Part shown: piece by piece, positions 1 through 64,000 of the stretch
How positions within the stretch are numbered: the first letter of the stretch is position 1
Layout of the letters: each line of letters opens with the position of its first letter
Assembly (NCBI GenBank): GCA_013298025.1
Contig: JAAFJE010000016.1
Location: forward strand, 82,729 to 146,728
Direction: 5' to 3'
DNA: 64,000 nucleotides
Source of the DNA: Cytophagales bacterium
GTDB taxonomy: Bacteria; Bacteroidota; Bacteroidia; Cytophagales; Spirosomataceae
Program-made: the position numbers and the translations under genes
Notes under the pieces: generated by a model
Databases searched by the model: none
What the model was told of the DNA's origin: nothing
Seen by the model: only the letters and a program-made list of their open reading frames with translations

Positions 1-693
1 GGGCGACAAGCCTCTGACAAAATTATGTACCGCTTGGGCCGTTTGCTGCCAGTTAATTTGACACGTTTCTTTAAAAATTTTGGGAGCATGACGCAGCTCT
101 TGGTTTTCGTCTTGTGGCATTTGTGGGTACGAGCCTTGTGCAATTGCTTGTACGGTAGTAAGCACCAAGTTTGCTCCTTTGTACATCAAACGCTCATACA
201 CTTCGCCTACGGTGTCGTTGGGAGCAATGGGTTCTTTTTCTTGAAAAATGATAGAACCTGTATCTATTTCATGTTTTAAGAAAAAAGTAGTCACGCCTGT
301 TTCGGTTTCTCCATTGATAATAGCCCAGTTGATAGGAGCGGCCCCACGGTATTGAGGCAACAACGAGCCATGCAAATTGAATGTTCCGAGTGGGGGCATA
401 TTCCAAACTACTTCGGGGAGCATTCTGAATGCCACAACAATTTGCAAATCAGCCTGATAGCTTTTGAGTTCTTCTAAAAATGCAGGAGCTTTGAGTTTTT
501 CTGGTTGTAATAAAGGAATATGCGGTGCATGATTGACTACATATTCTTTTACCGCCGACATCCCTAATTTTTGTCCACGCCCCACAGGCTTGTCGGGGGC
601 TGTCACCACAGCTACTACATTACAATGATTTTCAACCAATACCTTGAGGCTTGCTACGGCAAACTCGGGCGTACCCATAAAAATAATTCTCAT
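1..693 (-). CDS. fmt: Methionyl-tRNA formyltransferase, 5' part (cut by window edge)
   Basis: Reading the minus strand from the ATG at 693 gives an uninterrupted 231-codon frame to the window edge. It starts MRIIFMGTPEFAVASLK and continues with the formyl-folate binding signature of Fmt (NLHGSLLPQYRGAAPINWAI) and DTGSII further on. The enzyme formylates Met-tRNA(fMet) with 10-formyl-tetrahydrofolate for translation initiation. The usual length is about 305-315 residues, so the C-terminal quarter, including the end of the tRNA-binding domain, lies outside the window. The family identification is secure from these motifs. It is divergent from greA and separated from it by about 370 bp. Confidence 0.95.
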   Translation of the reverse strand, partial: MRIIFMGTPEFAVASLKVLVENHCNVVAVVTAPDKPVGRGQKLGMSAVKEYVVNHAPHIPLLQPEKLKAPAFLEELKSYQADLQIVVAFRMLPEVVWNMPPLGTFNLHGSLLPQYRGAAPINWAIINGETETGVTTFFLKHEIDTGSIIFQEKEPIAPNDTVGEVYERLMYKGANLVLTTVQAIAQGSYPQMPQDENQELRHAPKIFKETCQINWQQTAQAVHNFVRGLSP

Positions 694-802
694 ATTATAT
701 ACATTAGTCTTGCTAGTCTTGACGTTTCTCTTGTTGGGTAAGCATAACTCAATCCTTACATTTTATATTTATTCTTCTAATAACACAAAAAAATAATTAG
801 AT

Positions 803-833
803 TTTGAAAACGCTTAAAAATGCTTTATCTTTG
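803..833 (+). promoter_or_regulatory. Bacteroidota-type promoter upstream of greA
   Basis: TTTG at 803-806 and TATCTTTG at 826-833 are separated by 19 nt. This fits the Bacteroidota sigma consensus of TTTG (-33) and TAnnTTTG (-7). Transcription would start around 838-840, just before a short leader ORF and an intrinsic terminator. It is inferred from consensus only. Confidence 0.6.
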
Positions 834-853
834 TTCTCTCAATTCTAAAAAAT

Positions 854-889
854 ATGAAAAGAGTCAGACGCATAACATTCATAGAGTAG
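854..889 (+). CDS. Possible 11-codon leader peptide MKRVRRITFIE
   Basis: An ATG about 15 nt after the predicted transcription start opens an 11-codon frame, MKRVRRITFIE, ending in TAG at 887-889. It is highly basic and followed 37 nt later by a hairpin with a T-tract (926-955). The order promoter, short ORF, terminator, greA resembles a transcription-attenuation leader. It could equally be a non-coding leader or a small independent RNA. There is no homology evidence, only position and architecture. Confidence 0.35.
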   Translation: MKRVRRITFIE

Positions 890-925
890 CTTCAATTTTT
901 CTGCAAAGGTCTTAAAAAATCTTGT

Positions 926-955
926 AGAACGGTTGGAAGCCGTTCTTTTTTGTTT
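926..955 (+). terminator. Intrinsic terminator/attenuator in the greA leader
   Basis: A 7-bp stem (AGAACGG at 926-932, CCGTTCT at 940-946) with a 7-nt loop is followed by TTTTTGTTT. It sits between the predicted promoter and greA, so it would end a roughly 110-nt transcript or attenuate greA. Confidence 0.65.
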
Positions 956-1062
956 GTTAGGAGTGCTGAAAGACGTACAATTATTGGTTTTGCTGGCAAG
1001 TTTTTGTCAGTAATTTTTTTTGTATCTAACTCAATTTGAAAATATAAACATCGTATAAAAAC

Positions 1063-1536
1063 ATGGCAAAGATACAGTATTATACCCAAGAAAAGCTAGA
1101 CGAGCTAAGAGCCGAGCTTCAGTATTTAAAGATTCAGGGGCGTGCCGATATGGCAAGACAAATTGCCGAAGCACGTGACAAAGGGGATTTGAGTGAAAAC
1201 GCAGAGTACGATGCCGCCAAAGATGCACAGGGCTTGTTGGAGTTGAAGATTTCTAAAATGGAAGAAATCATTGCTAATGCAAGGGTATTAGACGAATCGA
1301 ACATTGATACTTCTAAAGTATCTATTTTATCAAAAGTTCGTATCAAAAACCGTAAAAACGGGGCGGTTGTCACTTATACATTGGTTTCGGAAGAGGAAGC
1401 CGACTTAAAAGCGGGTAAAATCTCTATTTCATCGCCTTTTGGGAGAGGGCTTTTTGGGAAAAAAGTAGGCGATATTGCCGAGGTGGTTGCACCTGCGGGC
1501 AAACTTGAATTCGACATCTTAGAAATTTCGAGATAA
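1063..1536 (+). CDS. greA: Transcription elongation factor GreA
   Basis: The 157-residue protein has the two-part GreA architecture. An N-terminal coiled coil (about residues 5-75) contains DKGDLSENAEYDAAK, whose acidic tip residues act in RNA polymerase backtrack cleavage. A C-terminal FKBP-like domain (about 80-157) ends in ISSPFGRGLFGKKVGDIAEV. It binds the secondary channel of RNA polymerase and rescues backtracked complexes by stimulating transcript cleavage. The length is normal for the family. The ATG at 1063 is the first in frame and gives the expected N-terminus. The gene stands alone between the upstream leader terminator (926-955) and its own terminator at 1557-1592, so expression may depend on readthrough of the leader. 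Confidence 0.95.
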   Translation: MAKIQYYTQEKLDELRAELQYLKIQGRADMARQIAEARDKGDLSENAEYDAAKDAQGLLELKISKMEEIIANARVLDESNIDTSKVSILSKVRIKNRKNGAVVTYTLVSEEEADLKAGKISISSPFGRGLFGKKVGDIAEVVAPAGKLEFDILEISR

Positions 1537-1556
1537 TAAAACGATGTTTTGCTCTT

Positions 1557-1592
1557 AAAAAATCCTTGCGTATCATACGTCAAGGATTTTTT
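1557..1592 (+). terminator. Intrinsic terminator after greA
   Basis: An A-rich arm ending in AATCCTTGCGTAT pairs with ATACGTCAAGGATT followed by TTTT. There is one bulged base and the loop is minimal. It lies 20 bp after the greA stop codon. Confidence 0.8.
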
Positions 1593-1705
1593 GTTTTGCT
1601 ACCCCTAAAAAATATTTCTCATACGCTCTTGGGCTTTTTTTTCGTTTCTGTCTTTGTATATTTGTTTATTACATCTTTTGTTAGGGCATCCATACCCACA
1701 ACTTT

Positions 1706-3772
1706 ATGCAATTTTTATATCCAGCGTTTTTATGGGGTTTGGTGGCGATAAGCATACCTGTATTGGTACATTTATTTAACTTTCGCCGAACCAAAAAAAT
1801 CTATTTTACCAATGTAGCTTTTTTAAAGGCTGTTAATACCCGTACCTCTTCGTTCCGCAGGTTGAAGCACTTGCTGATTATGGCGGCTCGTATGTTGGCA
1901 ATTGCCTGTTTGGTATTGGCTTTTGCACAACCGTATTTGCCTGCCAAAAGTGGCTTAGACCTCAAAGGGCATATACTTACGAGCGTGTATATTGACAATT
2001 CGCTTTCGATGCAAAACAAAGAACATACGCAAAACAACCTCGATAGGGCTATTACTAAATTGGAAGAATTGCTTACGGTGTTTCCACAAAGTGCTATTAT
2101 GCAACTGGTTAGCAATATTTTTGGGGCTGACGAATACCATTTGGCGAATCCACAGCAAATCAAAGAGCGTACCACAAGCTTGCATTTTACCCATACGCCT
2201 CGTAGTTTGTTGCAGGTGTATCAACGCCAAACCCATTTGGCTGCCAAACACACTACACAAGGCGGTACACAACACATTTGGTTTAGTGATTTTCAAAAAA
2301 GTACGACCGGTGATTTGCGTAAGTTACAAGTAGGAGCAAACGACCGCCTTTTTTTAGTGCCAGTACAAGCCCCTGCCGTACAAAACGTATTTGTCGATTC
2401 GCTGTGGTTGAGTACGCCTTTTGTGCGTACCATGCAAGGCAATACCTTGGTGGTAAAGCTGATGAATACAGGCAATAATGCCATTCAAAATTTATCCATT
2501 AGGCTTTTTCTCGACGACATCCAAGTGGCTTCGTCGGTAGTAAATTTGCCTGCCAACCAAGGTGCTACAACAACGTTTCAGGTGACGCTGAAAGATAAAA
2601 CGTTTAAAAAAGGACGCATTTCTTTCGACGATACACCTATTACTTTCGACAACGATTATTACTTTGTGTTGCAACCAAGTCCAGCGATTCAAATTGCCCA
2701 TATCTATAGCCAAGACGTTACAGAGCCTTATATCAAACACGTTTTTGAAAACGATAGTGTATTTCAAATCAAAAGTCAATTGGCCAATAATATCGACGTA
2801 GGACAACTCCAAACCGCCGATTTACTCATTGTAGAAGGCTTGCCAAGCATTGATGGAAGCTTGAAAACAGCCCTCGACGAGTTTGTGAGCGGTGGTGGTT
2901 CGGTGCTGGTGATTCCTTCGCAAACGCCCAATGTGGCGAGTTACCAAGCTTTTTTAGGAAATTATGGTATCAGAAATGTACAGCAAATTGGCAATAAACC
3001 GAGTAATCCTCAACTATTAGCCGAACCGCCTGCCAATACAGGTTTTTATGCCGATATTTTCGACCAAAGTTTACAACAAAAATTGGTACAAATGCCTTCG
3101 CAAAATGCCTTACTTTCGTGGCAAGTAGCAGGCGAAAAGATTCTTCGTTTCAGAAATGACCAAGCCTTTTTGAGTGTGTCGAAAGCCAAACAAGGAGCCG
3201 TGTATTTGCTGGCATCGCCTTTGAGCCAAGCTTGGGGCGAGCTAAGTCATAACGCTATTTTTGTGCCAACCATGTATAAAATTGCGGCACTCAGTGCCAG
3301 ACAAGAGCCCTTGGCGTATTCGTTTGCAGCCCATAATTTTAGGATAGATTTACCCAATATGCCTGATAAAAATGCCCGTTTTAGCCTAAAAAATCAGCAG
3401 TTGGAGCTATTGCCTGTGCAATATTTGGTAGGAAAACAACTGACTATCGAACTGCCAAAATCGAACGAACTACAAGATAATCAACGGGTTGAATCGGGAT
3501 ATTATGAATTGATGCTCAACGGTAAGCCACAGCGATTGCTTGCTTTCAACCATAGCCATGCCGAATCGCAAATGCGTTTTTATAGTACCGAAGAGCTCAA
3601 GCAATTAGTAGCAGGACAAAAAAATATACAGGTATTTGATAAACTTGACGATGCCGCTTTGGTTAAGACTTTTAAGGAGCAATATTTCGGACAAGCCCTT
3701 TGGAAGTATTTTCTGGGAGCAGCTTTGCTATTTTTAGCCATAGAAATACTTTTGATTAAATTTTACCGATAA
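1706..3772 (+). CDS. BatA-domain membrane protein (N-terminal double-transmembrane domain)
   Basis: This 688-residue protein begins with the Bacteroidota BatA signature. A first membrane segment (about residues 4-25, FLWGLVAISIPVLVHLFNF) is followed by a basic RRTKKIYFTNVAFLK stretch and a second segment near residues 55-78. The large central region (about 80-650) resembles a degenerate von Willebrand A/glutamine-amidotransferase-like fold, with DNSLSMQNKEH near residue 95 corresponding to a MIDAS-like DxSxS. A final membrane helix lies at about 668-685. Family members are thought to act at the cell envelope in aerotolerance or assembly, but no reaction is established. An upstream in-frame start is not needed because ATG 1706 gives the canonical MQFLYPAFLWGL start. 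Confidence 0.85.
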   Translation: MQFLYPAFLWGLVAISIPVLVHLFNFRRTKKIYFTNVAFLKAVNTRTSSFRRLKHLLIMAARMLAIACLVLAFAQPYLPAKSGLDLKGHILTSVYIDNSLSMQNKEHTQNNLDRAITKLEELLTVFPQSAIMQLVSNIFGADEYHLANPQQIKERTTSLHFTHTPRSLLQVYQRQTHLAAKHTTQGGTQHIWFSDFQKSTTGDLRKLQVGANDRLFLVPVQAPAVQNVFVDSLWLSTPFVRTMQGNTLVVKLMNTGNNAIQNLSIRLFLDDIQVASSVVNLPANQGATTTFQVTLKDKTFKKGRISFDDTPITFDNDYYFVLQPSPAIQIAHIYSQDVTEPYIKHVFENDSVFQIKSQLANNIDVGQLQTADLLIVEGLPSIDGSLKTALDEFVSGGGSVLVIPSQTPNVASYQAFLGNYGIRNVQQIGNKPSNPQLLAEPPANTGFYADIFDQSLQQKLVQMPSQNALLSWQVAGEKILRFRNDQAFLSVSKAKQGAVYLLASPLSQAWGELSHNAIFVPTMYKIAALSARQEPLAYSFAAHNFRIDLPNMPDKNARFSLKNQQLELLPVQYLVGKQLTIELPKSNELQDNQRVESGYYELMLNGKPQRLLAFNHSHAESQMRFYSTEELKQLVAGQKNIQVFDKLDDAALVKTFKEQYFGQALWKYFLGAALLFLAIEILLIKFYR

Positions 3773-3799
3773 ATTAGTAAACAACTAAATCACAAAACC

Positions 3800-4261
3800 A
3801 TGTCATTACAAAAAGGAGACAAAGCCCCCTTATTTACCTTGTACAACACTGAAAGACAAGAAGTGTCGTTGGCCGATTATGCAGGAAAAAACGTTGTATT
3901 GTTGTTTTTTCCTTTTGCTTTCACCAGTGTTTGTACGGCAGAATTATGTGAAATGCGTGACAACATCGCCACGTATGCGAGCCTAAACGCCGAAATCTTG
4001 GCGGTGTCGGTCGATTCTTTGTTTACATTAGGGAAATTCAAAGAAGAGCAAAGCTTGCCATTTCCTTTGTTGTCTGATTTCAACAAAGAAGTATCAAAAA
4101 CCTACGATTGCTTGTACGAAAGCTTTGCTTTTGGCACAAAAGGCGTGTCGAAACGTTCGGCATTTGTGATTGATACCGAGGGCGTAATTCAATATGCAGA
4201 AGTATTAGAAAATGCAGGCGAAGTACCCAACTTTACGGCAGTAAAAGCGGCATTGGCTTAA
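3800..4261 (+). CDS. Peroxiredoxin (AhpC/TSA family)
   Basis: The 153-residue thioredoxin-fold peroxidase has its peroxidatic cysteine in FAFTSVCTAELCEMRD (Cys about residue 45), preceded by VVLLFFPFAF. The conserved threonine of the PxxxTxxC signature is present and the proline position is FPFAFT. The protein reduces hydroperoxides in the cytoplasm. A second cysteine follows in AELCEM and a third at TYDCLY, so the resolving mechanism (1-Cys AhpE-like or atypical 2-Cys) cannot be fixed by eye. It lies 27 bp after the BatA-domain gene and may be cotranscribed with it. It ends at a strong bidirectional terminator shared with rplI. Confidence 0.9.
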   Translation: MSLQKGDKAPLFTLYNTERQEVSLADYAGKNVVLLFFPFAFTSVCTAELCEMRDNIATYASLNAEILAVSVDSLFTLGKFKEEQSLPFPLLSDFNKEVSKTYDCLYESFAFGTKGVSKRSAFVIDTEGVIQYAEVLENAGEVPNFTAVKAALA

Positions 4262-4266
4262 AAGCA

Positions 4267-4310
4267 AAAAGGCATGAATAAAAGTTATTACATTTATTCA
4301 TGCCTTTTTA
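4267..4310. terminator. Bidirectional terminator between peroxiredoxin and rplI
   Basis: A perfect 17-bp stem, AAAAAGGCATGAATAAA (4267-4283) with its complement at 4294-4310, has a 10-nt loop and gives a U-tract on either strand. It separates convergent genes. Confidence 0.9.
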
Positions 4311-4331
4311 TACAAAAGTTGTGCTAAAAGA

Positions 4332-4775
4332 TTAGTCAGCTACAACTGTGAATTGCACTTTGTGTTTCACTTCTTTGTGAAGGTCTAAAGTAGCAGTATA
4401 TTCACCGATAAATTTCACTTCGGTATCCAAAGCGATTTTCTTACGGTCCACTTCAAAACCTTTCTCTTTCAAAGCTTCAGAGATTTGGATGCTCGTAACA
4501 CGACCGAAGATTTTGCCACTTTCACCCACTTTCGCAGCGATAGTAAGCGAAGTATCACCGATAGAATCGGCCAAGGTTTGAGCGTCTAATTTAATTTTCT
4601 CAGCTTTGTGAGCAACTTGTTTCAAGTTTTCAGCAAGGATTTTCTTGTTAGTTGGCGTTGCCATTACAGCAAAACCTTGCGGAATAAGATAGTTACGGCC
4701 ATAACCAGGCTTCACCGTAACGATGTCGTTTTTATAACCAAGACCTGCGATGTCAGTCTTTAAGATGATTTCCAT
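4332..4775 (-). CDS. rplI: 50S ribosomal protein L9
   Basis: The 147-residue protein begins MEIILKTDIAGLGYKNDIV, followed by VKPGYGRNYLIPQGFA, the L9 N-terminal domain signature. A central helix rich in Lys and Glu (about 45-75) and a C-terminal RNA-binding domain follow. An in-frame ATG at 4787 (MTNT extension) exists, but homologues start at MEIIL, so 4775 is chosen. L9 binds 23S rRNA domain V at the base of the L1 stalk. It is the last gene of the rpsF-rpsR-rplI operon read leftwards and is followed by the shared terminator at 4267-4310. Confidence 0.95.
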   Translation of the reverse strand: MEIILKTDIAGLGYKNDIVTVKPGYGRNYLIPQGFAVMATPTNKKILAENLKQVAHKAEKIKLDAQTLADSIGDTSLTIAAKVGESGKIFGRVTSIQISEALKEKGFEVDRKKIALDTEVKFIGEYTATLDLHKEVKHKVQFTVVAD

Positions 4776-4852
4776 TGTATTTGTCAAAGATTTTTAGTTG
4801 ATGGTTGTTGTAACAACCCTAAACTTTTCACGTAAATCAGAGGAGGCTTGTC

Positions 4853-5104
4853 CTATTTCAAACCATCTGCAACGTAAGGCATAAGAGCCAAGTGACGAGC
4901 ACGTTTTACGGCTTGAGCCACTTTTCTTTGGAATTTCAAAGAAGTTCCAGTAATACGACGAGGAAGAATTTTACCTTGTTCGTTTACCAATTTCAATAAG
5001 AAATCTGGGTTTTTGTAATCAATGTATTTGATGCCTGATTTTTTGAAACGGCAATATTTTTTGCGTACTACGCTTTTGTCAACTGGTTCGTTTACTAAAG
5101 TCAT
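4853..5104 (-). CDS. rpsR: 30S ribosomal protein S18
   Basis: The 83-residue basic protein contains the S18 core ([19 protein letters not shown] and [29 protein letters not shown]). S18 binds S6 on the platform of the small subunit, and its gene lies between rpsF and rplI as in most bacteria. It sits 46 bp after rpsF and 77 bp before rplI. The length is normal. Confidence 0.95.
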
Positions 5105-5150
5105 GATGTTAAGTCAGTTAAATGTTGTTGGATTCGACCTAATAGGAACA

Positions 5151-5513
5151 TTATTCAGCTTTCGCTTCTTGTTTTTTACCTACTAACCCTTTGCTCTTAC
5201 GCTCGTTGTATGCCACAGCGTGCTTATCAAGTGCTATTGTCAAATAACGGATAACTTTCTCGTCACGCTTATACTCGATTTCCAATTTAGCAACCAAGGT
5301 AGGAGGTGCTTGGAATTCAAAGATTTGGTAGTAACCAGTCGTTTTGTTTTGAATAGGGTACGCCAGCTTACGAATGCCCCATGCTTCCTCATTGATGATT
5401 TCAGCACCGTTATCGGTCAAAACTTTTTTAAATTTTTCAACGGCGTCCTTTGTCTGCTGTTCTGACAAAACGGGAGTTAAGATGAACACCGTTTCATAAT
5501 TACGTAATTCCAT
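5151..5513 (-). CDS. rpsF: 30S ribosomal protein S6
   Basis: The start MELRNYETVFILTPVLSEQQ is the typical S6 beginning, giving 120 residues. The motif WGIRKLAYPIQNKTTGYYQIFEF confirms the family. A longer frame opens at 5585, but that start lies inside the promoter at 5555-5586, so 5513 is the real one. S6 pairs with S18 on the 30S platform. The C-terminal tail GKKQEAKAE is short and charged. It is the first gene of the operon. Confidence 0.95.
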   Translation of the reverse strand: MELRNYETVFILTPVLSEQQTKDAVEKFKKVLTDNGAEIINEEAWGIRKLAYPIQNKTTGYYQIFEFQAPPTLVAKLEIEYKRDEKVIRYLTIALDKHAVAYNERKSKGLVGKKQEAKAE

Positions 5514-5554
5514 AAAAATGATAAAATTGTTAAACTGTTTTTTTAAAAGGACTG

Positions 5555-5586
5555 CAAAATTAACAGCTTTTGTTATAAAAAGCAAA
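5555..5586 (-). promoter_or_regulatory. Promoter of the rpsF-rpsR-rplI operon
   Basis: On the minus strand, TTTG (5583-5586) and TAATTTTG (5555-5562) are 20 nt apart, a near-ideal Bacteroidota promoter. The same TAATTTTGCAGTCC block occurs in the tRNA-Pro promoter at 32.55 kb. The rest of 5586-5871 shows no recognisable gene. Confidence 0.75.
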
Positions 5587-5871
5587 TGTAATCTGTAATT
5601 TTTTGATAGTCAGGGAGGTAATAATATTTACGCAAAATAGTATTGGTAAAGATGTATCAGACAAGCAACGATAACATTTATATAATTGCTCCCAACACAC
5701 GCTACCCTGCTCTATCCTTTTAACATCACGACTTTTAGATGGAAAATGAGTAAAATTGTTAGACCAAAAGCTTTATGTACGAAAAGAGACTATTCTCCCC
5801 AACTTTAGCATTAATTAACACAACTATTATGTAGGCTTTTAGGAGCTTACCAAACACTCAATTGATTTAGT

Positions 5872-7233
5872 ATGATACAAAAATGTATGAAAGCGTTGGT
5901 TGTTTTGACCTTACTTTCTTTTGGTAGCATGGCACAAAAAGAACAATGGACTCCGTTGTTTGATGGTAAAACGCTCAAAGGCTGGAAGCAACTTGGCGGA
6001 CAAGCCAAGTATGAAGTGAAAAACGGAGAAATTATTGGTACAACGGTTGCCAATACGCCTAATTCCTTTTTATGTACCGAAAAAGAGTACGGTGATTTTA
6101 TATTAGAACTCGACCTCAAAGTGGCAGAAGGCATGAACTCTGGGATTCAATTCCGTAGTTTATCGAAACCCGACTACCAAAATGGCCGTGTGCATGGCTA
6201 CCAAGTAGAAGTGGACCCCTCTGACCGCAACTGGTCTGGCGGATTGTATGACGAAGGACGCAGAGATTGGTTGTACATTCCGAATATCAATCCTGAAGGA
6301 AAAAAGGCATTCAAGCATAACGAACAATGGAACCACTACCGTGTAGAAGCCATTGGCAACACGATTCGTACTTGGGTAAACGACATTCCTGTTTCGAGCT
6401 TGATTGACGACGTAACTGCCCAAGGGTTCATCGCCTTGCAGGTGCATTCGATTTATGGCAATATGAAGGAAGGCATGGAAATTCGTTGGAAAAATATCAA
6501 AATCCAAACCCAAAACCTCAAGCCTCGTCCTGCCGATGCTACGCCTGTGATAAACCTTACCCTCAATAACTTGTCGGCATTAGAACAAGCCCAAGGCTTT
6601 AAGTTGTTGTTTAATGGCAAAGATTTTACGGGTTGGAGAGCCGTGCATTCAGATAAAATGCCTGAAAAACGTTGGAAAGTAGAAAATGGCACTATCAATA
6701 TAAGTCCTTCCGATGGCTCTGAAACAGGCAACGACATCGTTACGACCGAGCAGTATGGTGCATTTGAAATTACGTTTGAATTTAAGTTAACTGATGGGGC
6801 AAATTCAGGTTTGAAATATTTTGTCAACGAACAATTCGATTCAGGAGGCAAATCGGGTGTTGGCTTAGAGTTTCAAGTACTAGACGATGAAAAACACCCT
6901 GATGCTAAAATGGGGGTTGTGGGCAACCGCACGCTGGCGAGTTTGTACGACCTGATTCCTTCGTATAAGCCCGACAAACGTTTCCAAAGAAAAATTGGCG
7001 AATGGAACCAAGGCCGTGTGATTGTGTATCCAAACAATATCGTACAGCACTGGCTCAATGGCTTTAAAGTAGTAGAATACGAAAGAGGAAGTAATATTTT
7101 CAAGGCATTGGTTGCCCGCAGCAAATATGCCAAATACGATGGCTTTGGGTTGAATGAAAAAGGAAACATCCTTCTCCAAGACCACGGTGATAATGTTTCG
7201 TTCAGAAATATCAAAATCAGAGAGTTGAAGTAA
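5872..7233 (+). CDS. Exported protein with two DUF1080 (3-keto-disaccharide hydrolase) domains
   Basis: A signal peptide (KALVVLTLLSFGSMAQ, residues about 6-22) is followed by two copies of the DUF1080 jelly-roll. The first (about 25-210) starts WTPLFDGKTLKGWKQLGG; the second (about 235-450) starts FKLLFNGKDFTGWRAVH. Both contain the LFxGKxxxGW signature and the SGIQFRS/SGLKYFV core. This family is related to concanavalin-like glycan-binding and hydrolase folds, and some members hydrolyse 3-keto-glucosides in the periplasm. The next gene is a Tat-exported Gfo/Idh/MocA dehydrogenase, the class that makes or handles 3-keto sugars, which supports a joint role in glycoside breakdown (inference). 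The start may be 5872 or the ATG at 5887. Confidence 0.85.
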   Translation: MIQKCMKALVVLTLLSFGSMAQKEQWTPLFDGKTLKGWKQLGGQAKYEVKNGEIIGTTVANTPNSFLCTEKEYGDFILELDLKVAEGMNSGIQFRSLSKPDYQNGRVHGYQVEVDPSDRNWSGGLYDEGRRDWLYIPNINPEGKKAFKHNEQWNHYRVEAIGNTIRTWVNDIPVSSLIDDVTAQGFIALQVHSIYGNMKEGMEIRWKNIKIQTQNLKPRPADATPVINLTLNNLSALEQAQGFKLLFNGKDFTGWRAVHSDKMPEKRWKVENGTINISPSDGSETGNDIVTTEQYGAFEITFEFKLTDGANSGLKYFVNEQFDSGGKSGVGLEFQVLDDEKHPDAKMGVVGNRTLASLYDLIPSYKPDKRFQRKIGEWNQGRVIVYPNNIVQHWLNGFKVVEYERGSNIFKALVARSKYAKYDGFGLNEKGNILLQDHGDNVSFRNIKIRELK

Positions 7234-7344
7234 AAATAGTAACACAACAATAGAGGGTAGCGTCTTCAACGGCTATTGATTAGAAGACGCTACGATGAGT
7301 TTCCAATTTTACATTTCCCCATATTTAATTATTACTTATTTACC

Positions 7345-8682
7345 ATGGAAAGAAGAGATTTCGTCAAACAGTCGGCTATTGCTTCGTTAGGAGCTTTGGC
7401 ATTTAGCCCCAAATCATACAGCAGAATCATCGGTGCCAACGACCGTGTGAGGGTTGGTTGTGTTGGTTTTTCAGACCGCTTCAAAGCATCGCACGTACCG
7501 CCATTCAAAGAATTTATGAAAGAAATGAACTTTGAAATGGTGGCTCTTTCAGACCTTTGGAATCGTCGTCGTGATGAAGGCAAAGCATTTTTAGAAAAAG
7601 AACTAGGCGGAAGCATTACCACGTACCGCAACAACGATGAGTTGTATGCTTCTAAATCGGTCGATGCGGTGTTTATCTCAACGGCAGATTTTCAGCACGC
7701 CATTCATACCATCGAGGCTGTACAAGCAGGCTGCGATACTTATACCGAAAAGCCATTGGCCGAAACCATGGACGATGCCCGTGCGGTATTGAAAGCCGTA
7801 AAAGCTTCGGGGAAAATTGTACAAATTGGCTCACAACGCCGCAGTGGACCAAACTACTGGGCCGCCGACGAATTTATCAAATCGGGTAAATTTGGCGATA
7901 TTAAAATGGTAGAATTGATGTGGAACGTAAACCAACCGGGCCGTTGGAGAAGACCAGATCTCACTGCTATTTTGAAAGAATCGGACATCGACTGGAAACG
8001 CTTCTTAATCAACCGTCCTGCCGATACGTTTGACCCACGCAAATACTTAGAATACCGCTTGTTCTGGCCTTATTCGTCGGGTATTCCGGGGCAATGGATG
8101 AGCCACCAAATTGATACCGTACACTGGTTTAGTGGTTTGGCACATCCACGCAGTGCTGTTGCCAATGGCGGTATTTATCAATGGAACGACGGTCGTAAAA
8201 ATGCCGATACACTTACAGTTGTATTCGATTACGGCCCACTCAACGACCCAAGCAAAGGTTTCCAAGTGATGTTTACGAGCCGTTTCTCTAATTCGGCTGG
8301 AGGTACAAAAGAAATTTACTACTCGAATGGTGGAGAATTAAACCTCGACAACAACAAAGTGTCGCCTAACGGTGGTCTTGGTGCCAGAGAAGCCGCTGCG
8401 ATGGGACTAAAAGCTAATTTGTTGCCAGAATTTTCGTTGAGTCAAGCTTCTAAAGTAGAAACCAACGCCAATACGGGTTATGATATTCTTACGTCTGCCC
8501 ACATCAAAAACTGGATGGAATGCGTTCGTTCTCGTAAGCAACCCAATGCACCAATCGAAGCAGGGTATCAGCACTCTATTGCGTGTATCATGGCAAACGC
8601 TGCTTATCGTACAGGAGAAAGAGTAACTTTCGACGAAAAACGTCAAGAAGTATTGGCGGCAGGCAAAGTATTTAAGTATTAA
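7345..8682 (+). CDS. Tat-exported Gfo/Idh/MocA family oxidoreductase
   Basis: The protein has 445 residues when started at the ATG at 7345, which yields MERRDFVKQSAIASLGALAF, a twin-arginine-like signal. The earlier in-frame ATG at 7276 would bury this signal, so it was rejected. A Rossmann domain follows (VRVGCVGFSDR with DLWNRRRDEGKAFL) with TYTEKPLAETMDDARAVLKAV, the EKP motif of the Gfo/Idh/MocA family that supplies the catalytic lysine. The C-terminal dimerisation domain runs from about residue 160. Such proteins oxidise or epimerise sugars with tightly bound NAD(P). It lies 111 bp after the DUF1080 gene, in the same direction, and probably forms a transcription unit with it. Confidence 0.88.
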   Translation: MERRDFVKQSAIASLGALAFSPKSYSRIIGANDRVRVGCVGFSDRFKASHVPPFKEFMKEMNFEMVALSDLWNRRRDEGKAFLEKELGGSITTYRNNDELYASKSVDAVFISTADFQHAIHTIEAVQAGCDTYTEKPLAETMDDARAVLKAVKASGKIVQIGSQRRSGPNYWAADEFIKSGKFGDIKMVELMWNVNQPGRWRRPDLTAILKESDIDWKRFLINRPADTFDPRKYLEYRLFWPYSSGIPGQWMSHQIDTVHWFSGLAHPRSAVANGGIYQWNDGRKNADTLTVVFDYGPLNDPSKGFQVMFTSRFSNSAGGTKEIYYSNGGELNLDNNKVSPNGGLGAREAAAMGLKANLLPEFSLSQASKVETNANTGYDILTSAHIKNWMECVRSRKQPNAPIEAGYQHSIACIMANAAYRTGERVTFDEKRQEVLAAGKVFKY

Positions 8683-8740
8683 TGTAGAATTGTGAGTTAG
8701 CGTTTTAGTTTTGGGCAACTTACGAAGGTTCAAATAAAAT

Positions 8741-8777
8741 TGGCGTAGTGGCAACTCTTGCAGTTGCCACTACGCCA
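8741..8777. terminator. Perfect 16-bp hairpin after the oxidoreductase gene
   Basis: TGGCGTAGTGGCAACT (8741-8756) pairs perfectly with 8762-8777 across a 5-nt loop and is followed by AAAAA. It could terminate either strand, but the plus strand has no U-tract. GC is higher than in its surroundings, so a REP-like element is an alternative. Confidence 0.55.
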
Positions 8778-8882
8778 AAAAATGCCAATAATATTGAAAA
8801 CGCTTCTGAACAAGATAAAATCCTTCATAAAGCCCTAATCCGATACAGCAATTGAATTTTTCCTCCAAAGCACCAAACCGTT

Positions 8883-9515
8883 TTACAACGCTACAACTAA
8901 TTCATCTACAGGTTTTCTTACTTTTTTGGCTTTAGCAAGGTAATCTTTGGCTTCGTCACGGTAGCCTAATGGCATCAACAACACACTTTTCAATCCTTTG
9001 GCGGACAAGTTCAATAATTCATCCAAAGCAGCATTATTAAAGCCTTCCATGGGCGTTGCGTCAACGCCTTCTACTGCGGCGGCGGCCAAGCCCGTTCCCA
9101 AGGCAATATAGGCTTGTCGGGCCATCCAATTGAAAGCCGAAGCCTCGTCAAGTTTTGCTACAGCACCATCAATCATTCCTTTGAAACCAGCCAAACTTTC
9201 TTCCGAAACACCTCTTTCGCTGGCTATTAACTGAATATACTTGTTGATACGTTCGGGTGTAGCAACATCCCAAGCGGCAAAGATGACCAACGCCGTAGCA
9301 GCCGTAATTTGCGGTTGGTTGTAGGCTACTGGTTGTATTTTTGCTAACGTTTCTTTATCCTGAATCACTAAAAGGTTATAAGGCTGCAAACCCATCGACG
9401 AAGCGGAAAGACGAATGGCTTCTGTAATGGTATCAATTTTTTCTTGAGGAACAACCTTAGAGGCATCCATTTGTTTGGTGGCATAACGCCAATTGAGTTT
9501 TTCTATCAAGCTCAT
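8883..9515 (-). CDS. NAD(P)H-dependent oxidoreductase, nitroreductase family
   Basis: The 210-residue flavoprotein begins MSLIEKLNWRYATKQMD, with RYATK followed by AIRLSASSMGLQPYNLLVI, the FMN-binding start of the nitroreductase fold. AALVIFAAWD, AYIALGTGLAAAAVEGVDATPMEGF and LMPLGYRDE, typical of the NfsB-like branch, follow. Substrates could be quinones, nitro compounds or a flavin; none can be assigned from sequence. It is the last clearly chromosomal gene before the AT-rich island, and its upstream side faces the island (9516 onward). Confidence 0.9.
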   Translation of the reverse strand: MSLIEKLNWRYATKQMDASKVVPQEKIDTITEAIRLSASSMGLQPYNLLVIQDKETLAKIQPVAYNQPQITAATALVIFAAWDVATPERINKYIQLIASERGVSEESLAGFKGMIDGAVAKLDEASAFNWMARQAYIALGTGLAAAAVEGVDATPMEGFNNAALDELLNLSAKGLKSVLLMPLGYRDEAKDYLAKAKKVRKPVDELVVAL

Positions 9516-9652
9516 ACGATTAAATATGTTTATACATTAAATGTTAATACATTTTAATAAACCACTAATTTAATAAACCACTAAATCGTAATATTAGTTC
9601 CATGAACTACTCTATATTTAGTGTGTTTGGAAATTGGCGTGTTTTTGTACAC

Positions 9653-9770
9653 CAACAGCCATTATTTCAGAAATGTTAGGTCACGATTCTGAAAAACAAC
9701 CAAAATATATTTGGATTCATTCGGTAATGATGTACTCGACGAAGCAATGAAAAACCTTTTGTAATTTAAC
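9653..9770 (+). pseudogene. 3'-terminal relic of a tyrosine integrase gene
   Basis: This stretch is nearly identical to 13453-13571, the last 36 codons of the intact integrase (ISEMLGHD, then IYLDSFGND). One A is missing from the A-run after GATTCTG, which shifts the frame, and no upstream part of the gene remains. It is therefore a remnant of an earlier, related integrative element at this locus. The flank 9516-9652 holds only short direct repeats (TTTAATAAACCACTAA twice). Confidence 0.9.
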
Positions 9771-9793
9771 CATAAGCAAACTTCGATGCTATC

Positions 9794-9828
9794 ATAAGAT
9801 TGGGCAATCAGCAATTGCCCAATCTTAT
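9794..9828. repeat. Perfect 15-bp palindromic hairpin shared with the DUF1016 gene
   Basis: ATAAGATTGGGCAAT (9794-9808) pairs with 9814-9828 over a 5-nt loop. Its core, ATTGGGCAAT facing ATTGCCCAAT, recurs inside the DUF1016 coding sequence at 13916-13944. It lies just behind the integrase relic, in the same relative place where the intact element has its DUF1016 gene. Confidence 0.7.
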
Positions 9829-9880
9829 TACTTCCCCATCGTGTATTCAAGAATAAATAGCTGATATTACCAATGAAAAT

Positions 9881-10020
9881 TAATTATTGCCACAGAAGCT
9901 TTAAGAGCTAAGAATAATTGTCCAGACGCTGTCTGGATAATTAGAGAGAATGCAGTCATACCCTCCAGAAAGGCTACTTTCACGCTTGGGCTTTTCTCAT
10001 TTTGTGGCACTAAGTAATTA
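9881..10020. other. 140-bp structured element (ncRNA or MITE-like)
   Basis: The ends carry TAATTA on both sides and the complementary arms TTGCCACA (9887-9894) and TGTGGCA (10003-10009). Inside is a 13-bp stem with one G-U pair (9915-9927 with 9931-9943, loop GCT) and a weaker AGAAAGGC/GCTTTTCT stem (9967-9995). No ORF fits. It lies 170 bp upstream of the KAP NTPase gene. It could be a structured RNA or a miniature inverted-repeat element; the sequence does not decide. Confidence 0.45.
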
Positions 10021-10189
10021 CGCAGTTTTATTACGAATACGGAAAATGTAAATCTTTAGACTAATTTCAAATGCCATATATTAATAATTAAATTTGTATT
10101 TTAGATACTTACTACCAAAGTACCAAAGTCTTATAGCAGCAAATTAAAACTATTTTTAAACTTACCTAGAAAGATCAAACATAATAATT

Positions 10190-11776
10190 ATGGAAAAAAA
10201 TGAAAAAACGGGCAACCAATATTCACATAGAGTAAAAAACCATTTATCCGTTGAATTATTAATGGAAAATTTTAAAAAGCATCTAGATATAGATGATAAT
10301 CTAAGGATTTTTTTTTCTGCTAAATTTGGTTCTGGAAAAACCTATTTTTTACATGAATTTTTTGATTTTTATTCTTCTGATTATGAGGTTATTAAGTTGT
10401 TTCCCATAAATTATACAACAGCAAATAATAAAGATATTTTCGAGCTAATAAAATTTGATATATTATTCCACTTAATCAGGTTTCATGAAAGTAAAATTGA
10501 CCAAAGTTCGATTTCTACTTTTTTGAAAATACAATGGTTTTTACATGGAAAGTTGAAATCAATGGATATTAATTTTACTCTTGAATTTCTAGAACCATTA
10601 TTAGATATTGAGGCGGTAAAATCGAATTTGCCAAGTTGGACAACAACTTTAACTACGTTACAAAAAATTTTTAAAATAGCCAAGAAGGGATATGATGAGT
10701 TTTTAACAAAAGTGAGTAATGATGATTTAGATTTGAGTGATTGTTTCCTAGAGCAAATAATGAAGGAGTTTCATGAATATGAACATGATCCTATTACTCA
10801 AATAATTAAAAATACGTTAAACAAAATATACGATAACGGAAACGGTAAGAAGATCGTATTGTTAATTGACGACTTAGATAGATTAGATCCCGATCATTTG
10901 TTTAGACTGTTAAATATTTTTGGAAATCATCTTTCTCTTTCCAGTGGCAATAAGGTTCTATATTTGAATGAGAATAAATTTGGTTTTCACAAGATTATCT
11001 TGGTTGGAGATATTAGAAATGTACACAGTATTTACGAACATAGATATGGGAGTAAAGCTGATTTTGAAGGATATTTTTCAAAATATTATTCGAAGGATAT
11101 TTATAAGTTTGACATTAGAGCTATTTTACTAAAGAGAGATAACTATACAGGCAGGCTACAATCTATTGCCCAAAGCACTATTGCTAAGAGTTTTTTTCCT
11201 ATCTATTTAAATCCAATGAATCAGGAACATCAAGAAGGAAAAGCTTTATTGGAATATATGTTTTTGTTTTTTATTAATGAAGGGCAAATAAGTTTCAGAA
11301 GCATTCATCAAAAGCTTAGAGCAGATTTTTCTTCAGAAAAGATACGAATCGATTATTCGTCAGTTTATACCTCTATCATATATAATATCACAACCTACTT
11401 TATTTGGTTTTTTGACTCTAAAGAAAATTATCTAACTGCGTTATCTAAGTGCCAAGACTTGCCAATAAATAAATCAAATGTTTTTGGTGGTTCTATATTT
11501 CATGAATTGTTAATATTTTCATCACAAGACCTGAAAACAGAATCAGACTTTGAAAGCCTAAAAAAAAGTAACAGCCCATTTCCCATTTTAGCTAAAATGT
11601 TTGGCTCTGATAAAGAGTGTAGCTTGTCCTTTTCAATAGATTATTCTAATATTTATGATGGTAAGAATAAGATCCAAAATTTAAAATATTTTGATGAGAA
11701 CAAGAATGATATTGCCCCAATTCCTGAAATCTCTTTTAAAAGCCTTTACTTTTCGTTCATACTGAGGTATATGTGA
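10190..11776 (+). CDS. KAP-family P-loop NTPase
   Basis: This 528-residue protein has an N-terminal Walker A in FFSAKFGSGKTYFLHEFF (about residue 45) and Walker B in KIVLLIDDLDRLDPDHLFRLL (about residue 222). The DDxDR pattern is diagnostic of KAP NTPases. Between them lies a long helical insertion (about 80-200), as is usual for KAP proteins, but no convincing transmembrane pair is visible, unlike many members. Bacterial KAP NTPases occur in defence islands (for example QatA of Qatuor), but no partner genes of that system are here. It is strongly AT-rich and stands alone between the structured element (9881-10020) and the tRNA-derived repeats. A solitary defence gene is a reasonable inference, not a demonstrated role. 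Confidence 0.8.
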   Translation: MEKNEKTGNQYSHRVKNHLSVELLMENFKKHLDIDDNLRIFFSAKFGSGKTYFLHEFFDFYSSDYEVIKLFPINYTTANNKDIFELIKFDILFHLIRFHESKIDQSSISTFLKIQWFLHGKLKSMDINFTLEFLEPLLDIEAVKSNLPSWTTTLTTLQKIFKIAKKGYDEFLTKVSNDDLDLSDCFLEQIMKEFHEYEHDPITQIIKNTLNKIYDNGNGKKIVLLIDDLDRLDPDHLFRLLNIFGNHLSLSSGNKVLYLNENKFGFHKIILVGDIRNVHSIYEHRYGSKADFEGYFSKYYSKDIYKFDIRAILLKRDNYTGRLQSIAQSTIAKSFFPIYLNPMNQEHQEGKALLEYMFLFFINEGQISFRSIHQKLRADFSSEKIRIDYSSVYTSIIYNITTYFIWFFDSKENYLTALSKCQDLPINKSNVFGGSIFHELLIFSSQDLKTESDFESLKKSNSPFPILAKMFGSDKECSLSFSIDYSNIYDGKNKIQNLKYFDENKNDIAPIPEISFKSLYFSFILRYM

Positions 11777-11837
11777 TTATAAATAGCATGTAGCAAAACA
11801 TCAACCAATTCCTATGGTATATGGATTTTAGATTTAC

Positions 11838-12120
11838 ACTGACAGGTCATGTCCAAAGCGTGGCTCCAGATGATTATAAACAAACAAGGAGCTACAATTT
11901 CTCGTAACCCACTGATTTTCAGTAGTCGGGATGACAGGATTTGAACCTCCACGCTCCAAGCGTGGCTCCAGATGATTATAAACAAACAAGGAGCTACAAT
12001 TGCTTGTAACTCCTCGTTTCCTGTCGGGATGACAGGATTTGAACCTCCACGCTCCAAGCGTGGCTCCAGATGATTATAAACAAACGAGGAGTTACAATTG
12101 CTTGTAACTCCTCGTTTCCT
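11838..12120. repeat. 98-bp tandem repeat of tRNA-Pro 3' end plus terminator
   Basis: GTCGGGATGACAGGATTTGA, the complement of the tRNA-Pro 3' end, recurs at 11925, 12023 and 12121, a period of exactly 98 bp. A decayed further unit begins near 11838. Each unit holds the tRNA T-arm and acceptor 3' strand, a CCACGCT/AGCGTGG hairpin, and the inverted repeat GAGGAGTTACA/TGTAACTCCTC that resembles the tRNA terminator. The third 12121 copy is the attL core itself. They look like scars of repeated integration or duplication at the tRNA 3' end. Confidence 0.85.
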
Positions 12121-12164
12121 GTCGGGATGACAGGATTTGAACCTGCGACCCCACGCCCCCCAGA
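12121..12164. other. attL: displaced 3' half of tRNA-Pro
   Basis: The 44 bp are identical to 30757-30800. On the minus strand they read from T31 of the tRNA, through the anticodon loop, variable loop and T-arm, to the 3' end. Identity stops at 12164/12165, where the intact tRNA continues with G30. Confidence 0.9.
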
Positions 12165-12280
12165 AGTATAACAGTTATGTTTTAATATTTTTCAATTTTA
12201 TTTAATTGCCTATAAAACAACAGTATAACTATTTTTATCTTTCTATTACTTGCAATTATTCATGGTTATTTACTACATTT

Positions 12281-12316
12281 GTTTAAACTTTGTTTAAACC
12301 CAAAAATAGTTTAAAC
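12281..12316. promoter_or_regulatory. Three GTTTAAAC palindromes near attL (probable integrase arm sites)
   Basis: GTTTAAAC occurs at 12281-12288, 12292-12299 and 12309-12316, between attL and the integrase start. GTTTAAAC and ATTTAAAC recur near attR (30688-30706). Matching clusters at both element ends suggest arm-type binding sites of the integrase or excisionase. They also overlap the integrase promoter region, which would allow autoregulation. Confidence 0.55.
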
Positions 12317-12344
12317 AAATCAAATCAGAATAAATCGTAAGAAC

Positions 12345-13565
12345 ATGACCTCAGCGAAAGTACTTCTCTTCACATCAAAGCTACTTAAAAATGGTGAATA
12401 TCCAATTGTATTAAGATTAACCAAAGACCGCAAATTCAAGTATATAAGTCTTGGTTTTAGTTGCTCATTAGACCTTTGGGATGATAAAAACAATTACCCC
12501 AAAAAGAAACACCCAAACCATAAAGAAATGACCATAACGATTGATTCTGTACGGAATAAAGCCAATCGTGAAATTTTAAATCTGGAAAATCAGGGGAAAG
12601 AATATTCTTTAGAAGAATTAGCCAACATACTTCAAGCTGAAAAGAAGAGAAAGGCTATTACCATATTCAATTACTTTGAAGAGATAATTAGCAAAAAAGA
12701 ACAATCTGGTAAAGTTGGTTATGCCAATGCCTTTATAGAGTCACTTAATAAACTCAAGACTTTTAGAAATGGGAAAGATTTAGAGTTTTCTGATATTACT
12801 TTCAATTTTTTAAAGCAGTACGAAGACTGGCTAATTTCTCAGAAACTAATGCCCAATACCATTTTTTATTACCTAAGAACCTTGAATACTTTGCTTGGCT
12901 ATGCCAAAAAAGAGGAGTTAGTAAAGCCCGACTACTACCCTTTCAAGGATTTTGGGTTTGCTAAATATCGAAATGTAAAAACAAAGAAAAGAGCGATTAC
13001 AAAAGAAGATATGCTTGCTATTATCAATCAGGAGTTACCTGCACAATCTCGTCTTGCTCGTTCTCGTGATTTTTTCGTTTTTAGCTATTATTGTGGTGGC
13101 ATCAACTTTGTAGATATGGCAAACCTTAAATGGTCGAATATCATCAATGGGCGATTAGAATATGTTCGTCAAAAAACCAACGAGGCGTATAATATTATAC
13201 TACTTCCTCCTGCACAAAAAATTTTACAATATTTTAGAGAAACGAATTTCGTGCGTCAAGATTCTTATATTTTTCCGATTCTTTCAGATTTCCATAAAAC
13301 GCCACAACAAATGAGAGACCGCATTCATAAGGTAAACAGGCAAACCAACGAAGACATGAAAGAGATTGCTAAAATGTTGGGAATTAACGAAACAATAACT
13401 ACTTATGTAGCTCGACATTCATTTGCAACTATTCAGAAAAAAAGCGGAACACCCACAGCCATTATTTCAGAAATGTTAGGTCACGATTCTGAAAAAACAA
13501 CCAAAATATATTTGGATTCATTCGGCAATGATGTACTTGACGAAGCAATGAAAAACCTTTTGTGA
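12345..13565 (+). CDS. Tyrosine recombinase (CTnDOT-like integrase)
   Basis: The 406-residue protein has the Bacteroidota integrase layout: an arm-type DNA-binding domain with YISLGFSCSLDLWDDKNN (about 30-55), a SAM-like core-binding domain (about 100-200) and the catalytic domain (215-406). In the catalytic domain FFVFSYYCGGINFVDMANLK corresponds to box I, where the usual first arginine is replaced (Asn here; IntDOT has Ser). VARHSFAT supplies the second Arg, MLGHDSEKTT the His and TKIYLDSFG the Tyr nucleophile. It integrates the element at tRNA-Pro, consistent with its position 180 bp from attL. Its 3' end is duplicated as a relic at 9653-9770. Confidence 0.92.
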   Translation: MTSAKVLLFTSKLLKNGEYPIVLRLTKDRKFKYISLGFSCSLDLWDDKNNYPKKKHPNHKEMTITIDSVRNKANREILNLENQGKEYSLEELANILQAEKKRKAITIFNYFEEIISKKEQSGKVGYANAFIESLNKLKTFRNGKDLEFSDITFNFLKQYEDWLISQKLMPNTIFYYLRTLNTLLGYAKKEELVKPDYYPFKDFGFAKYRNVKTKKRAITKEDMLAIINQELPAQSRLARSRDFFVFSYYCGGINFVDMANLKWSNIINGRLEYVRQKTNEAYNIILLPPAQKILQYFRETNFVRQDSYIFPILSDFHKTPQQMRDRIHKVNRQTNEDMKEIAKMLGINETITTYVARHSFATIQKKSGTPTAIISEMLGHDSEKTTKIYLDSFGNDVLDEAMKNLL

Positions 13566-13593
13566 TTTAACAGTAAACAAACGTTCTCAAACG

Positions 13594-14706
13594 ATGAATT
13601 TCAATACCCTTATAAACTCAATTACTACAACTGACAGCGTATTACAGACAGAAGCAGTAAAAGCTATCAATAAAGCTCTAACAGCCAGAAATTGGCTCAT
13701 AGGTTTATACATAGTAGAGTTTGAACAAAATGGAGAAGACCGTGCGGAGTACGGTGCTAAACTTTTACAGAAATTAGCCGAAAGACTCAATTCAAGAGGG
13801 CTTTCATTTAGAAATTTAAAGTTATTTCGACAAGTATATACAGAGTATTCTCACCTTTCTCAACCTATTCAGGCTTATTTGAAGGGACAAGGAATTATCT
13901 CTAAGCTAGATAGCTCAATTGGGCAATTGCCAATTGCCCAATTGCAAAATACTGATAGTCAATCAATAAAGCTAAATCCTATTGATGTTTTTAATAATCT
14001 TTCTTATACACATCTAACAGAACTTATCCATATCAAAGACCCACTCAAACGTACTTTTTATGAGATGGAATGTGTGAAAGGAGTGTGGACACACAAGGAG
14101 TTGAAACGTCAAATACACTCCTTATACTTTGAGCGTATGGGCTTATCAGAAAATCCTACCAAGTTGGCATCGCTGGTGCAACGCAAAACTCTTCCAGCCA
14201 CTCCCACCGATTTAATAAAAGATGAGCATATTTTTGAGTTTATGGGTTTGAAGCATCAAATTTTAGAAGAATCAGCCTTGGAAGACTCACTACTTAATCA
14301 CCTTCAAGAATTTCTTTTAGAACTCGGACACGGCTTTTGTTTTGAAGCAAGACAAAAACGTATTCTGATTGGGGAAGAGTATTACTATATCGACTTGTTG
14401 TTCTATCATAGAGTATTAAAATGTCATGTATTAATAGAGTTAAAAGTTGAACAATTTGAGTACGCTCACGCAGGGCAATTAACCACGTATTTGAATTACT
14501 TTAAGCAAACGCAAATGACCGAAGGAGATAATGAACCTATCGGAATTTTGCTAGTTACGGCAAAAGACAACGCTTTGGTTCATTTTGCCACTGCTGGTAA
14601 CGATAACCTATTCGTAAGCAAATATCAGCTTCATTTACCTACTCAAGAACAGCTAGAAGACTTTATGCGTAAGGAAATGGAAAGATTAGCTTCTCTTTCA
14701 TCGTGA
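13594..14706 (+). CDS. DUF1016/YhcG-family PD-(D/E)XK nuclease
   Basis: The 370-residue protein has the N-terminal DUF1016 domain (ARNWLIGLYIVEFEQNGEDRAEYGAKLLQKLAERLN, about 28-62) and the C-terminal PDDEXK nuclease domain (about 210-365). The latter includes IGEEYYYIDLLFYHRVLKCHVLIELK, which holds the catalytic D and ExK. Such proteins are often found beside restriction genes and in defence islands; the substrate is not established. It follows the integrase by 28 bp, probably as one transcript. An unusual perfect palindrome is embedded in frame (13916-13944) and is read as SIGQLPIAQLQ, inside a low-complexity stretch joining the two halves. Confidence 0.88.
   Translation: MNFNTLINSITTTDSVLQTEAVKAINKALTARNWLIGLYIVEFEQNGEDRAEYGAKLLQKLAERLNSRGLSFRNLKLFRQVYTEYSHLSQPIQAYLKGQGIISKLDSSIGQLPIAQLQNTDSQSIKLNPIDVFNNLSYTHLTELIHIKDPLKRTFYEMECVKGVWTHKELKRQIHSLYFERMGLSENPTKLASLVQRKTLPATPTDLIKDEHIFEFMGLKHQILEESALEDSLLNHLQEFLLELGHGFCFEARQKRILIGEEYYYIDLLFYHRVLKCHVLIELKVEQFEYAHAGQLTTYLNYFKQTQMTEGDNEPIGILLVTAKDNALVHFATAGNDNLFVSKYQLHLPTQEQLEDFMRKEMERLASLSS
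13916..13944. repeat. Palindrome inside the DUF1016 coding sequence
   Basis: CAATTGGGCAATTG (13916-13929) and its exact complement (13931-13944) are separated by one base. The core matches the hairpin at 9794-9828. It is translated in frame within a variable linker, as if a REP-like palindrome had been accepted by the gene. Confidence 0.75.
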
Positions 14707-14917
14707 ATTATATGTCACCTAATCAGTGGCTTTTAAACTGACGTTGCCTTAACCTCAATTAACCAAAAATTAGAGTGCTGGATTCTACCTTTCTTACTTG
14801 CTGATCTTTTGAGTGGTAGTTCTCACATTTGATTGCCATCATGTTTTATTCTAAAATTGAATTTTGGTAGTCCTGTAAATGTAATGCTTTATTTATCTTT
14901 GTCATAAAAAAGGTAAA

Positions 14918-15319
14918 ATGAACTGTAGTCATTGCGGTAGTACAACAACAAAGAAGAATGGTCATACCCATTACGGGAAGCAAAACTATTTATGTCATAC
15001 TTGCAACCGTCAATTTGTAGAAGGTGGTCAAGATTGGTTTGTATCTGAATCTGATAAAACTCTTATCAACAAATTGCTTTTAGAGCGAATCTCATTATCT
15101 GGTATTTGTCGAGTATGCGATGTGAGCGAGCAATGGCTTTTAGCCTATATCAAAAAGTTGTATGAAAACTTACCAGATGATTTGAATGCAGACTTGACTT
15201 TGCCTGATATTGAAGCTTACTTAGCAGACAGGATGGATGAAGAAATAGGCAGGATAGAGGTTATAAAAAAAATTCGATTGCATTACAGGAATACATTCAA
15301 GTATCAGAAAGTGAGGTAA
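14918..15319 (+). CDS. IS1-family InsA-like protein (zinc-finger/HTH part)
   Basis: The 133-residue first frame has the N-terminal zinc finger of IS1 InsA (CSHCGSTTTKKNG ... YLCHTCNRQFVEGG) followed by an HTH. When not frameshifted it ends at the TGA-free TAA at 15317-15319 and would act as a DNA-binding repressor of transposition, as InsA does in IS1. The start ATG lies 17 bp after the promoter-like TATCTTTG. Confidence 0.85.
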   Translation: MNCSHCGSTTTKKNGHTHYGKQNYLCHTCNRQFVEGGQDWFVSESDKTLINKLLLERISLSGICRVCDVSEQWLLAYIKKLYENLPDDLNADLTLPDIEAYLADRMDEEIGRIEVIKKIRLHYRNTFKYQKVR

Positions 15320-15849
15320 TTACAGAAGAGGATAACCCTTTTGAGGAGAATTTGGTTGATATTGAGAATAACGATTTGTTAGTAACCGAATTGTATAGCA
15401 AAGAGCGATGCGTGAGGGTGGAATTTTATGGTATTCAACTTGACGAACTATGGAGCTTTGTGGGTAATAAAGAGAATAAGCAGTGGTTATGGCTTGCTCT
15501 TAATCCTATTAATAGGCAAATTATAGCCTTTCACGTGGGAGGGCGTTCAGCAGAAGATGCACAGTTATTTTATGAAAAAATACCAGCTGTTTTCAAAGGT
15601 GGTACAGGCTTTTTTTCCGACTATTGGCAAGCCTATGTAGAGCCTTTTGGGAAAGAGAATCATTTCGGCGTTGGTAAAGATAGTGGCTTGACAGCTTATA
15701 TTGAGCGTTTTAATGGAACATTAAGACAAAGAGCATCCAGATTAGTTAGAAAAGCTTTAAGTTTCTCAAAGTCACTCGAAAATCATATTGGTGCAATAAA
15801 ATACTTTATTTGTAACTATAATCTTGAAAGAAAAGCATTACATTTTTAG
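14918..15849 (+). CDS. IS1-family transposase made by programmed -1 frameshift
   Basis: The downstream frame (DDE domain, roughly 15262-15849) lies one base back relative to the InsA frame. At 15264-15272 there is a run of A residues (ATAAAAAAAAT), a classic slippery tract. Slippage there joins InsA to YKKNSIALQEY and then to the catalytic part (IQLDELWSFVGNKENKQWLW ... FFSDYWQAY ... YIERFNGTLRQR). These hold the D, D and E of the IS1 DDE domain (DELWSFVG, SDYW and the ERFNG region). The fusion is about 310 residues. Without the shift the DDE domain has no good start before 15352. The reading frame is otherwise intact, so the IS may be active. Confidence 0.82.
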
Positions 15850-16033
15850 GACTACCGAATTTTTTGTATAAATTCCATGAGTTATAAAGAATGTTTAATA
15901 GCAAGCTATTCTGTTTTTAAGCGATGTAAAATAGCTTGGGTTGATTCTGCCTAAGTTACCACCAGTTCATTGCTTCCAACGGAGATAAATACCTGGTACA
16001 TGATAAATCTATTTTAAACAACAAATTAAATCG

Positions 16034-16065
16034 TTTTCAGATAATCATTCTTTAATATATCTTTG
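16034..16065 (+). promoter_or_regulatory. Promoter of the helicase-methylase operon
   Basis: TATCTTTG (16058-16065) matches the -7 consensus exactly, with TTTTC about 20 nt upstream as a weak -33 box. It lies 28 bp before the helicase ATG and downstream of the IS, so the insertion leaves the operon promoter intact. Confidence 0.5.
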
Positions 16066-16093
16066 AAAATGATTTAATAAAGAAATTTATCCA

Positions 16094-19000
16094 ATGCCAA
16101 GTCAATTTTTCACTAACGATTCAAATAATAGCTTACTTCAAAAATTTCAGGGAGTTTTTGAAAATATGGCAAATCTTCATGCTTTTCATGCTGTTGTTGG
16201 ATATTTTCGTGCCTCTGGATATTTTGCAATTAGAGAAAATCTGCTCAAACTTGTAGATGTTAAAATTTTAGTGGGTATAGATGTTGATTCAATTATTGCT
16301 CAAGCACAAAAAGTGGGATTAGACTTGTTCAAAGAAGATGAATTAACACAAAAAGAATTTTCAAAATGGTTGTATAATGATATTAAAGAAGCGAAGTATA
16401 GTAAAGATGTCGAAACAAGTATCATTCAATTTATTGAAGATATTTCTTCTAAGAAAATTGAAATTAGGGCATCAAAAGATAGAAAGCTTCATGCTAAAAT
16501 ATATGTGTTTCTTCCAGATGGGTTCAATGAACACAAAGATGGTAGAGTCATTATGGGGTCTTCCAATTTGACAAGTGCTGGTTTAGGAATAAAACATCTC
16601 TCAAACAACTATGAATTCAATGTTGAGTTACGTGGATACGAAGATGTATTGTTCGCTGAAAATGAATTTCAAAGATTGTGGCGAGTATCAACCCCTATTC
16701 TACCCGAAAGCCTTCAAAATATTGTCAAAAAAACTTACTTAGAAAGAGAGTTTTCTCCTTTTGAGATTTACATAAAATTCTTGATTGAATACTTTGGTAA
16801 AAATGTTGAATATGACCCTGAATCAGTAGGTGATTTACCAACGAGTTTCAAAAAACTTTCTTACCAAGTAGATGCTGTTAATCAAGGTTTTAAAATGTTG
16901 GAAGACCATAATGGCTTCTTTTTAGCTGATGTAGTAGGTACTGGGAAGACGGTAATGGCAGCAATGCTTGCCAAAAGATTTATTATTGCCAATGGTACTC
17001 AAAAAACAAGAATACTAATCGTATATCCTCCTGCTCTTGAAAAAAACTGGAGAAATACTTTCAAACTTTTTAACATTGATAGATATACTCATTTTATCAG
17101 TAATGGAAGTTTAAATAAAATTATTGATGAAGACATTAAGTATGCTTCTAAAGAAGAATATGATTTGATATTAGTTGATGAGGCTCACAAATTTAGAAAT
17201 CACCGTTCTATTGCTTTCCAGAACCTCCAAATTATATGTAAATCAGGAAGAATTCAAAATGGGATGATAGAAGGTAATCAAAAAAAGGTAGTTTTGATTT
17301 CAGCGACTCCATTGAATAACCATCCAAGAGATATATACTATCTTATCCAACTTTTTCAAAATACTCGAAGTACAACGCTACCAAATGTACCTAATTTACA
17401 ACGCTTTTTTAATCCATATTTTGAAGATTATGAAAGATTAAAGCGTTTAAGAGAGCCTGAAAATGAAGACGAAAAAAAGGCGTTTTATGAACACATAAGG
17501 GTAGAAATAAAGCGTATTTATGCCGCTATAAGAGAGAATGTTATATACCCTATTACTATTCGTAGAACACGTACAGATTTAAGAATTGAGCAGTATCAAA
17601 AAGACCTTGATTCACAAGGTATAAAGTTTCCTGAGATTGCTGACCCAGTGGCTATTGAATACAAATTAGGTTTAAAATTAGAAAAATTATTTTATACTAC
17701 TATTGGGATTCTAACCAATGAAAATCTACTTTACTATGCTCGCTATCAAGCCATTAGTAATTTAAAATCTGAAATAAAAGATAAATACTACGAACAGGCT
17801 GACAGAGTATCTCTTGCACTTGCAGTTATTATGAAAACAATGATGGTGAAACGCCTTGAAAGTAGTTTTACAGCTTTCAAAATTTCACTTAATAATTTTC
17901 AAAAAGCCACAAATAACATGATAAAGATGTTCGAGAATAATCGAATATTTATTGCACCTGATTTAGATATAAATAAATTACTGGATGAAGGTTGGAGTGA
18001 TGAGGAAATTGAAACTCGTATTCTTGAAATATCAGAAGAAAAACCTAATAATCGTGTTTTTGAAGCCAAAGACTTTGAGGATGATTATTTAGGACAACTT
18101 CAAAATGATGCAAAAATTTTAGATAAACTTTGTAATCATTGGCTTGAAATCAAAAACGACCCTAAATGGGATGCTTTTGTTGCATTACTACAAACTGAAC
18201 TGTTCTCTGCAACAAAAAATGCCTCTGGAAAATTAGTGATTTTCTCAGAATCAAAAGACACTACAAACTACCTTTTCAATCAATTGAGGCAAAATGGCTT
18301 TGATAAGGTTTTATCCATTTCTGCTGACAATAGAAAACAGATGTTTGAAACTATTCTTGAGAACTTTGATGCTAATTATGATAAGGAAAAGAAGAATGAC
18401 TATAATATTATTTTAACAACAGAAGTATTAGCAGAAGGGGTGAACCTTCATCGTTCAAATATTATCGTTAATTATGATACACCATGGAATGCCACTCGAC
18501 TTATGCAACGCATAGGTAGGGTCAATCGTATTGGCTCAACGGCAAAATGTGTGTATAACTATAATTTTTATCCCTCTGCTCAGGGAAATGAAGAAATACA
18601 ATTACGAAAAACTTCCTACATGAAATTGCAGGGTTTCCACTCTGCTTTTGGTGAGGATTCTCGTATCTATACCATTGAAGAGGTAGTTGAACAGTTTAAA
18701 ATGTTTAAGGATGGTATGCCCGAAGATGAGGATGTAAGGTTAAGATACTTAGACTTCCTGCGTAATTTTATGAAAAATAATCCTGATGAGTTCAGACGAA
18801 TTAAAAAACTACCTCCCAAAGCCAGAACTACTCGAAAATCAACCGAAAAAAGCGGTACATCTATCGCATTTATGCAAAATAATATCAAGAAAGAAGTATA
18901 TTTTGTAAATACAGATAATAAAGCTATACCTCTCAGATTTGATGAGGCTGCTCGTATTTTTGAGGCAAATATACATGAAAAGGCTTTGGATATGCCCGAT

Positions 19001-19402
19001 TTCCACTTTGAGCAAATCAATAAATGCTCAACTCAATTTGAAATAGATGCTCGTAGTAGTGTGATTAGTACTCTTGATGATGAAGCCAATATAAGAACAA
19101 ACACTGCAAAAAAGTTTTTACGTTCTATTCGTACTAATGCTTTAACAGAAGCTTGTGAGGAAGCCTATCGAAAACTCATTCCTTTGTTGGAACAAGGAAC
19201 TTATACCAATTTAGTAAACGATTTGGATAAAATAAGAAAGAAAAACCTCAAACAACAAGAAGTAGAAAAAGCAATCATCAAAATTTCTGAACGCTATGTA
19301 AGTAAACTACATATCGAACAAGCAGACCCAGACGAAGCTGAAAAAGAACTCCACATAGAATACAAAGAACCCGAAATTATTATTTCAGAATCGTTTATTT
19401 GA
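16094..19402 (+). CDS. PLD-like nuclease fused to SF2/SNF2-type helicase
   Basis: The 1102-residue protein has an HKD/PLD nuclease domain at about residues 10-200: HAKIYVF (about 132) and GSSNLTSAGLG (about 155) form the HxK...N active site. A superfamily 2 helicase follows: LADVVGTGKTVMAA (Walker A, about 280), LILVDEAHKFRN (DEAH, about 360), LISATPLNN (motif III, about 403) and a C-terminal lobe with TTEVLAEGVNLH and MQRIGRVNRIGS (motifs V and VI, about 775-810). The last 250 residues are charged and helical. It is followed after 19 bp by a methyltransferase with specificity domain. Together they have all parts of a Type ISP-like restriction enzyme (nuclease, translocase, methylase, target recognition), split over two genes and with PLD in place of the usual Mrr-like nuclease. 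No DISARM or BREX partner was recognised. Confidence 0.88.
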   Translation: MPSQFFTNDSNNSLLQKFQGVFENMANLHAFHAVVGYFRASGYFAIRENLLKLVDVKILVGIDVDSIIAQAQKVGLDLFKEDELTQKEFSKWLYNDIKEAKYSKDVETSIIQFIEDISSKKIEIRASKDRKLHAKIYVFLPDGFNEHKDGRVIMGSSNLTSAGLGIKHLSNNYEFNVELRGYEDVLFAENEFQRLWRVSTPILPESLQNIVKKTYLEREFSPFEIYIKFLIEYFGKNVEYDPESVGDLPTSFKKLSYQVDAVNQGFKMLEDHNGFFLADVVGTGKTVMAAMLAKRFIIANGTQKTRILIVYPPALEKNWRNTFKLFNIDRYTHFISNGSLNKIIDEDIKYASKEEYDLILVDEAHKFRNHRSIAFQNLQIICKSGRIQNGMIEGNQKKVVLISATPLNNHPRDIYYLIQLFQNTRSTTLPNVPNLQRFFNPYFEDYERLKRLREPENEDEKKAFYEHIRVEIKRIYAAIRENVIYPITIRRTRTDLRIEQYQKDLDSQGIKFPEIADPVAIEYKLGLKLEKLFYTTIGILTNENLLYYARYQAISNLKSEIKDKYYEQADRVSLALAVIMKTMMVKRLESSFTAFKISLNNFQKATNNMIKMFENNRIFIAPDLDINKLLDEGWSDEEIETRILEISEEKPNNRVFEAKDFEDDYLGQLQNDAKILDKLCNHWLEIKNDPKWDAFVALLQTELFSATKNASGKLVIFSESKDTTNYLFNQLRQNGFDKVLSISADNRKQMFETILENFDANYDKEKKNDYNIILTTEVLAEGVNLHRSNIIVNYDTPWNATRLMQRIGRVNRIGSTAKCVYNYNFYPSAQGNEEIQLRKTSYMKLQGFHSAFGEDSRIYTIEEVVEQFKMFKDGMPEDEDVRLRYLDFLRNFMKNNPDEFRRIKKLPPKARTTRKSTEKSGTSIAFMQNNIKKEVYFVNTDNKAIPLRFDEAARIFEANIHEKALDMPDFHFEQINKCSTQFEIDARSSVISTLDDEANIRTNTAKKFLRSIRTNALTEACEEAYRKLIPLLEQGTYTNLVNDLDKIRKKNLKQQEVEKAIIKISERYVSKLHIEQADPDEAEKELHIEYKEPEIIISESFI

Positions 19403-19421
19403 ACAAACACCTAATATTGCT

Positions 19422-22400
19422 ATGAACAAAACGGATATTCAAACCATTTTACAAAAACCATATCAATTAAGTCACTGGACTGAATTTTTAAAGGATATTT
19501 TCGGTGGAAGCTACCGAAATAATCCTCCTGCTATTGAGTTGCCTAACAATGATGTAGCTCATACTGCTTATGAAATTGGGCAGTTTACCACCACCGACAA
19601 TATGCTGGTGGGTGTATATGAAGTGAAAATTAAAGACGGTGTAAGTATCGAAAACAAAAGAGTAAGTTTAAGGAATCTACTCAGGTCTGTTTACAGGGTT
19701 GTAGATGCGGCTTTAATTGTATTCGATACTGGCGAAACTTGGCGATTTAGCTACGTTTCTGAAATATTCGTTCGTGATGAAGCAGGAAATAGAAAACAGT
19801 TTAAAACCGACCCGAAACGATACACTTATGTATTGGGAAATGGTAGTGGTGTACGTACTGCTACCGAACGTTTTTTTGAACTATCAAAAAAAGGACAACA
19901 GGTTAAGCTAAAAGACTTGAATGATGCTTTCTCTGTCGAGCTTCTTACTAAAAACTTTTATCGTGACTTGTCGGATTGGTACTTCTGGGCTTTAACAAAC
20001 GTAACATTTCCTGATGATGCCGAACCTAACGATGAAGTACGCAATGCTACTTCGGTGATAAGATTGATTACTCGCTTGATATTCGTGTGGTTTTTGAAAC
20101 AAAAAAAACTTGTTCGAGATGAGCTTTTTGATGAGGCTACGATAAAGGAAATCTTGAAAAACTTTAATACTAACAACGACCAACAAAGCAGTACCTATTA
20201 CAAAGCTATTTTACAAAACCTATTTTTTGCTACACTCAATACTGAAATGACAGATGATAAACGCAAATTTATCAATCGACAAACTGGTGTTCAGGGATTT
20301 TATCGCTATGAAAGATATTTCCAAAATAAAGAACGTTTCCTTGAATTAACCAAAGAAACGCCTTTCTTAAATGGTGGACTCTTTGAAAACTTAGACCGTA
20401 ACATTGGCGAGCCTAACGAAATCAGAATCGACTGTTTTTCTAATCGTTTATCGAATGAAAACCGACTAATTGTACCAGACTATCTATTTTTTGGAGAAGA
20501 TACTACCGATTTAAGTAGCGTATATGATGACAAAAAAAGAAAAGCGGTACAGGTAAAAGGCATTATCCATATTTTGAAGAGCTATAATTTTACAGTTGAA
20601 GAAAATACGCCAACCGACATCGAAGTAGCTCTTGACCCCGAACTACTTGGAAAAGTTTTTGAAAACCTATTGGCTTCCTACAACCCTGAAACAAAAACAA
20701 CTGCCAGAAAACAAACTGGTAGTTTTTATACTCCTCGTGAGATTGTAGAATATATGGTGGACGAAAGCCTAAAAGCCTACTTAAAAGAAGCCTTACAAAA
20801 CAGAACCGAAAATAACATTGAGGAGTGCTTAGACAACCTTTTTAGCTATTCCAACGAATATAACCCATTCAATGAACAAGAAACGCTTGTACTGATTGGT
20901 GCTATTGACCGTTGTAAAATTCTTGACCCTGCTTGTGGTTCGGGAGCTTTTCCGATGGGGATTTTACAACGATTAGTATTCTTATTACGAAAACTTGACC
21001 CCCTAAATGAGTACTGGCGTGAACAACAAATCTCAAGAGCTACCAAAGAGTTTGAGCAAGCCCTAAGACTCGGACAAAGCATTGATTTACAAACCCAAAT
21101 ACAAGAAATTACAGATACTTTTACCCATAATACAGATGACTTTGGTCGTAAATTGTATCTTATCGAAAATTGTATTTATGGCGTAGATATTCAGCCAATT
21201 GCTGTACAAATAGCCAAGTTGCGTTTCTTTATTTCCCTGATGGCAGAGCAAAATTCATTACAACAAGGAACAAACCGTGGCATACGCCCACTACCCAACC
21301 TCGAAACTAAGTTTGTGGCTGCCAATACACTTATTGGGCTTGAAAAACCAAGCCAACTCTTGCTGAAAAATACGACTATTGATGTATTGGAGAAGCAATT
21401 GGAAGAAGTAAGACACAAACATTTCTTTGCCAGAACTCCAGAAACCAAAAAGAAATACAGACTAAAAGACCAAGAACTTAGAAAAGGAATCGCCCAATTG
21501 CTCAGTAACGACGGTTGGAAGCCCAGCAGTGCCAACCAAGTGGCAGCTTGGAATCCTTACGACCAAAGTACTTTTGCCTCTTTCTTCGATGCTGAATGGA
21601 TGTTTGGGATAATCGATGGATTTGATATTGTGATTGGTAATCCTCCGTATGTCAGTGCAAATAATATGAGCTACGAAGATAGAAATGCTTTGAATAAATC
21701 AGAGGAATATCAATACTTAAAAGGTAAATGGGATTTATATGTTCCTTTTGTGGAAAAATCAATTAAAATTCTATCACGAAATGGTTTTTTTGTCTTTATA
21801 ATTCCTTACGGAATATTAAATCAACCATTTGCCGAGGAACTTAGAAAAGCTATTTTGAAAGATTTCAAACTTCTATCAATAGTTGATTTGAAGAATAATA
21901 AAATTTTTGAAAATGCAACGGTACCATCTTGCATACCCATTATTCAGAGAAAGAAGAGTTTCAACCATGAGGTGAGTATACTAGGTTATTCTAAATCTGA
22001 ATTTGCCAAAAATTATGGTATCAATATTCAGAAATATCATAACACTGAGCAGAATATGTTTAGGACTGAAAACTTGAATAAGTTGTCTAGTATTTTAGAT
22101 AGAATCAAAGCGAAAGGAAACACATTAGAGTCTAATTTTTATGTATCAACAGGAGCAGAAATTCATGGTAAAGAGTCAAAAGATGATATTGGGAAAACTA
22201 TACCGGGAAAAAGTAAATTTGATGTACTTCATAAAATCTACAGTCAAGGTTTAAAACCTTATATAGAAGGTTCAGCTATTCCCAAATCTAAATCAGGAAG
22301 ATATTCTTTCCCTAAAATAGATACTTGGTTAGATTACTCTAACCCTCAATTAATGCGTTCGGCCAAATTTAGTGAACTATTTGAAAGCGAGAAAATTATT

Positions 22401-22994
22401 TTAAGAGCTAGTAGTGGTAATCTAAGAATTCTTGCAATCTATGATGATAGAAATATATACACTTCTCATAAATCAATCATCATTATTGAAAATTCAAATT
22501 TGCCTCAAGGTCATCTGTTGAAAAAAGATATTTCATTATTAAATTTAAAATACTTACTCGCAATACTGAATTGTCAGCTTATTGATTTCTACTATGGGAC
22601 TGTATTTGGAGGGTTTATAGATGTTTATCCGAATAATTTAAAATCTCTACCCATTCCACAACTAAGCATTGCTCAACAGCAACCCTTTATTCGCCTTGTC
22701 GAATACATTTTACACTTAAAAAAAGAAGGTAAAGGAGAAAGTAATATAATGGCAAAGTATTTTGAGGAAATTGTGGATGGCTTGGTGTATGAGCTTTACT
22801 TTGAAGAAGAGCTTCATCAAGCAGGTGTTTATTTTCATAAGCATTTACAGGCACTGCCAAGTATTAGTGAAGATACTATGAGCATAGCAACAATTTTCAG
22901 CGAACTGTACTCACCCAATCATCCCGTGCGTGAAAGTTTATTTAAGCTTGATACCGTAGAAGAAGTAGCCATTATTATAGGTAAAAACCATTAG
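19422..22994 (+). CDS. Eco57I-type N6-adenine methyltransferase with specificity domain
   Basis: The 1190-residue protein has an N-terminal helical region (about 1-430). The amino-methylase domain follows: GSFYTPREIVEYMVDESL (about 434), SAM-binding motif I DPACGSGAFPMGIL (about 503) and catalytic FDIVIGNPPYV (motif IV, about 738). The remainder (about 760-1120) resembles a TaqI/Eco57I C-terminal target-recognition domain, with YIEGSAIPKSKSGRYSF and LLAILNCQLIDFYYG near its end. It would modify adenine in a specific site and protect host DNA. No nuclease motif is seen in this polypeptide; the PLD-helicase encoded upstream would supply it. The last ~100 residues (KKEGKGESNIMAKYFEEIVD) resemble the C-terminal region of PglX-like methylases. 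Confidence 0.88.
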   Translation: MNKTDIQTILQKPYQLSHWTEFLKDIFGGSYRNNPPAIELPNNDVAHTAYEIGQFTTTDNMLVGVYEVKIKDGVSIENKRVSLRNLLRSVYRVVDAALIVFDTGETWRFSYVSEIFVRDEAGNRKQFKTDPKRYTYVLGNGSGVRTATERFFELSKKGQQVKLKDLNDAFSVELLTKNFYRDLSDWYFWALTNVTFPDDAEPNDEVRNATSVIRLITRLIFVWFLKQKKLVRDELFDEATIKEILKNFNTNNDQQSSTYYKAILQNLFFATLNTEMTDDKRKFINRQTGVQGFYRYERYFQNKERFLELTKETPFLNGGLFENLDRNIGEPNEIRIDCFSNRLSNENRLIVPDYLFFGEDTTDLSSVYDDKKRKAVQVKGIIHILKSYNFTVEENTPTDIEVALDPELLGKVFENLLASYNPETKTTARKQTGSFYTPREIVEYMVDESLKAYLKEALQNRTENNIEECLDNLFSYSNEYNPFNEQETLVLIGAIDRCKILDPACGSGAFPMGILQRLVFLLRKLDPLNEYWREQQISRATKEFEQALRLGQSIDLQTQIQEITDTFTHNTDDFGRKLYLIENCIYGVDIQPIAVQIAKLRFFISLMAEQNSLQQGTNRGIRPLPNLETKFVAANTLIGLEKPSQLLLKNTTIDVLEKQLEEVRHKHFFARTPETKKKYRLKDQELRKGIAQLLSNDGWKPSSANQVAAWNPYDQSTFASFFDAEWMFGIIDGFDIVIGNPPYVSANNMSYEDRNALNKSEEYQYLKGKWDLYVPFVEKSIKILSRNGFFVFIIPYGILNQPFAEELRKAILKDFKLLSIVDLKNNKIFENATVPSCIPIIQRKKSFNHEVSILGYSKSEFAKNYGINIQKYHNTEQNMFRTENLNKLSSILDRIKAKGNTLESNFYVSTGAEIHGKESKDDIGKTIPGKSKFDVLHKIYSQGLKPYIEGSAIPKSKSGRYSFPKIDTWLDYSNPQLMRSAKFSELFESEKIILRASSGNLRILAIYDDRNIYTSHKSIIIIENSNLPQGHLLKKDISLLNLKYLLAILNCQLIDFYYGTVFGGFIDVYPNNLKSLPIPQLSIAQQQPFIRLVEYILHLKKEGKGESNIMAKYFEEIVDGLVYELYFEEELHQAGVYFHKHLQALPSISEDTMSIATIFSELYSPNHPVRESLFKLDTVEEVAIIIGKNH

Positions 22995-23092
22995 ATTTTA
23001 CCGTTTACTAAGTTTTCTTTCCATTAAAAGCTAAAACATTTGGTATAAAAGGCTGTAAATAAGATATTTAAGTGAAATTTAACACAAAACTT

Positions 23093-24754
23093 ATGAAACA
23101 GCTAACTCTATTACTCGTGCTTTTGGTTTCCATGTTCTCGGCTTATGGGCAGAAAAAAACTACGGATAAATCAAGGTTTTCGTTGAAAGCGGATACCTCT
23201 AATTTTGGAAAAAAAATGCCAATAAATAATTCCAATTTGGTAAGTTACTCATCCTTCAAAAGGATTTTTAAACGAGATTTTGCATCTGTAGTAGGTACAA
23301 ATAATTTACCTACCAACCAATTAATTGTAGGTCTGAATAAACCAGAAATATTATTTGGCAAATTATTTCAGATATACAAAGACCCAAGTAAATCTATGCC
23401 TATATTAGGGCTATATCCCTTTTTAGGAGGAAAGCTCAACAACGATGATGAGTTTCGATTAGGAATTAATAATACAAACAGTATTCATCTAAAATATGGG
23501 GGAAAAGTAGTTTTTTTCCCTTTGGGTTTAGCAAAAAAAACACGCTATTTTTTCAACTTGAGCGATTCCAAAACGAAATTATTTATTGATAAAAATCAAT
23601 TAATAAAACAAAAGCTAATAAGCGATTATGATAAAACAACATTTGAAGCAAAAAAGAAAAAGCTCTCTGACGAAGAAAAACAAATAGAAGAGGAAATAAC
23701 CCAAAAAACAGAAAACGCTAAAACTATCAAGTATCTGTTAGGCTTAAAGTCCACTTTAAATATAAAGGTAGATGATACCAATAAGTTAACAATCAGCCAA
23801 GAAGGAGGAGTTAATAGTATTGTTTTTGAGAAAGATGAAATTGAATCGGCTATCCAAAATATTCGTAAAAATAATGGTTTTATACGCACAGTTGGAGTTA
23901 AAAATAAAAACGTTTTCATTCTCACCAACGAAAAAGACACAATTAATATATCACCAGTAGATATACTTAAAAGTTTAGATATATCAGATGATGACATTTC
24001 TAATTTGAAGGACAAAAAAAATAAAATAATAGCCAAAAAGATTGAAGTTGAAGAATTAGATGCTTCTTCCGAAAAGGACTTAAAAAAAATGTTGGAAGAC
24101 AAAATATTCGAGGCTGAAAAAGATGCTCCTTGGACTAAACGTCACTTTTTATGGTTTACACTTGATTATGATAATATTCCTCAAAGTGTGAATTTATTTC
24201 GTAATAACTCAATTGAAAAAGACCAAATTTATAGAAATGGCTCTTTAGGTATCTCTATTAACTACTCATATTTTAAGAAAAAATTGGGTTTTAATGGCTT
24301 TGCCAAATTTGAAAAATACAACAATAACAGTTTTTTGACAGATTATGATGCCATAACAATACTAAAAGATAGTATATTAACTGGTACACAATACAAAATT
24401 GCAGAATCAACAGAAGTCTATGATGTTCGTAAATTGACCACCTCGCAATTAGTAGAAAAGTCTAATAGAAATCTATTAACATTAGGCATGACTATACTTA
24501 AAAGTTTTGGAGATATTGATAAAAAATATGGCGTAACTACTGAATATAAATCAGACTTAGACAAGAAAATCGCTAATTTAAAAATTGGTTTGATATTTCC
24601 AGTTATACTGGATAATTCAAAAGCCGAACAGTCAAATTTAATCTTTGAATTAGTCCTTCCTGATGTACACTCAAAAAGTATTGGTAATGATGAGAGTGCG
24701 TTTAAGCGGTCATACATTAACTTAAAATTAGGTATCCCTATAAACTTTTTATAA
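23093..24754 (+). CDS. Exported protein of unknown function, probable outer-membrane beta-barrel
   Basis: Starting at the ATG at 23093 (a GTG at 23072 gives a less typical signal), the 553-residue protein begins MKQLTLLLVLLVSMFSAYGQ, a clear signal peptide. A charged coiled-coil segment lies at about 185-220 (KKKKLSDEEKQIEEEITQK) and a second one at about 310-345. The C-terminal third alternates hydrophobic strands, and the protein ends YINLKLGIPINFL, like the last strand of an outer-membrane barrel. I do not recognise the family. It lies 98 bp after the methylase and 6 bp before the ATPase gene, so it appears to be part of the operon. An exported component is odd in a restriction-like locus. 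Confidence 0.7.
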   Translation: MKQLTLLLVLLVSMFSAYGQKKTTDKSRFSLKADTSNFGKKMPINNSNLVSYSSFKRIFKRDFASVVGTNNLPTNQLIVGLNKPEILFGKLFQIYKDPSKSMPILGLYPFLGGKLNNDDEFRLGINNTNSIHLKYGGKVVFFPLGLAKKTRYFFNLSDSKTKLFIDKNQLIKQKLISDYDKTTFEAKKKKLSDEEKQIEEEITQKTENAKTIKYLLGLKSTLNIKVDDTNKLTISQEGGVNSIVFEKDEIESAIQNIRKNNGFIRTVGVKNKNVFILTNEKDTINISPVDILKSLDISDDDISNLKDKKNKIIAKKIEVEELDASSEKDLKKMLEDKIFEAEKDAPWTKRHFLWFTLDYDNIPQSVNLFRNNSIEKDQIYRNGSLGISINYSYFKKKLGFNGFAKFEKYNNNSFLTDYDAITILKDSILTGTQYKIAESTEVYDVRKLTTSQLVEKSNRNLLTLGMTILKSFGDIDKKYGVTTEYKSDLDKKIANLKIGLIFPVILDNSKAEQSNLIFELVLPDVHSKSIGNDESAFKRSYINLKLGIPINFL

Positions 24755-24760
24755 AATAAC

Positions 24761-26587
24761 ATGAAAATCAAAACCATAAAAATACACAATTACAGAGCGT
24801 TCTATCCTCAAAAAGACAGTAATCAAAATTCAAAACCTTATGAAATTGAGGTAAATGGTAAAAATGTATTGATTTATGGTGAAAACGGCTCGGGAAAAAC
24901 ATCACTTTTCCGGGCCGTTCGTGATTTCATCAAGTCAAGTCAGTCATCACTGCCTTTTGAATCTAATGCTTTCGTTCCATCACCAAACGGTGTTATGGAA
25001 GAAGGAGAAATATCTTTGGATTTTATAGGAAATACTCAAGTTTTTAAATTCACAAACGATGCTGGGAGAAATAATGCAAATACTGACCCTAATATTAAAT
25101 CAGCTGATAAGGCAAGCGGTTGGTTAACTTATGCTGAAATTTTAAAAACCTATTTAGTAGATAAACAGAAGCCCGATTTATTTGATTTATTGGTGAAGCA
25201 AATACTAACGAATCATTTCCTTCCACCATCTACAAGCAAAACTATTGGCGAAGAATGGACTTTACTTGAGAACAATATAAATGGGCGACGAAACAATCCA
25301 GCAGTGAAGCCATTACTCAAGGCAAATGGAAAACTCAATTGTGATGATTTTAACAGTGGATTCAAAATATTGTTAAAAGGTTTGCAAAACGGAGCTAATA
25401 ACATCGAAGGGATTGAATCAATTTTAAATAATTGGCTTTCAACATACTTCAAAAATGGGCTACAAGTAAGCTTTAATTTCCAAGACGTAATAGAAGAAAC
25501 GAATACTGGCAAGAGTAAAAAAAGATATGAATTAAAACGGTCATTGACGTTGGATATTTCACTTCATGGCACTCCTATTCCCATCGCTGAGTACCAAATT
25601 TTTTTAAATGAAGCTCGTCTGTCAGCTTTGGCTATCTGTATCTTTTTAGCAGCTTATAAAACTTATCCAACGGATACTATTCCTACTAAAATATTGTATT
25701 TAGACGATGTATTCATTGGTTTAGATATGTCTAATCGGCTTCCTCTGTTTGATATATTACAAAAGGAGTTTATTCAAAATGGTTATCAAGTTTTTGTGAG
25801 TACCTATGATAGAAGTTGGTTTGAATTAGCCAAAAAACATCTTTCGGATTGGAGTACAATTGAGATGTTTGTAGGAGAAAACGAACATCCAGTGATAATT
25901 CCAAACAAAGGTAATCTTCAAAGAGCCAAGGAATACTTCAAGGCAAAAGACTATCCTGCCGCAGGCAATTATTTGAGGAAAGAGGTTGAACGATTAGTTT
26001 TAGTCCATCTACCAATAACATACAGATATGATAATAGTGGAGTTTTACTAACTGAATTAGAGCGTTTAATAGACCAACTCATCAAGTATTATAAAGATTG
26101 TCATTGTGAAACTTCAATAGATGCTGATTTACAACAATCTCTTAAAATGTTCAAAGACCTTGTTCTTAATCCTTCATCACACTACGACTTGAAAAGTCCT
26201 TTATATAAAATAGAAGTTGAAAAAGCTTTTGAGGTAGTAGAAAAGTTATCTCAATTACCCACCATTGACCGAAAACTTCTTTTAGGAATGGGAAGTTCTT
26301 TGTATTATGAAAATACAGCCCAAGCATACAAAGCCGAGTATATGCTGGTCGAAAATGTGTATAAAATAACTGCCGCATCAGACGTTATCATTACCGATGC
26401 AAAACATAAATTGATTAGGTTTTGGGAAAGCGCAGTAGAGAAATCTGGACATAATGATAAAATTACCCTCTCAGAACGTGTAAAAAGAATTGAACATCAT
26501 CTCCATTTACCAGCCAATACAGTTAATTGGAAAGATGATTTTAAAACGAGTGAGGGTAGAAGTTTGAACCAACTTAGTGCACAATAA
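24761..26587 (+). CDS. RecF/SMC-like AAA ATPase
   Basis: The 608-residue protein opens MKIKTIKIHNYRAFYPQKD, the beginning of RecF/SMC-like ATPases. Walker A follows in LIYGENGSGKTSLFRAVRDF (about residue 40). The second half of the ATPase fold has LSALAICIFLAAYK (signature, about 287) and Walker B ILYLDDVFIGLDMSNRL (about 312), so the ABC-type head is complete. Only a short insertion, about 240 residues, takes the place of a long coiled coil. The C-terminal ~220 residues (KAKDYPAAGNYLRKEVERL) are helical and not recognised. Related ATPases drive defence systems with a nuclease partner (Septu, Gabija), but no matching partner was seen here. It overlaps the next gene by 11 bp. Confidence 0.85.
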   Translation: MKIKTIKIHNYRAFYPQKDSNQNSKPYEIEVNGKNVLIYGENGSGKTSLFRAVRDFIKSSQSSLPFESNAFVPSPNGVMEEGEISLDFIGNTQVFKFTNDAGRNNANTDPNIKSADKASGWLTYAEILKTYLVDKQKPDLFDLLVKQILTNHFLPPSTSKTIGEEWTLLENNINGRRNNPAVKPLLKANGKLNCDDFNSGFKILLKGLQNGANNIEGIESILNNWLSTYFKNGLQVSFNFQDVIEETNTGKSKKRYELKRSLTLDISLHGTPIPIAEYQIFLNEARLSALAICIFLAAYKTYPTDTIPTKILYLDDVFIGLDMSNRLPLFDILQKEFIQNGYQVFVSTYDRSWFELAKKHLSDWSTIEMFVGENEHPVIIPNKGNLQRAKEYFKAKDYPAAGNYLRKEVERLVLVHLPITYRYDNSGVLLTELERLIDQLIKYYKDCHCETSIDADLQQSLKMFKDLVLNPSSHYDLKSPLYKIEVEKAFEVVEKLSQLPTIDRKLLLGMGSSLYYENTAQAYKAEYMLVENVYKITAASDVIITDAKHKLIRFWESAVEKSGHNDKITLSERVKRIEHHLHLPANTVNWKDDFKTSEGRSLNQLSAQ

Positions 26588-27530
26588 TGAATATGATTTT
26601 ATCACTATAAAATTTGATACTATGGATAATTTTTCAAATAGAATGGCATTTATTAATCAATATGGCGATTTTCTCAAAAATCAACCGTACATAGAAAGCC
26701 TTCGGCTATTGTATCCTAATTTATTCAAAGGGTGGGAACGAAATGAAGAAGATAATATAAAAAACCTCAAAACAAAACTCTATTATGCCAAGCTGGCTAA
26801 TCAAGATGTTAATACGATAATAGACGATGAAATTTCAAAATGCTACCAAATAGTGTCAAAGGAAAACAACATAATGTTATTGAATATTGCTAATAGTAAA
26901 ATGGAAGCAATTGGAGAATTACTAAAAGACAATGTATCAACAATTCTTGAAAATCAATTTCAGCTAGACGATATATCAGACTATACCAATATTGACAAAA
27001 CAAAGATATTATCACTTGCTGAATTTATCAATAGTCATGCCGTGCAACCCCATAACTCTTCGGCTATTAGTGTTTATACTGATGAATTTGAAAAGTTATC
27101 GACGGCAGAACAGGAACAAAGATTTAAGGATATTATGAACATAAATAATGAAACGGAACAGCAAAATATGTTTTTTGAACATAAAATTATAAAAACATGG
27201 TTTGTCAATAAATATTTTCTTCGTTTAGTCAGTGAAAGTAATGACCTAAAAGACCCTGTCAGTAATAAAATTGAGAATAATGAAAGAATAGAATGGAACG
27301 GCACACAAAAAGAATTAGCAGAATTATTTGTTGAATTACATCGTAAAAAGTGGATAGATGAAATTCCTTCTAAGCTTATCAAACAATATTTCACAAAATC
27401 AGATACTATTGAGCAAGTACTAAAACCTACACAAGACAAAAAAACACAAGAAAAAAGTTACGAAGGTATCTTTACAATTGCATACAGACCACGCTTTGAC
27501 GCAATAAGGCAATGCTCTAAAAAACAATAA
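26577..27530 (+). CDS. RteC-like protein, partner of the ATPase
   Basis: A GTG at 26577 overlaps the ATPase stop, giving 317 residues; an ATG at 26622 (302 residues) is the alternative. The protein is acidic and helical, with the C-terminal stretch IEWNGTQKELAELFVELHRKKW, which resembles the RteC C-terminal domain of Bacteroides excision regulators. The N-terminal 200 residues are not recognised. The overlap of 11 bp with the ATPase gene suggests translational coupling and a shared complex or function. It could also be a regulator. Function is unknown. Confidence 0.6.
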   Translation: MHNNEYDFITIKFDTMDNFSNRMAFINQYGDFLKNQPYIESLRLLYPNLFKGWERNEEDNIKNLKTKLYYAKLANQDVNTIIDDEISKCYQIVSKENNIMLLNIANSKMEAIGELLKDNVSTILENQFQLDDISDYTNIDKTKILSLAEFINSHAVQPHNSSAISVYTDEFEKLSTAEQEQRFKDIMNINNETEQQNMFFEHKIIKTWFVNKYFLRLVSESNDLKDPVSNKIENNERIEWNGTQKELAELFVELHRKKWIDEIPSKLIKQYFTKSDTIEQVLKPTQDKKTQEKSYEGIFTIAYRPRFDAIRQCSKKQ

Positions 27531-27623
27531 CTTATACCTAAAAAGTCGTTACGGTAATCATTATAGTAACGACTTTTATCTTGCCTTTTCATCAACTTTG
27601 TCATGTTCAAAATAGATACAAAC

Positions 27624-27968
27624 ATGACAGAAACAATTCTAATTACCTTCTCTAAACATGAATTCAAGGAATTCATTAAAGGCACAATTCAGGAAGCAAT
27701 GAGTGAGCAAACGAACTCCTCAAAAGGTAAAACTTTCCAATCACACGAGTATCTCTCTATTGATGAGGCTTCAAGTTATCTTCAACTCCCTAAAAACACA
27801 TTATACAGCTATTGCCATAATAATGTAATTCCGTATCACAAAAGAGGAAAAAGAAACTACTTTCTTAAAGCTGATTTGGATGTGTGGATGGCATCAAATC
27901 GTAAAAACTCAGTAAGAGAAATTCAAGAAGAAGCTCTGACTAAACTAAAGAAAGGAGGCTCACGATGA
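27624..27968 (+). CDS. Excisionase-type helix-turn-helix protein
   Basis: The start is ATG 27624 (MTETILITFSKHEFKEFIKG), with ATG 27603 as the alternative. The 114-residue protein holds one HTH_17 domain at about 40-95: EYLSIDEASSYLQLPKNTLY, then PYHKRGKRNYFLKADLDVWM. This MerR-like winged helix is usual for excisionases and accessory regulators of Bacteroidota mobile elements. It overlaps the next gene by 4 bp (ATGA), starting the maintenance module at the right end of the element. Confidence 0.82.
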   Translation: MTETILITFSKHEFKEFIKGTIQEAMSEQTNSSKGKTFQSHEYLSIDEASSYLQLPKNTLYSYCHNNVIPYHKRGKRNYFLKADLDVWMASNRKNSVREIQEEALTKLKKGGSR

Positions 27969-28363
27969 ATCATCTTTCCTCTACTCCCAATACAAGTGGC
28001 TCTGTATTATATTGGGAAGCTGTTTGCAAACAAGAGATGTTGCGTATCGACAAGCTAATGGAAGCGAAGTGTAAGCGTTTAGCCTACCTACGACAAAAGT
28101 TGGATGAAGAGATGGATAGTAAAGTGTTTTACCAAATCAAGTCCCTAGAAGAAGAAATTCATACCATTTTAGGATTGATAGATACGACCCAATCACTAAA
28201 GCAAGCATACCTTGGAGAAACTGCGAATGTCGCTGATTTACTCACTACGCTCACTTGTGAAAATCAGGTACTAACAGAGCAGACCCGTTTAATGAATTGT
28301 GCGATTGAGCTTATGTTAGAACGAAGCTTTACTACTCAAAAAAAGGGAGAAAATGAACATTAA
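27965..28363 (+). CDS. Hypothetical helical protein of the mobile element
   Basis: The 132-residue, charged, helix-rich protein has heptad-like stretches (KLMEAKCKRLAYLRQKLDEEM and QIKSLEEEIHTIL), consistent with a coiled coil from about residue 30 to 75. It overlaps the HTH gene at its start (4 bp) and the ATPase gene at its end (11 bp), which ties it to the module. I do not recognise its family. Confidence 0.7.
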   Translation: MNHLSSTPNTSGSVLYWEAVCKQEMLRIDKLMEAKCKRLAYLRQKLDEEMDSKVFYQIKSLEEEIHTILGLIDTTQSLKQAYLGETANVADLLTTLTCENQVLTEQTRLMNCAIELMLERSFTTQKKGENEH

Positions 28364-29489
28364 TAAGTATGCCCAATTGCTCAATCCAGAGCCAACGAAC
28401 GGAGGTTTTCCTAGTTATGCCAATCCCAATCTTGCGAAGGTATTGGCGACTCAGAAACGCCTTACAACCAATAGTTGTCAGGCGATAGCCTTTAGTTTGC
28501 CCATCATTACCTATCAAGATACAGGGATTATTTACCCCAATACTATCAACATCATTCAGGGAAAGAAGGGCGTACATAAATCAAGGTTAACGGAAATCTT
28601 TTGTGGTTTGATGTTGAGGCAACACCTACCAATAGCAACGCACCAGTTTTTAGGAATGGTGCGTGAGCCAATGCACAAGGCAGTGGTATTATATGTTGAT
28701 ACCGAACGAAATATCAACGACCAGTTTCCTTATGCTATTCAAAAGATTAAGCTATTGGCAGGATACCCGATAGAAGAAGAGCCTCCAAATTTCGATTATA
28801 TCTCACTTATTGATATTGCTCGCAGTGAAAGATTTGATACGCTCAATGAGTATATCAAGCGTTTCAGAGTTCAACATGAAAATCATAATCTTTTCATCGT
28901 TTTTGATGTTGTGACCGATTGTGTTGAGAACTTCAATGATGTTAGAGAAAGTCTAAGGCTTGTGGATATGCTCAATGAAACCATCAACCTATACAACGTT
29001 ACTTTCCTTTGTGTCATTCATGAAAACCCTTCGGCGGGTAATGACAAAGGACGTGGGCATTTAGGTACAGAACTCAATAATAAAGCCTCTCAGGTCATAC
29101 AAATCGGTTTCGAGAAAGACAACCAAGGCAATGATACCGACTTAATACGCTTAAAGTTTCTACATTCAAGAAACACCAAACGACTAGAGCCGATTTATGT
29201 GCAATATTCAGAAGAAACGAAAGGTTTGGTATTGGCGAATGTTGATTTTATCAATGAAAAATTGGCGATGAAAAAAACAAAAGCCCAATTAATTGATATT
29301 CAAAACTGGCTTACCAATCATCTAAAGGAAGCTAAAAGTAAAAAAGAGCTAATCGAGGAGATTAAAATCGCTTTTGATTGTGGAGAAAGAACGATTGAAG
29401 ATAGGTTGAAAGAATTAGATGACAAAGGTTTTATAAAACGCTTTACTGTGGGCAGAAGTGCCTATTATAAATTGATTATTCCATTCTAA
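28353..29489 (+). CDS. RepA-like RecA-fold ATPase (AAA_25 type)
   Basis: The 378-residue protein has a degenerate Walker A in INIIQGKKGVHKSRLTEIF (about residue 70) and a Walker B-like LFIVFDVVTDCVENF (about 185). It matches the RepA/RecA-like helicases of Bacteroidota mobilisable elements. The C-terminal part (about 300-378) ends with a winged helix (FDCGERTIEDRLKELDDKGF). It probably loads at the nearby origin-like repeats for element replication or is involved in transfer. It is followed directly by the inverted repeat at 29491-29540. Confidence 0.78.
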   Translation: MNINKYAQLLNPEPTNGGFPSYANPNLAKVLATQKRLTTNSCQAIAFSLPIITYQDTGIIYPNTINIIQGKKGVHKSRLTEIFCGLMLRQHLPIATHQFLGMVREPMHKAVVLYVDTERNINDQFPYAIQKIKLLAGYPIEEEPPNFDYISLIDIARSERFDTLNEYIKRFRVQHENHNLFIVFDVVTDCVENFNDVRESLRLVDMLNETINLYNVTFLCVIHENPSAGNDKGRGHLGTELNNKASQVIQIGFEKDNQGNDTDLIRLKFLHSRNTKRLEPIYVQYSEETKGLVLANVDFINEKLAMKKTKAQLIDIQNWLTNHLKEAKSKKELIEEIKIAFDCGERTIEDRLKELDDKGFIKRFTVGRSAYYKLIIPF

Positions 29490-29490
29490 G

Positions 29491-29540
29491 AACGTTCGCA
29501 CTCGCAAAGCCATATATAGGGGTTTGCGAATGCGAACGTT
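29491..29540. repeat. 18-bp inverted repeat after the RepA-like gene
   Basis: AACGTTCGCACTCGCAAA (29491-29508) and its complement with one mismatch (29523-29540) enclose a 14-nt spacer. GC is high for the element. There is no U-tract, so terminator function is weak; it could be an operator or an oriT or replication hairpin. Confidence 0.7.
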
Positions 29541-29556
29541 ATAAAAACAGCAAATC

Positions 29557-29745
29557 ATGAGCAATTCTACCAAATATCCCCCAATGAATCGAACCGAATT
29601 GGCTCGAAAATATAAAGTGAGCATTCCAACCTTTAACAAATGGCTAGGGTTGATACCAGAGCTTGTTTTGATAGAGAACCAAAGAATCTTTACGCCTAAA
29701 CAAGTAGAAATTATTACCACACACCTAGGCGAACCACCTGATTAA
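29557..29745 (+). CDS. Small HTH DNA-binding protein
   Basis: The 62-residue protein contains one helix-turn-helix at about 11-35 (NRTELARKYKVSIPTFNKWL) and a tail with RIFTPKQVEII. It is a likely regulator of the replication or excision genes of the element. It starts 16 bp after the inverted repeat at 29491-29540, which is a plausible operator for it (inference). Confidence 0.65.
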   Translation: MSNSTKYPPMNRTELARKYKVSIPTFNKWLGLIPELVLIENQRIFTPKQVEIITTHLGEPPD

Positions 29746-29759
29746 TTCCCTAAAAACAA

Positions 29760-29900
29760 GTAAGCATTAACGTAAATTAATCCGAATTAACCCACGTTAA
29801 CCCTCATAAACTCGAAAGCGGTTTATGGGGGTTAATTAGTTTTATACCAATAAAATTAACAGGAGTTAATTTTCAAATGTAAATCACGATTAATTAACGA
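29760..29900. other. Origin-like AT-rich region with stem-loop and repeated ATTAA/TTAAC motifs
   Basis: TTAA-containing words (CATTAACGTAAATTAATCC, GAATTAACCC, CGTTAACCC) repeat in 29765-29800. A 16-bp stem with two mismatches, TTAACCCTCATAAACT (29797-29812) with 29820-29835, has the loop CGAAAGC. More TTAAT words follow to 29900. The position beside a RepA-like ATPase and a MobC-like gene fits a replication or transfer origin. Confidence 0.5.
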
Positions 29901-29909
29901 AAGAGTCCA

Positions 29910-30335
29910 ATGAACGAAATCAGAACAGGTAGAGCCTTGCAATTGGAAAGGCTTCAATATGCTACCAACAAAGTAACCCTCGGCTTCAAATGTGAAGCTC
30001 AAACCAAAATAGCCTTGGCTCAGGAAGCCCAACAGATAGGAATGACTCTCAGCGAATATGTTGAAACAGTTATTTCGAGCAGAAACCATCAAGTAAAATC
30101 AAGTGAAGATGGTACTTCGGAGTTAATGACCACGGTAGCCTCTCAGCAAAAGCTTATCGACAAGCTCAAAACAAAGGTTAATTTTTATGAAAACGACCTA
30201 CTGCGAAGAGCCTTTCATAGTCATAGAGGGCAAACCATCGAATACACCAATAGTCATGGCAAAATAGTGAGCAAAACTATCAGCCAAATAGAAGACGTTT
30301 TCACTGTATTATTAGACACCGTAAAACTATCGTAA
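29910..30335 (+). CDS. MobC-like mobilisation accessory protein
   Basis: The 141-residue protein has an N-terminal ribbon-helix-helix-like segment with VTLGFKCEAQTKIALAQEAQ and a motif typical of relaxosome accessory proteins (GMTLSEYVETVISSR, about 50-65), followed by a helical tail. MobC proteins help a relaxase open the DNA at oriT. No relaxase gene lies in this element, so it may assist a helper relaxase, or the annotation may be wrong and the protein a plain regulator. The start ATG lies 10 bp after the origin-like region. Confidence 0.6.
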   Translation: MNEIRTGRALQLERLQYATNKVTLGFKCEAQTKIALAQEAQQIGMTLSEYVETVISSRNHQVKSSEDGTSELMTTVASQQKLIDKLKTKVNFYENDLLRRAFHSHRGQTIEYTNSHGKIVSKTISQIEDVFTVLLDTVKLS

Positions 30336-30337
30336 CC

Positions 30338-30601
30338 ATGTTTGAAACCATCGCACATCCCTTTGAGCAAGTAGGCGAAAGCCTATCGGGTTTAGCTGTA
30401 GAAACAGCCATTGGCGTGGTCACACCATCAACCAGTAAAGGCTTTGGAGTGCTACGTATGCTCTTGATTTTGTTACTCTTGATATTCGGCGTAGGTTTTT
30501 ACATCGTCTTTTACTACTTGCCAAGAAAGAAGGAGGAGAAACAATCATTGGAGGAGAATGAAACTATTCCCAATAAAAAAATAGCTTCCGTTGTTGATTA
30601 G
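30338..30601 (+). CDS. Small membrane protein
   Basis: The 87-residue protein has one transmembrane helix (VLRMLLILLLLIFGVGFYIV, about 43-64) and a charged tail (RKKEEKQSLEENE). It starts 2 bp after the MobC-like gene, so the two are probably translated from one transcript. Function unknown. 30602-30757 holds only the arm sites, the tRNA terminator and no ORF. Confidence 0.6.
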   Translation: MFETIAHPFEQVGESLSGLAVETAIGVVTPSTSKGFGVLRMLLILLLLIFGVGFYIVFYYLPRKKEEKQSLEENETIPNKKIASVVD

Positions 30602-30687
30602 ACAATACTATTACAATTCTCATTCATCCATATCTCTGGATTACCAGATACACTTATGGTTAAGGTACAAATATTTATCTATAATTT

Positions 30688-30706
30688 GTTTAAACCATAT
30701 TTAAAC
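30688..30706. promoter_or_regulatory. GTTTAAAC/ATTTAAAC pair near attR (probable integrase arm sites)
   Basis: GTTTAAAC (30688-30695) and ATTTAAAC (30699-30706) lie 50-70 bp inside attR and mirror the three copies near attL. Together they suggest arm-type sites at both ends. Confidence 0.5.
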
Positions 30707-30717
30707 CGAAAATAAAA

Positions 30718-30745
30718 AAGGAGTCACAGTTTCTTGTAACTCCTT
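30718..30745 (-). terminator. tRNA-Pro terminator carried by the element
   Basis: On the minus strand AAGGAGTTACA pairs with TGTGACTCCTT (one mismatch) and TTTTTTATTTT follows. A copy of the same hairpin also lies left of attL in each 98-bp repeat, which shows the element's own tRNA end came with its terminator. Confidence 0.85.
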
Positions 30746-30756
30746 GATTTTCAATA

Positions 30757-30800
30757 GTCGGGATGACAGGATTTGAACCTGCGACCCCACGCCCCCCAGA
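30757..30800. other. attR: element-derived 3' half of the intact tRNA-Pro
   Basis: It is identical to attL (12121-12164) over 44 bp. The identity ends after TCTG of the anticodon loop (T31-G34 in tRNA numbering), so strand exchange probably took place in the anticodon-loop region. Confidence 0.9.
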
Positions 30801-30831
30801 CGTGTGCGCTACCGGGCTGCGCCACATCCCG
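30758..30831 (-). tRNA. tRNA-Pro(GGG), intact
   Basis: Minus-strand 74-nt cloverleaf without encoded CCA. The acceptor is CGGGATG/CATCCCG with discriminator A, the D arm GCGC/GCGC, the anticodon stem CACGT/GCGTG with loop CTGGGGG (anticodon GGG at 34-36), and the T arm GCAGG/CCTGT with loop TTCAAAT. The 5' half continues from the GIY-YIG repeat array; the 3' half is the element's attR copy. It begins 5 bp after the stop of the nearest GIY-YIG gene. Its original promoter appears to lie 1.7 kb upstream, beyond the array. Confidence 0.93.
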
Positions 30832-30836
30832 AATAA

Positions 30837-31091
30837 TTACTGTTTCTCTGCTATATCTGCAAGAAACCTAACCGCTCCTCTCTTTTTTATTTTTGTTTCA
30901 AGCATACCAGCTTCGCTATCTTCTAATAAATCGGATTTCCAAACACATATCCACGGGCTTCCCGATTTGGTAGAAGTATTTAGCCCAGCGTTATGTTGAG
31001 CAAGTCTTCGTTCAAAATGTATTGTTTTACCTGTATAATATTTAGCTGTTTTTGAGCTAAATAGTATGTAAACAACAGTATCTTTCGGCAT
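30837..31091 (-). CDS. GIY-YIG endonuclease, copy 1 (nearest to tRNA)
   Basis: The 84-residue protein starts at MPKDTVVYILFSSKTAKYYTG and covers one GIY-YIG catalytic domain: VYILF (GIY position), KYYTGKT (YIG position), RRLAQHN (the conserved Arg and following helix) and METKIKKRG-like LETKIKK (the Glu). It acts as a DNA nuclease, probably cleaving one strand or a specific target, but the target is not known. An ORF reading upstream to 31163 exists, but its first 24 residues are translated tRNA sequence, so the start at 31091 is preferred. The stop lies 5 bp from the 5' end of the intact tRNA-Pro. Type A: L before NTSTK. Confidence 0.8.
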   Translation of the reverse strand: MPKDTVVYILFSSKTAKYYTGKTIHFERRLAQHNAGLNTSTKSGSPWICVWKSDLLEDSEAGMLETKIKKRGAVRFLADIAEKQ

Positions 31092-31172
31092 AGATGTAAA
31101 GGATTTGAATCTCCACGCCATCGGCGTGGCCTCAGACGTGTGCGCTACCGGGCTGCGCCACATCCCGAATAA

Positions 31173-31427
31173 TTACTGTTTCTCTGCTATATCTGCAAGA
31201 AACCTAACCGCTCCTCTCTTTTTTATTTTTGTTTCAAGCATACTAGCTTCGCTATCTTCTAATAAATCGGATTTCCAAACACATATCCACGGGCTTCCTG
31301 ATTTGGTAGAAGTATTTTGCCCAGCGTTATGTTGAGCAAGTCTTCGTTCAAAATGTATGGTTTTACCTGTATAGTATTTAGCTGTTTTTGAGCTAAATAC
31401 TATGTACACAACAGTATCTTTCGGCAT
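31173..31427 (-). CDS. GIY-YIG endonuclease, copy 2
   Basis: 84 residues starting MPKDTVVYIVFSS (type B unit with QNTSTK; the first isoleucine-valine change YIVF is seen only here). It has the same GIY-YIG residues as copy 1, so it is intact and probably functional. Its upstream flank is the second tRNA 5' fragment and hairpin (31449-31503). Confidence 0.8.
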   Translation of the reverse strand: MPKDTVVYIVFSSKTAKYYTGKTIHFERRLAQHNAGQNTSTKSGSPWICVWKSDLLEDSEASMLETKIKKRGAVRFLADIAEKQ

Positions 31428-31508
31428 AGATGTAAAGGATTTGAACCTCCACGCCACCGGCGTGGCCTCAGACGTGTGCGCTACCGGGCTGCGCCACATC
31501 CCGAATAA

Positions 31509-31763
31509 TTACTGTTTCTCTGCTATATCTGCAAAAAACCTAACCGCTCCTCTCTTTTTTATTTTTGTTTCAAGCATACTAGCTTCGCTATCTTCTAATA
31601 AATCGGATTTCCAAACACATATCCACGGGCTTCCCGATTTGGTAGAAGTATTTAGCCCAGCGTTATGTTGAGCAAGTCTTCGTTCAAAATGTATTGTTTT
31701 ACCTGTATAATATTTAGCTGTTTTTGAGCTAAATAGTATGTAAACAACAGTATCTTTCGGCAT
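31509..31763 (-). CDS. GIY-YIG endonuclease, copy 3
   Basis: 84 residues, type A like copy 1 (LNTSTK). It differs from copy 1 only by RFFADIAEKQ in place of RFLADIAEKQ near the end and a Ser for Gly (EASML). The catalytic residues are intact. Being type A, it argues that a two-unit block was duplicated. Confidence 0.8.
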   Translation of the reverse strand: MPKDTVVYILFSSKTAKYYTGKTIHFERRLAQHNAGLNTSTKSGSPWICVWKSDLLEDSEASMLETKIKKRGAVRFFADIAEKQ

Positions 31764-31844
31764 AGATGTAAAGGATTTGAATCTCCACGCCATCGGCGTG
31801 GCCTCAGACGTGTGCGCTACCGGGCTGCGCCACATCCCGAATAA

Positions 31845-32099
31845 TTACTGTTTCTCTGCTATATCTGCAAGAAACCTAACCGCTCCTCTCTTTTTTATTT
31901 TTGTTTCAAGCATACTAGCTTCGCTATCTTCTAATAAATCGGATTTCCAAACACATATCCACGGGCTTCCTGATTTGGTAGAAGTATTTTGCCCAGCGTT
32001 ATGTTGAGCAAGTCTTCGTTCAAAATGTATGGTTTTACCTGTATAGTATTTAGCTGTTTTTGAGCTAAATAGTATGTACACAACAATATCTTTCGGCAT
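31845..32099 (-). CDS. GIY-YIG endonuclease, copy 4
   Basis: 84 residues starting MPKDIVVYILF; type B (QNTSTK). The DI in place of DT is shared only with copy 5. Catalytic residues are conserved. Confidence 0.8.
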   Translation of the reverse strand: MPKDIVVYILFSSKTAKYYTGKTIHFERRLAQHNAGQNTSTKSGSPWICVWKSDLLEDSEASMLETKIKKRGAVRFLADIAEKQ

Positions 32100-32180
32100 A
32101 GATGTAAAGGATTTGAACCTCCACGCCACCGGCGTGGCCTCAGACGTGTGCGCTACCGGGCTGCGCCACATCCCGAATAA

Positions 32181-32435
32181 TTACTGTTTCTCTGCTATAT
32201 CTGCAAGAAACCTAACCGCTCCTCTCTTTTTTATTTTTGTTTCAAGCATACTAGCTTCGCTATCTTCTAATAAATCGGATTTCCAAACACATATCCACGG
32301 GCTTCCTGATTTGGTAGAAGTATTTTGCCCAGCGTTATGTTGAGCAAGTCTTCGTTCAAAATGTATGGTTTTACCTGTATAGTATTTAGCTGTTTTTGAG
32401 CTAAATAGTATGTACACAACAATATCTTTCGGCAT
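32181..32435 (-). CDS. GIY-YIG endonuclease, copy 5 (first in transcription order)
   Basis: 84 residues identical in sequence to copy 4 (MPKDIVVYILF, QNTSTK). It lies directly behind the tRNA promoter at 32554-32584 and the mutated tRNA 5' fragment (32477-32511). If transcription starts at that promoter, this is the first gene of an RNA that runs through all five units into the intact tRNA. Confidence 0.8.
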   Translation of the reverse strand: MPKDIVVYILFSSKTAKYYTGKTIHFERRLAQHNAGQNTSTKSGSPWICVWKSDLLEDSEASMLETKIKKRGAVRFLADIAEKQ

Positions 32436-32553
32436 AGATGTAAAGGATTTGAACCTCCACGCCACCGGCGTGGCCTCAGACGTGTGCGCTACCGGGCTGC
32501 GCCACATCCAGAACTTATGCTACCCTTACGACATATTCTGTTATTTGGGACTG

Positions 32554-32584
32554 CAAAATTACACGTTGTGTAGTAAAAACACAA
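32554..32584 (-). promoter_or_regulatory. Probable original promoter of tRNA-Pro
   Basis: On the minus strand TTG (32582-32584) and TAATTTTG (32554-32561) are 20 nt apart, followed by GCAGTCC as in the rpsF promoter. It lies about 40 nt before the outermost tRNA 5' fragment (32477-32511) and 1.7 kb from the intact tRNA gene, so the array separates a tRNA from its promoter. Confidence 0.7.
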
Positions 32585-32707
32585 GTGTTGCACGTAAATT
32601 TTCTATTGATTGGCTATCGTTTAGCGCCTTGAATAGGATTTTTGATTTTTGGGAAAAAGCGTGATTTGATACTTTATCTCCGAAATCAAAAATCCTATCG
32701 TCGAAAC

Positions 32708-34447
32708 CTAGCGATTCATAGAAGCTAAAAAGTCGTCGTTGCTGCGGGTATGACGCATTTGTTGCAATAGGAAGTCCATTGCCTCCACCGAGTTCATATC
32801 GCTCATGTGCTTGCGTAAAATCCAAACACGCTGTAGGGTTTCTTTATCCATGAGCAAATCTTCACGGCGTGTACCCGAAGCTGGTACGTCGATGGCAGGG
32901 AAGATACGGCGGTTCGACAACTTACGGTCGAGTTGCAATTCCATGTTACCCGTTCCTTTAAATTCTTCAAAAATTACTTCGTCCATCTTAGAGCCTGTAT
33001 CAATCAAAGCCGTAGCGATGATCGTCAGCGAGCCACCATTTTCTACATTACGGGCTGCTCCAAAGAAACGCTTAGGTTTGTGCAATGCGTTGGCATCGAC
33101 CCCACCCGAAAGAATTTTTCCAGAAGAAGGAACGACCGTATTATACGCTCTTGCCAGACGAGTAATTGAATCCAACAAAATGACTACGTCGTGTCCACAT
33201 TCTACCATGCGTTTGGCTTTTTCAAGGACAATACTTGCCACCTTGACGTGCCTTTCGGCTTGTTCGTCGAAGGTTGATGAAATCACTTCTGCACGCACAC
33301 TTCGTTGCATATCTGTCACCTCTTCGGGGCGTTCGTCAATCAATAAAATCAACAAATATACTTCGGGGTGATTTTTGGCAATAGCATTGGCAATTTCTTT
33401 GAGCAATACCGTTTTACCTGTTTTAGGCTGGGCTACAATCATCCCTCTCTGTCCTTTTCCGATCGGAGCAAACAAGTCGAGAATACGAGTAGAATATTGG
33501 TCGTGACGAGCAGAAAGGTTTAATTTTTCGTCAGGGAATAACGGTGTGAGGTATTCAAAAGGAATACGGTCACGGATTTCTTCGGTTGTTTTACCATTGA
33601 CCGACTCTACACGCAACAAGGCAAAGTATTTTTCCCCTTCTTTAGGTGGACGAATAGCCCCACGCACGGTATCGCCAGTTTTCAAGCCAAACAATTTGAT
33701 TTGCGACGGCGATACATAAATATCGTCGGGCGAAGCCAAATAGTTATAGTCGGCCGAGCGTAAAAAGCCATAACCGCCATCTTGCATGATTTCGAGTACT
33801 CCTTCGTTTTCGATAATCCCATCAAATTCACGAATCGCTTGGTTGTAAATAGGCTTTTTCGTGATACCGTTGTTGGTAGGCAAAGGTCTTGGCGACTCTA
33901 CGACTGGCTCTACATAAGTATTATTGCTCATTGGTACGCCTAATTCATCAGGAGTGATGAAAGAAGTATCAATAGACGCAAATTCATCTTCTACATCGGC
34001 GGGCAAATCTATGATAATAGGGTCTTCGTCGAAGTCGAAACTAAGGTCTTCGGCAGGAGCTTCTATTTTCTTGTGTCTAGTATCTTTCAACGGTCTATTT
34101 TTAGGCGTTGACTCCTTTGCTTTGATGATTGGCATATCTACTTTGGGAGTAGTAGATGTTTCGGTTTCAGAGGCTTCAGGCTTCTGAATACGTTGTCTTT
34201 TAGGGCGTGGGCTATCAGATGCCGGCACACTCTCTTTCCTCACTTTTCTCTCTGGTTTTTGTTCGTTTTCCATAGCATCGCTAGAAGCAGTGTTTAGCTG
34301 TTGGGATTGGCTTTTTTGCTGCTGGTCAAGTATTTTATAGATGAGTTCTTTTTTAGGAAGGTCACTAATGTTTTTGATGTTGATTTCCTCGGCAAGCTCA
34401 CGAAGCTCAGAAATAAGCTTCATCTCTAATTCGTCAATATTATACAT
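32708..34447 (-). CDS. rho: Transcription termination factor Rho
   Basis: The 579-residue protein starts [20 protein letters not shown] at 34447; a longer frame from 34462 adds only MYKIC. An N-terminal Rho-N helical domain (about 1-40) leads into a long charged insertion (about 50-200, [18 protein letters not shown]) typical of Bacteroidota Rho. The RNA-binding CSD follows ([20 protein letters not shown]), then the ATPase with [19 protein letters not shown] (P-loop), [16 protein letters not shown] and [19 protein letters not shown]. It is a hexameric RNA translocase that ends transcription. The stop at 32708 lies about 125 bp before the tRNA promoter. Confidence 0.95.
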
Positions 34448-34731
34448 ACAAATTTTATACAAAGGCTACTTGGTTTTAAGCCTCAAAAGTGGTGGTGATT
34501 AAGTATTTTTTAATTAAATAAAGATGGTAAATTTTACTATCAAAATTTCGGAAAAATTGGTATGAGGTGGAAGATGATGTTAAGATGTTAAGCAGATATT
34601 TGTCGGAGCTTAACGGAAGATATTCACTGAATCATAAATCTTGTTGCAATGATAATACCAATCTTTGAGATTGTCAAGCGGTTCGATTTTTTTTTGTACA
34701 AAAAGAAGCTATTTTCCTTATAAAAGCCGTA

Positions 34732-34834
34732 TATAGAGTGCGACATAACTTGTCAGAATAAGAATCTCTAAAAACCTTACAGGTTTTGAAAAACGATAAG
34801 GTTTCATTCCAAGTAAGTTATGTCATTCTCTATA
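34732..34834. mobile_element. 103-bp MITE-like element
   Basis: Imperfect 20-bp inverted ends share TATAGAG then ACATAACTT (34732-34751 with 34815-34834; 17 of 20 match). An inner inverted repeat AAACCTTA/TAAGGTTT lies at 34772-34779 and 34797-34804. No ORF is present. The flanks may carry a TATA duplication if the ends are taken as GAG/CTC. The rest of 34448-35127 shows no gene; TAGCTTTG at 35055-35062 may be a -7 box for the Lrp gene. Confidence 0.55.
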
Positions 34835-35127
34835 GATACTTAACTTGCCACGTGCGTAATCGCCGAATCATTAAATTTCATCGTAAGTGAATACGCTGAT
34901 ATAACGGTGTATAGATAGCTATTTTTTAATCAAAAACAGAAAATATTTGTTTGTACATCACTATTTAGAGGAAAACCCCACATTTGAAAGTGAAGGGTGC
35001 TTTGACCGCTGCGAGGTACTACGAATAATGATATACTTTTCTGCTTTGTTTTTGTAGCTTTGGTATTGTTACCTATATTGCAGACAAAAGAACGATAGAC
35101 TTCATTTTCAAACTTTCATGATTGCGT

Positions 35128-35601
35128 ATGTACCATTTAGACAATACCGATTTACGTATTTTGCAACTTTTACAAGAAGATGCCCTGATGACCAATAAAG
35201 AGATTGCTGCCAAGCTCAATCTGACTACTACGCCTGTCCATGAACGTATCAAACGTTTAGAAAACGAAGGAATTATAGAAAAATATACGGCTATTCTGAA
35301 TAAATCGAAACTTGGTAAAAGCTTAGTAGTATTGGTTGACGTGACCTTGAAAGAACACGCTGCCGAGTTTTTGGCTCAATTTGAAAGAGATGTGTTATTA
35401 CTTCCCGAGGTGGTGGAATGTTATTGTGTATCGGGAGGCTCTGATTTTTTATTAAAAGTATTGGTAAAAGATATGGACGAATATCGACATTTTATTTTGC
35501 ATAAACTTGCTACTTTATCAAATATAGGCAACGCTCAAAGCCGATTTGTGGTAAACGAAATCAAAAGCCAAACGCCCGTCCCAATTCATATTGAATCATA
35601 A
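35128..35601 (+). CDS. Lrp/AsnC family transcriptional regulator
   Basis: Taking the ATG at 35128 (a TTG at 35122 is upstream), the 157-residue protein begins MYHLDNTDLRILQLLQEDAL. The AsnC-type HTH follows (DALMTNKEIAAKLNLTTTPVHERIKRLENEGIIEKYTA) and the RAM ligand-binding domain occupies about 70-150, with VVECYCVSGGSDFLLKV. It probably binds an amino acid or related metabolite and regulates nearby or distant genes. Divergence from rho is wide. The target is not predictable. Confidence 0.92.
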   Translation: MYHLDNTDLRILQLLQEDALMTNKEIAAKLNLTTTPVHERIKRLENEGIIEKYTAILNKSKLGKSLVVLVDVTLKEHAAEFLAQFERDVLLLPEVVECYCVSGGSDFLLKVLVKDMDEYRHFILHKLATLSNIGNAQSRFVVNEIKSQTPVPIHIES

Positions 35602-35738
35602 ATTGATATTTTTCTATAAAAAATTGTAATTAACAGGTGAATATCTATCAAATAGCACTTACTTTTACCATTTCATTCACATACAACTCCAAACCTTCCT
35701 TAACAAAACCATTAATTGTGTAGAAATGCTATGTTGCT

Positions 35739-36893
35739 ATGATGTTTAAAATCATCGGACTTATGAGCATTATTGGTGCGTTGGTCCTTACTTCTTATTT
35801 TTTGTACCACTGGAAAGCTAATCATAAAGCAAACTTATACCTCGGCTTGTTCTTGGCATTGGTTTCGATGAATAACATTTATTTCTTGCTGGGGCATCAA
35901 ACCAATGTATTGCTTGATATTCCTTATTTGATTCATGCGATAGATGGGCTTCGGCTCTTGTGGGGTGTTTTACTGTATTTTTTTGTAGAGGCATTTACGG
36001 GCAAGCAACCATTGCAAAAGCGTGTGGCGTACCTGCATTTTGTGCCTGCTTTGGTAGCTGTGGTCTATTTTACTTACACGTTGTTGTACTTACCCATAGC
36101 GAATGCCTCCTCCTATACTTCCGCAATTCTACAACACAAACCTGTGTATTACCAATGGTACTGGGTAATAGTCTATTTTTCTAATGTAGCGTATTTGATG
36201 GCTAGTTTGCTGAAATTGGGTAAAATACGCCTAGGAATGAATAATACATTTAACGATTTAGATAAAAAACGCTATAATTGGCTTTTTACAAGTATTATTG
36301 GTTTGGCTGTTATTCATTTTATGATTCCGCTGATTTATAAGACACTTAGCTCTCATTTGTTTGCTTTCTTACCAATATTTGTGGTTGCCCTCGAAGGCGT
36401 ATGGCTATGGAAGATATATCAAGATGCAGCCATTTTTGAGTATCAAGTCGAGCCTACCCCCAAAAGTGCTGAAGAAAATAACCGTTTTTCGGCTACTTAT
36501 CCTACGCTTGAAAGTGCCAAGCAAGCATTAAATAGCTTTTTTGTTGAACAAAAACCGTATTTAAAACCCGACCTTAATATCAGGATGCTCAGTGAAGCCT
36601 TCGGAATGCCCAGTTATCAGGTTTCGCAGGTGATTAATCAGGGTTTCGAGAAAAACTTTTTCGATTTGGTTAATCATTTTCGGGTTGAGGAAGCTAAAGC
36701 AAGATTGCTTGATAAACAGTACAAACACTTGACTTTAGAAGGAATTGGTTATGAATGTGGCTTCAATTCAAAATCGTCTTTTTATGCTGTGTTTAAAAAA
36801 TATACCCAACAAACCCCTTCCGAATTTCGTAAAAATACCTTAGAGCAACAGTCGGATAATCGTGAGGATTTGCCAAATGATGTAGGTAGTTGA
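35739..36893 (+). CDS. Membrane-bound AraC-family transcriptional regulator
   Basis: The 384-residue protein carries about seven hydrophobic helices in the N-terminal ~230 residues (IIGLMSIIGALVLTSYFLYHW, then GLFLALVSMNN and others) and an AraC/XylS HTH domain at the C-terminus (about 270-375: LNIRMLSEAFGMPSYQVSQVI ... LEGIGYECGFNSKSSFYAVF). The layout is that of integral-membrane AraC regulators common in Bacteroidota, which may sense a lipid or envelope signal. The start may be ATG 35739 or 35742. It stands alone, 137 bp after the Lrp gene. Confidence 0.88.
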   Translation: MMFKIIGLMSIIGALVLTSYFLYHWKANHKANLYLGLFLALVSMNNIYFLLGHQTNVLLDIPYLIHAIDGLRLLWGVLLYFFVEAFTGKQPLQKRVAYLHFVPALVAVVYFTYTLLYLPIANASSYTSAILQHKPVYYQWYWVIVYFSNVAYLMASLLKLGKIRLGMNNTFNDLDKKRYNWLFTSIIGLAVIHFMIPLIYKTLSSHLFAFLPIFVVALEGVWLWKIYQDAAIFEYQVEPTPKSAEENNRFSATYPTLESAKQALNSFFVEQKPYLKPDLNIRMLSEAFGMPSYQVSQVINQGFEKNFFDLVNHFRVEEAKARLLDKQYKHLTLEGIGYECGFNSKSSFYAVFKKYTQQTPSEFRKNTLEQQSDNREDLPNDVGS

Positions 36894-37271
36894 TGGTTTT
36901 AATCAGTTGGTAATGAATGGATTAACACTTTGTTGCTAAAAATACTGGAGTCAGCTTAATTATTCTGAACTTACGAGTTTTGTCCAAATTCGTAAATACA
37001 GACTACAGGAGTAAAACAATGTAGCTACTTATTTTGTAGCTTTGTTCATGCAATTGTACGTGCGTACAAAAATTCCTCCCTTAGCTCTTTTCTATTTAAT
37101 ATTTAGATTTTATAATTGCATTGCTTATCACAGATGTGGTATGACAAAAGCTATACAATCAAACATTATACGGTAATATATTTCATAAGCAATACTTCTT
37201 TTCTTACCTCTTTTCCCAAAATTTTAGCTAGATATTTTCAACAATATCTAATAGTGGTTAGGTAATACACT

Positions 37272-37305
37272 AAACGCCTTTTCAGCTTGGGAAGGCGTTT
37301 TTTAT
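37272..37305 (+). terminator. Intrinsic terminator in the 36894-37324 intergenic region
   Basis: AAACGCCTT (37272-37280) pairs with AAGGCGTTT (37292-37300) and a T-tract follows. Upstream, TAGCTTTG (37037-37044) is a -7-like box without a good -33 partner, so a short RNA of about 250 nt is possible. A 42-codon ORF in it (37049 on) has no coding support. Otherwise nothing is seen in the region. Confidence 0.65.
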
Positions 37306-37324
37306 TGTATCGCTTCACACCTAA

Positions 37325-38269
37325 TTACTTGACTACCGGAGGGGTACTTTTACGACCAAAAACAGAGATATTTACATAACGTTTGGGTGCTAGACGGAAG
37401 TCGATGAGGAGTTTATCTAAATCGACCATCGTTTTATTAAGGCTTTTATACAACGAATCGTCTTTCATTAGCTTGCCCATTGTACCATTGCCTGCTTGAA
37501 CGCCCGCTAGTACCTGATTCAGCGATTTGAGCGATTGTTGGGTAGCAATGAGCGTTTGGTTCATTTGCAAGGCTTGTAGCGAGTCGGCGATAGAGCTAAA
37601 CTTGCCAAGCAAAGGTTTGAATTGTTTTTCGGTTTCAACCAAATTCCCCGAAAGGTTCTTCAAGTTGCCCGTAATGCCGTGGAGGTTATTTCTATTTTCG
37701 CCCAAGGTAGCATTTAACGTGGCAAACGTTTGGTCGGCATTTTTGAGCAAAGAATTAAGTACGTGCGATGTCCCTTTGAGGTTGTAAGCAAGGCTATTGA
37801 GTGCTACCAATAACGAATCGAGATGGCCTAGGGCAGGGGTGGCTTTGGCTTTGAGTAGGTCGGTTAAGCCAGTTTCGGATTGACCAACCAAAAAACCTCC
37901 TTCGGCCAAAGGCTTGGCTTGGACATTTCCGAGTTGGAGGCGTAAAATTTTAGCTCCTAGTAGCCCATCGGAGGCCAGAATCGTTTTAGAATCGGCAGGA
38001 ATGACCAGTTCCTTTTGAATGGCTAAGGTCACTTTTACGGTGTGAGCCGCATCTTGTTGTAGCTCCACGGCCTTGACAAGCCCTACTTTTGCTCCGTTGA
38101 GAATTACTTGGCAAGACGGCAGCAAGCCCTGAGCGTCGTTGAATACAACATAATATGTTTTGTCGGATGAAAAGAAATCAGAACCTTTTAAAAAGTTAAA
38201 TCCCAAGTATAAGGATGTAAACGATACAACGGCAAGAATGCCGACTTTTATTTCTTTGGCTATAGTCAT
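37325..38269 (-). CDS. MCE/MlaD family protein (phospholipid transport)
   Basis: The 314-residue protein has an N-terminal membrane anchor (KVGILAVVSFTSLYLGFNFLKG, about 8-30) and one MCE domain (about 38-120, with FNDAQGLLPSCQVILNGAKVG). A long helical tail (about 130-300) is typical of MlaD-like rings that carry lipids across the periplasm. Companion ABC genes are not in this window. It shares its upstream area with the amidase gene (107 bp gap), same direction. Confidence 0.88.
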   Translation of the reverse strand: MTIAKEIKVGILAVVSFTSLYLGFNFLKGSDFFSSDKTYYVVFNDAQGLLPSCQVILNGAKVGLVKAVELQQDAAHTVKVTLAIQKELVIPADSKTILASDGLLGAKILRLQLGNVQAKPLAEGGFLVGQSETGLTDLLKAKATPALGHLDSLLVALNSLAYNLKGTSHVLNSLLKNADQTFATLNATLGENRNNLHGITGNLKNLSGNLVETEKQFKPLLGKFSSIADSLQALQMNQTLIATQQSLKSLNQVLAGVQAGNGTMGKLMKDDSLYKSLNKTMVDLDKLLIDFRLAPKRYVNISVFGRKSTPPVVK

Positions 38270-38376
38270 TATGATTCAAACTTTAAACCTAGTACCACAA
38301 CGTTGAGAACAAACTTTTTATTACGGTAGGTACATTGCACAAGGCTTTTCAGATAGATTTTCGGTAAAGTTAACAG

Positions 38377-39189
38377 CTAATTTTCGATTTCTTGTTTATA
38401 AGATTTAAAAGCTCTAAAGATAGCTTCGGCTACCTGGCTTTGTCCTTCTTCCGAAGATAAAAAATCTTCTTCTTGAGCGTTTGATAAAAAGCCTGCTTCT
38501 ATCAATACACTAGGCATGGTTGTTTCCCAAAGTACCAAAAAGCCTGCTTGCTTTACACCGTAACTATGGCGGTCGGTATGAACCCTGAGTTGGCGTTCGA
38601 TTTTTTGGGCAAATTTCAGGCTATTCATCATAAAAGCATTTTGATAATTGGCCATCATGATATGCGACAAGGGCGAATTGTCGAAGCCTTTGTAATTTTT
38701 CTGGTAATCTCTTTCTTGAAAAATAACCGCATTTTCTCGTTTGGCTACATCAAGGTTGTTTTGCGTTTTATGCAAACCCATCGTATAGGTTTCGGTACCA
38801 TGAAGCTTGCTTGATGGGCTTGCATTGCAATGTACCGAAATAAATAAATTGGCTCTGTTGCGATTGGCGATAGACGAACGCTCGTGTAGATTGACAAAAA
38901 CGTCTTTTTGTCGGGTATAAAATACCTTTACCGAAGGATACGCCTCCTTGATACGCCGACCCAAGGCCAACACTATCTCTAACGCAACATCCTTCTCTCT
39001 TGTTCCCGATGCCCCCGAACAACCGGGGTCTTTTCCGCCATGACCAGCGTCTAGCACTACCGTTTTGATTTTTCCACTCCCAACAATAGTGGAAAGTGTG
39101 TCATTTTCGGCTTCTACCTGAATACCTTTAAATCCAGTGAGCCAAGCTATTACCAAAAAAACTGAGCCTGCTTTAAGAAAGTTTAACAT
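38377..39189 (-). CDS. N-acetylmuramoyl-L-alanine amidase (AmiC-type)
   Basis: The 270-residue protein has a signal or anchor sequence (SVFLVIAWLTGFKGIQVEA) and an Amidase_3 domain from about residue 42. The Zn ligands are in VVLDAGHGGKDPG (His), TREKDVALEIV (Glu) and SVHCNAS (His); the catalytic Glu is in SVLIEAGFLSN. It cleaves the amide between MurNAc and L-Ala in periplasmic peptidoglycan. It is divergent from lptD (139 bp apart) and may share a regulatory region with it. Confidence 0.92.
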   Translation of the reverse strand: MLNFLKAGSVFLVIAWLTGFKGIQVEAENDTLSTIVGSGKIKTVVLDAGHGGKDPGCSGASGTREKDVALEIVLALGRRIKEAYPSVKVFYTRQKDVFVNLHERSSIANRNRANLFISVHCNASPSSKLHGTETYTMGLHKTQNNLDVAKRENAVIFQERDYQKNYKGFDNSPLSHIMMANYQNAFMMNSLKFAQKIERQLRVHTDRHSYGVKQAGFLVLWETTMPSVLIEAGFLSNAQEEDFLSSEEGQSQVAEAIFRAFKSYKQEIEN

Positions 39190-39328
39190 TATTTTCTGAA
39201 TGGTTCGTTATCAAGAACGTTGAATAAAGTAATTTTGTACTTTAAAAGTTTATGACTTGCTAGTAAACGTTTGACCAAGCATAGTTGTCATTGACTTACT
39301 AGATTTTACCAGAACAAATCCAATTCTA

Positions 39329-42184
39329 ATGGATAACTTCCGTAATATAAGCAAATATAATTTTTTAAGTCTTTCAAAAAAAATTCTTCGTACAACGGCA
39401 TTGCTCTTGGCTGTACTGCTTGGGGTATGTTATACGCCACAGGTGCGGGCCCAGCGTTTGCTCAGAGGGCTGCGTGAAGCGGCAGGTATCAAGAGTAAAG
39501 ATACGAAAGCAAAACCTGTAATCACAGACTCGCTCAAAAAAGTCACGCCCGACAGCCTCGCTCTAGCTGTACCCGATTCGCTCAAGAAGCAAGACCAGCT
39601 CGAAACCACCGTACAATACACCGCCAAAGACTCGACCATCATGGACACCGAGAAGCAGATTGTGTATCTATACGGCGATGCGAAGGTGACTTATGGAAAT
39701 ATTTCGCTACAAGCCGATTATATCCAGCTCAATTGGGACATCAATCAGGTGTGGGCAAAAGGCTCTTTAGATTCGGCTACGCAAAAGCTCAAAGGGAAGC
39801 CTATCTTCAAACAAGGCAACGACGAGTATAATGCCGAAGAAATTCGCTATAATTTTAAGTCGAAAAAAGCACTAATCCAAGGTATTGTGACCCAACAAGG
39901 CGAGGGCTATATTCAAGGAAAAAAAGTAAAGAAAGACGACGAAGACAACCTGTATATCCGAAATGCCGTTTATACCACTTGTAATTTGGCACAGCCGCAC
40001 TTTCATATTAGTGCTTCACGTATTAAAGTGGTAGGGAAAAAAGAAATTGTGTCGGGGCCTTTTCATATCGAACTCAACAATATTCCTTTGCCTATTGGTT
40101 TGCCTTTTGGCTTTTTCCCATACAAGCCGCCACAAGAGTCGGGTACGTCTGGTATTATTATGCCTACCTATGGCGAAGAACCGCTCGGAAGGGGTTTTTA
40201 CTTGCGTGATGGAGGGTATTATTTTGCGATTAGTCCGAATATTGGCTTGCGACTTACAGGCGAAATTTATTCAAAAGGAAGTTGGGGCTTTGGGGCAAAC
40301 TCGCAGTATGTCAAACGCTATCGCTACAGCGGAAGCTTTAATTTACAATACAGAAAAGGGATTAGTGGCGACGAAATCGCACCACAAACCCGTAACGATT
40401 TTTCTATTCAGTGGTCACATACGCCCCAAAGTAGAGGTTCGTCGAGCTTTTCTTCGTCGGTCAATATTGCCAGCAATAGCTACAACCAATACAATAGCTT
40501 TAATACTTCGGCGTATATTTCGAGTGCCATCAACTCTTCGGTACAGTATTCAAAAAATTTCGGACAAACCCTTCGCACGGGAACGAGCCTTAATATTTCG
40601 CAAAATACTTCTACGAAAGAAGTACGTGCCGACATTAATTATAACTTTGGTCTTAACCAAATTCAGCCTTTCAAAAAGAAAAGTGCGGTGGTTGACCGTT
40701 TTATCGACCAGTTCCGTTTTGGGCTAGACTTCAATGGCTCCATTGGTATAACCAACAAAGTAGCCCTCGACAACCGCTCTTATTTGAGCTTGCCTTACAA
40801 TGTGTATCGCCGCCAAGATACAACCGATACCGATTTGAACAAGCCTATTGTTTCGTCTGCTACGGCATCGGCAAACCTAGAACGAGATGGCGTTGTGCCT
40901 TTCAATCTGAATACCTTGCCCGACCTCGTGCGTAAGGCTCAAATGAAAATGCAGTATTCGATTCCTATTTCTTTACCCAATATCAAGCTTGGTCGATACA
41001 TCAACCTTACGCCAAGTTTTAGTTTGTCGGGTAATGTTTATACCCAAAAATATACCTACCGATTTGTAGAATACAACGATTTGGCTAAAAATGATTCCAT
41101 CGCAAAATTAGGAGCGGTGCGGATTGATACGGCTCGTGGAGGCTTTTATGTCGATTATCAATATTCGTTTTCGGCAAGTATGAACACCCGTTTGTATGGA
41201 ACGTTGCGTTTCAAAAAAGGCAGGCTCGAAGGCATTCGTCATACCATGACACCCTCTATTAGTGTTACTTATACGCCTAATTTTACCGACCCTAAATTTG
41301 GCTTTTACGATGATGTACAAATTAGCAAATCTGGCGAAACTATCCGTATATCTCGGTTTAATCCTACACAAACCAACCTCGGTAGCCAATCGGGTGGTAT
41401 TAGTTTTAGTTTAAATAATACTTTAGAAGCTAAAATAAAAGCTAAATCAGACACGGCACAGAAGGAATCTGAAAAAATCACTTTGATTGATAACTTTTCA
41501 TTTTCAACCAATTACAACTTCTTTGCCACGGCATACAAGCTTGCTCCTGTGAGTTTTGGGGCTACGTCGAGGGTGAAAAAATTTGATATAAATATCGGCG
41601 GAACGCTCGACCCCTACGTTTATACCCAAAATTCGAGCTACGGCTTGGTCGGAAAACAAGAAGATAAGTACTTGTTGTTGGAAGGACAAGGCCTTGCCAA
41701 CCTCTCGAATTTCAACTTATCTGTTGGTAAAAGCTTCAAACCTGGTGCCAATAAGCCCAAAACGAGCTCGAATGCTACCGAAGGACAAATCAACCAAATC
41801 AACCGCAATATCAATGATTATGTAGATTGGAGTGTCCCTTGGGATTTTATGTTTAGTTACCAGTTTAGCTACAGCAAACGTGGACTCGCTCCTTCAACAA
41901 CCGTGAGTGCTATGACGTTTTCGGGAAGTGTAAAACTGACAGAAAAATGGGATTTTAGGCTACAGTCGGGTTATGATTTTATCAATAAAGGTGTTTCGTT
42001 AACGAATATTTCTATCCACAGAGATTTGCACTGCTGGGAAATGCAATTCAACTGGACACCAGCCGCCAGTCCTTTGTATGGCCGTGCGAGTAGCTATTCG
42101 TTCGATTTAAGGGTAAAATCTTCGCTTTTACAAGAACTCAAACTTTCTCGTCGTCGTACTTTCTACGACCGAGGAGGATTCTAA
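39329..42184 (+). CDS. lptD: Putative LPS-assembly protein LptD
   Basis: The 951-residue protein begins with a signal (KKILRTTALLLAVLLGVCYT, about 17-40). An OstA-like periplasmic domain (about 95-230, with VYLYGDAKVTYGNISLQADYIQ) is followed by a large beta-barrel (from about 250 to the end) ending SRRRTFYDRGGF with an aromatic C-terminus. It inserts LPS into the outer membrane with a plug lipoprotein (LptE, not in this window). The length is normal for the Bacteroidota form. A TAATTTTG promoter box at 39230-39237 precedes it. Confidence 0.9.
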   Translation: MDNFRNISKYNFLSLSKKILRTTALLLAVLLGVCYTPQVRAQRLLRGLREAAGIKSKDTKAKPVITDSLKKVTPDSLALAVPDSLKKQDQLETTVQYTAKDSTIMDTEKQIVYLYGDAKVTYGNISLQADYIQLNWDINQVWAKGSLDSATQKLKGKPIFKQGNDEYNAEEIRYNFKSKKALIQGIVTQQGEGYIQGKKVKKDDEDNLYIRNAVYTTCNLAQPHFHISASRIKVVGKKEIVSGPFHIELNNIPLPIGLPFGFFPYKPPQESGTSGIIMPTYGEEPLGRGFYLRDGGYYFAISPNIGLRLTGEIYSKGSWGFGANSQYVKRYRYSGSFNLQYRKGISGDEIAPQTRNDFSIQWSHTPQSRGSSSFSSSVNIASNSYNQYNSFNTSAYISSAINSSVQYSKNFGQTLRTGTSLNISQNTSTKEVRADINYNFGLNQIQPFKKKSAVVDRFIDQFRFGLDFNGSIGITNKVALDNRSYLSLPYNVYRRQDTTDTDLNKPIVSSATASANLERDGVVPFNLNTLPDLVRKAQMKMQYSIPISLPNIKLGRYINLTPSFSLSGNVYTQKYTYRFVEYNDLAKNDSIAKLGAVRIDTARGGFYVDYQYSFSASMNTRLYGTLRFKKGRLEGIRHTMTPSISVTYTPNFTDPKFGFYDDVQISKSGETIRISRFNPTQTNLGSQSGGISFSLNNTLEAKIKAKSDTAQKESEKITLIDNFSFSTNYNFFATAYKLAPVSFGATSRVKKFDINIGGTLDPYVYTQNSSYGLVGKQEDKYLLLEGQGLANLSNFNLSVGKSFKPGANKPKTSSNATEGQINQINRNINDYVDWSVPWDFMFSYQFSYSKRGLAPSTTVSAMTFSGSVKLTEKWDFRLQSGYDFINKGVSLTNISIHRDLHCWEMQFNWTPAASPLYGRASSYSFDLRVKSSLLQELKLSRRRTFYDRGGF

Positions 42185-42187
42185 ATA

Positions 42188-42216
42188 AAAAAGGCGGATG
42201 CAACATCCGCCTTTTT
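42188..42216. terminator. Bidirectional terminator between lptD and the receptor-like gene
   Basis: AAAAAGGCGGATG (42188-42200) pairs perfectly with 42204-42216, loop CAA. A/T tracts on both sides serve the two convergent genes. Confidence 0.92.
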
Positions 42217-42222
42217 CGTTTA

Positions 42223-44661
42223 TTAACTTCTTCCTTTGCCGCCACCGCCGCCGTCGTTGCCTTCGTTGTGTTGAATAGCAGGTTTGACATCTGTATTGCC
42301 AAAATTATAGGTAAGTGAAAGCCTAAAACGGCGGTTGTCCCAACGATACGTACCTACACTTGTGAGGTTGACGGTTTCTACGGTATTACGCCAATTGTTG
42401 AAATTGAAAGGGTCTTGGACTAAAAATTTAACCGTTACCTTTTTGTTTACTAAAAACTGTTTCAAGCCAAAATCTATGCCTCCTTGGGGCTTAGAGGTTT
42501 GAAATCCCCATGTTTCCCCCGAATTTATCCAGCCTGAAATTTCGCCTGAAAGTGTTTTTGAAAGGGTAAAAGTTTGTTGGATATACGCTCCGCCATAAGG
42601 CTGCTTGATGTCAACATTGGTTTGCTCTCGGCTGTATTGATATACATTGATGCCTCCCCAAAGATTGACATTGGCGTTCCACCATTTTGTGATTTGAAAA
42701 GGAAGAGATGCGTCGATACTCCACCAACCAATTTTACCACTTACGTTTTCTGATGATTCTCGAATAAGCTTTTTGCCTTGAATCAAAGTGCTGTCCACAT
42801 CGTAAACGTCGGTCGAAAACTGATTGACACCCACATAACTCAACGAAAAACTATATTTGTCGAAAAAGGTATTCGAGAGTGTCACCGTATTATTCAGCGA
42901 AGGCAGAATGGTCGGATTGCCCACTACGTAGGTTTGTGGGTAGAAAAAGCGTTGGAAGGTATTGAATACATCGCCGTCGGGTCGATTGATGCGGCGGCTG
43001 TAGCCCAGCGAAATAGCATAATCTTTGGTTACTTTTTGATTGTAAGTCAAGGTTGGGAAAAGATTAAAATACTGTTGGCTCGAAATCGTTTGGTCGTTTA
43101 TATCACTTCCTCGGTTGTCGGTATATTCGCCACGAAGTCCCGCTTGAATACTCACGTTTTTGCTGATTTCTGTATTTAACATAAAATAACCTGCCGCAAT
43201 CGTTTCTCTAAAATGAAAGAACGAACGCATCAAATCGCCATTGGTGCGGAAGTTGTCGTTGAAATCTTTATTAGTACTCGAAAAACTATTTTTTAAACCT
43301 GTTTCAAGCTTTGTTTTCGCCGTCAATTTCTTGGTAAAGTCTAATTTTCCAACTAAAGTTGTGCCTTGTGTTGGGAAATAAATTTGATTGTTGGCAACCG
43401 TGGCGGCTTGGTTGTCGATGGTGGTAGTGGTCGCAAAATGGTCGTTCCAAGTAGAGCGAAGCAAAATTACATCGAAATCTGCTGTCAAAACCGTACCAGC
43501 CGTATCCATATTTTGCCTGAAATGGGTATTAAAAGTATAATTATCGAAGGTAGAAAGCCTATTTCTTCCCATCAAAAGCTGTTGTACGCTTTTGGGCAAT
43601 ACGCTTTTTTGTTCGGTATTACGCTCGAATGGACTTTCTGATAAATTGATTTGTGCCGAAAAACCAAGCGATGTTTTCTTAGAAAAATCATAGTCAAAGC
43701 CAACTTTACCGCTCCAATTGAGAAATTTTCCTTTCCCCAAACTCGTATTGTAGCGTGTTTCGAGTATGTTTTGTTGGTCGTTTGTAAAATATTGGGTTTG
43801 CTCTTCCGAATTATACCATTGGGTGAGTTGTCGGTTGATATTGGCATACAAAACATATTTCTCTCGACGACTATTGACGGTAAAGCCTTGTCCGTTTTTA
43901 GGCAAAGCACCTACATTGCTATAATGGCTGTAGCCATAGTTTAAATCGAGGATATAATTGGTACCAAGCATTTTACCTTTTTTAGTCTTGATATTGATGA
44001 TACCATTCGAGCCAGAAGCATCGTAGCGTGCCGAAGGATTGGCTATTACTTCTATGCTTTCGATGTCGTCGCTTTTGAGCGTTTTTAGGTAAGCAGCTAG
44101 TTGTTCGCTGGTAAGGTAAGTTTTGCGGTCGTCAATCATCACCAAAACGCCTTCTTTTCCTTTGAGTTTGATGGTTTCGCTATTTCGGTCAACTGTTACG
44201 CCAGGGACTTTTTCTAGCAGTTCAAGTCCATTCAGACCGGCGGCGGTAGGGCTTGCCTCCACGTTCATAATCAGCTTATCGCCCGACCTTTCAATCAGTT
44301 GTTTGCGAGCCGTTACTTGTACTTCGGCTAAGGCTTGGGCTTCTGCTTTGAGTGTAATGTCTTCTAAAATCAGGTTTTGGGTAAGCGAAAGGGGCTGCTG
44401 GTATTTTTGAAAACCCACAGCCGTAATTTGTAAGATATACCGATTGGCGGCCAAGGATTCGATACTAAACCGACCATCGGCATCGGCCATATCGCCTTTG
44501 ACAAGCGAGGAATCTTTTACACTCAATACCAATACATTGGCGAAGGCAGCGGCCTGTTTTTTGTCGTCTAGCACTCGCCCTGTTATTTTCAACTGAGCGG
44601 AGGCATAATTTGCGAGAAGTGTAAAGAATACAAGAGAGGTAAGAAGGAGGCGTTTTTTCAT
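42223..44661 (-). CDS. TonB-dependent receptor-like outer-membrane beta-barrel protein (OMP_b-brl_3)
   Basis: The 812-residue protein has a signal (LLLTSLVFFTLLANYASAQ), an N-terminal carboxypeptidase-like regulatory domain (about 22-110, KITGRVLDDKKQAAAFANVLV), a plug-like domain with GVTVDRNSETIKLKG (about 150-250) and a barrel to the end. The tail ends with low-complexity GNDGGGGGKGRS. It belongs to the Bacteroidota outer-membrane beta-barrel family; the substrate is not known. The start ATG is at 44661. No SusD partner is adjacent. Confidence 0.85.
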   Translation of the reverse strand: MKKRLLLTSLVFFTLLANYASAQLKITGRVLDDKKQAAAFANVLVLSVKDSSLVKGDMADADGRFSIESLAANRYILQITAVGFQKYQQPLSLTQNLILEDITLKAEAQALAEVQVTARKQLIERSGDKLIMNVEASPTAAGLNGLELLEKVPGVTVDRNSETIKLKGKEGVLVMIDDRKTYLTSEQLAAYLKTLKSDDIESIEVIANPSARYDASGSNGIINIKTKKGKMLGTNYILDLNYGYSHYSNVGALPKNGQGFTVNSRREKYVLYANINRQLTQWYNSEEQTQYFTNDQQNILETRYNTSLGKGKFLNWSGKVGFDYDFSKKTSLGFSAQINLSESPFERNTEQKSVLPKSVQQLLMGRNRLSTFDNYTFNTHFRQNMDTAGTVLTADFDVILLRSTWNDHFATTTTIDNQAATVANNQIYFPTQGTTLVGKLDFTKKLTAKTKLETGLKNSFSSTNKDFNDNFRTNGDLMRSFFHFRETIAAGYFMLNTEISKNVSIQAGLRGEYTDNRGSDINDQTISSQQYFNLFPTLTYNQKVTKDYAISLGYSRRINRPDGDVFNTFQRFFYPQTYVVGNPTILPSLNNTVTLSNTFFDKYSFSLSYVGVNQFSTDVYDVDSTLIQGKKLIRESSENVSGKIGWWSIDASLPFQITKWWNANVNLWGGINVYQYSREQTNVDIKQPYGGAYIQQTFTLSKTLSGEISGWINSGETWGFQTSKPQGGIDFGLKQFLVNKKVTVKFLVQDPFNFNNWRNTVETVNLTSVGTYRWDNRRFRLSLTYNFGNTDVKPAIQHNEGNDGGGGGKGRS

Positions 44662-44737
44662 AACGAGTTTTTAGTTTTCAAAAACAAGGATGAAAAAACA
44701 CCAAGGAAAGTTGCACCGCATCAAAACTTTTCATTGT

Positions 44738-44776
44738 ACAACAAGGGTTTTGACTTATACTAAAAACCCTTGTTGT
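44738..44776 (-). terminator. Terminator-like hairpin after aroA
   Basis: ACAACAAGGGTTTT (44738-44751) pairs with 44763-44776 (14 bp). It lies between aroA and the start of the receptor-like gene. A U-tract is not clear. Confidence 0.6.
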
Positions 44777-44788
44777 GCAATTGAAACA

Positions 44789-46033
44789 TTAGCAGGCGGT
44801 TATGTTTGGTACGATAACTGACAAGTGATTCCAGAAGCTTGGGTACGATTTCACTACTACGTCGGGTTCTTCGATAATTACCTCTTCTACCAAGGCCAAA
44901 GGGGCGAATGCCATCGCCATGCGGTGGTCGTCGTAGGTATGTACCGAAATAGGAGCTGCTACCCGTGCTACGGCATTGGGACTGAGCAAATATTTGTGAT
45001 TGGCTTCTACTTCTACCAAGGTAGCTCCTAATTTGCGGAGTTCTTCTTGCAAAGCAAAAACACGGTCGGTTTCTTTTACTTTCAACGATTCGATGCCTGT
45101 GAGGGTCAATGGAATATTTTTGGCTGCTGCTACTACGCAGATGGTTTGAGCCAAATCAGGACAATTGGTAAAGTCCCAACTCAATTCTTTTGCCGCAGGA
45201 ATTTTAGTCAATAAAAAGCCTTTTCCTGTGTAAGTAGATTCGACACCTAAATGACGCATGATGTCGGTGACAACCGAATCGCCTTGAAGTGAGTTTTCTT
45301 TTAAACCCAACAATTCTACCGAAGCATCTTCGTGTGCCGACAACGCCACCACCGAAAACCAATAACTTGCACCCGACCAATCAGACTCTACAGCGTAAGG
45401 AATAGCCTGATACGCTTGTGGTGCTACCGTGATGGTTTTGTTGTCCCAGTCGGCTGCTACCGTTACGCCAAAAGCTTCCATTTGCTTGAGCGTCATTTCG
45501 ATGTACGGCTTAGAGCCAAGCTCACCAGTGATGGTCAGCACCAAGCCTTCGGGCAATAAAGGGGCAACCATCAACAAAGCCGAAATATATTGCGAGCTTA
45601 CATCACCACGAATCGCCAGTTGGTTATTTCCTTGGTAGCGAAAGCCCTTGAGTTGTAGCGGAGGATAGCCCGCTTCTTGCACGTAGTCGATTTCAGCACC
45701 CAAGGCTTGCAAGGCATCTACCAAAATTCCGATAGGACGTTGGCACATCCGAGGCGTGCCTGTCATGGTTTTGGTTTGTCCAGTTACAGCAAAATAGGCC
45801 GTAAGAAAACGCATGGTTGTTCCCGCATCAATCACATCGGCAACGGCATCGTCAGAAGCCAGTAGTCGCATCATGGTTTGGGTATCACGGGCTTCGGCCA
45901 GGTTAGATAAATTATCAGTGCCACCAGCCAACGCATTGATAATCAAAGCTCTGTTCGACTCTGACTTGGAAGAAGGCAAAGGAATTTCCGTTTGGAAAGA
46001 CGCTTGTACTTTAGGAAGAAATAGCTTTTTCAA
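44789..46033 (-). CDS. aroA: 3-phosphoshikimate 1-carboxyvinyltransferase (EPSP synthase)
   Basis: The 414-residue enzyme has PLPSSKSESNRALIINALA (PEP/shikimate loop), DAGTTMRFLTAYFA, GTPRMCQRPIGILVDALQ and YDDHRMAMAFAPLAL. It is the penultimate enzyme of the chorismate pathway, joining PEP to shikimate-3-phosphate. The length is normal for Bacteroidota. It stands alone. Confidence 0.95.
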   Translation of the reverse strand: MKKLFLPKVQASFQTEIPLPSSKSESNRALIINALAGGTDNLSNLAEARDTQTMMRLLASDDAVADVIDAGTTMRFLTAYFAVTGQTKTMTGTPRMCQRPIGILVDALQALGAEIDYVQEAGYPPLQLKGFRYQGNNQLAIRGDVSSQYISALLMVAPLLPEGLVLTITGELGSKPYIEMTLKQMEAFGVTVAADWDNKTITVAPQAYQAIPYAVESDWSGASYWFSVVALSAHEDASVELLGLKENSLQGDSVVTDIMRHLGVESTYTGKGFLLTKIPAAKELSWDFTNCPDLAQTICVVAAAKNIPLTLTGIESLKVKETDRVFALQEELRKLGATLVEVEANHKYLLSPNAVARVAAPISVHTYDDHRMAMAFAPLALVEEVIIEEPDVVVKSYPSFWNHLSVIVPNITAC

Positions 46034-46233
46034 GATTGAATTTTCTGGTTAAAACGCTGTCAACAAAAAACTTATGCAAGTTTTTTATTTATTAAACTAC
46101 AAAATTAACTAAGAATCAAAGCTTTTTCTACCAAAAGACATTTTTTTTACGTGTAGCAAAAGAATCAAGACAAAGTATTGACCCGATATTAAAGGAGGCT
46201 AAACGTGTTTATTTGCATGGTCATACGCCATAA

Positions 46234-46270
46234 AAAAGCCATGCAAGTGGGTTACACCTGCATGGCTTTT
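46234..46270. terminator. Terminator-like hairpin downstream of the lipoprotein gene
   Basis: AAAAGCCATGCA (46234-46245) pairs with TGCATGGCTTTT (46259-46270), with inner pairs in the loop. T-tracts or A-tracts serve both strands. It ends the lipoprotein gene transcript on the minus strand. Confidence 0.75.
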
Positions 46271-46289
46271 ATTGGATATTATCGGGCAA

Positions 46290-46829
46290 CTAATTAGCAA
46301 AAAGTACTACGGGTTTGGTTTGTACTACATTGCTTTTGTTTAAGGCCCTGTCGAGAATCCACACATCGAAGTAAACGGTATCTTTTTTACCTGTAAGATA
46401 AGGATAGCCTTTGAAGTTTTGGTAATCGAAGGTAAGTCCGTAGTCCATTGTTCCTTCAATAGGCCCTGCCGCACCTTCTTTCAAACGCACGGGCATATTG
46501 GCACCAATGGGCGTTGTAGGCGTTGATTTGAGGAATGTACCATTTTTTCTTACGTACAAATTTACCACAAAACTTTGTGCATTAGGAGGCTGAATTTTGG
46601 TTAAATCGGCTTGTGTAAAGCCCAAATCGCCATCGCCATCTTGAAAATCAATGGTAATAATCACAGAATCTCTTTTGGTAATATTACCTAATAAGTCGCT
46701 AGAATTTTTGGTGACAACCGAAGCATCTTTGAAGCCAATCAATGGTTTTAGATCGAAAGTAGGCTCGGTCATACAAGCGGCCAATCCTACCAGACATCCA
46801 ATGAAAACAAGTATTTTTTTCGCTAACAT
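46290..46829 (-). CDS. Hypothetical lipoprotein
   Basis: The ATG at 46829 gives MLAKKILVFIGCLVGLAACMTEP, a lipoprotein signal with Cys of the lipobox (LAAC, about residue 19), 179 residues in total. The mature part contains DFQDGDGDLGFTQADL, an Asp-rich segment that could bind Ca. The family is common in Bacteroidota as uncharacterised lipoproteins; no function can be assigned. The longer frame start at 46841 (MLDD) is less likely. Confidence 0.75.
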   Translation of the reverse strand: MLAKKILVFIGCLVGLAACMTEPTFDLKPLIGFKDASVVTKNSSDLLGNITKRDSVIITIDFQDGDGDLGFTQADLTKIQPPNAQSFVVNLYVRKNGTFLKSTPTTPIGANMPVRLKEGAAGPIEGTMDYGLTFDYQNFKGYPYLTGKKDTVYFDVWILDRALNKSNVVQTKPVVLFAN

Positions 46830-47103
46830 ATCATCTAACATTATAAAAATTATATTTAAAATCTAACGCTAAGTAACAATGCAGCACGGTGAATTGCCAA
46901 TTGTGAGTTAGTGATTTGTTTTAATCAAAATTAAATTTGCACGATTACTTACCGTATTTTATTTGATGCCAAAGCAATGGCTTAAAATTTATTCATGAAA
47001 CGAAAGCAGTCGCATAAATGTTGTACTTTCATCTATTGCGTGCTGTAAAGTTAATCATTTGGACTAATTTTGTTGTCTGAATCCCCAATATCCTGTAAAA
47101 CTT

Positions 47104-48129
47104 ATGTATTCTTCTTTGGCTGATACCTTAAAAAAACGGGTGTTATCGGTCGATGCTCATAGCTTTGAAGCATTGGCTTTAGACGTATTTCGCTATCAAG
47201 CTACCCATAATCAGGTGTATAAACAATACCTTGCGTGTTTGGGTACAAGTGTCGCACAAGTGACGCAACTGACCGATATTCCTTTTTTACCAATAGAATT
47301 TTTCAAAACCCAAACCGTTGTGTCGGGTCATGCCGAGGCATCGGTGGTGTTTGAAAGTAGTGGTACAACGGGGCAACAAACAAGCAAACATTTCGTCAAA
47401 GACCCAGCTTTTTATCTAAAGGTTGCAACGCAAATTTTTGAAAAATTTTATGGAAGCCTAACAGATTTCCAAATTGTAGCCTTGCTTCCATCGTATCTCG
47501 AACGCAGCAACTCCTCGTTGGTGTATATGGTACAGCATTTTATTGAGCAAAGTGGGCATACAGGCTCGGGGTTCTATTTGCATGAATACGCTTCGCTAAG
47601 AGCAAATTTATACCAAAGTTTACAGCAAAATCCACAGCAAAAAATCTTGCTGATAGGCGTTACGTTTGGTTTACTCGACTTGGTAGAATCGGACTTAGAC
47701 TTTGGTTTTTTACAAGAATTTTCCCAAGTAATCGTCATGGAAACAGGTGGCATGAAAGGTCGCCGCAAAGAAATGATTCGGGAAGAAGTACACGCCATTT
47801 TGTGTGCAGGCTTGCACGTGCCGAGCATTCACTCGGAATATGGCATGACAGAATTGCTTTCGCAAGGCTATTCGCAAGGCGAAGGCATTTTTACCCTGCC
47901 CGACTCTATGCGTATCATGCTCAGAGATGTAAACGACCCTTTTGGTTGGCTCAATAATCCAAGTCGTTCGGGTGGCATCAATGTCATCGACCTCGCCAAT
48001 GTGGACTCTTGTGCTTTTATCGAAACCAAAGATTTAGGGGCTTTTGTGCCAGACCAAGCAGGGGCTTTCAGGATTTTAGGACGCTTTGACAACGCCGATA
48101 TTCGAGGCTGCAACCTCATGATTCAATAG
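47104..48129 (+). CDS. LuxE-like acyl-protein synthetase/acyltransferase family protein
   Basis: The 341-residue protein has VFESSGTTGQQTSKHFVKD (AMP-binding loop, about 80-100), LPSYLERSNSSLVYMVQHFI and VIVMETGGMKGRRKEMIREE, the LuxE family features. It activates acyl groups, possibly as an acyl-adenylate, for transfer. In Bacteroidota such genes are often single and of unknown role. It is convergent with moaE with no room for a terminator. Confidence 0.8.
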   Translation: MYSSLADTLKKRVLSVDAHSFEALALDVFRYQATHNQVYKQYLACLGTSVAQVTQLTDIPFLPIEFFKTQTVVSGHAEASVVFESSGTTGQQTSKHFVKDPAFYLKVATQIFEKFYGSLTDFQIVALLPSYLERSNSSLVYMVQHFIEQSGHTGSGFYLHEYASLRANLYQSLQQNPQQKILLIGVTFGLLDLVESDLDFGFLQEFSQVIVMETGGMKGRRKEMIREEVHAILCAGLHVPSIHSEYGMTELLSQGYSQGEGIFTLPDSMRIMLRDVNDPFGWLNNPSRSGGINVIDLANVDSCAFIETKDLGAFVPDQAGAFRILGRFDNADIRGCNLMIQ

Positions 48130-48130
48130 C

Positions 48131-48541
48131 CTAAGCATGGGCTTCGAGCCATTCTTCGCCAGTGTCATATACCTCTTTTTTCCAAATAGGTACTACCTTT
48201 TTTAGCTCGTCGATGAGCCATTTGCAGGCTTCAAAAGCATCGGCTCGGTGAGGCGTTGAAACGGCTATCACCACAGGAATATCACCAATGTTGAGCTCGC
48301 CCTTGCGGTGTACCATCGCCACTTTTTCAATATCCCATCGTTCTTTTGCTTGATTGACAAGCTCTTGCATTTTTTTTTCGGCCATTGCGTCATACGTTTC
48401 AAATGCCAAACGCACAACCGATTTCGACAAATTATGGTTGCGAACCGTACCAATAAATACATCTATCGCACCTGCACGCTCCGACTGTACAAAAGCAATA
48501 CAGGCTTGTACATCAATGGGTTTATCTGTTATTTTTATCAT
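48131..48541 (-). CDS. moaE: Molybdopterin synthase catalytic subunit MoaE
   Basis: The 136-residue protein contains GAIDVFIGTVRNHNLSK (start of the MoaE fold), YDAMAEKKMQELV, MVHRKGELNIGDI and CKWLIDELKKVVPIWKKEVY with the catalytic Lys region. It inserts sulfur into precursor Z together with MoaD. It follows folA by 30 bp and is likely cotranscribed. Confidence 0.92.
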   Translation of the reverse strand: MIKITDKPIDVQACIAFVQSERAGAIDVFIGTVRNHNLSKSVVRLAFETYDAMAEKKMQELVNQAKERWDIEKVAMVHRKGELNIGDIPVVIAVSTPHRADAFEACKWLIDELKKVVPIWKKEVYDTGEEWLEAHA

Positions 48542-48571
48542 AATCTTTGTGGATTAAAAGGCTTCGTTCTT

Positions 48572-49069
48572 TCAATGTACTATTTTTTCATACGTTACAA
48601 AATCAAAAGCATAGCGGTGTTTTTCGTCTGGTAAATGTTGTACACGGCTCTTTTCCTGCCAAGTATCTTTGGTTAAAGTAGGAAAAAAAGCATCGCCTTC
48701 AAACGACGCTTGCACTTCTGTTTGATATACACAATCGGCTACAGGCAATGCCAAGCGATAAATTTCTGCTCCCCCAATCACAAAGGCTTCTTCCGATTCA
48801 AGCTGTTGGGCTTGGGCAATAGCTTCTGCCAACGAACCAACTGTGATACAGCCAGTTATTTGTAAATCAGGATTACGAGAAATCACGATAGAAGTACGAT
48901 TGGGCAATGGTTTTCCTATCGAATCGAAGGTTTTACGCCCCATAATAATCACATGACCCGACGTAAGTCTTTTGAACATTTTCAAATCTTCGGGCAAATG
49001 CCAAATTAATTGGTTGTCTTTTCCAATTACCCCATTTTGGGCTACAGCAACGATAAGAGATATTTTCAA
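48572..49069 (-). CDS. folA: Dihydrofolate reductase
   Basis: The 165-residue enzyme begins MKISLIVAVAQNGVIGKDNQL, then WHLPEDLKMFKRLTSGHVIIMGRKTFDSIGKPLP, the substrate- and NADPH-binding core. It reduces dihydrofolate to tetrahydrofolate. The length is normal. It is the first gene of a folA-moaE transcript. Confidence 0.95.
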   Translation of the reverse strand: MKISLIVAVAQNGVIGKDNQLIWHLPEDLKMFKRLTSGHVIIMGRKTFDSIGKPLPNRTSIVISRNPDLQITGCITVGSLAEAIAQAQQLESEEAFVIGGAEIYRLALPVADCVYQTEVQASFEGDAFFPTLTKDTWQEKSRVQHLPDEKHRYAFDFVTYEKIVH

Positions 49070-49168
49070 GGATTTAAGAATTTTTCGACAAAGTTAGAGC
49101 GAATCTTGTTAACGAGGAACGAATCAACACAAAATCATCTAAATAAAGACAAAAACCTCTGGTGATAT

Positions 49169-49201
49169 TTTGTAAATACAAGACATACGCTGTTATCTTT
49201 G
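49169..49201 (+). promoter_or_regulatory. Promoter of the CDGKC protein/TonB receptor cluster
   Basis: TTTG (49169-49172) and TATCTTTG (49194-49201) are 21 nt apart. The start of transcription would fall at about 49207, close to the first gene start (49215). Confidence 0.6.
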
Positions 49202-49214
49202 TGAAAAAATTACA

Positions 49215-49607
49215 TTGCGGTTGAATAAAAAACTACAAATAGGAGCGTTAATCATGGCTATTGTCCTTACCATAAGGATGTTGGCTATTCCTTTGTTGTA
49301 TGTCGATTATCAACTTCGGAAAGATTACATCGTTAATAACCTTTGCGAAAACCGTTTGCGTCCACAAATGCACTGCGATGGAAAATGCTATTTAGCCAAA
49401 AAAATCGCTGCAACCGAACATCGTGATGTAACAGAAAAAGGCATTGCCTTTGCTCGCTTGTTGTTTGAACTTCCTTATTACGAAGCTATTCAAGCAAAAA
49501 TCCACTTCGATTTTATTCCTGAACTACATCAAGCTATTGTTCCTCCTTATCTTGTGGGGTATTTTTCTGAATATACCTCCTCGCATTTTCAGCCTCCTCA
49601 AGCGTAA
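49215..49607 (+). CDS. Small membrane protein with CxxxC metal-site motif
   Basis: Non-ATG start TTG at 49215 (or TTG 49221); the first ATG is at 49254. The 130-residue protein has an N-terminal hydrophobic helix (IGALIMAIVLTIRMLAIPLL, about 9-28) and a short mature part with NNLCENRLRPQMHCDGKCYLAKKI. The Cys spacing in CDGKCYL suggests copper or iron binding or redox activity. In Bacteroidota such genes precede TonB receptors and PepSY proteins. It is the likely first gene of a metal-uptake cluster. Confidence 0.65.
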   Translation: MRLNKKLQIGALIMAIVLTIRMLAIPLLYVDYQLRKDYIVNNLCENRLRPQMHCDGKCYLAKKIAATEHRDVTEKGIAFARLLFELPYYEAIQAKIHFDFIPELHQAIVPPYLVGYFSEYTSSHFQPPQA

Positions 49608-49822
49608 TATCTTTTTGGTAAAAATTAGGTGATTGCATGGAATACCCTTGCATATTTACGCACGTACTTTCCCAAACAAAAACCTAAAAAATCAGGCACG
49701 AATCAAGACGCTCGTACCTGATTGCACTCTTTTCTATCACAAGGCTAAGGACTATAGGTTTACGAAAAATCCGTAGCCACAAGAGCCTGTAACATTACCA
49801 ACCTTAAAGATATTATACTAAA

Positions 49823-52177
49823 ATGAATTTTTTGAAATTTTTTATCGCATTGCTCGCTTGCACTGCGTCAAACCTCGTTTATGGACAATTTTCAGGGAAG
49901 ATTTTTGACAGCAGTACCAAAGAGCCTATTGTAGGCGTATCAGTAAAAGTAGCCCAGAGCAACCAAGGCACAACCACCAATACCAATGGCGTATTCAGCT
50001 TGGCCTCCGCAGCAAAAACCTTAGAAGTAACCGTATCGAGCATTGGTTTTCAAACCCAACAGTTGACCCTCCAAGCAGGAACGCCTGCCACGATAGCCCT
50101 TCTGCCAGCCGTTGAAAACCTCCAACAAATTGTAGTAACAGCCAATCGAGAAGCTGGTTTACGCACCCAAGCACCCATCGCCATCGCCAAACTTACGTCC
50201 AGAATGATTGACGAAGCCAAGCCAACGGCGATGTATGAACTCGTCAACAAAGTGTCGGGAGCAATGATGGTCAACCTTGGAAACGAACAACACTCGATGG
50301 CCATCCGCCAGCCCATGACAACCAACGCCTACTTTTTGTACATGGAAGATGGCGTGCCTATCAGACCAATGGGCGTTTTCAACCATAATTCTATTTTGGA
50401 ATTTAACCAATTTGCCATCAGTTCGATAGAAGTAGTAAAAGGCCCTGTGTCGTCGATTTATGGCCCAGAAGCCGTTGGCGGAGCAATCAATTTTATTACG
50501 CATCGCCCTACGGCTGTGCCTACCGCCAAATTGGGCGTACAATTCGACCAATGGGGCTACCGCCGTGTGCAATATGGTGCAGGAGCTACCGCAGGAAAGT
50601 TGGGTGTATATATAGGTGGTTTTTTCTCTGACCAAAAAAACTCTTGGATGGCGAGTTCTGATTATGACAAAACATCGTTTAACGGTCGAGTAGAATACCT
50701 ATTAAAACCTAGCACAAGACTTACCGCTACGTATTCGTACAACAACTACTATTCACAAATGAGTGGTAGTGCCGATAGTACAGCGTTTTTCAACAGACAA
50801 TATGTTGGTACATCAGACTTTACTTACCGTAAAGCTTTCTCGGTACGCAGCCGTATCACTTTAGACCACCAATGGAAAGACGGTTCGAGCAGCTTTGTTA
50901 CTTTATTTTACCGCAACAACAGACACGGACAGAACCCTTCTTACTCCATTTCTTGGAGAACGCCCAATACAACCGCATCGGGGCAAGTCAATTCCAACAA
51001 CTTTTCAAGTACGGGCATCATCGCACAGCATACCCAAAAACTTCCTTTCTGGCAATCGAAAATTGTGGTAGGAACAACGCTCGATTTTTCTCCAAACGAC
51101 TATTGGGCTTACTATGTGAAGCTATCGGCACAATTGCGTGCAGATAAAAAATCGGTAGAAAAATATGCCATTTTACAAGAACGCCCCGACTCATTGTTGA
51201 CTAGCTACAAAGCCGATATTAAAAATGTAGGGGCATACATCCAATACGATTTCGAGCCTATACACAACTTACACTTCTCGGCTGGGGTACGCTACGACCG
51301 TATGTCGTTTGATTATGTAAACAACCTCGACAAAAACACCGCCACCAATAGCGGTTCAAAAGAATACAGCCAACTTACGCCAAAAATTGGGTTGACCTAC
51401 AACCTTGGCAATGGCAAAGGACTTTATGCCAATTATTCTAAAGGCTTTTCGCCTCCGGGGCTTACGGCAGTTTTCCGTAAAAGAACGACGCAGGCCGCCA
51501 ATGGCGATTGGTTTTACTACAATATCCAACCTGCCACTTTCGACAACAGCGAAATTGGTGGCTGGGCTTCCTTGTACCAAAACAAAGTGTATGTCGATGT
51601 AGCGTATTATCAGATGATTGGTAAAAACGAATTGCTCAGTATTCGTCAGCCTGACAACTCTTTCGACTATCAATCTGCTGGAAAAACGCTTCATCGAGGC
51701 ATTGAATTTGGCTTAACCTACAAGCCTTCTAGCCAGTTTTTCTTCCGTTTGGGTGGTACAAATTCGATTCACCGCTTTGAGGAGTTTGTCTTGAGCCAAA
51801 GAGCTACCGATGCCGTAAAAGACGTAAACGGCAAAGATATGCCAAGTGCCCCAAGATGGATTTGGAACACCGAGTTGAGTTTTTATCCGAAAGCCATCAA
51901 AGATTTTAGAGTAGCCGTAGAATGGCAACACGTAAGTAGCTGGTACCAAAATCAGGTAAATACCATTTCGTATCCTGGTTATGATGTGTTGAATGCACGT
52001 ATTGGCTACAAAATATACGGGGTCGAAATTTTTAGTAATATCCTCAACTTAACCGATGCCTTGTATGCCTACAATGCCAGCAGAGGCAACGCCGCAACCG
52101 ATGCCAGTAGCTACACGCCTGCCGCACCACGCACGTTTGTGTTTGGCTTACAGTACAATTTTGTAGGAAAAAAATAA
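49823..52177 (+). CDS. TonB-dependent receptor
   Basis: The 784-residue protein has a signal (FLKFFIALLACTASNLVYGQ), a CarboxypepD_reg-like domain (FSGKIFDSSTKEPIVGVSVKV, about 22-105), a plug (about 115-230, with VEVVKGPVSSIYGPEAVGGAI) and a barrel ending in FVFGLQYNFVGKK. It takes up a substrate, probably a metal chelate, given the PepSY protein downstream and the CDGKC protein upstream. It lies 215 bp after the CDGKC gene. Confidence 0.88.
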   Translation: MNFLKFFIALLACTASNLVYGQFSGKIFDSSTKEPIVGVSVKVAQSNQGTTTNTNGVFSLASAAKTLEVTVSSIGFQTQQLTLQAGTPATIALLPAVENLQQIVVTANREAGLRTQAPIAIAKLTSRMIDEAKPTAMYELVNKVSGAMMVNLGNEQHSMAIRQPMTTNAYFLYMEDGVPIRPMGVFNHNSILEFNQFAISSIEVVKGPVSSIYGPEAVGGAINFITHRPTAVPTAKLGVQFDQWGYRRVQYGAGATAGKLGVYIGGFFSDQKNSWMASSDYDKTSFNGRVEYLLKPSTRLTATYSYNNYYSQMSGSADSTAFFNRQYVGTSDFTYRKAFSVRSRITLDHQWKDGSSSFVTLFYRNNRHGQNPSYSISWRTPNTTASGQVNSNNFSSTGIIAQHTQKLPFWQSKIVVGTTLDFSPNDYWAYYVKLSAQLRADKKSVEKYAILQERPDSLLTSYKADIKNVGAYIQYDFEPIHNLHFSAGVRYDRMSFDYVNNLDKNTATNSGSKEYSQLTPKIGLTYNLGNGKGLYANYSKGFSPPGLTAVFRKRTTQAANGDWFYYNIQPATFDNSEIGGWASLYQNKVYVDVAYYQMIGKNELLSIRQPDNSFDYQSAGKTLHRGIEFGLTYKPSSQFFFRLGGTNSIHRFEEFVLSQRATDAVKDVNGKDMPSAPRWIWNTELSFYPKAIKDFRVAVEWQHVSSWYQNQVNTISYPGYDVLNARIGYKIYGVEIFSNILNLTDALYAYNASRGNAATDASSYTPAAPRTFVFGLQYNFVGKK

Positions 52178-52181
52178 ACTC

Positions 52182-52223
52182 CGTCAGGGATTACGGAAGC
52201 CCATGTAAGCCGTAATCCCGACG
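52182..52223 (+). other. Hairpin between the receptor and PepSY genes
   Basis: CGTC-GGGATTACGG pairs with CCGTAATCCC-GACG (10 bp core at 52187-52196 with 52210-52219, plus outer pairs across a bulge). There is no U-tract; it may be a partial terminator or an mRNA-stability element. Confidence 0.5.
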
Positions 52224-52246
52224 CATTCATCCATAAATTTTCAAAA

Positions 52247-53803
52247 ATGATGGAAACAACCCTTGCATCAAAACCGCCTGTAAAAGAAGGTTTTTCAAAG
52301 TACTTTAGAAAAAATATGTATCGTTGGCATAGAACGGTAGGCATTATTACCTTGATTCCAGTGATATTTTGGACACTTTCGGGGCTGATGCACCCTTTTA
52401 TGTCGCATTGGTTTAAACCCAAAATTGCCAAAGAATTTATTCCAGCAAAACCCCTCAACAAAGCTCAAATAGGCTTGCCTTTGGCAACTGTACTGAGCCA
52501 AAATCAAATTACACAGTTTAAAAACTTTCGGCTTGTTTCGTTCAAAGGACATACTTATTACCAAGTAAAACGGGTATCCGACAACTTGGTGTATTTCGAT
52601 GCCAGTACAGGCCTCGAACTGCCCAAAGGCGATATACAATACGCCGAATGGATGGCCCGCACACTTGCCCAAGATTCGGTTTCACGTATTAAAAGCATTA
52701 GGGTACAAACCGAATTTGACAACCAATACAAGTTTGTCAACCGCCTTTTGCCTGTCTATAAAGTATCGTTCGAGCGTCCAGACGGGTTAGATGTTTATGT
52801 AGAAACAGCCTCTACACGCATGGCAACGTTCAACACCAACAGTCGTAAGGCTTTTATTTGGGTATTTGACGTTTTTCATAATTGGTCGTTTCTCGATGCC
52901 ATCGGCAACCATTATGTACGCGTCATCGTGATGTTGCTGTGCCTTGCCGTGATTGTTGCTTCTACGGTATTGGGTTTGCTTATTTATGGTTTTATGTGGG
53001 GTAAATTTAAAAAACCTCGTACCGATGACAAGAAAGGTATCTTGAAAAAATACCATCGTCAAATTGGTCTATGGGTAAGCTTTGTCACCTTTACTTTTGC
53101 TTTTTCGGGAGGATACCATGCTTTGAAAAAGTGGACACCCGACAACCGTTTGCAATTTAGTTACGAACCAACTTTTAAAGTAAGCGATATACAACAAGCT
53201 TCCTTAGCCTTGGATTTACCTTGGGAAAAAGTGACGAACCTTTCTTTAGTACAATTAAAAAATCAAGTTTGTTATTTTGTTACGTTCAAAAAAGAAGAAG
53301 AAAGTACACCCCAGCCAAGCCTCATTGATGCCCAAACGGGCAAAGAAGTTGCCAACGGAAATTTGTTGTATGCCGAATATCTCGCCAACAAATTTGCCAA
53401 TATGGCATCGGCACAGGCCGATGAAGAAGCCAGTATTGATTGCTGCGAACCTACTGCCGATACGCCTAATGCGAGCATCAATCACGCTAATTTGGTTGAA
53501 ACTGCGTGGCTCGCTAAATTCGACCGAGAATATGGGTTTGTCAACAAACGTTTGCCTGTGGTAAAATTGGCTTATAAAACCGATGAAAAAACAACCTATT
53601 ATATCGAAACCAGCACAGGGAAATTGGCAAGCAAAATAGAAAACAGCGATAGAAGAGAAGGGTGGAGTTTTGCGGTATTGCACAAATATTTGTTCATGGA
53701 ATGGGCCGGCAAAGACGTAAGAGATATTGTCACCTTGCTTTCTGCCTTGGGCGTATTGGTTGTGAGCATCTTTGGTTTAGCTCTTTTTTTGAAGAAAAAA
53801 TAG
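52247..53803 (+). CDS. PepSY-domain membrane protein (iron/metal-related)
   Basis: The 518-residue protein has four main membrane helices (about 30-50, TVGIITLIPVIFWTLSGLMH; 220-245; 268-285; 490-515) and two periplasmic PepSY-like regions (about 75-200 and 310-470). This PepSY_TM architecture is found beside siderophore receptors as a ferric-reductase-like or signalling partner. A cluster ADEEASIDCCEPTAD (about 387-401) may bind metal. It lies 69 bp after the TonB receptor. Confidence 0.82.
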   Translation: MMETTLASKPPVKEGFSKYFRKNMYRWHRTVGIITLIPVIFWTLSGLMHPFMSHWFKPKIAKEFIPAKPLNKAQIGLPLATVLSQNQITQFKNFRLVSFKGHTYYQVKRVSDNLVYFDASTGLELPKGDIQYAEWMARTLAQDSVSRIKSIRVQTEFDNQYKFVNRLLPVYKVSFERPDGLDVYVETASTRMATFNTNSRKAFIWVFDVFHNWSFLDAIGNHYVRVIVMLLCLAVIVASTVLGLLIYGFMWGKFKKPRTDDKKGILKKYHRQIGLWVSFVTFTFAFSGGYHALKKWTPDNRLQFSYEPTFKVSDIQQASLALDLPWEKVTNLSLVQLKNQVCYFVTFKKEEESTPQPSLIDAQTGKEVANGNLLYAEYLANKFANMASAQADEEASIDCCEPTADTPNASINHANLVETAWLAKFDREYGFVNKRLPVVKLAYKTDEKTTYYIETSTGKLASKIENSDRREGWSFAVLHKYLFMEWAGKDVRDIVTLLSALGVLVVSIFGLALFLKKK

Positions 53804-54071
53804 GCTGTAATTTTCGGATTTGATTGTTACGAATGTTTAGTATTAATGCAACATTGTGCATGAGTCAGTTGTGATTAGTATTTTGATTATCAAAAATGCA
53901 CCATTGGCTCATTCACAATGCAGCATTGGTATTTATCACTATTTTTTCATAAAATATTGCCTTTGTAACTAATATCACAGAAGATGGTTTTTTGTTGAAC
54001 TAATTTTGAACCATAAATTCAAAAGCGTTATTGTATCTTTACAGCCATAACGTCATCAAACTGTAACTATC

Positions 54072-55490
54072 TTGAATAGCATGAAAATCGAGCAAATCTA
54101 TACGGGCTGTTTAGCCCAAGGAGCTTATTATATTGAATCGGCTGGAGAAGCCGCCGTTATCGACCCCCTACGAGAGGTACAAGCCTATATCAACAAAGCT
54201 GCACGCAACCAAGCCCAAATCAAATACGTTTTTGAAACCCACTTCCACGCCGATTTTGTATCGGGGCACCTCGATTTGGCGAAAAAAACACAAGCGACTA
54301 TCGTGTATGGTCCCAATGCCGTTACGGGATTTGAGGCTTATATTGCCAAAGACGAAGAGGTTTTTACCTTGGGAAAAGTGCGTATCAAAGTGCTACACAC
54401 ACCCGGTCATACGATGGAATCGACCTGTTATTTGTTGATAGACGAAACAGGCAAGGAAACCGCCCTTTTCAGTGGCGATACGCTGTTTATTGGCGATGTA
54501 GGTCGCCCCGATTTAGCACAAAAATCTGACTTGACCATCAACGACCTTGCGGGTTATCTGTTTGATTCGTTGCGTCATAAAATCATGACTTTGCCCGACG
54601 ACCTAACGGTGTATCCGGCCCACGGAGCAGGGTCGGCTTGTGGAAAAAACATGAGCAAAGAAACAACCGATTCGCTTGGTAATCAAAAGCTTACCAATTA
54701 CGCTTTGCGTGCCGATATGAGCCGAGAACAGTTTATCAAGGAAGTAACCGACGGGCTGACCAAGCCTCCACAATATTTTCCACAAAACGTAATGCTCAAC
54801 AAACAAGGCTACGAAAGCTTCGACGTGGTGATGAACCGTGCCGCCCAAGCGCTTAGTCCAGAGGCATTTGAAGCAGCCGCCAACGAAACGGGGGCTGTGA
54901 TTTTAGATACCCGTGACGCTCAAACATTTGCCAAAGGTTTTATTCCCAATGCTACCAATATTGGCTTGAATGGTCAGTTTGCTCCTTGGGTAGGCGCCTT
55001 GATTCCTGATGTAAAACAGGAAATTTTGTTGATTACCGAAGCCGGACAAGAAGCCGAAACCATCACCCGTTTGGCACGTGTTGGCTACGATTATGTGATT
55101 GGTTATTTGGAGGGTGGTTTTGAAGCATGGCAAGCCGCAGGCAAAGAAATAGACAGCGTAGCGTCGATAGATGCCGCTACTTTTGCCGAACGCCTCGATG
55201 CCAACGCCATCGTGATAGATGTGCGTCGCACGGGCGAATACCTAGCCGAACACCTCGAAGGAGCTATCAATTTGCCATTAGATTACATCAACGAAAATCT
55301 TTCCGAATTTCCTAAAGATAAGCCTTTCTTTATCCACTGTGCAGGGGGCTATCGCTCGATGGTAGCGGCTTCTATTTTAAAGGCAAGAGGTTTTGATAAT
55401 TTTATAGACATCCAAGGTGGTTTTGGTGCAATACAAAAAACTGGCTTGAAAACCACCGACTACGTTTGTCCGTCAACGCTAAAAAAATAG
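54072..55490 (+). CDS. MBL-fold metallo-hydrolase with two rhodanese domains
   Basis: The ATG at 54072 or at 54081 starts a 472-residue protein. An N-terminal metallo-beta-lactamase domain contains THFHADFVSGHLDLAKK (HxHxDH), HTPGHTMESTCYLLID and FSGDTLFIGDVGRPDL, the persulfide dioxygenase type. Rhodanese 1 (about 265-360) has LLITEAGQEAETIT where the catalytic Cys loop should be, so it is probably inactive. Rhodanese 2 (about 370-465) retains FIHCAGGYRSMVAAS with Cys. It handles sulfane sulfur, probably glutathione or other low-mass persulfide. Confidence 0.92.
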   Translation: MNSMKIEQIYTGCLAQGAYYIESAGEAAVIDPLREVQAYINKAARNQAQIKYVFETHFHADFVSGHLDLAKKTQATIVYGPNAVTGFEAYIAKDEEVFTLGKVRIKVLHTPGHTMESTCYLLIDETGKETALFSGDTLFIGDVGRPDLAQKSDLTINDLAGYLFDSLRHKIMTLPDDLTVYPAHGAGSACGKNMSKETTDSLGNQKLTNYALRADMSREQFIKEVTDGLTKPPQYFPQNVMLNKQGYESFDVVMNRAAQALSPEAFEAAANETGAVILDTRDAQTFAKGFIPNATNIGLNGQFAPWVGALIPDVKQEILLITEAGQEAETITRLARVGYDYVIGYLEGGFEAWQAAGKEIDSVASIDAATFAERLDANAIVIDVRRTGEYLAEHLEGAINLPLDYINENLSEFPKDKPFFIHCAGGYRSMVAASILKARGFDNFIDIQGGFGAIQKTGLKTTDYVCPSTLKK

Positions 55491-55551
55491 ATGAGCTTTG
55501 CGGAAGCGATAGATACTGCCTATTGAGTTCTGGATTTAAAAATTACTTTCA

Positions 55552-55601
55552 CACTTGTGCGATGAGGTTGCAAAAAGATTTGTAGCCTCATCGCACAAGT
55601 G
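55552..55601. terminator. Long hairpin between MBL-rhodanese and GH28 genes
   Basis: CACTTGTGCGATGAGG (55552-55567) pairs perfectly with 55586-55601, and the loop itself forms further weak pairs. No U-tract follows directly; TTTTTC occurs 16 bp later. It is a likely terminator of the upstream gene. Confidence 0.55.
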
Positions 55602-55717
55602 CTATATCAAAGCCTATTTTTCTCTTGCTTACCCTAAGCTACAGGATGGTATCTTCCCAAAAATATAGCAACTTGCCTGCATACTCATTTGCTATCTATT
55701 TCAATTATTTTTTGACT

Positions 55718-57043
55718 ATGAAACAAATTTTATTGGCTCTGTACCTGCTACTTGGAGCAACGTCTTTGTCGGCTCAAAAGCCCACCAAGGCTACTTTTCC
55801 CGATGGCTCGCCTATCGGAACATGGTTTACCAACAACAAAAAAGTACAGTTGTCGCAGCTAGGCAAAGCTTATATCCTTACCGATTTTGGTGTAAAACAA
55901 GACAGCACCTTGCTTCAAACCGAGGCAATTCAACAAGTGATTGATAAGGCCGCCGCCCAAGGAGGAGGCGTAATTGTTGTGCCAAAAGGGACTTTTTTGA
56001 GTGGAGCTTTATTTTTCAAACCTAAAACACATTTATACGTAGCCGAAGGAGCAAAACTCAAAGGCTCTGATAACATTGCCGATTATCCAAAATTACCTTC
56101 TCGCATGGAAGGCCAAAGCCTCGATTACTTTACAGCCTTGGTCAATGCGTATCAAGTAGATGGCTTTACCATTGCGGGCAAAGGCACGATAGACGGCAAT
56201 GGCTTGCGTTATTGGGAGGCTTTTTGGCAAAGACGCAAAGAAAACCCTAATTGTACCAATTTAGAGGTTTCACGCCCACGCTTGGTGTTCATTTGGAAAT
56301 CTAATAACGTACAAGTGCAAGATGTGAAGTTACATAATTCGGGCTTTTGGACGAGCCATTATTACCAATGCAACAATGTGAAAATCCTAGATGCACACAT
56401 TTATTCGCCCTACCAGCCCGTTAAAGCACCTAGTACCGATGCCATTGACATCGACGCTTGTAACAATGTATTGGTAAAAGGTTGTTATATGTCGGTCAAC
56501 GATGATGCCATTGCTTTGAAAGGAGGTAAAGGCCCTTGGGCCGACAAAGTGCCTAGCAATGGGGCAAATACCAATATTATTATAGAAGATTGCGAATTTG
56601 GTTTTTGCCATTCGGCACTCACTTGTGGCAGCGAGGCTATTCACAACCGCAACATCATCATGCGAAATTGCCACGTAAGCGAAGCTAGTCGAGTATTATG
56701 GCTCAAAATGCGTCCCGATACGCCACAGTTGTACGAGCATATTCTCGTCGAAAATATCAAAGGACAAGCACGCAGTCTTTTGTATGTAAAGCCTTGGAAA
56801 CAGTTTTTCGATTTGCAAGGACGCAAAGACGTACCGCTATCTTATTGCGACCATATCAGTCTAAAAAACATCGAACTTACCTGCGATATTTTTTACGATG
56901 TAGCCATTTCTGAATACGATAAATTATCAAATTTTACGTTTGAAAATTTCAAGGTAAACAGTAAAAACCCTGCCATCGACAAAAGCGTTGTACAAGGTTT
57001 TACGTTAAAAAATATCAAGGTAAATGATAAAATCATCGAATAA
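55718..57043 (+). CDS. Glycoside hydrolase family 28 (polygalacturonase-like)
   Basis: The ATG at 55718 gives MKQILLALYLLLGATSLSAQ, a signal peptide, so the longer frame from 55625 is rejected. The 441-residue protein is a right-handed beta-helix with GH28 motifs: STDAIDIDACNNVLVK (about 246-260), MSVNDDAIALKGGKG (catalytic Asp pair) and CGSEAIHNRNIIMRNC (catalytic His region). It hydrolyses pectin-type galacturonan or a related glycan outside the cytoplasm. It is a single gene, not part of a PUL visible here. Confidence 0.9.
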   Translation: MKQILLALYLLLGATSLSAQKPTKATFPDGSPIGTWFTNNKKVQLSQLGKAYILTDFGVKQDSTLLQTEAIQQVIDKAAAQGGGVIVVPKGTFLSGALFFKPKTHLYVAEGAKLKGSDNIADYPKLPSRMEGQSLDYFTALVNAYQVDGFTIAGKGTIDGNGLRYWEAFWQRRKENPNCTNLEVSRPRLVFIWKSNNVQVQDVKLHNSGFWTSHYYQCNNVKILDAHIYSPYQPVKAPSTDAIDIDACNNVLVKGCYMSVNDDAIALKGGKGPWADKVPSNGANTNIIIEDCEFGFCHSALTCGSEAIHNRNIIMRNCHVSEASRVLWLKMRPDTPQLYEHILVENIKGQARSLLYVKPWKQFFDLQGRKDVPLSYCDHISLKNIELTCDIFYDVAISEYDKLSNFTFENFKVNSKNPAIDKSVVQGFTLKNIKVNDKIIE

Positions 57044-57051
57044 CACAGCAG

Positions 57052-57444
57052 TTATTTAAACCCAATCGGATTGCGTTGTTGCTGTTTGAGCAAACGGTAT
57101 GCTTCTAACAGCACACGCTCTTCAAATTTTTCTCGCCAAAAACGCACTTCTGTTTCGAGTTGTCGTTTCTCTTCTTCTAACGTTTGATAGGCCTCCTGTA
57201 ACGCTTCCAATTCTGTGGTAGTTACCGCCGAAACAGCCGTTGTCGCAGGCAAAAGCGTTTGCCAGTCGAGCCGTAGCACTTCGGCAATGGCCATTGCTCT
57301 TGTGAGCGTAAGTGTTGTTTTTCCTCGCTCAATATCGCCGTAGGTTGTGGTGGAAATGCCTAATTGGTCGGCTACATTTTCTTGCGAAAGCCCAAGCATC
57401 AAACGGGCTTTACGAATAGATTCAGTAATGTTGGGCTTTTCCAT
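57052..57444 (-). CDS. XRE-family HTH protein
   Basis: The ATG at 57444 (MEKPNITESIRKARLMLGLS) gives 130 residues; the longer frame from 57498 is less typical. An XRE HTH lies at about 8-60 (LSQENVADQLGISTTTYGDIERGKT), followed by a coiled coil (about 85-115, LEALQEAYQTLEEEKRQLETE). It is probably a DNA-binding regulator. It is convergent with the GH28 gene (8 bp gap) and divergent from clpP. Confidence 0.88.
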   Translation of the reverse strand: MEKPNITESIRKARLMLGLSQENVADQLGISTTTYGDIERGKTTLTLTRAMAIAEVLRLDWQTLLPATTAVSAVTTTELEALQEAYQTLEEEKRQLETEVRFWREKFEERVLLEAYRLLKQQQRNPIGFK

Positions 57445-57737
57445 AAATTTTAGCATAAATTTTGTTAAAAAAACATTCTCTACAAACACTTGGTTCAATG
57501 CCAGTGTAATAAAAGCAAGAAGTTGATTATCAAATAGATAATTAACATGGTTGTTTTTTTGTAAAAAAATATAAAGAAAAAATCGAAAATTCCGAGAATT
57601 TATCTGTTATTCCGACTAGGATTTTTTCATAGATTTTGCATATTTGCTTTAGAAGACACTCGGCGATTACCTCAGCGAATTGTCTGAACCATTTTCCTTT
57701 CATTCGAGTTAAAAGAGTAAAAAACAATTATAAAATT

Positions 57738-58439
57738 ATGTTTCACAAAGATTTAAGTTCAGAAGAGTTCAGAAAATACGCTGTTCATCACAGAGGATTG
57801 AACGGTTTGGCAGTTGACCAGTACATGAATCAGATAGGCGGAACGAGCCGTCCATTTATAGAAGATATGACGCAATACATCATCGAAGAGCGTCCGATGC
57901 GTTTTGCCCAAATCGACGTATTTTCTCGTTTGATTATGGATCGTATCATCTTTATGGGCGTACCTGTAGATGACTACATGGCAAATATCATTGTGGCTCA
58001 AATGTTGTTTATGGAATCGACAGATGCCAAAAAAGACATCATGATGTATATCAACAGCCCTGGCGGTTCGGTATATGCTGGTTTGGGGATTTACGATACC
58101 ATGCAGTACATTCGTCCCGACGTAGCCACCATTTGTACGTCGTTGGCGGCCTCGATGGGTGCGGTGTTGTTGGCTGGCGGAGCAGCAGGCAAACGTTCGG
58201 CCTTGCCTCATGCCCGTGTGATGATTCACCAACCTTCGGGCGGAGCACAAGGGCAATCGCGCGATATTGAAATTACAGCCCGTGAAATTGTAAAAATTCG
58301 TAAAGAATTATACGATATTTTGGCGAGCCATTCAGGTAGAACTTTTGAAGAAATTGAGCGTGATTCAGACCGTGACTATTGGATGCGTGCCGAAGAAGCC
58401 AAAGCTTATGGCTTGATTGATGAAATTCTGACACGCTAG
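57738..58439 (+). CDS. clpP: ATP-dependent Clp protease proteolytic subunit
   Basis: The ATG at 57738 gives [20 protein letters not shown], 233 residues; the upstream frame from 57636 is rejected because it lacks family similarity. ClpP features are [16 protein letters not shown], the catalytic Ser in [15 protein letters not shown], His in [10 protein letters not shown] and Asp in [10 protein letters not shown]. It forms the protease ring for ClpX, encoded next (257 bp downstream). The N-terminal extension of about 30 residues is typical of Bacteroidota ClpP. Confidence 0.95.
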
Positions 58440-58696
58440 TCGGGTAGCCAAAAGTTTTTGTTTTATTTCCTAATCGTTTAGCCATGCAAGTGATTTGTTG
58501 GCTAAACGATTTTTTATTCTAATATTCTTCAAAATGGGCTGTCTTGCCGACCCACGAAACACAGGCTTCCCTTTACTTAATTCCTGTATTCACAAGCATT
58601 TTTGTAATTAATTCAGTAATTTTACCAATCGTTAACTCTTACGTGTAGAACGGCTTTGTTTGCAAGCCAGCTTTTCGATAATCAAGCTATTGTAGA

Positions 58697-59950
58697 ATGA
58701 AACAAAATAAACAACCACATTGTACTTTGTGTGGAAGACCTGAAAACGAAGTGCCACTGTTATTGCAAGGTGTGGAAGGACAAATATGTACCGAATGCGT
58801 AACTCATGCGTACCAAATAATTCAGCAAGAATTTGCTCCGGCGGCCAAAAACGCCAAAGGAAAAGCGAACAAAGCGAAATTCGATTTGATTAAGCCTGTT
58901 GAGATGAAAAAGTTCCTTGACCAGTACGTGATTGGTCAGGATGAAGCCAAAAAATGCCTTTGCGTAGCGGTGTATAATCACTACAAAAGATTGATGCAGA
59001 AAAATACCCAAGATGAAGTACAAATCGAAAAATCGAACATCATCATGGTTGGCGAAACGGGTACAGGCAAAACTTACATGGCTCGCACCATAGCCAAAAT
59101 GCTCCAAGTGCCCTTCTGTATTGCCGATGCCACGGTTATTACCGAAGCAGGTTATGTGGGCGAAGACGTAGAAAGCATCTTGAGCCGTTTGCTCCAAGCG
59201 GCTGATTATGACGTTGCTAAAGCAGAAATGGGCATTGTCTTTATTGATGAAATAGATAAAATTGCCCGTAAGTCTGATAATCCTTCCATTACACGAGATG
59301 TTTCGGGCGAAGGCGTACAACAAGCCTTGTTGAAATTATTGGAAGGCTCGGTGGTCAATTGTCCGCCTCAAGGTGGGCGTAAGCACCCCGAACAAAAAAT
59401 GATTGCCGTAAATACCGAAAATATCCTATTCATTTGCGGAGGAGCATTTGATGGCATCGACCGCCACATTGCACGCCGTTTGAATACCCAACCCATTGGT
59501 TTTAATAAGGATAATAATTTTTACGAGGCATTCGACCAGCAACATTTGATGCGTTATGTAAATGCACAAGACTTAAAATCGTTTGGGCTGATTCCTGAGT
59601 TATTAGGTCGTTTGCCTGTGGTGACTTCACTCAATCCGCTCGACAAAACGACTTTGTTTTCGATTTTGAAAGAACCCAAAAATGCCTTGACCAAACAATA
59701 CCGCAAGCTATTTGAAATGGAAGGCATTGTGATGGATTTTACAGACGAAGCCCTCGAATACATCGTTGACCAAGCCATGCAGTACAAGCTAGGAGCGAGG
59801 GGCTTGCGTTCTATTTGCGAAACAATTGTCACCGATGCCATGTTTGAATTGCCTTCGCAAGAAAACGTCAGAAGCTTCATCGTCACGGCTGACTATGCGA
59901 AAGAGAAGTTTGAAAAATCTGTTTTCTATAAAATGAAAACCGTTGCATAA
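58697..59950 (+). CDS. clpX: ATP-dependent Clp protease ATP-binding subunit ClpX
   Basis: The 417-residue protein has an N-terminal zinc finger ([11 protein letters not shown] ... CTECV), then [22 protein letters not shown] [20 protein letters not shown], Walker [16 protein letters not shown] and Walker [14 protein letters not shown]. The C-terminal small domain ends MKTVA. It unfolds substrates for ClpP. The zinc finger is the usual C4 type. It ends at a strong terminator. Confidence 0.95.
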
Positions 59951-59960
59951 TACCAAAACA

Positions 59961-59996
59961 AAAGGCTTACAGAAAACCACTGTAAGCCTTTTTTAT
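59961..59996 (+). terminator. Intrinsic terminator after clpX
   Basis: AAAGGCTTACAG (59961-59972) pairs perfectly with 59980-59991 and TTTT follows. Confidence 0.92.
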
Positions 59997-60137
59997 GGCA
60001 TAATAAATGTATATTTTCACGAAATGAGTCTAAGATAGCCCAAAGGTAAAATATTAAAACAAGCAATTTCTCCGTTTTAGAGCAAAAGCAATGCCTGCTT
60101 TATGTATCTTTATCTTACCAATTTAAACACAAAAGTT

Positions 60138-60698
60138 ATGCAAATCAAACCTTACTACCTCGGAACTCTAGCATTGGCAGCCATGCTCTCGTCTTGTGCA
60201 AAGCACAACAATCTCAGTATCAATCAAACGCCCGTACAAACGGCTGTTGTAGCTCCCTGCGAAGCACCGCCTGCAACCTCAACGGCACTTGCGGCAAATC
60301 AAACGACTGAAATACCGCCTTTGTATGCGTCATCAGACGTAAACATCGTGACGCTCGAAGCAGCAAGCAAGGGAACGAAATATGAAAAAACGGTGACAAA
60401 ACTCAAGGCTGTTTTGCAGCAAGTAGAGCAAATCAAACAAGAGCAAACGCAGGTAAATCAGCAACATAAAATGAATTTTGCTGAAAAATTAGTGGTAAAA
60501 AAATTAGAAAAACAATACAAAAAAGCATCCAACCAAGCGGCTAGTGGCTTTCATAGCTGGAACAGTTTCTTGAAAGTTGGCGTTATTTTACTAGGAATTG
60601 GTATTATTCTAACGATTCTTGGGCTAGGAGCTATCGGTGGTTTATCGGCCTTAATTGGTTTAATTTTCACCGTAATAGGACTTCTAGCTGAATTTTAG
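60138..60698 (+). CDS. Small lipoprotein with C-terminal membrane helices
   Basis: The ATG at 60138 gives MQIKPYYLGTLALAAMLSSC with a lipobox-like LSSC, so the 60102 start is rejected. The 186-residue protein has a helical middle (about 85-125, LKAVLQQVEQIKQEQTQV) and two glycine-rich hydrophobic segments at the end (LKVGVILLGIGIILTILGLG and a second). The family is Bacteroidota-wide with unknown role. Confidence 0.75.
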   Translation: MQIKPYYLGTLALAAMLSSCAKHNNLSINQTPVQTAVVAPCEAPPATSTALAANQTTEIPPLYASSDVNIVTLEAASKGTKYEKTVTKLKAVLQQVEQIKQEQTQVNQQHKMNFAEKLVVKKLEKQYKKASNQAASGFHSWNSFLKVGVILLGIGIILTILGLGAIGGLSALIGLIFTVIGLLAEF

Positions 60699-60845
60699 AT
60701 TGATTGTGTTGTGAATCAGATAAAACTGTAATTTTATGAAAATCAAAACACTCATTCACAATGCTGCTTTTCTACTTAGAAGCTTGACTAATAAAGCTTC
60801 TAAATAGAAAAAATAAACGCATTTGTATGACAAATTCTGAGAAAA

Positions 60846-61757
60846 ATGGGCAAAAAACTGATACGTTTCGATTGGGCAATCAAAAGACTTTTACGCAACA
60901 AGGCGAACTTTGTTGTGCTGGAAGGTTTTTTGTCAGAACTGTTGTTTGATACCATCAAAATAGAACAAATCTTAGAAAGTGAAGGCAATCAGCTAACGGA
61001 TGATGAAAAGTTTAATCGGGTGGACATCCTGACTAAAAACTCGAAAAACGAACTTATCATTATCGAAATACAAAGTACCTACGAAATTGATTATTTTCAA
61101 CGCATGGCTTTTGGTGTATCTAAAAGCATCACGGAGAACCTTAAAATAGGACAAAAGTATGCAGAGATAAGGAAGGTTATATCTATAAATATAGTTTACT
61201 TTAACCTCGGACAAGGACAAGATTATATTTACAAAGGCAAGACCGATTTCCGAGGTATTCACCAAGATGATTTGCTTGGACTTTCGGAAAAGCAAAAGAG
61301 TACTTTTCTGAAAAGTAATGTGTCGGATATTTTTCCAGAATATTATTTGTTGAAAGTCAACCAGTTTAATAACACTGCGAAAGACACATTGGACGAATGG
61401 ATTTACTTTCTGAAAAACAGTGAGGTAAAAGACGATTTTAGGGCAAAGGGTTTGAAGGAAGCAGGGGAAGTCCTCGACATCATGCGATTAGAAAAGGAAG
61501 ATCAATATGGCTACAATCGGTATTTAGACAGCTTGCACCTGAAAGCAAGTGAGCTATTTTCCTTGCAAACAGAAGAAGAGTTTAGGGTGAGAGAACTGGG
61601 AAGAAAGGAAGGGAAAATGGAGGGTAAATTAGAAGAAAAAGTAGAGATTGTTCGCAATGCTATACAAGCAGGGTTGGATGATTTGACAATCCATCATATT
61701 ACCAAGCTACCAATAGAAGAAATTCAGGCACTGAGAAGAACCCTGACAAATGGATAA
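60846..61757 (+). CDS. Rpn/PD-(D/E)XK nuclease family transposase, copy 1
   Basis: The 303-residue protein has the PDDEXK_2/Rpn nuclease core at about 1-200: MGKKLIRFDWAIKRLLRNKA, FNRVDILTKNSKNELIIIEI (Asp, then Glu and Gln replacing ExK) and FQRMAFGVSKSITENL. A variable charged repeat (LGRKEGKMEGKLEEKVE, about 251-267) is followed by the C-terminal LPIEEIQALRRTL. Rpn proteins promote RecA-independent recombination; the family also occurs in multi-copy arrays. Copy 1 differs at its 5' flank from the others. Stop at 61757, next copy begins 24 bp later. Confidence 0.85.
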   Translation: MGKKLIRFDWAIKRLLRNKANFVVLEGFLSELLFDTIKIEQILESEGNQLTDDEKFNRVDILTKNSKNELIIIEIQSTYEIDYFQRMAFGVSKSITENLKIGQKYAEIRKVISINIVYFNLGQGQDYIYKGKTDFRGIHQDDLLGLSEKQKSTFLKSNVSDIFPEYYLLKVNQFNNTAKDTLDEWIYFLKNSEVKDDFRAKGLKEAGEVLDIMRLEKEDQYGYNRYLDSLHLKASELFSLQTEEEFRVRELGRKEGKMEGKLEEKVEIVRNAIQAGLDDLTIHHITKLPIEEIQALRRTLTNG

Positions 61758-61781
61758 TTCACAGATTAGATTTATTACAAA

Positions 61782-62705
61782 ATGGGCAAAAAACTCATAC
61801 GTTTCGATTGGGCAATCAAAAGACTTTTACGCAACAAGGCGAACTTTGTTGTGCTGGAAGGTTTTTTGTCAGAACTGTTGTTTGATACCATCAAAATAGA
61901 ACAAATCTTAGAAAGTGAAGGCAATCAGCTAACGGATGATGAAAAGTTTAATCGGGTGGACATCCTGACTAAAAACTCGAAAAACGAACTTATCATTATC
62001 GAAATACAAAGTACCTACGAAATTGATTATTTTCAACGCATGGCTTTTGGTGTATCTAAAAGCATCACGGAGAACCTTAAAATAGGACAAAAGTATGCAG
62101 AGATAAGGAAGGTTATATCTATAAATATTGTTTACTTTAACCTCGGACAAGGGCAAGATTATATTTACAAAGGCAAGACTGATTTCCGAGGTATTCACCA
62201 AGATGATTTGCTTGGACTTTCGGAAAAGCAAAAGAGTACATTTCTGAAAAGTAATGTGTCGGATATTTTCCCAGAATATTATTTGTTGAAAGTCAACCAG
62301 TTTAACAATACTGCGAAAGACACATTGGACGAATGGATTTACTTTCTAAAAAACAGTGAGGTAAAAGACGATTTTAGGGCAAAGGGTTTGAAGGAAGCAG
62401 GGGAAGTCCTCGACATCATGCGATTAGAAAAGGAAGACCAATATGGCTACAATCGGTATTTAGACAGCTTGCACCTGAAAGCAAGTGAGCTATTTTCCTT
62501 GCAAACAGAAGAAGAGTTCAGGGTGAGAGAACAAGGAAGAATAGAAGGAAAACTAGAAGGGAAAAAGGAGGGCAAACTAGAAGAAAAAGTAGAGATTGTT
62601 CGCAATGCTATACAAGCAGGTTTGGATGATTTGACAATCCATCATATTACCAAGCTACCAATAGAAGAAATTCAGGCATTGAGAAGAACCCTGACAAATG
62701 GATGA
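61782..62705 (+). CDS. Rpn/PD-(D/E)XK nuclease family transposase, copy 2
   Basis: 307 residues, the same as copy 1 apart from the charged repeat, which reads REQGRIEGKLEGKKEGKLEE and is four residues longer. The 24-bp spacer to copy 3 contains TTCACAGATTAGATTTATTA, as does that after copies 1 and 3. Confidence 0.85.
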   Translation: MGKKLIRFDWAIKRLLRNKANFVVLEGFLSELLFDTIKIEQILESEGNQLTDDEKFNRVDILTKNSKNELIIIEIQSTYEIDYFQRMAFGVSKSITENLKIGQKYAEIRKVISINIVYFNLGQGQDYIYKGKTDFRGIHQDDLLGLSEKQKSTFLKSNVSDIFPEYYLLKVNQFNNTAKDTLDEWIYFLKNSEVKDDFRAKGLKEAGEVLDIMRLEKEDQYGYNRYLDSLHLKASELFSLQTEEEFRVREQGRIEGKLEGKKEGKLEEKVEIVRNAIQAGLDDLTIHHITKLPIEEIQALRRTLTNG

Positions 62706-62729
62706 TTCACAGATTAGATTTATTACAAA

Positions 62730-63629
62730 ATGGGCAAAAAACTCATACGTTTCGATTGGGCAATCAAAAGACTTTTACGCAACAAGGCGAACTTTGTTGT
62801 GCTGGAAGGTTTTTTGTCAGAACTGTTGTTTGATACCATCAAAATAGAACAAATCTTAGAAAGTGAAGGCAATCAGCTAACGGATGATGAAAAGTTTAAT
62901 CGGGTGGACATCCTGACTAAAAACTCGAAAAACGAACTTATCATTATCGAAATACAAAGTACCTACGAAATTGATTATTTTCAACGCATGGCTTTTGGTG
63001 TATCTAAAAGCATCACGGAGAACCTTAAAATAGGACAAAAGTATGCAGAGATAAGGAAGGTTATATCTATAAATATAGTTTACTTTAACCTCGGACAAGG
63101 GCAAGATTATATTTACAAAGGCAAAACTGATTTCCGAGGTATTCACCAAGATGATTTGCTTGGACTTTCGGAAAAGCAAAAGAGTACTTTTCTGAAAAGT
63201 AATGTATCGGATATTTTTCCAGAATATTATTTATTGAAAGTCAACCAGTTTAACAATACTGCGAAAGACACATTGGACGAATGGATTTATTTTCTGAAAA
63301 ACAGTGAGGTAAAAGACGATTTTAGGGCAAAGGGTTTGAAAGAAGCAGGGGAAGTCCTCGACATCATGCGATTAGAAAAGGAAGACCAATATGGCTACAA
63401 TCGGTATTTAGACAGCTTGCACCTGAAAGCAAGTGAGTTATTTTCCTTGCAAACAGAAGAAGAGTTTAGGGTGAGAGAACTGGGAAGAATAGAAGGAAAA
63501 CTAGAAGAAAAAGTAGAGATTGTTCGCAATGCTATACAAGCAGGGTTGGATGATTTGACAATTCATCATATCACCAAGCTACCAATAGAAGAAATTCAGG
63601 CATTGCGAAGAACCCTGACAAATGGATGA
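62730..63629 (+). CDS. Rpn/PD-(D/E)XK nuclease family transposase, copy 3
   Basis: 299 residues, the shortest version of the charged repeat (LGRIEGKLEEKVE). The rest is identical in protein sequence to the other copies; nucleotide differences are few and mostly silent. Confidence 0.85.
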   Translation: MGKKLIRFDWAIKRLLRNKANFVVLEGFLSELLFDTIKIEQILESEGNQLTDDEKFNRVDILTKNSKNELIIIEIQSTYEIDYFQRMAFGVSKSITENLKIGQKYAEIRKVISINIVYFNLGQGQDYIYKGKTDFRGIHQDDLLGLSEKQKSTFLKSNVSDIFPEYYLLKVNQFNNTAKDTLDEWIYFLKNSEVKDDFRAKGLKEAGEVLDIMRLEKEDQYGYNRYLDSLHLKASELFSLQTEEEFRVRELGRIEGKLEEKVEIVRNAIQAGLDDLTIHHITKLPIEEIQALRRTLTNG

Positions 63630-63653
63630 TTCACAGATTAGATTTATTACAAA

Positions 63654-64000
63654 ATGGGCAAAAAACTGATACGTTTCGATTGGGCAATCAAAAGACTTTT
63701 ACGCAACAAGGCGAACTTTGTTGTGCTGGAAGGTTTTTTGTCAGAACTGTTGTTTGATACCATCAAAATAGAACAAATCTTAGAAAGTGAAGGCAATCAG
63801 CTAACGGATGATGAAAAGTTTAATCGGGTGGACATCCTGACTAAAAACTCGAAAAACGAACTTATCATTATCGAAATACAAAGTACCTACGAAATTGATT
63901 ATTTTCAACGCATGGCTTTTGGTGTATCTAAAAGCATCACGGAGAACCTTAAAATAGGACAAAAGTATGCAGAGATAAGGAAGGTTATATCTATAAATAT
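63654..64000 (+). CDS. Rpn/PD-(D/E)XK nuclease family transposase, copy 4 (cut by window edge)
   Basis: The first 115 codons are identical in protein sequence to copies 1-3 and run to the window end. The array therefore has at least four copies. Confidence 0.85.
   Translation, partial: MGKKLIRFDWAIKRLLRNKANFVVLEGFLSELLFDTIKIEQILESEGNQLTDDEKFNRVDILTKNSKNELIIIEIQSTYEIDYFQRMAFGVSKSITENLKIGQKYAEIRKVISIN

Follow-up and report, generated by a model that had tools for sequence, protein, structure and literature searches.

A tandem array of GIY-YIG genes in front of a bacterial tRNA-Pro gene: a probable intron-less homing element

The tRNA-Pro(GGG) locus

The window, by which we mean the whole 64,000-nt stretch analysed (a Cytophagales bacterium, GCA_013298025.1, contig JAAFJE010000016.1), contains a tandem repeat with a period of 336 bp (5.1 copies, 97% matches and 0% indels at 30797-32513; Tandem Repeats Finder). 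In the direction of the tRNA, the order is a TAnnTTTG motif, five 336-bp units and one intact tRNA-Pro(GGG) gene (Table 1). Each unit carries an 84-codon GIY-YIG reading frame on the minus strand, open in all five cases. The 5' half of tRNA-Pro is present in six copies at 336-bp steps, five in the units and one in the intact gene; the outermost copy begins with CTGG as against CGGG. The motif TAnnTTTG is the Bacteroidota -7 consensus. On the tRNA strand within 30757-32760 it occurs at one site, 32561, upstream of the outermost unit, this being the sole promoter type searched, and it is presumed to be the original tRNA-Pro promoter, now placed ahead of the array. The repeat finder, the reading frames and the tRNA and motif searches agree with the sequence-only reading that five GIY-YIG genes lie between a tRNA-Pro and its promoter. 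That reading defined the unit as an 84-residue reading frame plus the first 35 nt of the tRNA; the reading frame stands, but the tRNA part is longer and makes up a whole pseudo-tRNA.

Table 1. Features of the array and of the related repeat in the window
Feature	Position	Strand	Basis
98-bp x 2.9 array: pseudo-tRNA-Pro 3' ends, hairpin GCCACGCTTGGAGCGTGG, terminator-like sequence, no GIY-YIG gene	11856..12144	-	repeat finder; genome search
Intact tRNA-Pro(GGG), restored host gene (putative)	30757..30831	-	ARAGORN; Rfam RF00005, 59.6 bits
Unit 5 (nearest the intact tRNA) GIY-YIG ORF, 84 aa	30837..31091	-	ORF list; Pfam PF01541, E 5e-12
Unit 5 pseudo-tRNA-Pro, hairpin 31113-31129	31092..31167	-	sequence; 5' half position; fold
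Unit 4 GIY-YIG ORF	31173..31427	-	ORF list
Unit 4 pseudo-tRNA-Pro, hairpin 31449-31465	31428..31503	-	Rfam 23.1 bits, below gathering; fold
Unit 3 GIY-YIG ORF	31509..31763	-	ORF list
Unit 3 pseudo-tRNA-Pro, hairpin 31785-31801	31764..31839	-	sequence; 5' half position
Unit 2 GIY-YIG ORF	31845..32099	-	ORF list
Unit 2 pseudo-tRNA-Pro, hairpin 32121-32137	32100..32175	-	Rfam 23.1 bits, below gathering
Unit 1 (outermost) GIY-YIG ORF	32181..32435	-	ORF list; Pfam PF01541, E 1.3e-12
Unit 1 pseudo-tRNA-Pro, altered first bases, hairpin 32457-32473	32436..32511	-	ARAGORN tRNA-???; Rfam 23.1 bits, below gathering; fold
TAATTTTG, promoter-like TAnnTTTG motif	32554..32561	-	motif search

Fixed substitutions between the five units define the order A-A-B-A'-B'. 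As far as can be judged from these substitutions, this order shows that a two-unit block recombined and that re-insertion at the target alone would not have built the array; because of it, ordinary recombination must be counted among the forces that shaped the locus. The longest other reading frame listed inside the array (89 aa) is on the opposite strand and overlaps a GIY-YIG frame, which with read-through reaches 108 aa. The full-length unit has no second place in its own assembly (5.44 Mb, 53 contigs); partial matches are the tRNA itself and two 37-nt matches within the 98-bp array at 11.9-12.1 kb. On the 3' side of the same tRNA-Pro lies an integrase island (integrase gene at 12345-13565) with a 47-nt tRNA direct repeat, and the 98-bp array, to go by its sequence, is likely to be a non-autonomous relative that once adjoined the opposite end of the tRNA, until this island at 12.1-30.8 kb came between them.

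For the locus in the window, the search gave no empty orthologue, the rho loci of 28 relatives being without a downstream tRNA. There are tRNA-Pro(GGG) genes without GIY-YIG in five genomes (G006, G012, G009, G039 and G037), with flanks not comparable with those of the window. A single-unit homologue of the arrangement occurs within the window's own family (G035, locus L010).

The GIY-YIG protein

In the two window copies scanned, the Pfam family PF01541 matched above its cut-off, and NCBIfam gave no match. Residues Y8, G21 and H33 are invariant in a 20-row alignment, Y19, R29 and E65 are nearly so, and all are present in the five window copies; we take the conserved Y, R, H and E to be the catalytic residues. 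The nearest solved structures by profile are UPF0213 and SLX1 chains (1zg2, 1ywl, SLX1), a likeness of sequence profile alone, and no link of these proteins to tRNA-borne mobile units was seen. The 84-residue protein is a bare predicted catalytic domain, with no further domain found. Classical homing enzymes consist of more than a bare catalytic domain, a difference that counts against homing, and nucleases of the SegB type are larger than this protein. A protein database returned three matches, the window's own protein among them, and tblastn with the window protein (E 1e-3) gave no match in 50,697 phage records, nor in plasmid records.

Relatives across the phylum

Relatives were surveyed with a profile built mostly from tRNA-linked proteins, which matched in 193 of 296 sampled genomes; the best 145 listed places were taken and 117 loci fetched, and the check for tRNA genes covered only these 117 best-scoring clusters. 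A tRNA gene lies within 300 bp of the GIY-YIG gene at 91 of the 117 (same strand in 90; 14 isotypes), a proportion that applies to this subfamily and not to GIY-YIG proteins at large; the control, rho loci, gave 0 of 28. In the first search for relatives, 20 of the 23 loci inspected in other genomes had shown a tRNA within 310 bp. The array in the window belongs to a family spread over the phylum and is not a local oddity.

Across the nuclease gene from the adjoining tRNA, a partial copy of that tRNA was detected at 84 of the 91 analysed loci, the threshold being a score more than 4 above the highest among 30 shuffles. Two types can be told apart: pseudo 5' part, GIY-YIG gene and intact tRNA, as in the window, and the mirror image, intact tRNA, GIY-YIG gene and pseudo 3' part. 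The latter is the commoner, the same-strand tRNA being upstream in 61 and downstream in 29 of the 117 best-scoring listed loci. The far-side copies are mostly 3' parts when the tRNA is upstream and mostly 5' parts when it is downstream. More than one copy was seen at 31 of the 117 and a single copy at 86, although contig ends may hide more. Three sets of observations count against reading these loci as homing elements: 26 of the 117 have no tRNA within 300 bp, 7 of the 91 have no significant pseudo-copy, and some, L109, L158 and L084 among them, are flanked by copies left and right or have the part less often seen in that position. Nevertheless, the survey bears out the sequence-only view that a GIY-YIG element of a single gene goes with tRNA genes and keeps one intact tRNA; its proposed search for the unit found nothing further in the window's own assembly and, among relatives, a family much wider than the single arrangement it had described.

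For the 91 proteins linked to a tRNA on the same strand and no more than 320 bp away, tRNA isotype requires 23 changes on the protein tree (least possible 13; mean 58.3 and minimum 51 when shuffled), whereas 52 are required for host family (mean 64.3 and minimum 57 when shuffled). The protein tree tracks tRNA isotype better than host family; the tree has 78 columns, and 56 of 113 inner branches are open. A sister clade on the tree of all 117 proteins comprises 15 that are not at tRNA genes, their sites including RNase P RNA and protein genes, and another relative stands at tmRNA. Relatives away from tRNA genes, which the sequence-only reading had named as evidence against itself, are thus found in this clade and not in the tRNA branch. 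Inverted repeats of at least 10 nt occur at 12 of the 15 sister-clade loci, as against 11 of the other 102; a flanking inverted repeat exceeding 20 shuffles was seen at 19 of those 102, some of them terminators by eye.

Pseudo-tRNAs and their hairpins

The window pseudo-tRNA keeps the 5' 35 nt and a recognisable T-arm, the anticodon arm being replaced by a GC hairpin, CCACGCC-GGT-GGCGTGG. Its Rfam score is 23.1 bits in three of the five units (gathering score 29), the other two falling short of E 0.1; ARAGORN labels one copy 'tRNA-???', and the copies are predicted to fold, the fold having been computed for those of units 1, 4 and 5. Judging by the sequences, a pseudo-tRNA with hairpin-filled loops is a regular component of the units. 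The loop inserts are double hairpins with covarying pairs: among 15 distinct 22-nt inserts, 85% of cells are paired and the covariation is 0.439 as against 0.159 when shuffled (reached in 0 of 500 shuffles), and in a subset of 13 (two poor fits and one duplicate left out) the values are 94% and 0.462. More broadly, among the 79 inserts between 10 and 80 nt long, 51 equal or surpass the top 5 of 100 shuffles in folding, and the remaining 28 do not. Stems of at least 6 pairs were counted in 60 of 84 pseudo regions, 28 of 84 intact tRNAs and 127 of 840 shuffles, terminators included, and this count is weak evidence. Pseudo-tRNA repeats without a GIY-YIG gene are present at another locus, L281, as well as in the window.

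Palindromes of the form TCCCG..CGGGA exceed the backward control in many genomes (88 versus 4 in G348). As genome-wide mobile repeats in the window's own genome they are not supported, with 7 versus 32 in the control; CCACGCNNNNGCGTGG has one site elsewhere in that genome, and this pattern cannot match the window hairpin, which has a 5-base middle.

Occupied and empty tRNA genes

In relatives, a defined insertion site with empty alleles is seen at tRNA-Ser(TGA) and tRNA-Pro(TGG). The tRNA-Ser(TGA) locus has a GIY-YIG gene in one genome (G096) and none in seven others of the genus. In five of the seven comparisons the insert, of the 3' type, is exactly 300 bp and is bounded by a 20-nt direct repeat, GAATCCCTCACTCTCCGCAT; its T-loop hairpin lies between GGTTC and GAATC. 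Identity is higher to the left than to the right of the insert in all seven, the left stretch including the tRNA itself. Inserts of the 3' type were also found in two other genomes at an orthologous tRNA-Pro(TGG) gene. At this same gene a further genome (G311) has an insert of the 5' type, like the window, with a 314-bp unit and a 28-nt repeat equal to positions 1-28 of tRNA-Pro; its left flank is shared with a plain tRNA in G472, and its contig ends at the tRNA, so that the right flank is unseen. Precise deletion between the direct repeats could also give rise to an empty site.

Proposed mechanism and alternatives

We consider it probable, on the sequence evidence above, that the array in front of tRNA-Pro is an intron-less homing element that restores the tRNA with the missing part that it carries. 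The predicted nuclease would cut an unoccupied tRNA gene, inside the tRNA loops, and the double-strand break would be repaired by recombination with an occupied copy, so that the nuclease gene is copied in; the carried tRNA part would replace what insertion takes away, leaving one whole tRNA gene. The hairpins in the pseudo-tRNA loops may be scars, or they may act as blocks that make the copy uncuttable, non-functional as a tRNA or a poor partner for recombination with the real one. Arrays would grow because the target is present again in each rebuilt tRNA, with unequal exchange contributing. Since the intact tRNA of an occupied allele keeps the presumed target, self-cutting must be held down somehow. 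The claim that the nuclease multiplies at its own target is in part supported by the insertions with tRNA direct repeats in relatives; in the window, the recombination of a two-unit block also contributed.

An unlikely alternative is hairpin-directed transposition, with the hairpin pseudo-tRNA (in the sister clade, the inverted repeats) as the cis-acting end, the GIY-YIG protein as transposase and the tRNA halves as target sequence picked up on the way. The covarying double hairpins, the inverted repeats of the sister clade, the multiplication of pseudo-tRNA repeats without a nuclease gene (window 11856-12144; L281) and the palindrome enrichment in many genomes would all fit this. However, the hairpins of the tRNA branch are mostly on one side of the gene, the palindromes are not enriched in the window's genome (a narrower pattern finds one), and the direct repeats, 20 and 28 nt long, are pieces of tRNA. 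The target duplications usual in transposition are shorter than this. Less probable again is that tRNA-GIY units were duplicated without homing, by SegB-like breakage or unequal crossing-over, with selection keeping an intact tRNA. The unit order A-A-B-A'-B' and the 31 multi-copy loci agree with it, and SegB drives the same process in phage T6, according to the parts of the report considered (PMC13096335), but 86 of the 117 best-scoring listed loci are single-copy (with the reservation about contig ends given above) and single insertions stand in otherwise colinear sister genomes. Nor can tRNA dosage account for the arrays or be their benefit, because amplification leaves a single intact tRNA.

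We think it very unlikely that the units serve the host, whether as a nuclease and decoy tRNA resembling an RNase-antitoxin pair or as a shield of the tRNA site against integrases. The same tRNA-Pro does host an integrase island, and the pseudo-tRNAs fold; against this, presence is patchy within a genus, relatives also stand at RNase P RNA, tmRNA and protein genes, and the island is there in spite of the array. Scarcely credible, finally, is an assembly artefact of a single unit: the assembly is a draft of 53 contigs, but fixed substitutions set the units apart and follow an order that is not trivial, and comparable five-copy arrays stand in single-contig genomes (G291 and G348).

Comparison with known systems

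The phage GIY-YIG nuclease SegB cuts tRNA genes, 23 of its 83 mapped sites showing the motif RAWTSGAAC, and in phage T6 it causes the nuclease gene and tRNA to be amplified in tandem; like the units considered here, SegB and the free-standing T-even GIY-YIG homing endonucleases lie beside tRNA genes of many isotypes (PMC13096335, in the parts considered). Its reverse complement corresponds to the core of the T-arm, and in G096 a hairpin fills the T-loop, between GGTTC and GAATC. In contrast, SegB is phage-borne and amplifies functional tRNA, whereas here the gene is chromosomal, encodes one bare domain and only the defective copy is amplified; the parts of that report examined contain no hairpin-loop pseudo-tRNA and no tRNA restored by a carried half (PMC13096335).

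There is also a resemblance to the mORFs of fungal mitochondria, described in Allomyces atp6 and Glomus atp6, atp9, cox2 and nad3, where an endonuclease ORF arrives with a replacement gene end, the displaced native end is left behind, and the endonuclease confers mobility with no intron involved (PMC3630166, in the parts considered). A comparable layout, in which a second copy of part of the host gene lies beside the nuclease ORF and one complete gene is left, is found here at 84 of the 91 analysed loci and in the window. The mORFs differ in residing in mitochondrial protein genes, in encoding LAGLIDADG enzymes in three of four Glomus cases (GIY-YIG in atp9) and, in the parts of the source examined, in having no hairpin-marked relic or tandem arrays, whereas the present units are at bacterial tRNA genes in 5' and 3' versions (PMC3630166). 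The idea of a new kind of homing-like repeat must be narrowed to this extent, given that carrying the missing piece is known from mORFs and the cutting and amplification of tRNA genes from SegB, as far as the parts of these sources considered go (PMC3630166, PMC13096335).

Bacterial tRNA genes can also harbour group I introns that carry homing endonucleases (PMC3984707). There the function of the host gene is kept by splicing, where the present units would use a duplicate part. A search for an intron core (Rfam scan of 30600-32750 with E up to 0.1, and of six relatives at the gathering score) gave RF00005 only. Integrase islands that enter tRNA genes at the 3' end likewise bring along a piece that makes the tRNA whole again, and direct repeats mark their ends. 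Unlike them, the unit, at 336 bp, has no room for an integrase, and by the ORF list none lies within it; one such island sits across the tRNA. The tyrT/rtT tandem repeats of E. coli are an analogue. Among the open-access titles and abstract beginnings listed, no GIY-YIG elements with partial tRNAs in bacterial chromosomes are described.

It may be, although we would put this at a little under an even chance, that these units form a new class of bacterial mobile element: about 300 bp long, with a bare GIY-YIG domain, at tRNA genes of 14 isotypes across the phylum, in which a carried half rebuilds the gene and the displaced half is marked by covarying double hairpins. Hairpin-only pseudo-tRNAs would then be non-autonomous copies, sister forms would have moved on to protein genes and RNase P RNA, with one more relative standing at tmRNA, and homing would proceed without intron or splicing. 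Such an element may rank with the smallest known.

An essential gene can usually tolerate a homing element because an intron or intein removes it. In the tRNA genes considered here, a unit some 300 bp long seems to be tolerated thanks to the spare part that it carries, and profile matches extend over a large share of one bacterial phylum. The units offer a very small natural system in which to study how a lone GIY-YIG domain finds its site and how a tRNA survives repeated invasion, and one in which the origin of odd tRNA-like fragments and of small GIY-YIG genes beside tRNAs can be followed. They also call for care in annotation, since they yield a false tRNA call and reading frames with N-terminal read-through of tRNA sequence.

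Anatomy of the tRNA-Pro array

Leftward from the gene that, from its sequence, we take to be rho, the minus strand of the window carries a promoter-like motif, five 336-bp units and an intact tRNA-Pro(GGG) gene. The sequence-only reading had noticed five GIY-YIG nuclease genes in a tandem array between this tRNA and its promoter, each unit supplying a tRNA 5' half; the observation is confirmed. Its interpretation, a minimal element that multiplies at its own tRNA target, was right in outline and incomplete in anatomy and scope. Each unit begins with a pseudo-tRNA (a defective tRNA copy) of approximately 76 nt. Next comes an ORF of 84 codons, which is open in all five copies and matches the GIY-YIG domain PF01541 in the two copies scanned. 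The pseudo-tRNA retains the initial 35 nt and a T-arm that can still be recognised, its anticodon arm being the hairpin CCACGCC-GGT-GGCGTGG; in three units it scores 23.1 bits in Rfam (cut-off 29), compared with 59.6 for the intact gene. The units vary at 11 columns and fall into two types that differ at nine, units of the same type differing at two columns at most. Read from the rho side they run A, A, B, A', B', the first two being identical, and duplication of a two-unit block is the simplest explanation of this order. A search of the same genome gave no second copy of the full unit.

Features of the window at and beside the tRNA-Pro array
Feature	Position in window	Strand	Remark
tRNA-Pro 3' part copy, 47 nt, 98%	12121-12167		
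Tyrosine integrase	12345-13565		In island
tRNA-Pro(GGG), intact	30757-30831	minus	Leftmost, after five 336-bp units
Promoter-like motif TAATTTTG	32561	minus	Between rho gene and outermost unit
Presumed rho gene	32708-34462	minus	Array leftward of it

A family of nucleases at tRNA genes

The window protein has matches in 16 of 59 relatives (its own genome included), and ARAGORN places a tRNA within 310 bp in 20 of the 23 matching loci inspected in other genomes. A profile made from 20 proteins of this kind has matches, at a threshold of E 1e-5, in 193 of the 296 genomes searched in the phylum, which is probably Bacteroidota. The survey sample comprised 145 places among the matches listed, the own genome excluded, and all 117 of their clusters were fetched. 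Among these listed matches, a tRNA lies within 300 bp at 91 of the 117 loci and within 100 bp at 78, compared with none of 28 control rho loci of relatives (within 300 bp). The tRNA is on the nuclease strand in 90 of the 91, upstream in 61 and downstream in 29. The isotypes of the tRNAs within 300 bp, again among the matches listed, are Ser (28), Pro (15), Asp (9), Arg (7), Cys (6), Asn (6), Ala (5), Val (5), Leu (4), Phe (2) and one each of Lys, Gln, Met and Gly. Two to five nuclease copies occur at 31 of the 117 listed loci; L094 is the single case with copies on opposite strands.

Fifteen of the 26 listed loci without a tRNA in reach form the side-branch clade described below. The others include three with a tRNA at 316-640 bp (L083, L102, L108), three with a duplicated T-arm-like sequence (L087, L131, L153) and three close to contig ends (L077, L111, L137). 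At L179, which is outside the clade, the nuclease gene adjoins a tmRNA, parts of whose 3' end are duplicated on the far side; L174 fits none of these cases.

On the protein tree (78 columns, many open forks), the 91 tRNA-linked proteins require 23 changes of tRNA isotype (least possible 13; shuffled mean 58.3) and 52 changes of host family (shuffled mean 64.3). The nuclease tracks the tRNA more than the host, as expected for a site-specific homing enzyme.

L040 (G025 contig 46) has five 407-bp GIY-YIG units with tRNA 3' parts and the palindrome TCCCGAAAGCTTTCGGGA, its intact tRNA being out of sight because the contig begins within the array. At L182 (G327), where a tRNA-Asp has two GIY-YIG genes, five full-length tRNA-Asp-like copies are spaced at approximately 100 bp upstream of that tRNA; two of the five are called tRNA-Gly. 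At L256 (G397), a Pro-Val-Thr tRNA trio is repeated in tandem in steps of approximately 332 bp, and the locus gives no GIY-YIG match.

The carried tRNA part

When the intact tRNA was blasted against its own locus, additional partial copies were found between nuclease copies or on their far side at 87 of 93 loci. With some exceptions, the far-side copy is mostly a 3' part if the intact tRNA is upstream and mostly a 5' part if that tRNA is downstream. In a chained alignment judged against shuffled sequences, 84 of 91 loci have a significant pseudo-copy, 60 of the 3' type (intact tRNA, nuclease, pseudo 3' part) and 24 of the 5' type (pseudo 5' part, nuclease, intact tRNA). The window array is of the 5' type, as is a single unit at a tRNA-Pro(GGG) in the same family (L010, G035); the four- or five-unit arrays of G242, G291 and G348 are 3' types.

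The inserts in the pseudo-tRNAs occupy fixed loops, which we take from tRNA position to be the T-loop in 17 of 28 tRNA-Ser loci and D-loop position 21/22 in six of seven tRNA-Arg loci; at the remaining loci they lie in the anticodon arm or in a different loop. Covariation was tested on the complete set of 15 distinct 22-nt inserts, two of which fit poorly. Drawn as two 11-nt hairpins, they have 85% of cells paired and double changes in seven of eight pairs, and the covariation is 0.439 against 0.159 when shuffled (0 of 500) and at most 0.168 when slid. Pairing is retained while sequence varies. We infer that the hairpins may break the cut site, kill the pseudo-tRNA or hinder recombination. As a separate observation, TCCCG..CGGGA palindromes are, in many of the phylum's genomes, far more numerous than in a backward control (88 versus 4 in G348, 451 versus 76 in G072), with no such excess in the window's genome.

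Occupied and empty sites

All comparisons of occupied and empty sites concern loci of relatives, not the window's own. In one genus, a tRNA-Ser(TGA) next to a gene that we take from its translation to be atpG is present at the compared locus in eight of eight genomes, the locus query having ended in this tRNA; a GIY-YIG match is present there in G096 alone. Compared with G156, G219, G111, G084 and G126, G096 carries a single insertion of 300 bp with a direct repeat of 20 nt, formed by the final 18 bases of the tRNA and AT. In the comparisons with G231 and G122 the difference is 302 and 256 bp, respectively, without a clean 20-nt repeat. The insert begins at the tRNA end with the nuclease ATG and ends in a T-arm that TGCCAAAGGCATCCCTTCGGGA interrupts between GGTTC and GAATC. 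Gain is favoured over loss here because a single genome among the eight is occupied.

For tRNA-Pro(TGG) in a second genus, 150 genomes were searched, 143 matched and 30 loci were viewed. One (G311) has a 5'-type insert, a 314-bp unit with a 28-nt repeat of tRNA positions 1-28, comparable on the left flank only, as its contig extends no further than the end of the tRNA. A 3'-type insert is present at two loci. At 21 the tRNA is in place and GIY-YIG is absent; at four the tRNA is differently oriented, and two show no tRNA. Pseudo-tRNA copies without a GIY-YIG gene occur in four of the 30 (L281, L282, L284, L299), L281 (G506) having four tandem pseudo-tRNA-Pro 3' ends at 130-bp spacing. In another family, a Ser-Arg-Pro tRNA cluster carries four nuclease copies in G242, two in G372 and none in G381, where the same three tRNAs are present. 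The compared sites show insertion, or precise loss, with the tRNA left whole.

A side branch away from tRNAs

The side-branch clade (SH-aLRT 97%) holds 15 of the 117 proteins, all without a tRNA among the matches listed. Flanking inverted repeats of at least 10 nt occur at 12 of its 15 loci compared with 11 of the 102 others, again among the matches listed. Rfam places RNase P RNA directly beside the nuclease gene at L103 and L107, and L139 shares their sequence context; it is as if the gene had been placed in the loop of an extended helix. The inverted repeats at the RNase P RNA gene measure 19-24 nt at these three loci. Host protein genes were named by eye from sequence motifs, and the names are our assumption. 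At seven loci (L119, L124, L126, L129, L130, L151, L184) the nuclease gene has flanking inverted repeats such as ACCCCGTGAGATA and appears to be inserted within tyrosine recombinase genes; by reading, two loci lie within four-helix-bundle protein genes and the host site of L188 was not assigned. At L132 and L157 the insertion is read at the start of an epimerase-like gene whose first codons (VTGGAGFI) are duplicated, so that the carried-part rule may extend to protein genes.

Proposed mechanism and precedents

We read the family as homing elements with repair in place of splicing. The nuclease would cut in a tRNA loop. An occupied allele would then template the repair through two arms, one in the 5' side of the tRNA and the other in the 3' side, and the nuclease gene would be inserted together with a tRNA part that restores the gene. 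As the rebuilt tRNA would keep the target, further rounds or unequal exchange could give arrays. The side branch and the repeats without a nuclease gene make hairpin-led transposition a serious rival.

SegB of T6 shows that cleavage of tRNA genes and amplification of the enzyme's own neighbourhood are within the reach of a GIY-YIG nuclease (PMC13096335). Fungal mORFs provide an example of carrying a replacement gene end along (PMC3630166). The two together in bacteria were not found in the titles and abstract openings listed by literature searches. The tRNA-linked GIY-YIG family is possibly a class of its own.

The island beside the window tRNA-Pro

On the 3' side of the window tRNA-Pro lies an island of approximately 18.6 kb (window 12121-30831). 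Besides the integrase, it contains a YhcG-type nuclease, an IS1-like transposase piece, an AAA protein and an HTH protein. At window 11856-12144 there are 2.9 copies of a 98-bp repeat in which pseudo-tRNA-Pro 3' ends are combined with a hairpin and a terminator-like sequence; a nuclease gene is absent. A PLD-helicase and a type IIG-like methyltransferase in the island match defence models.
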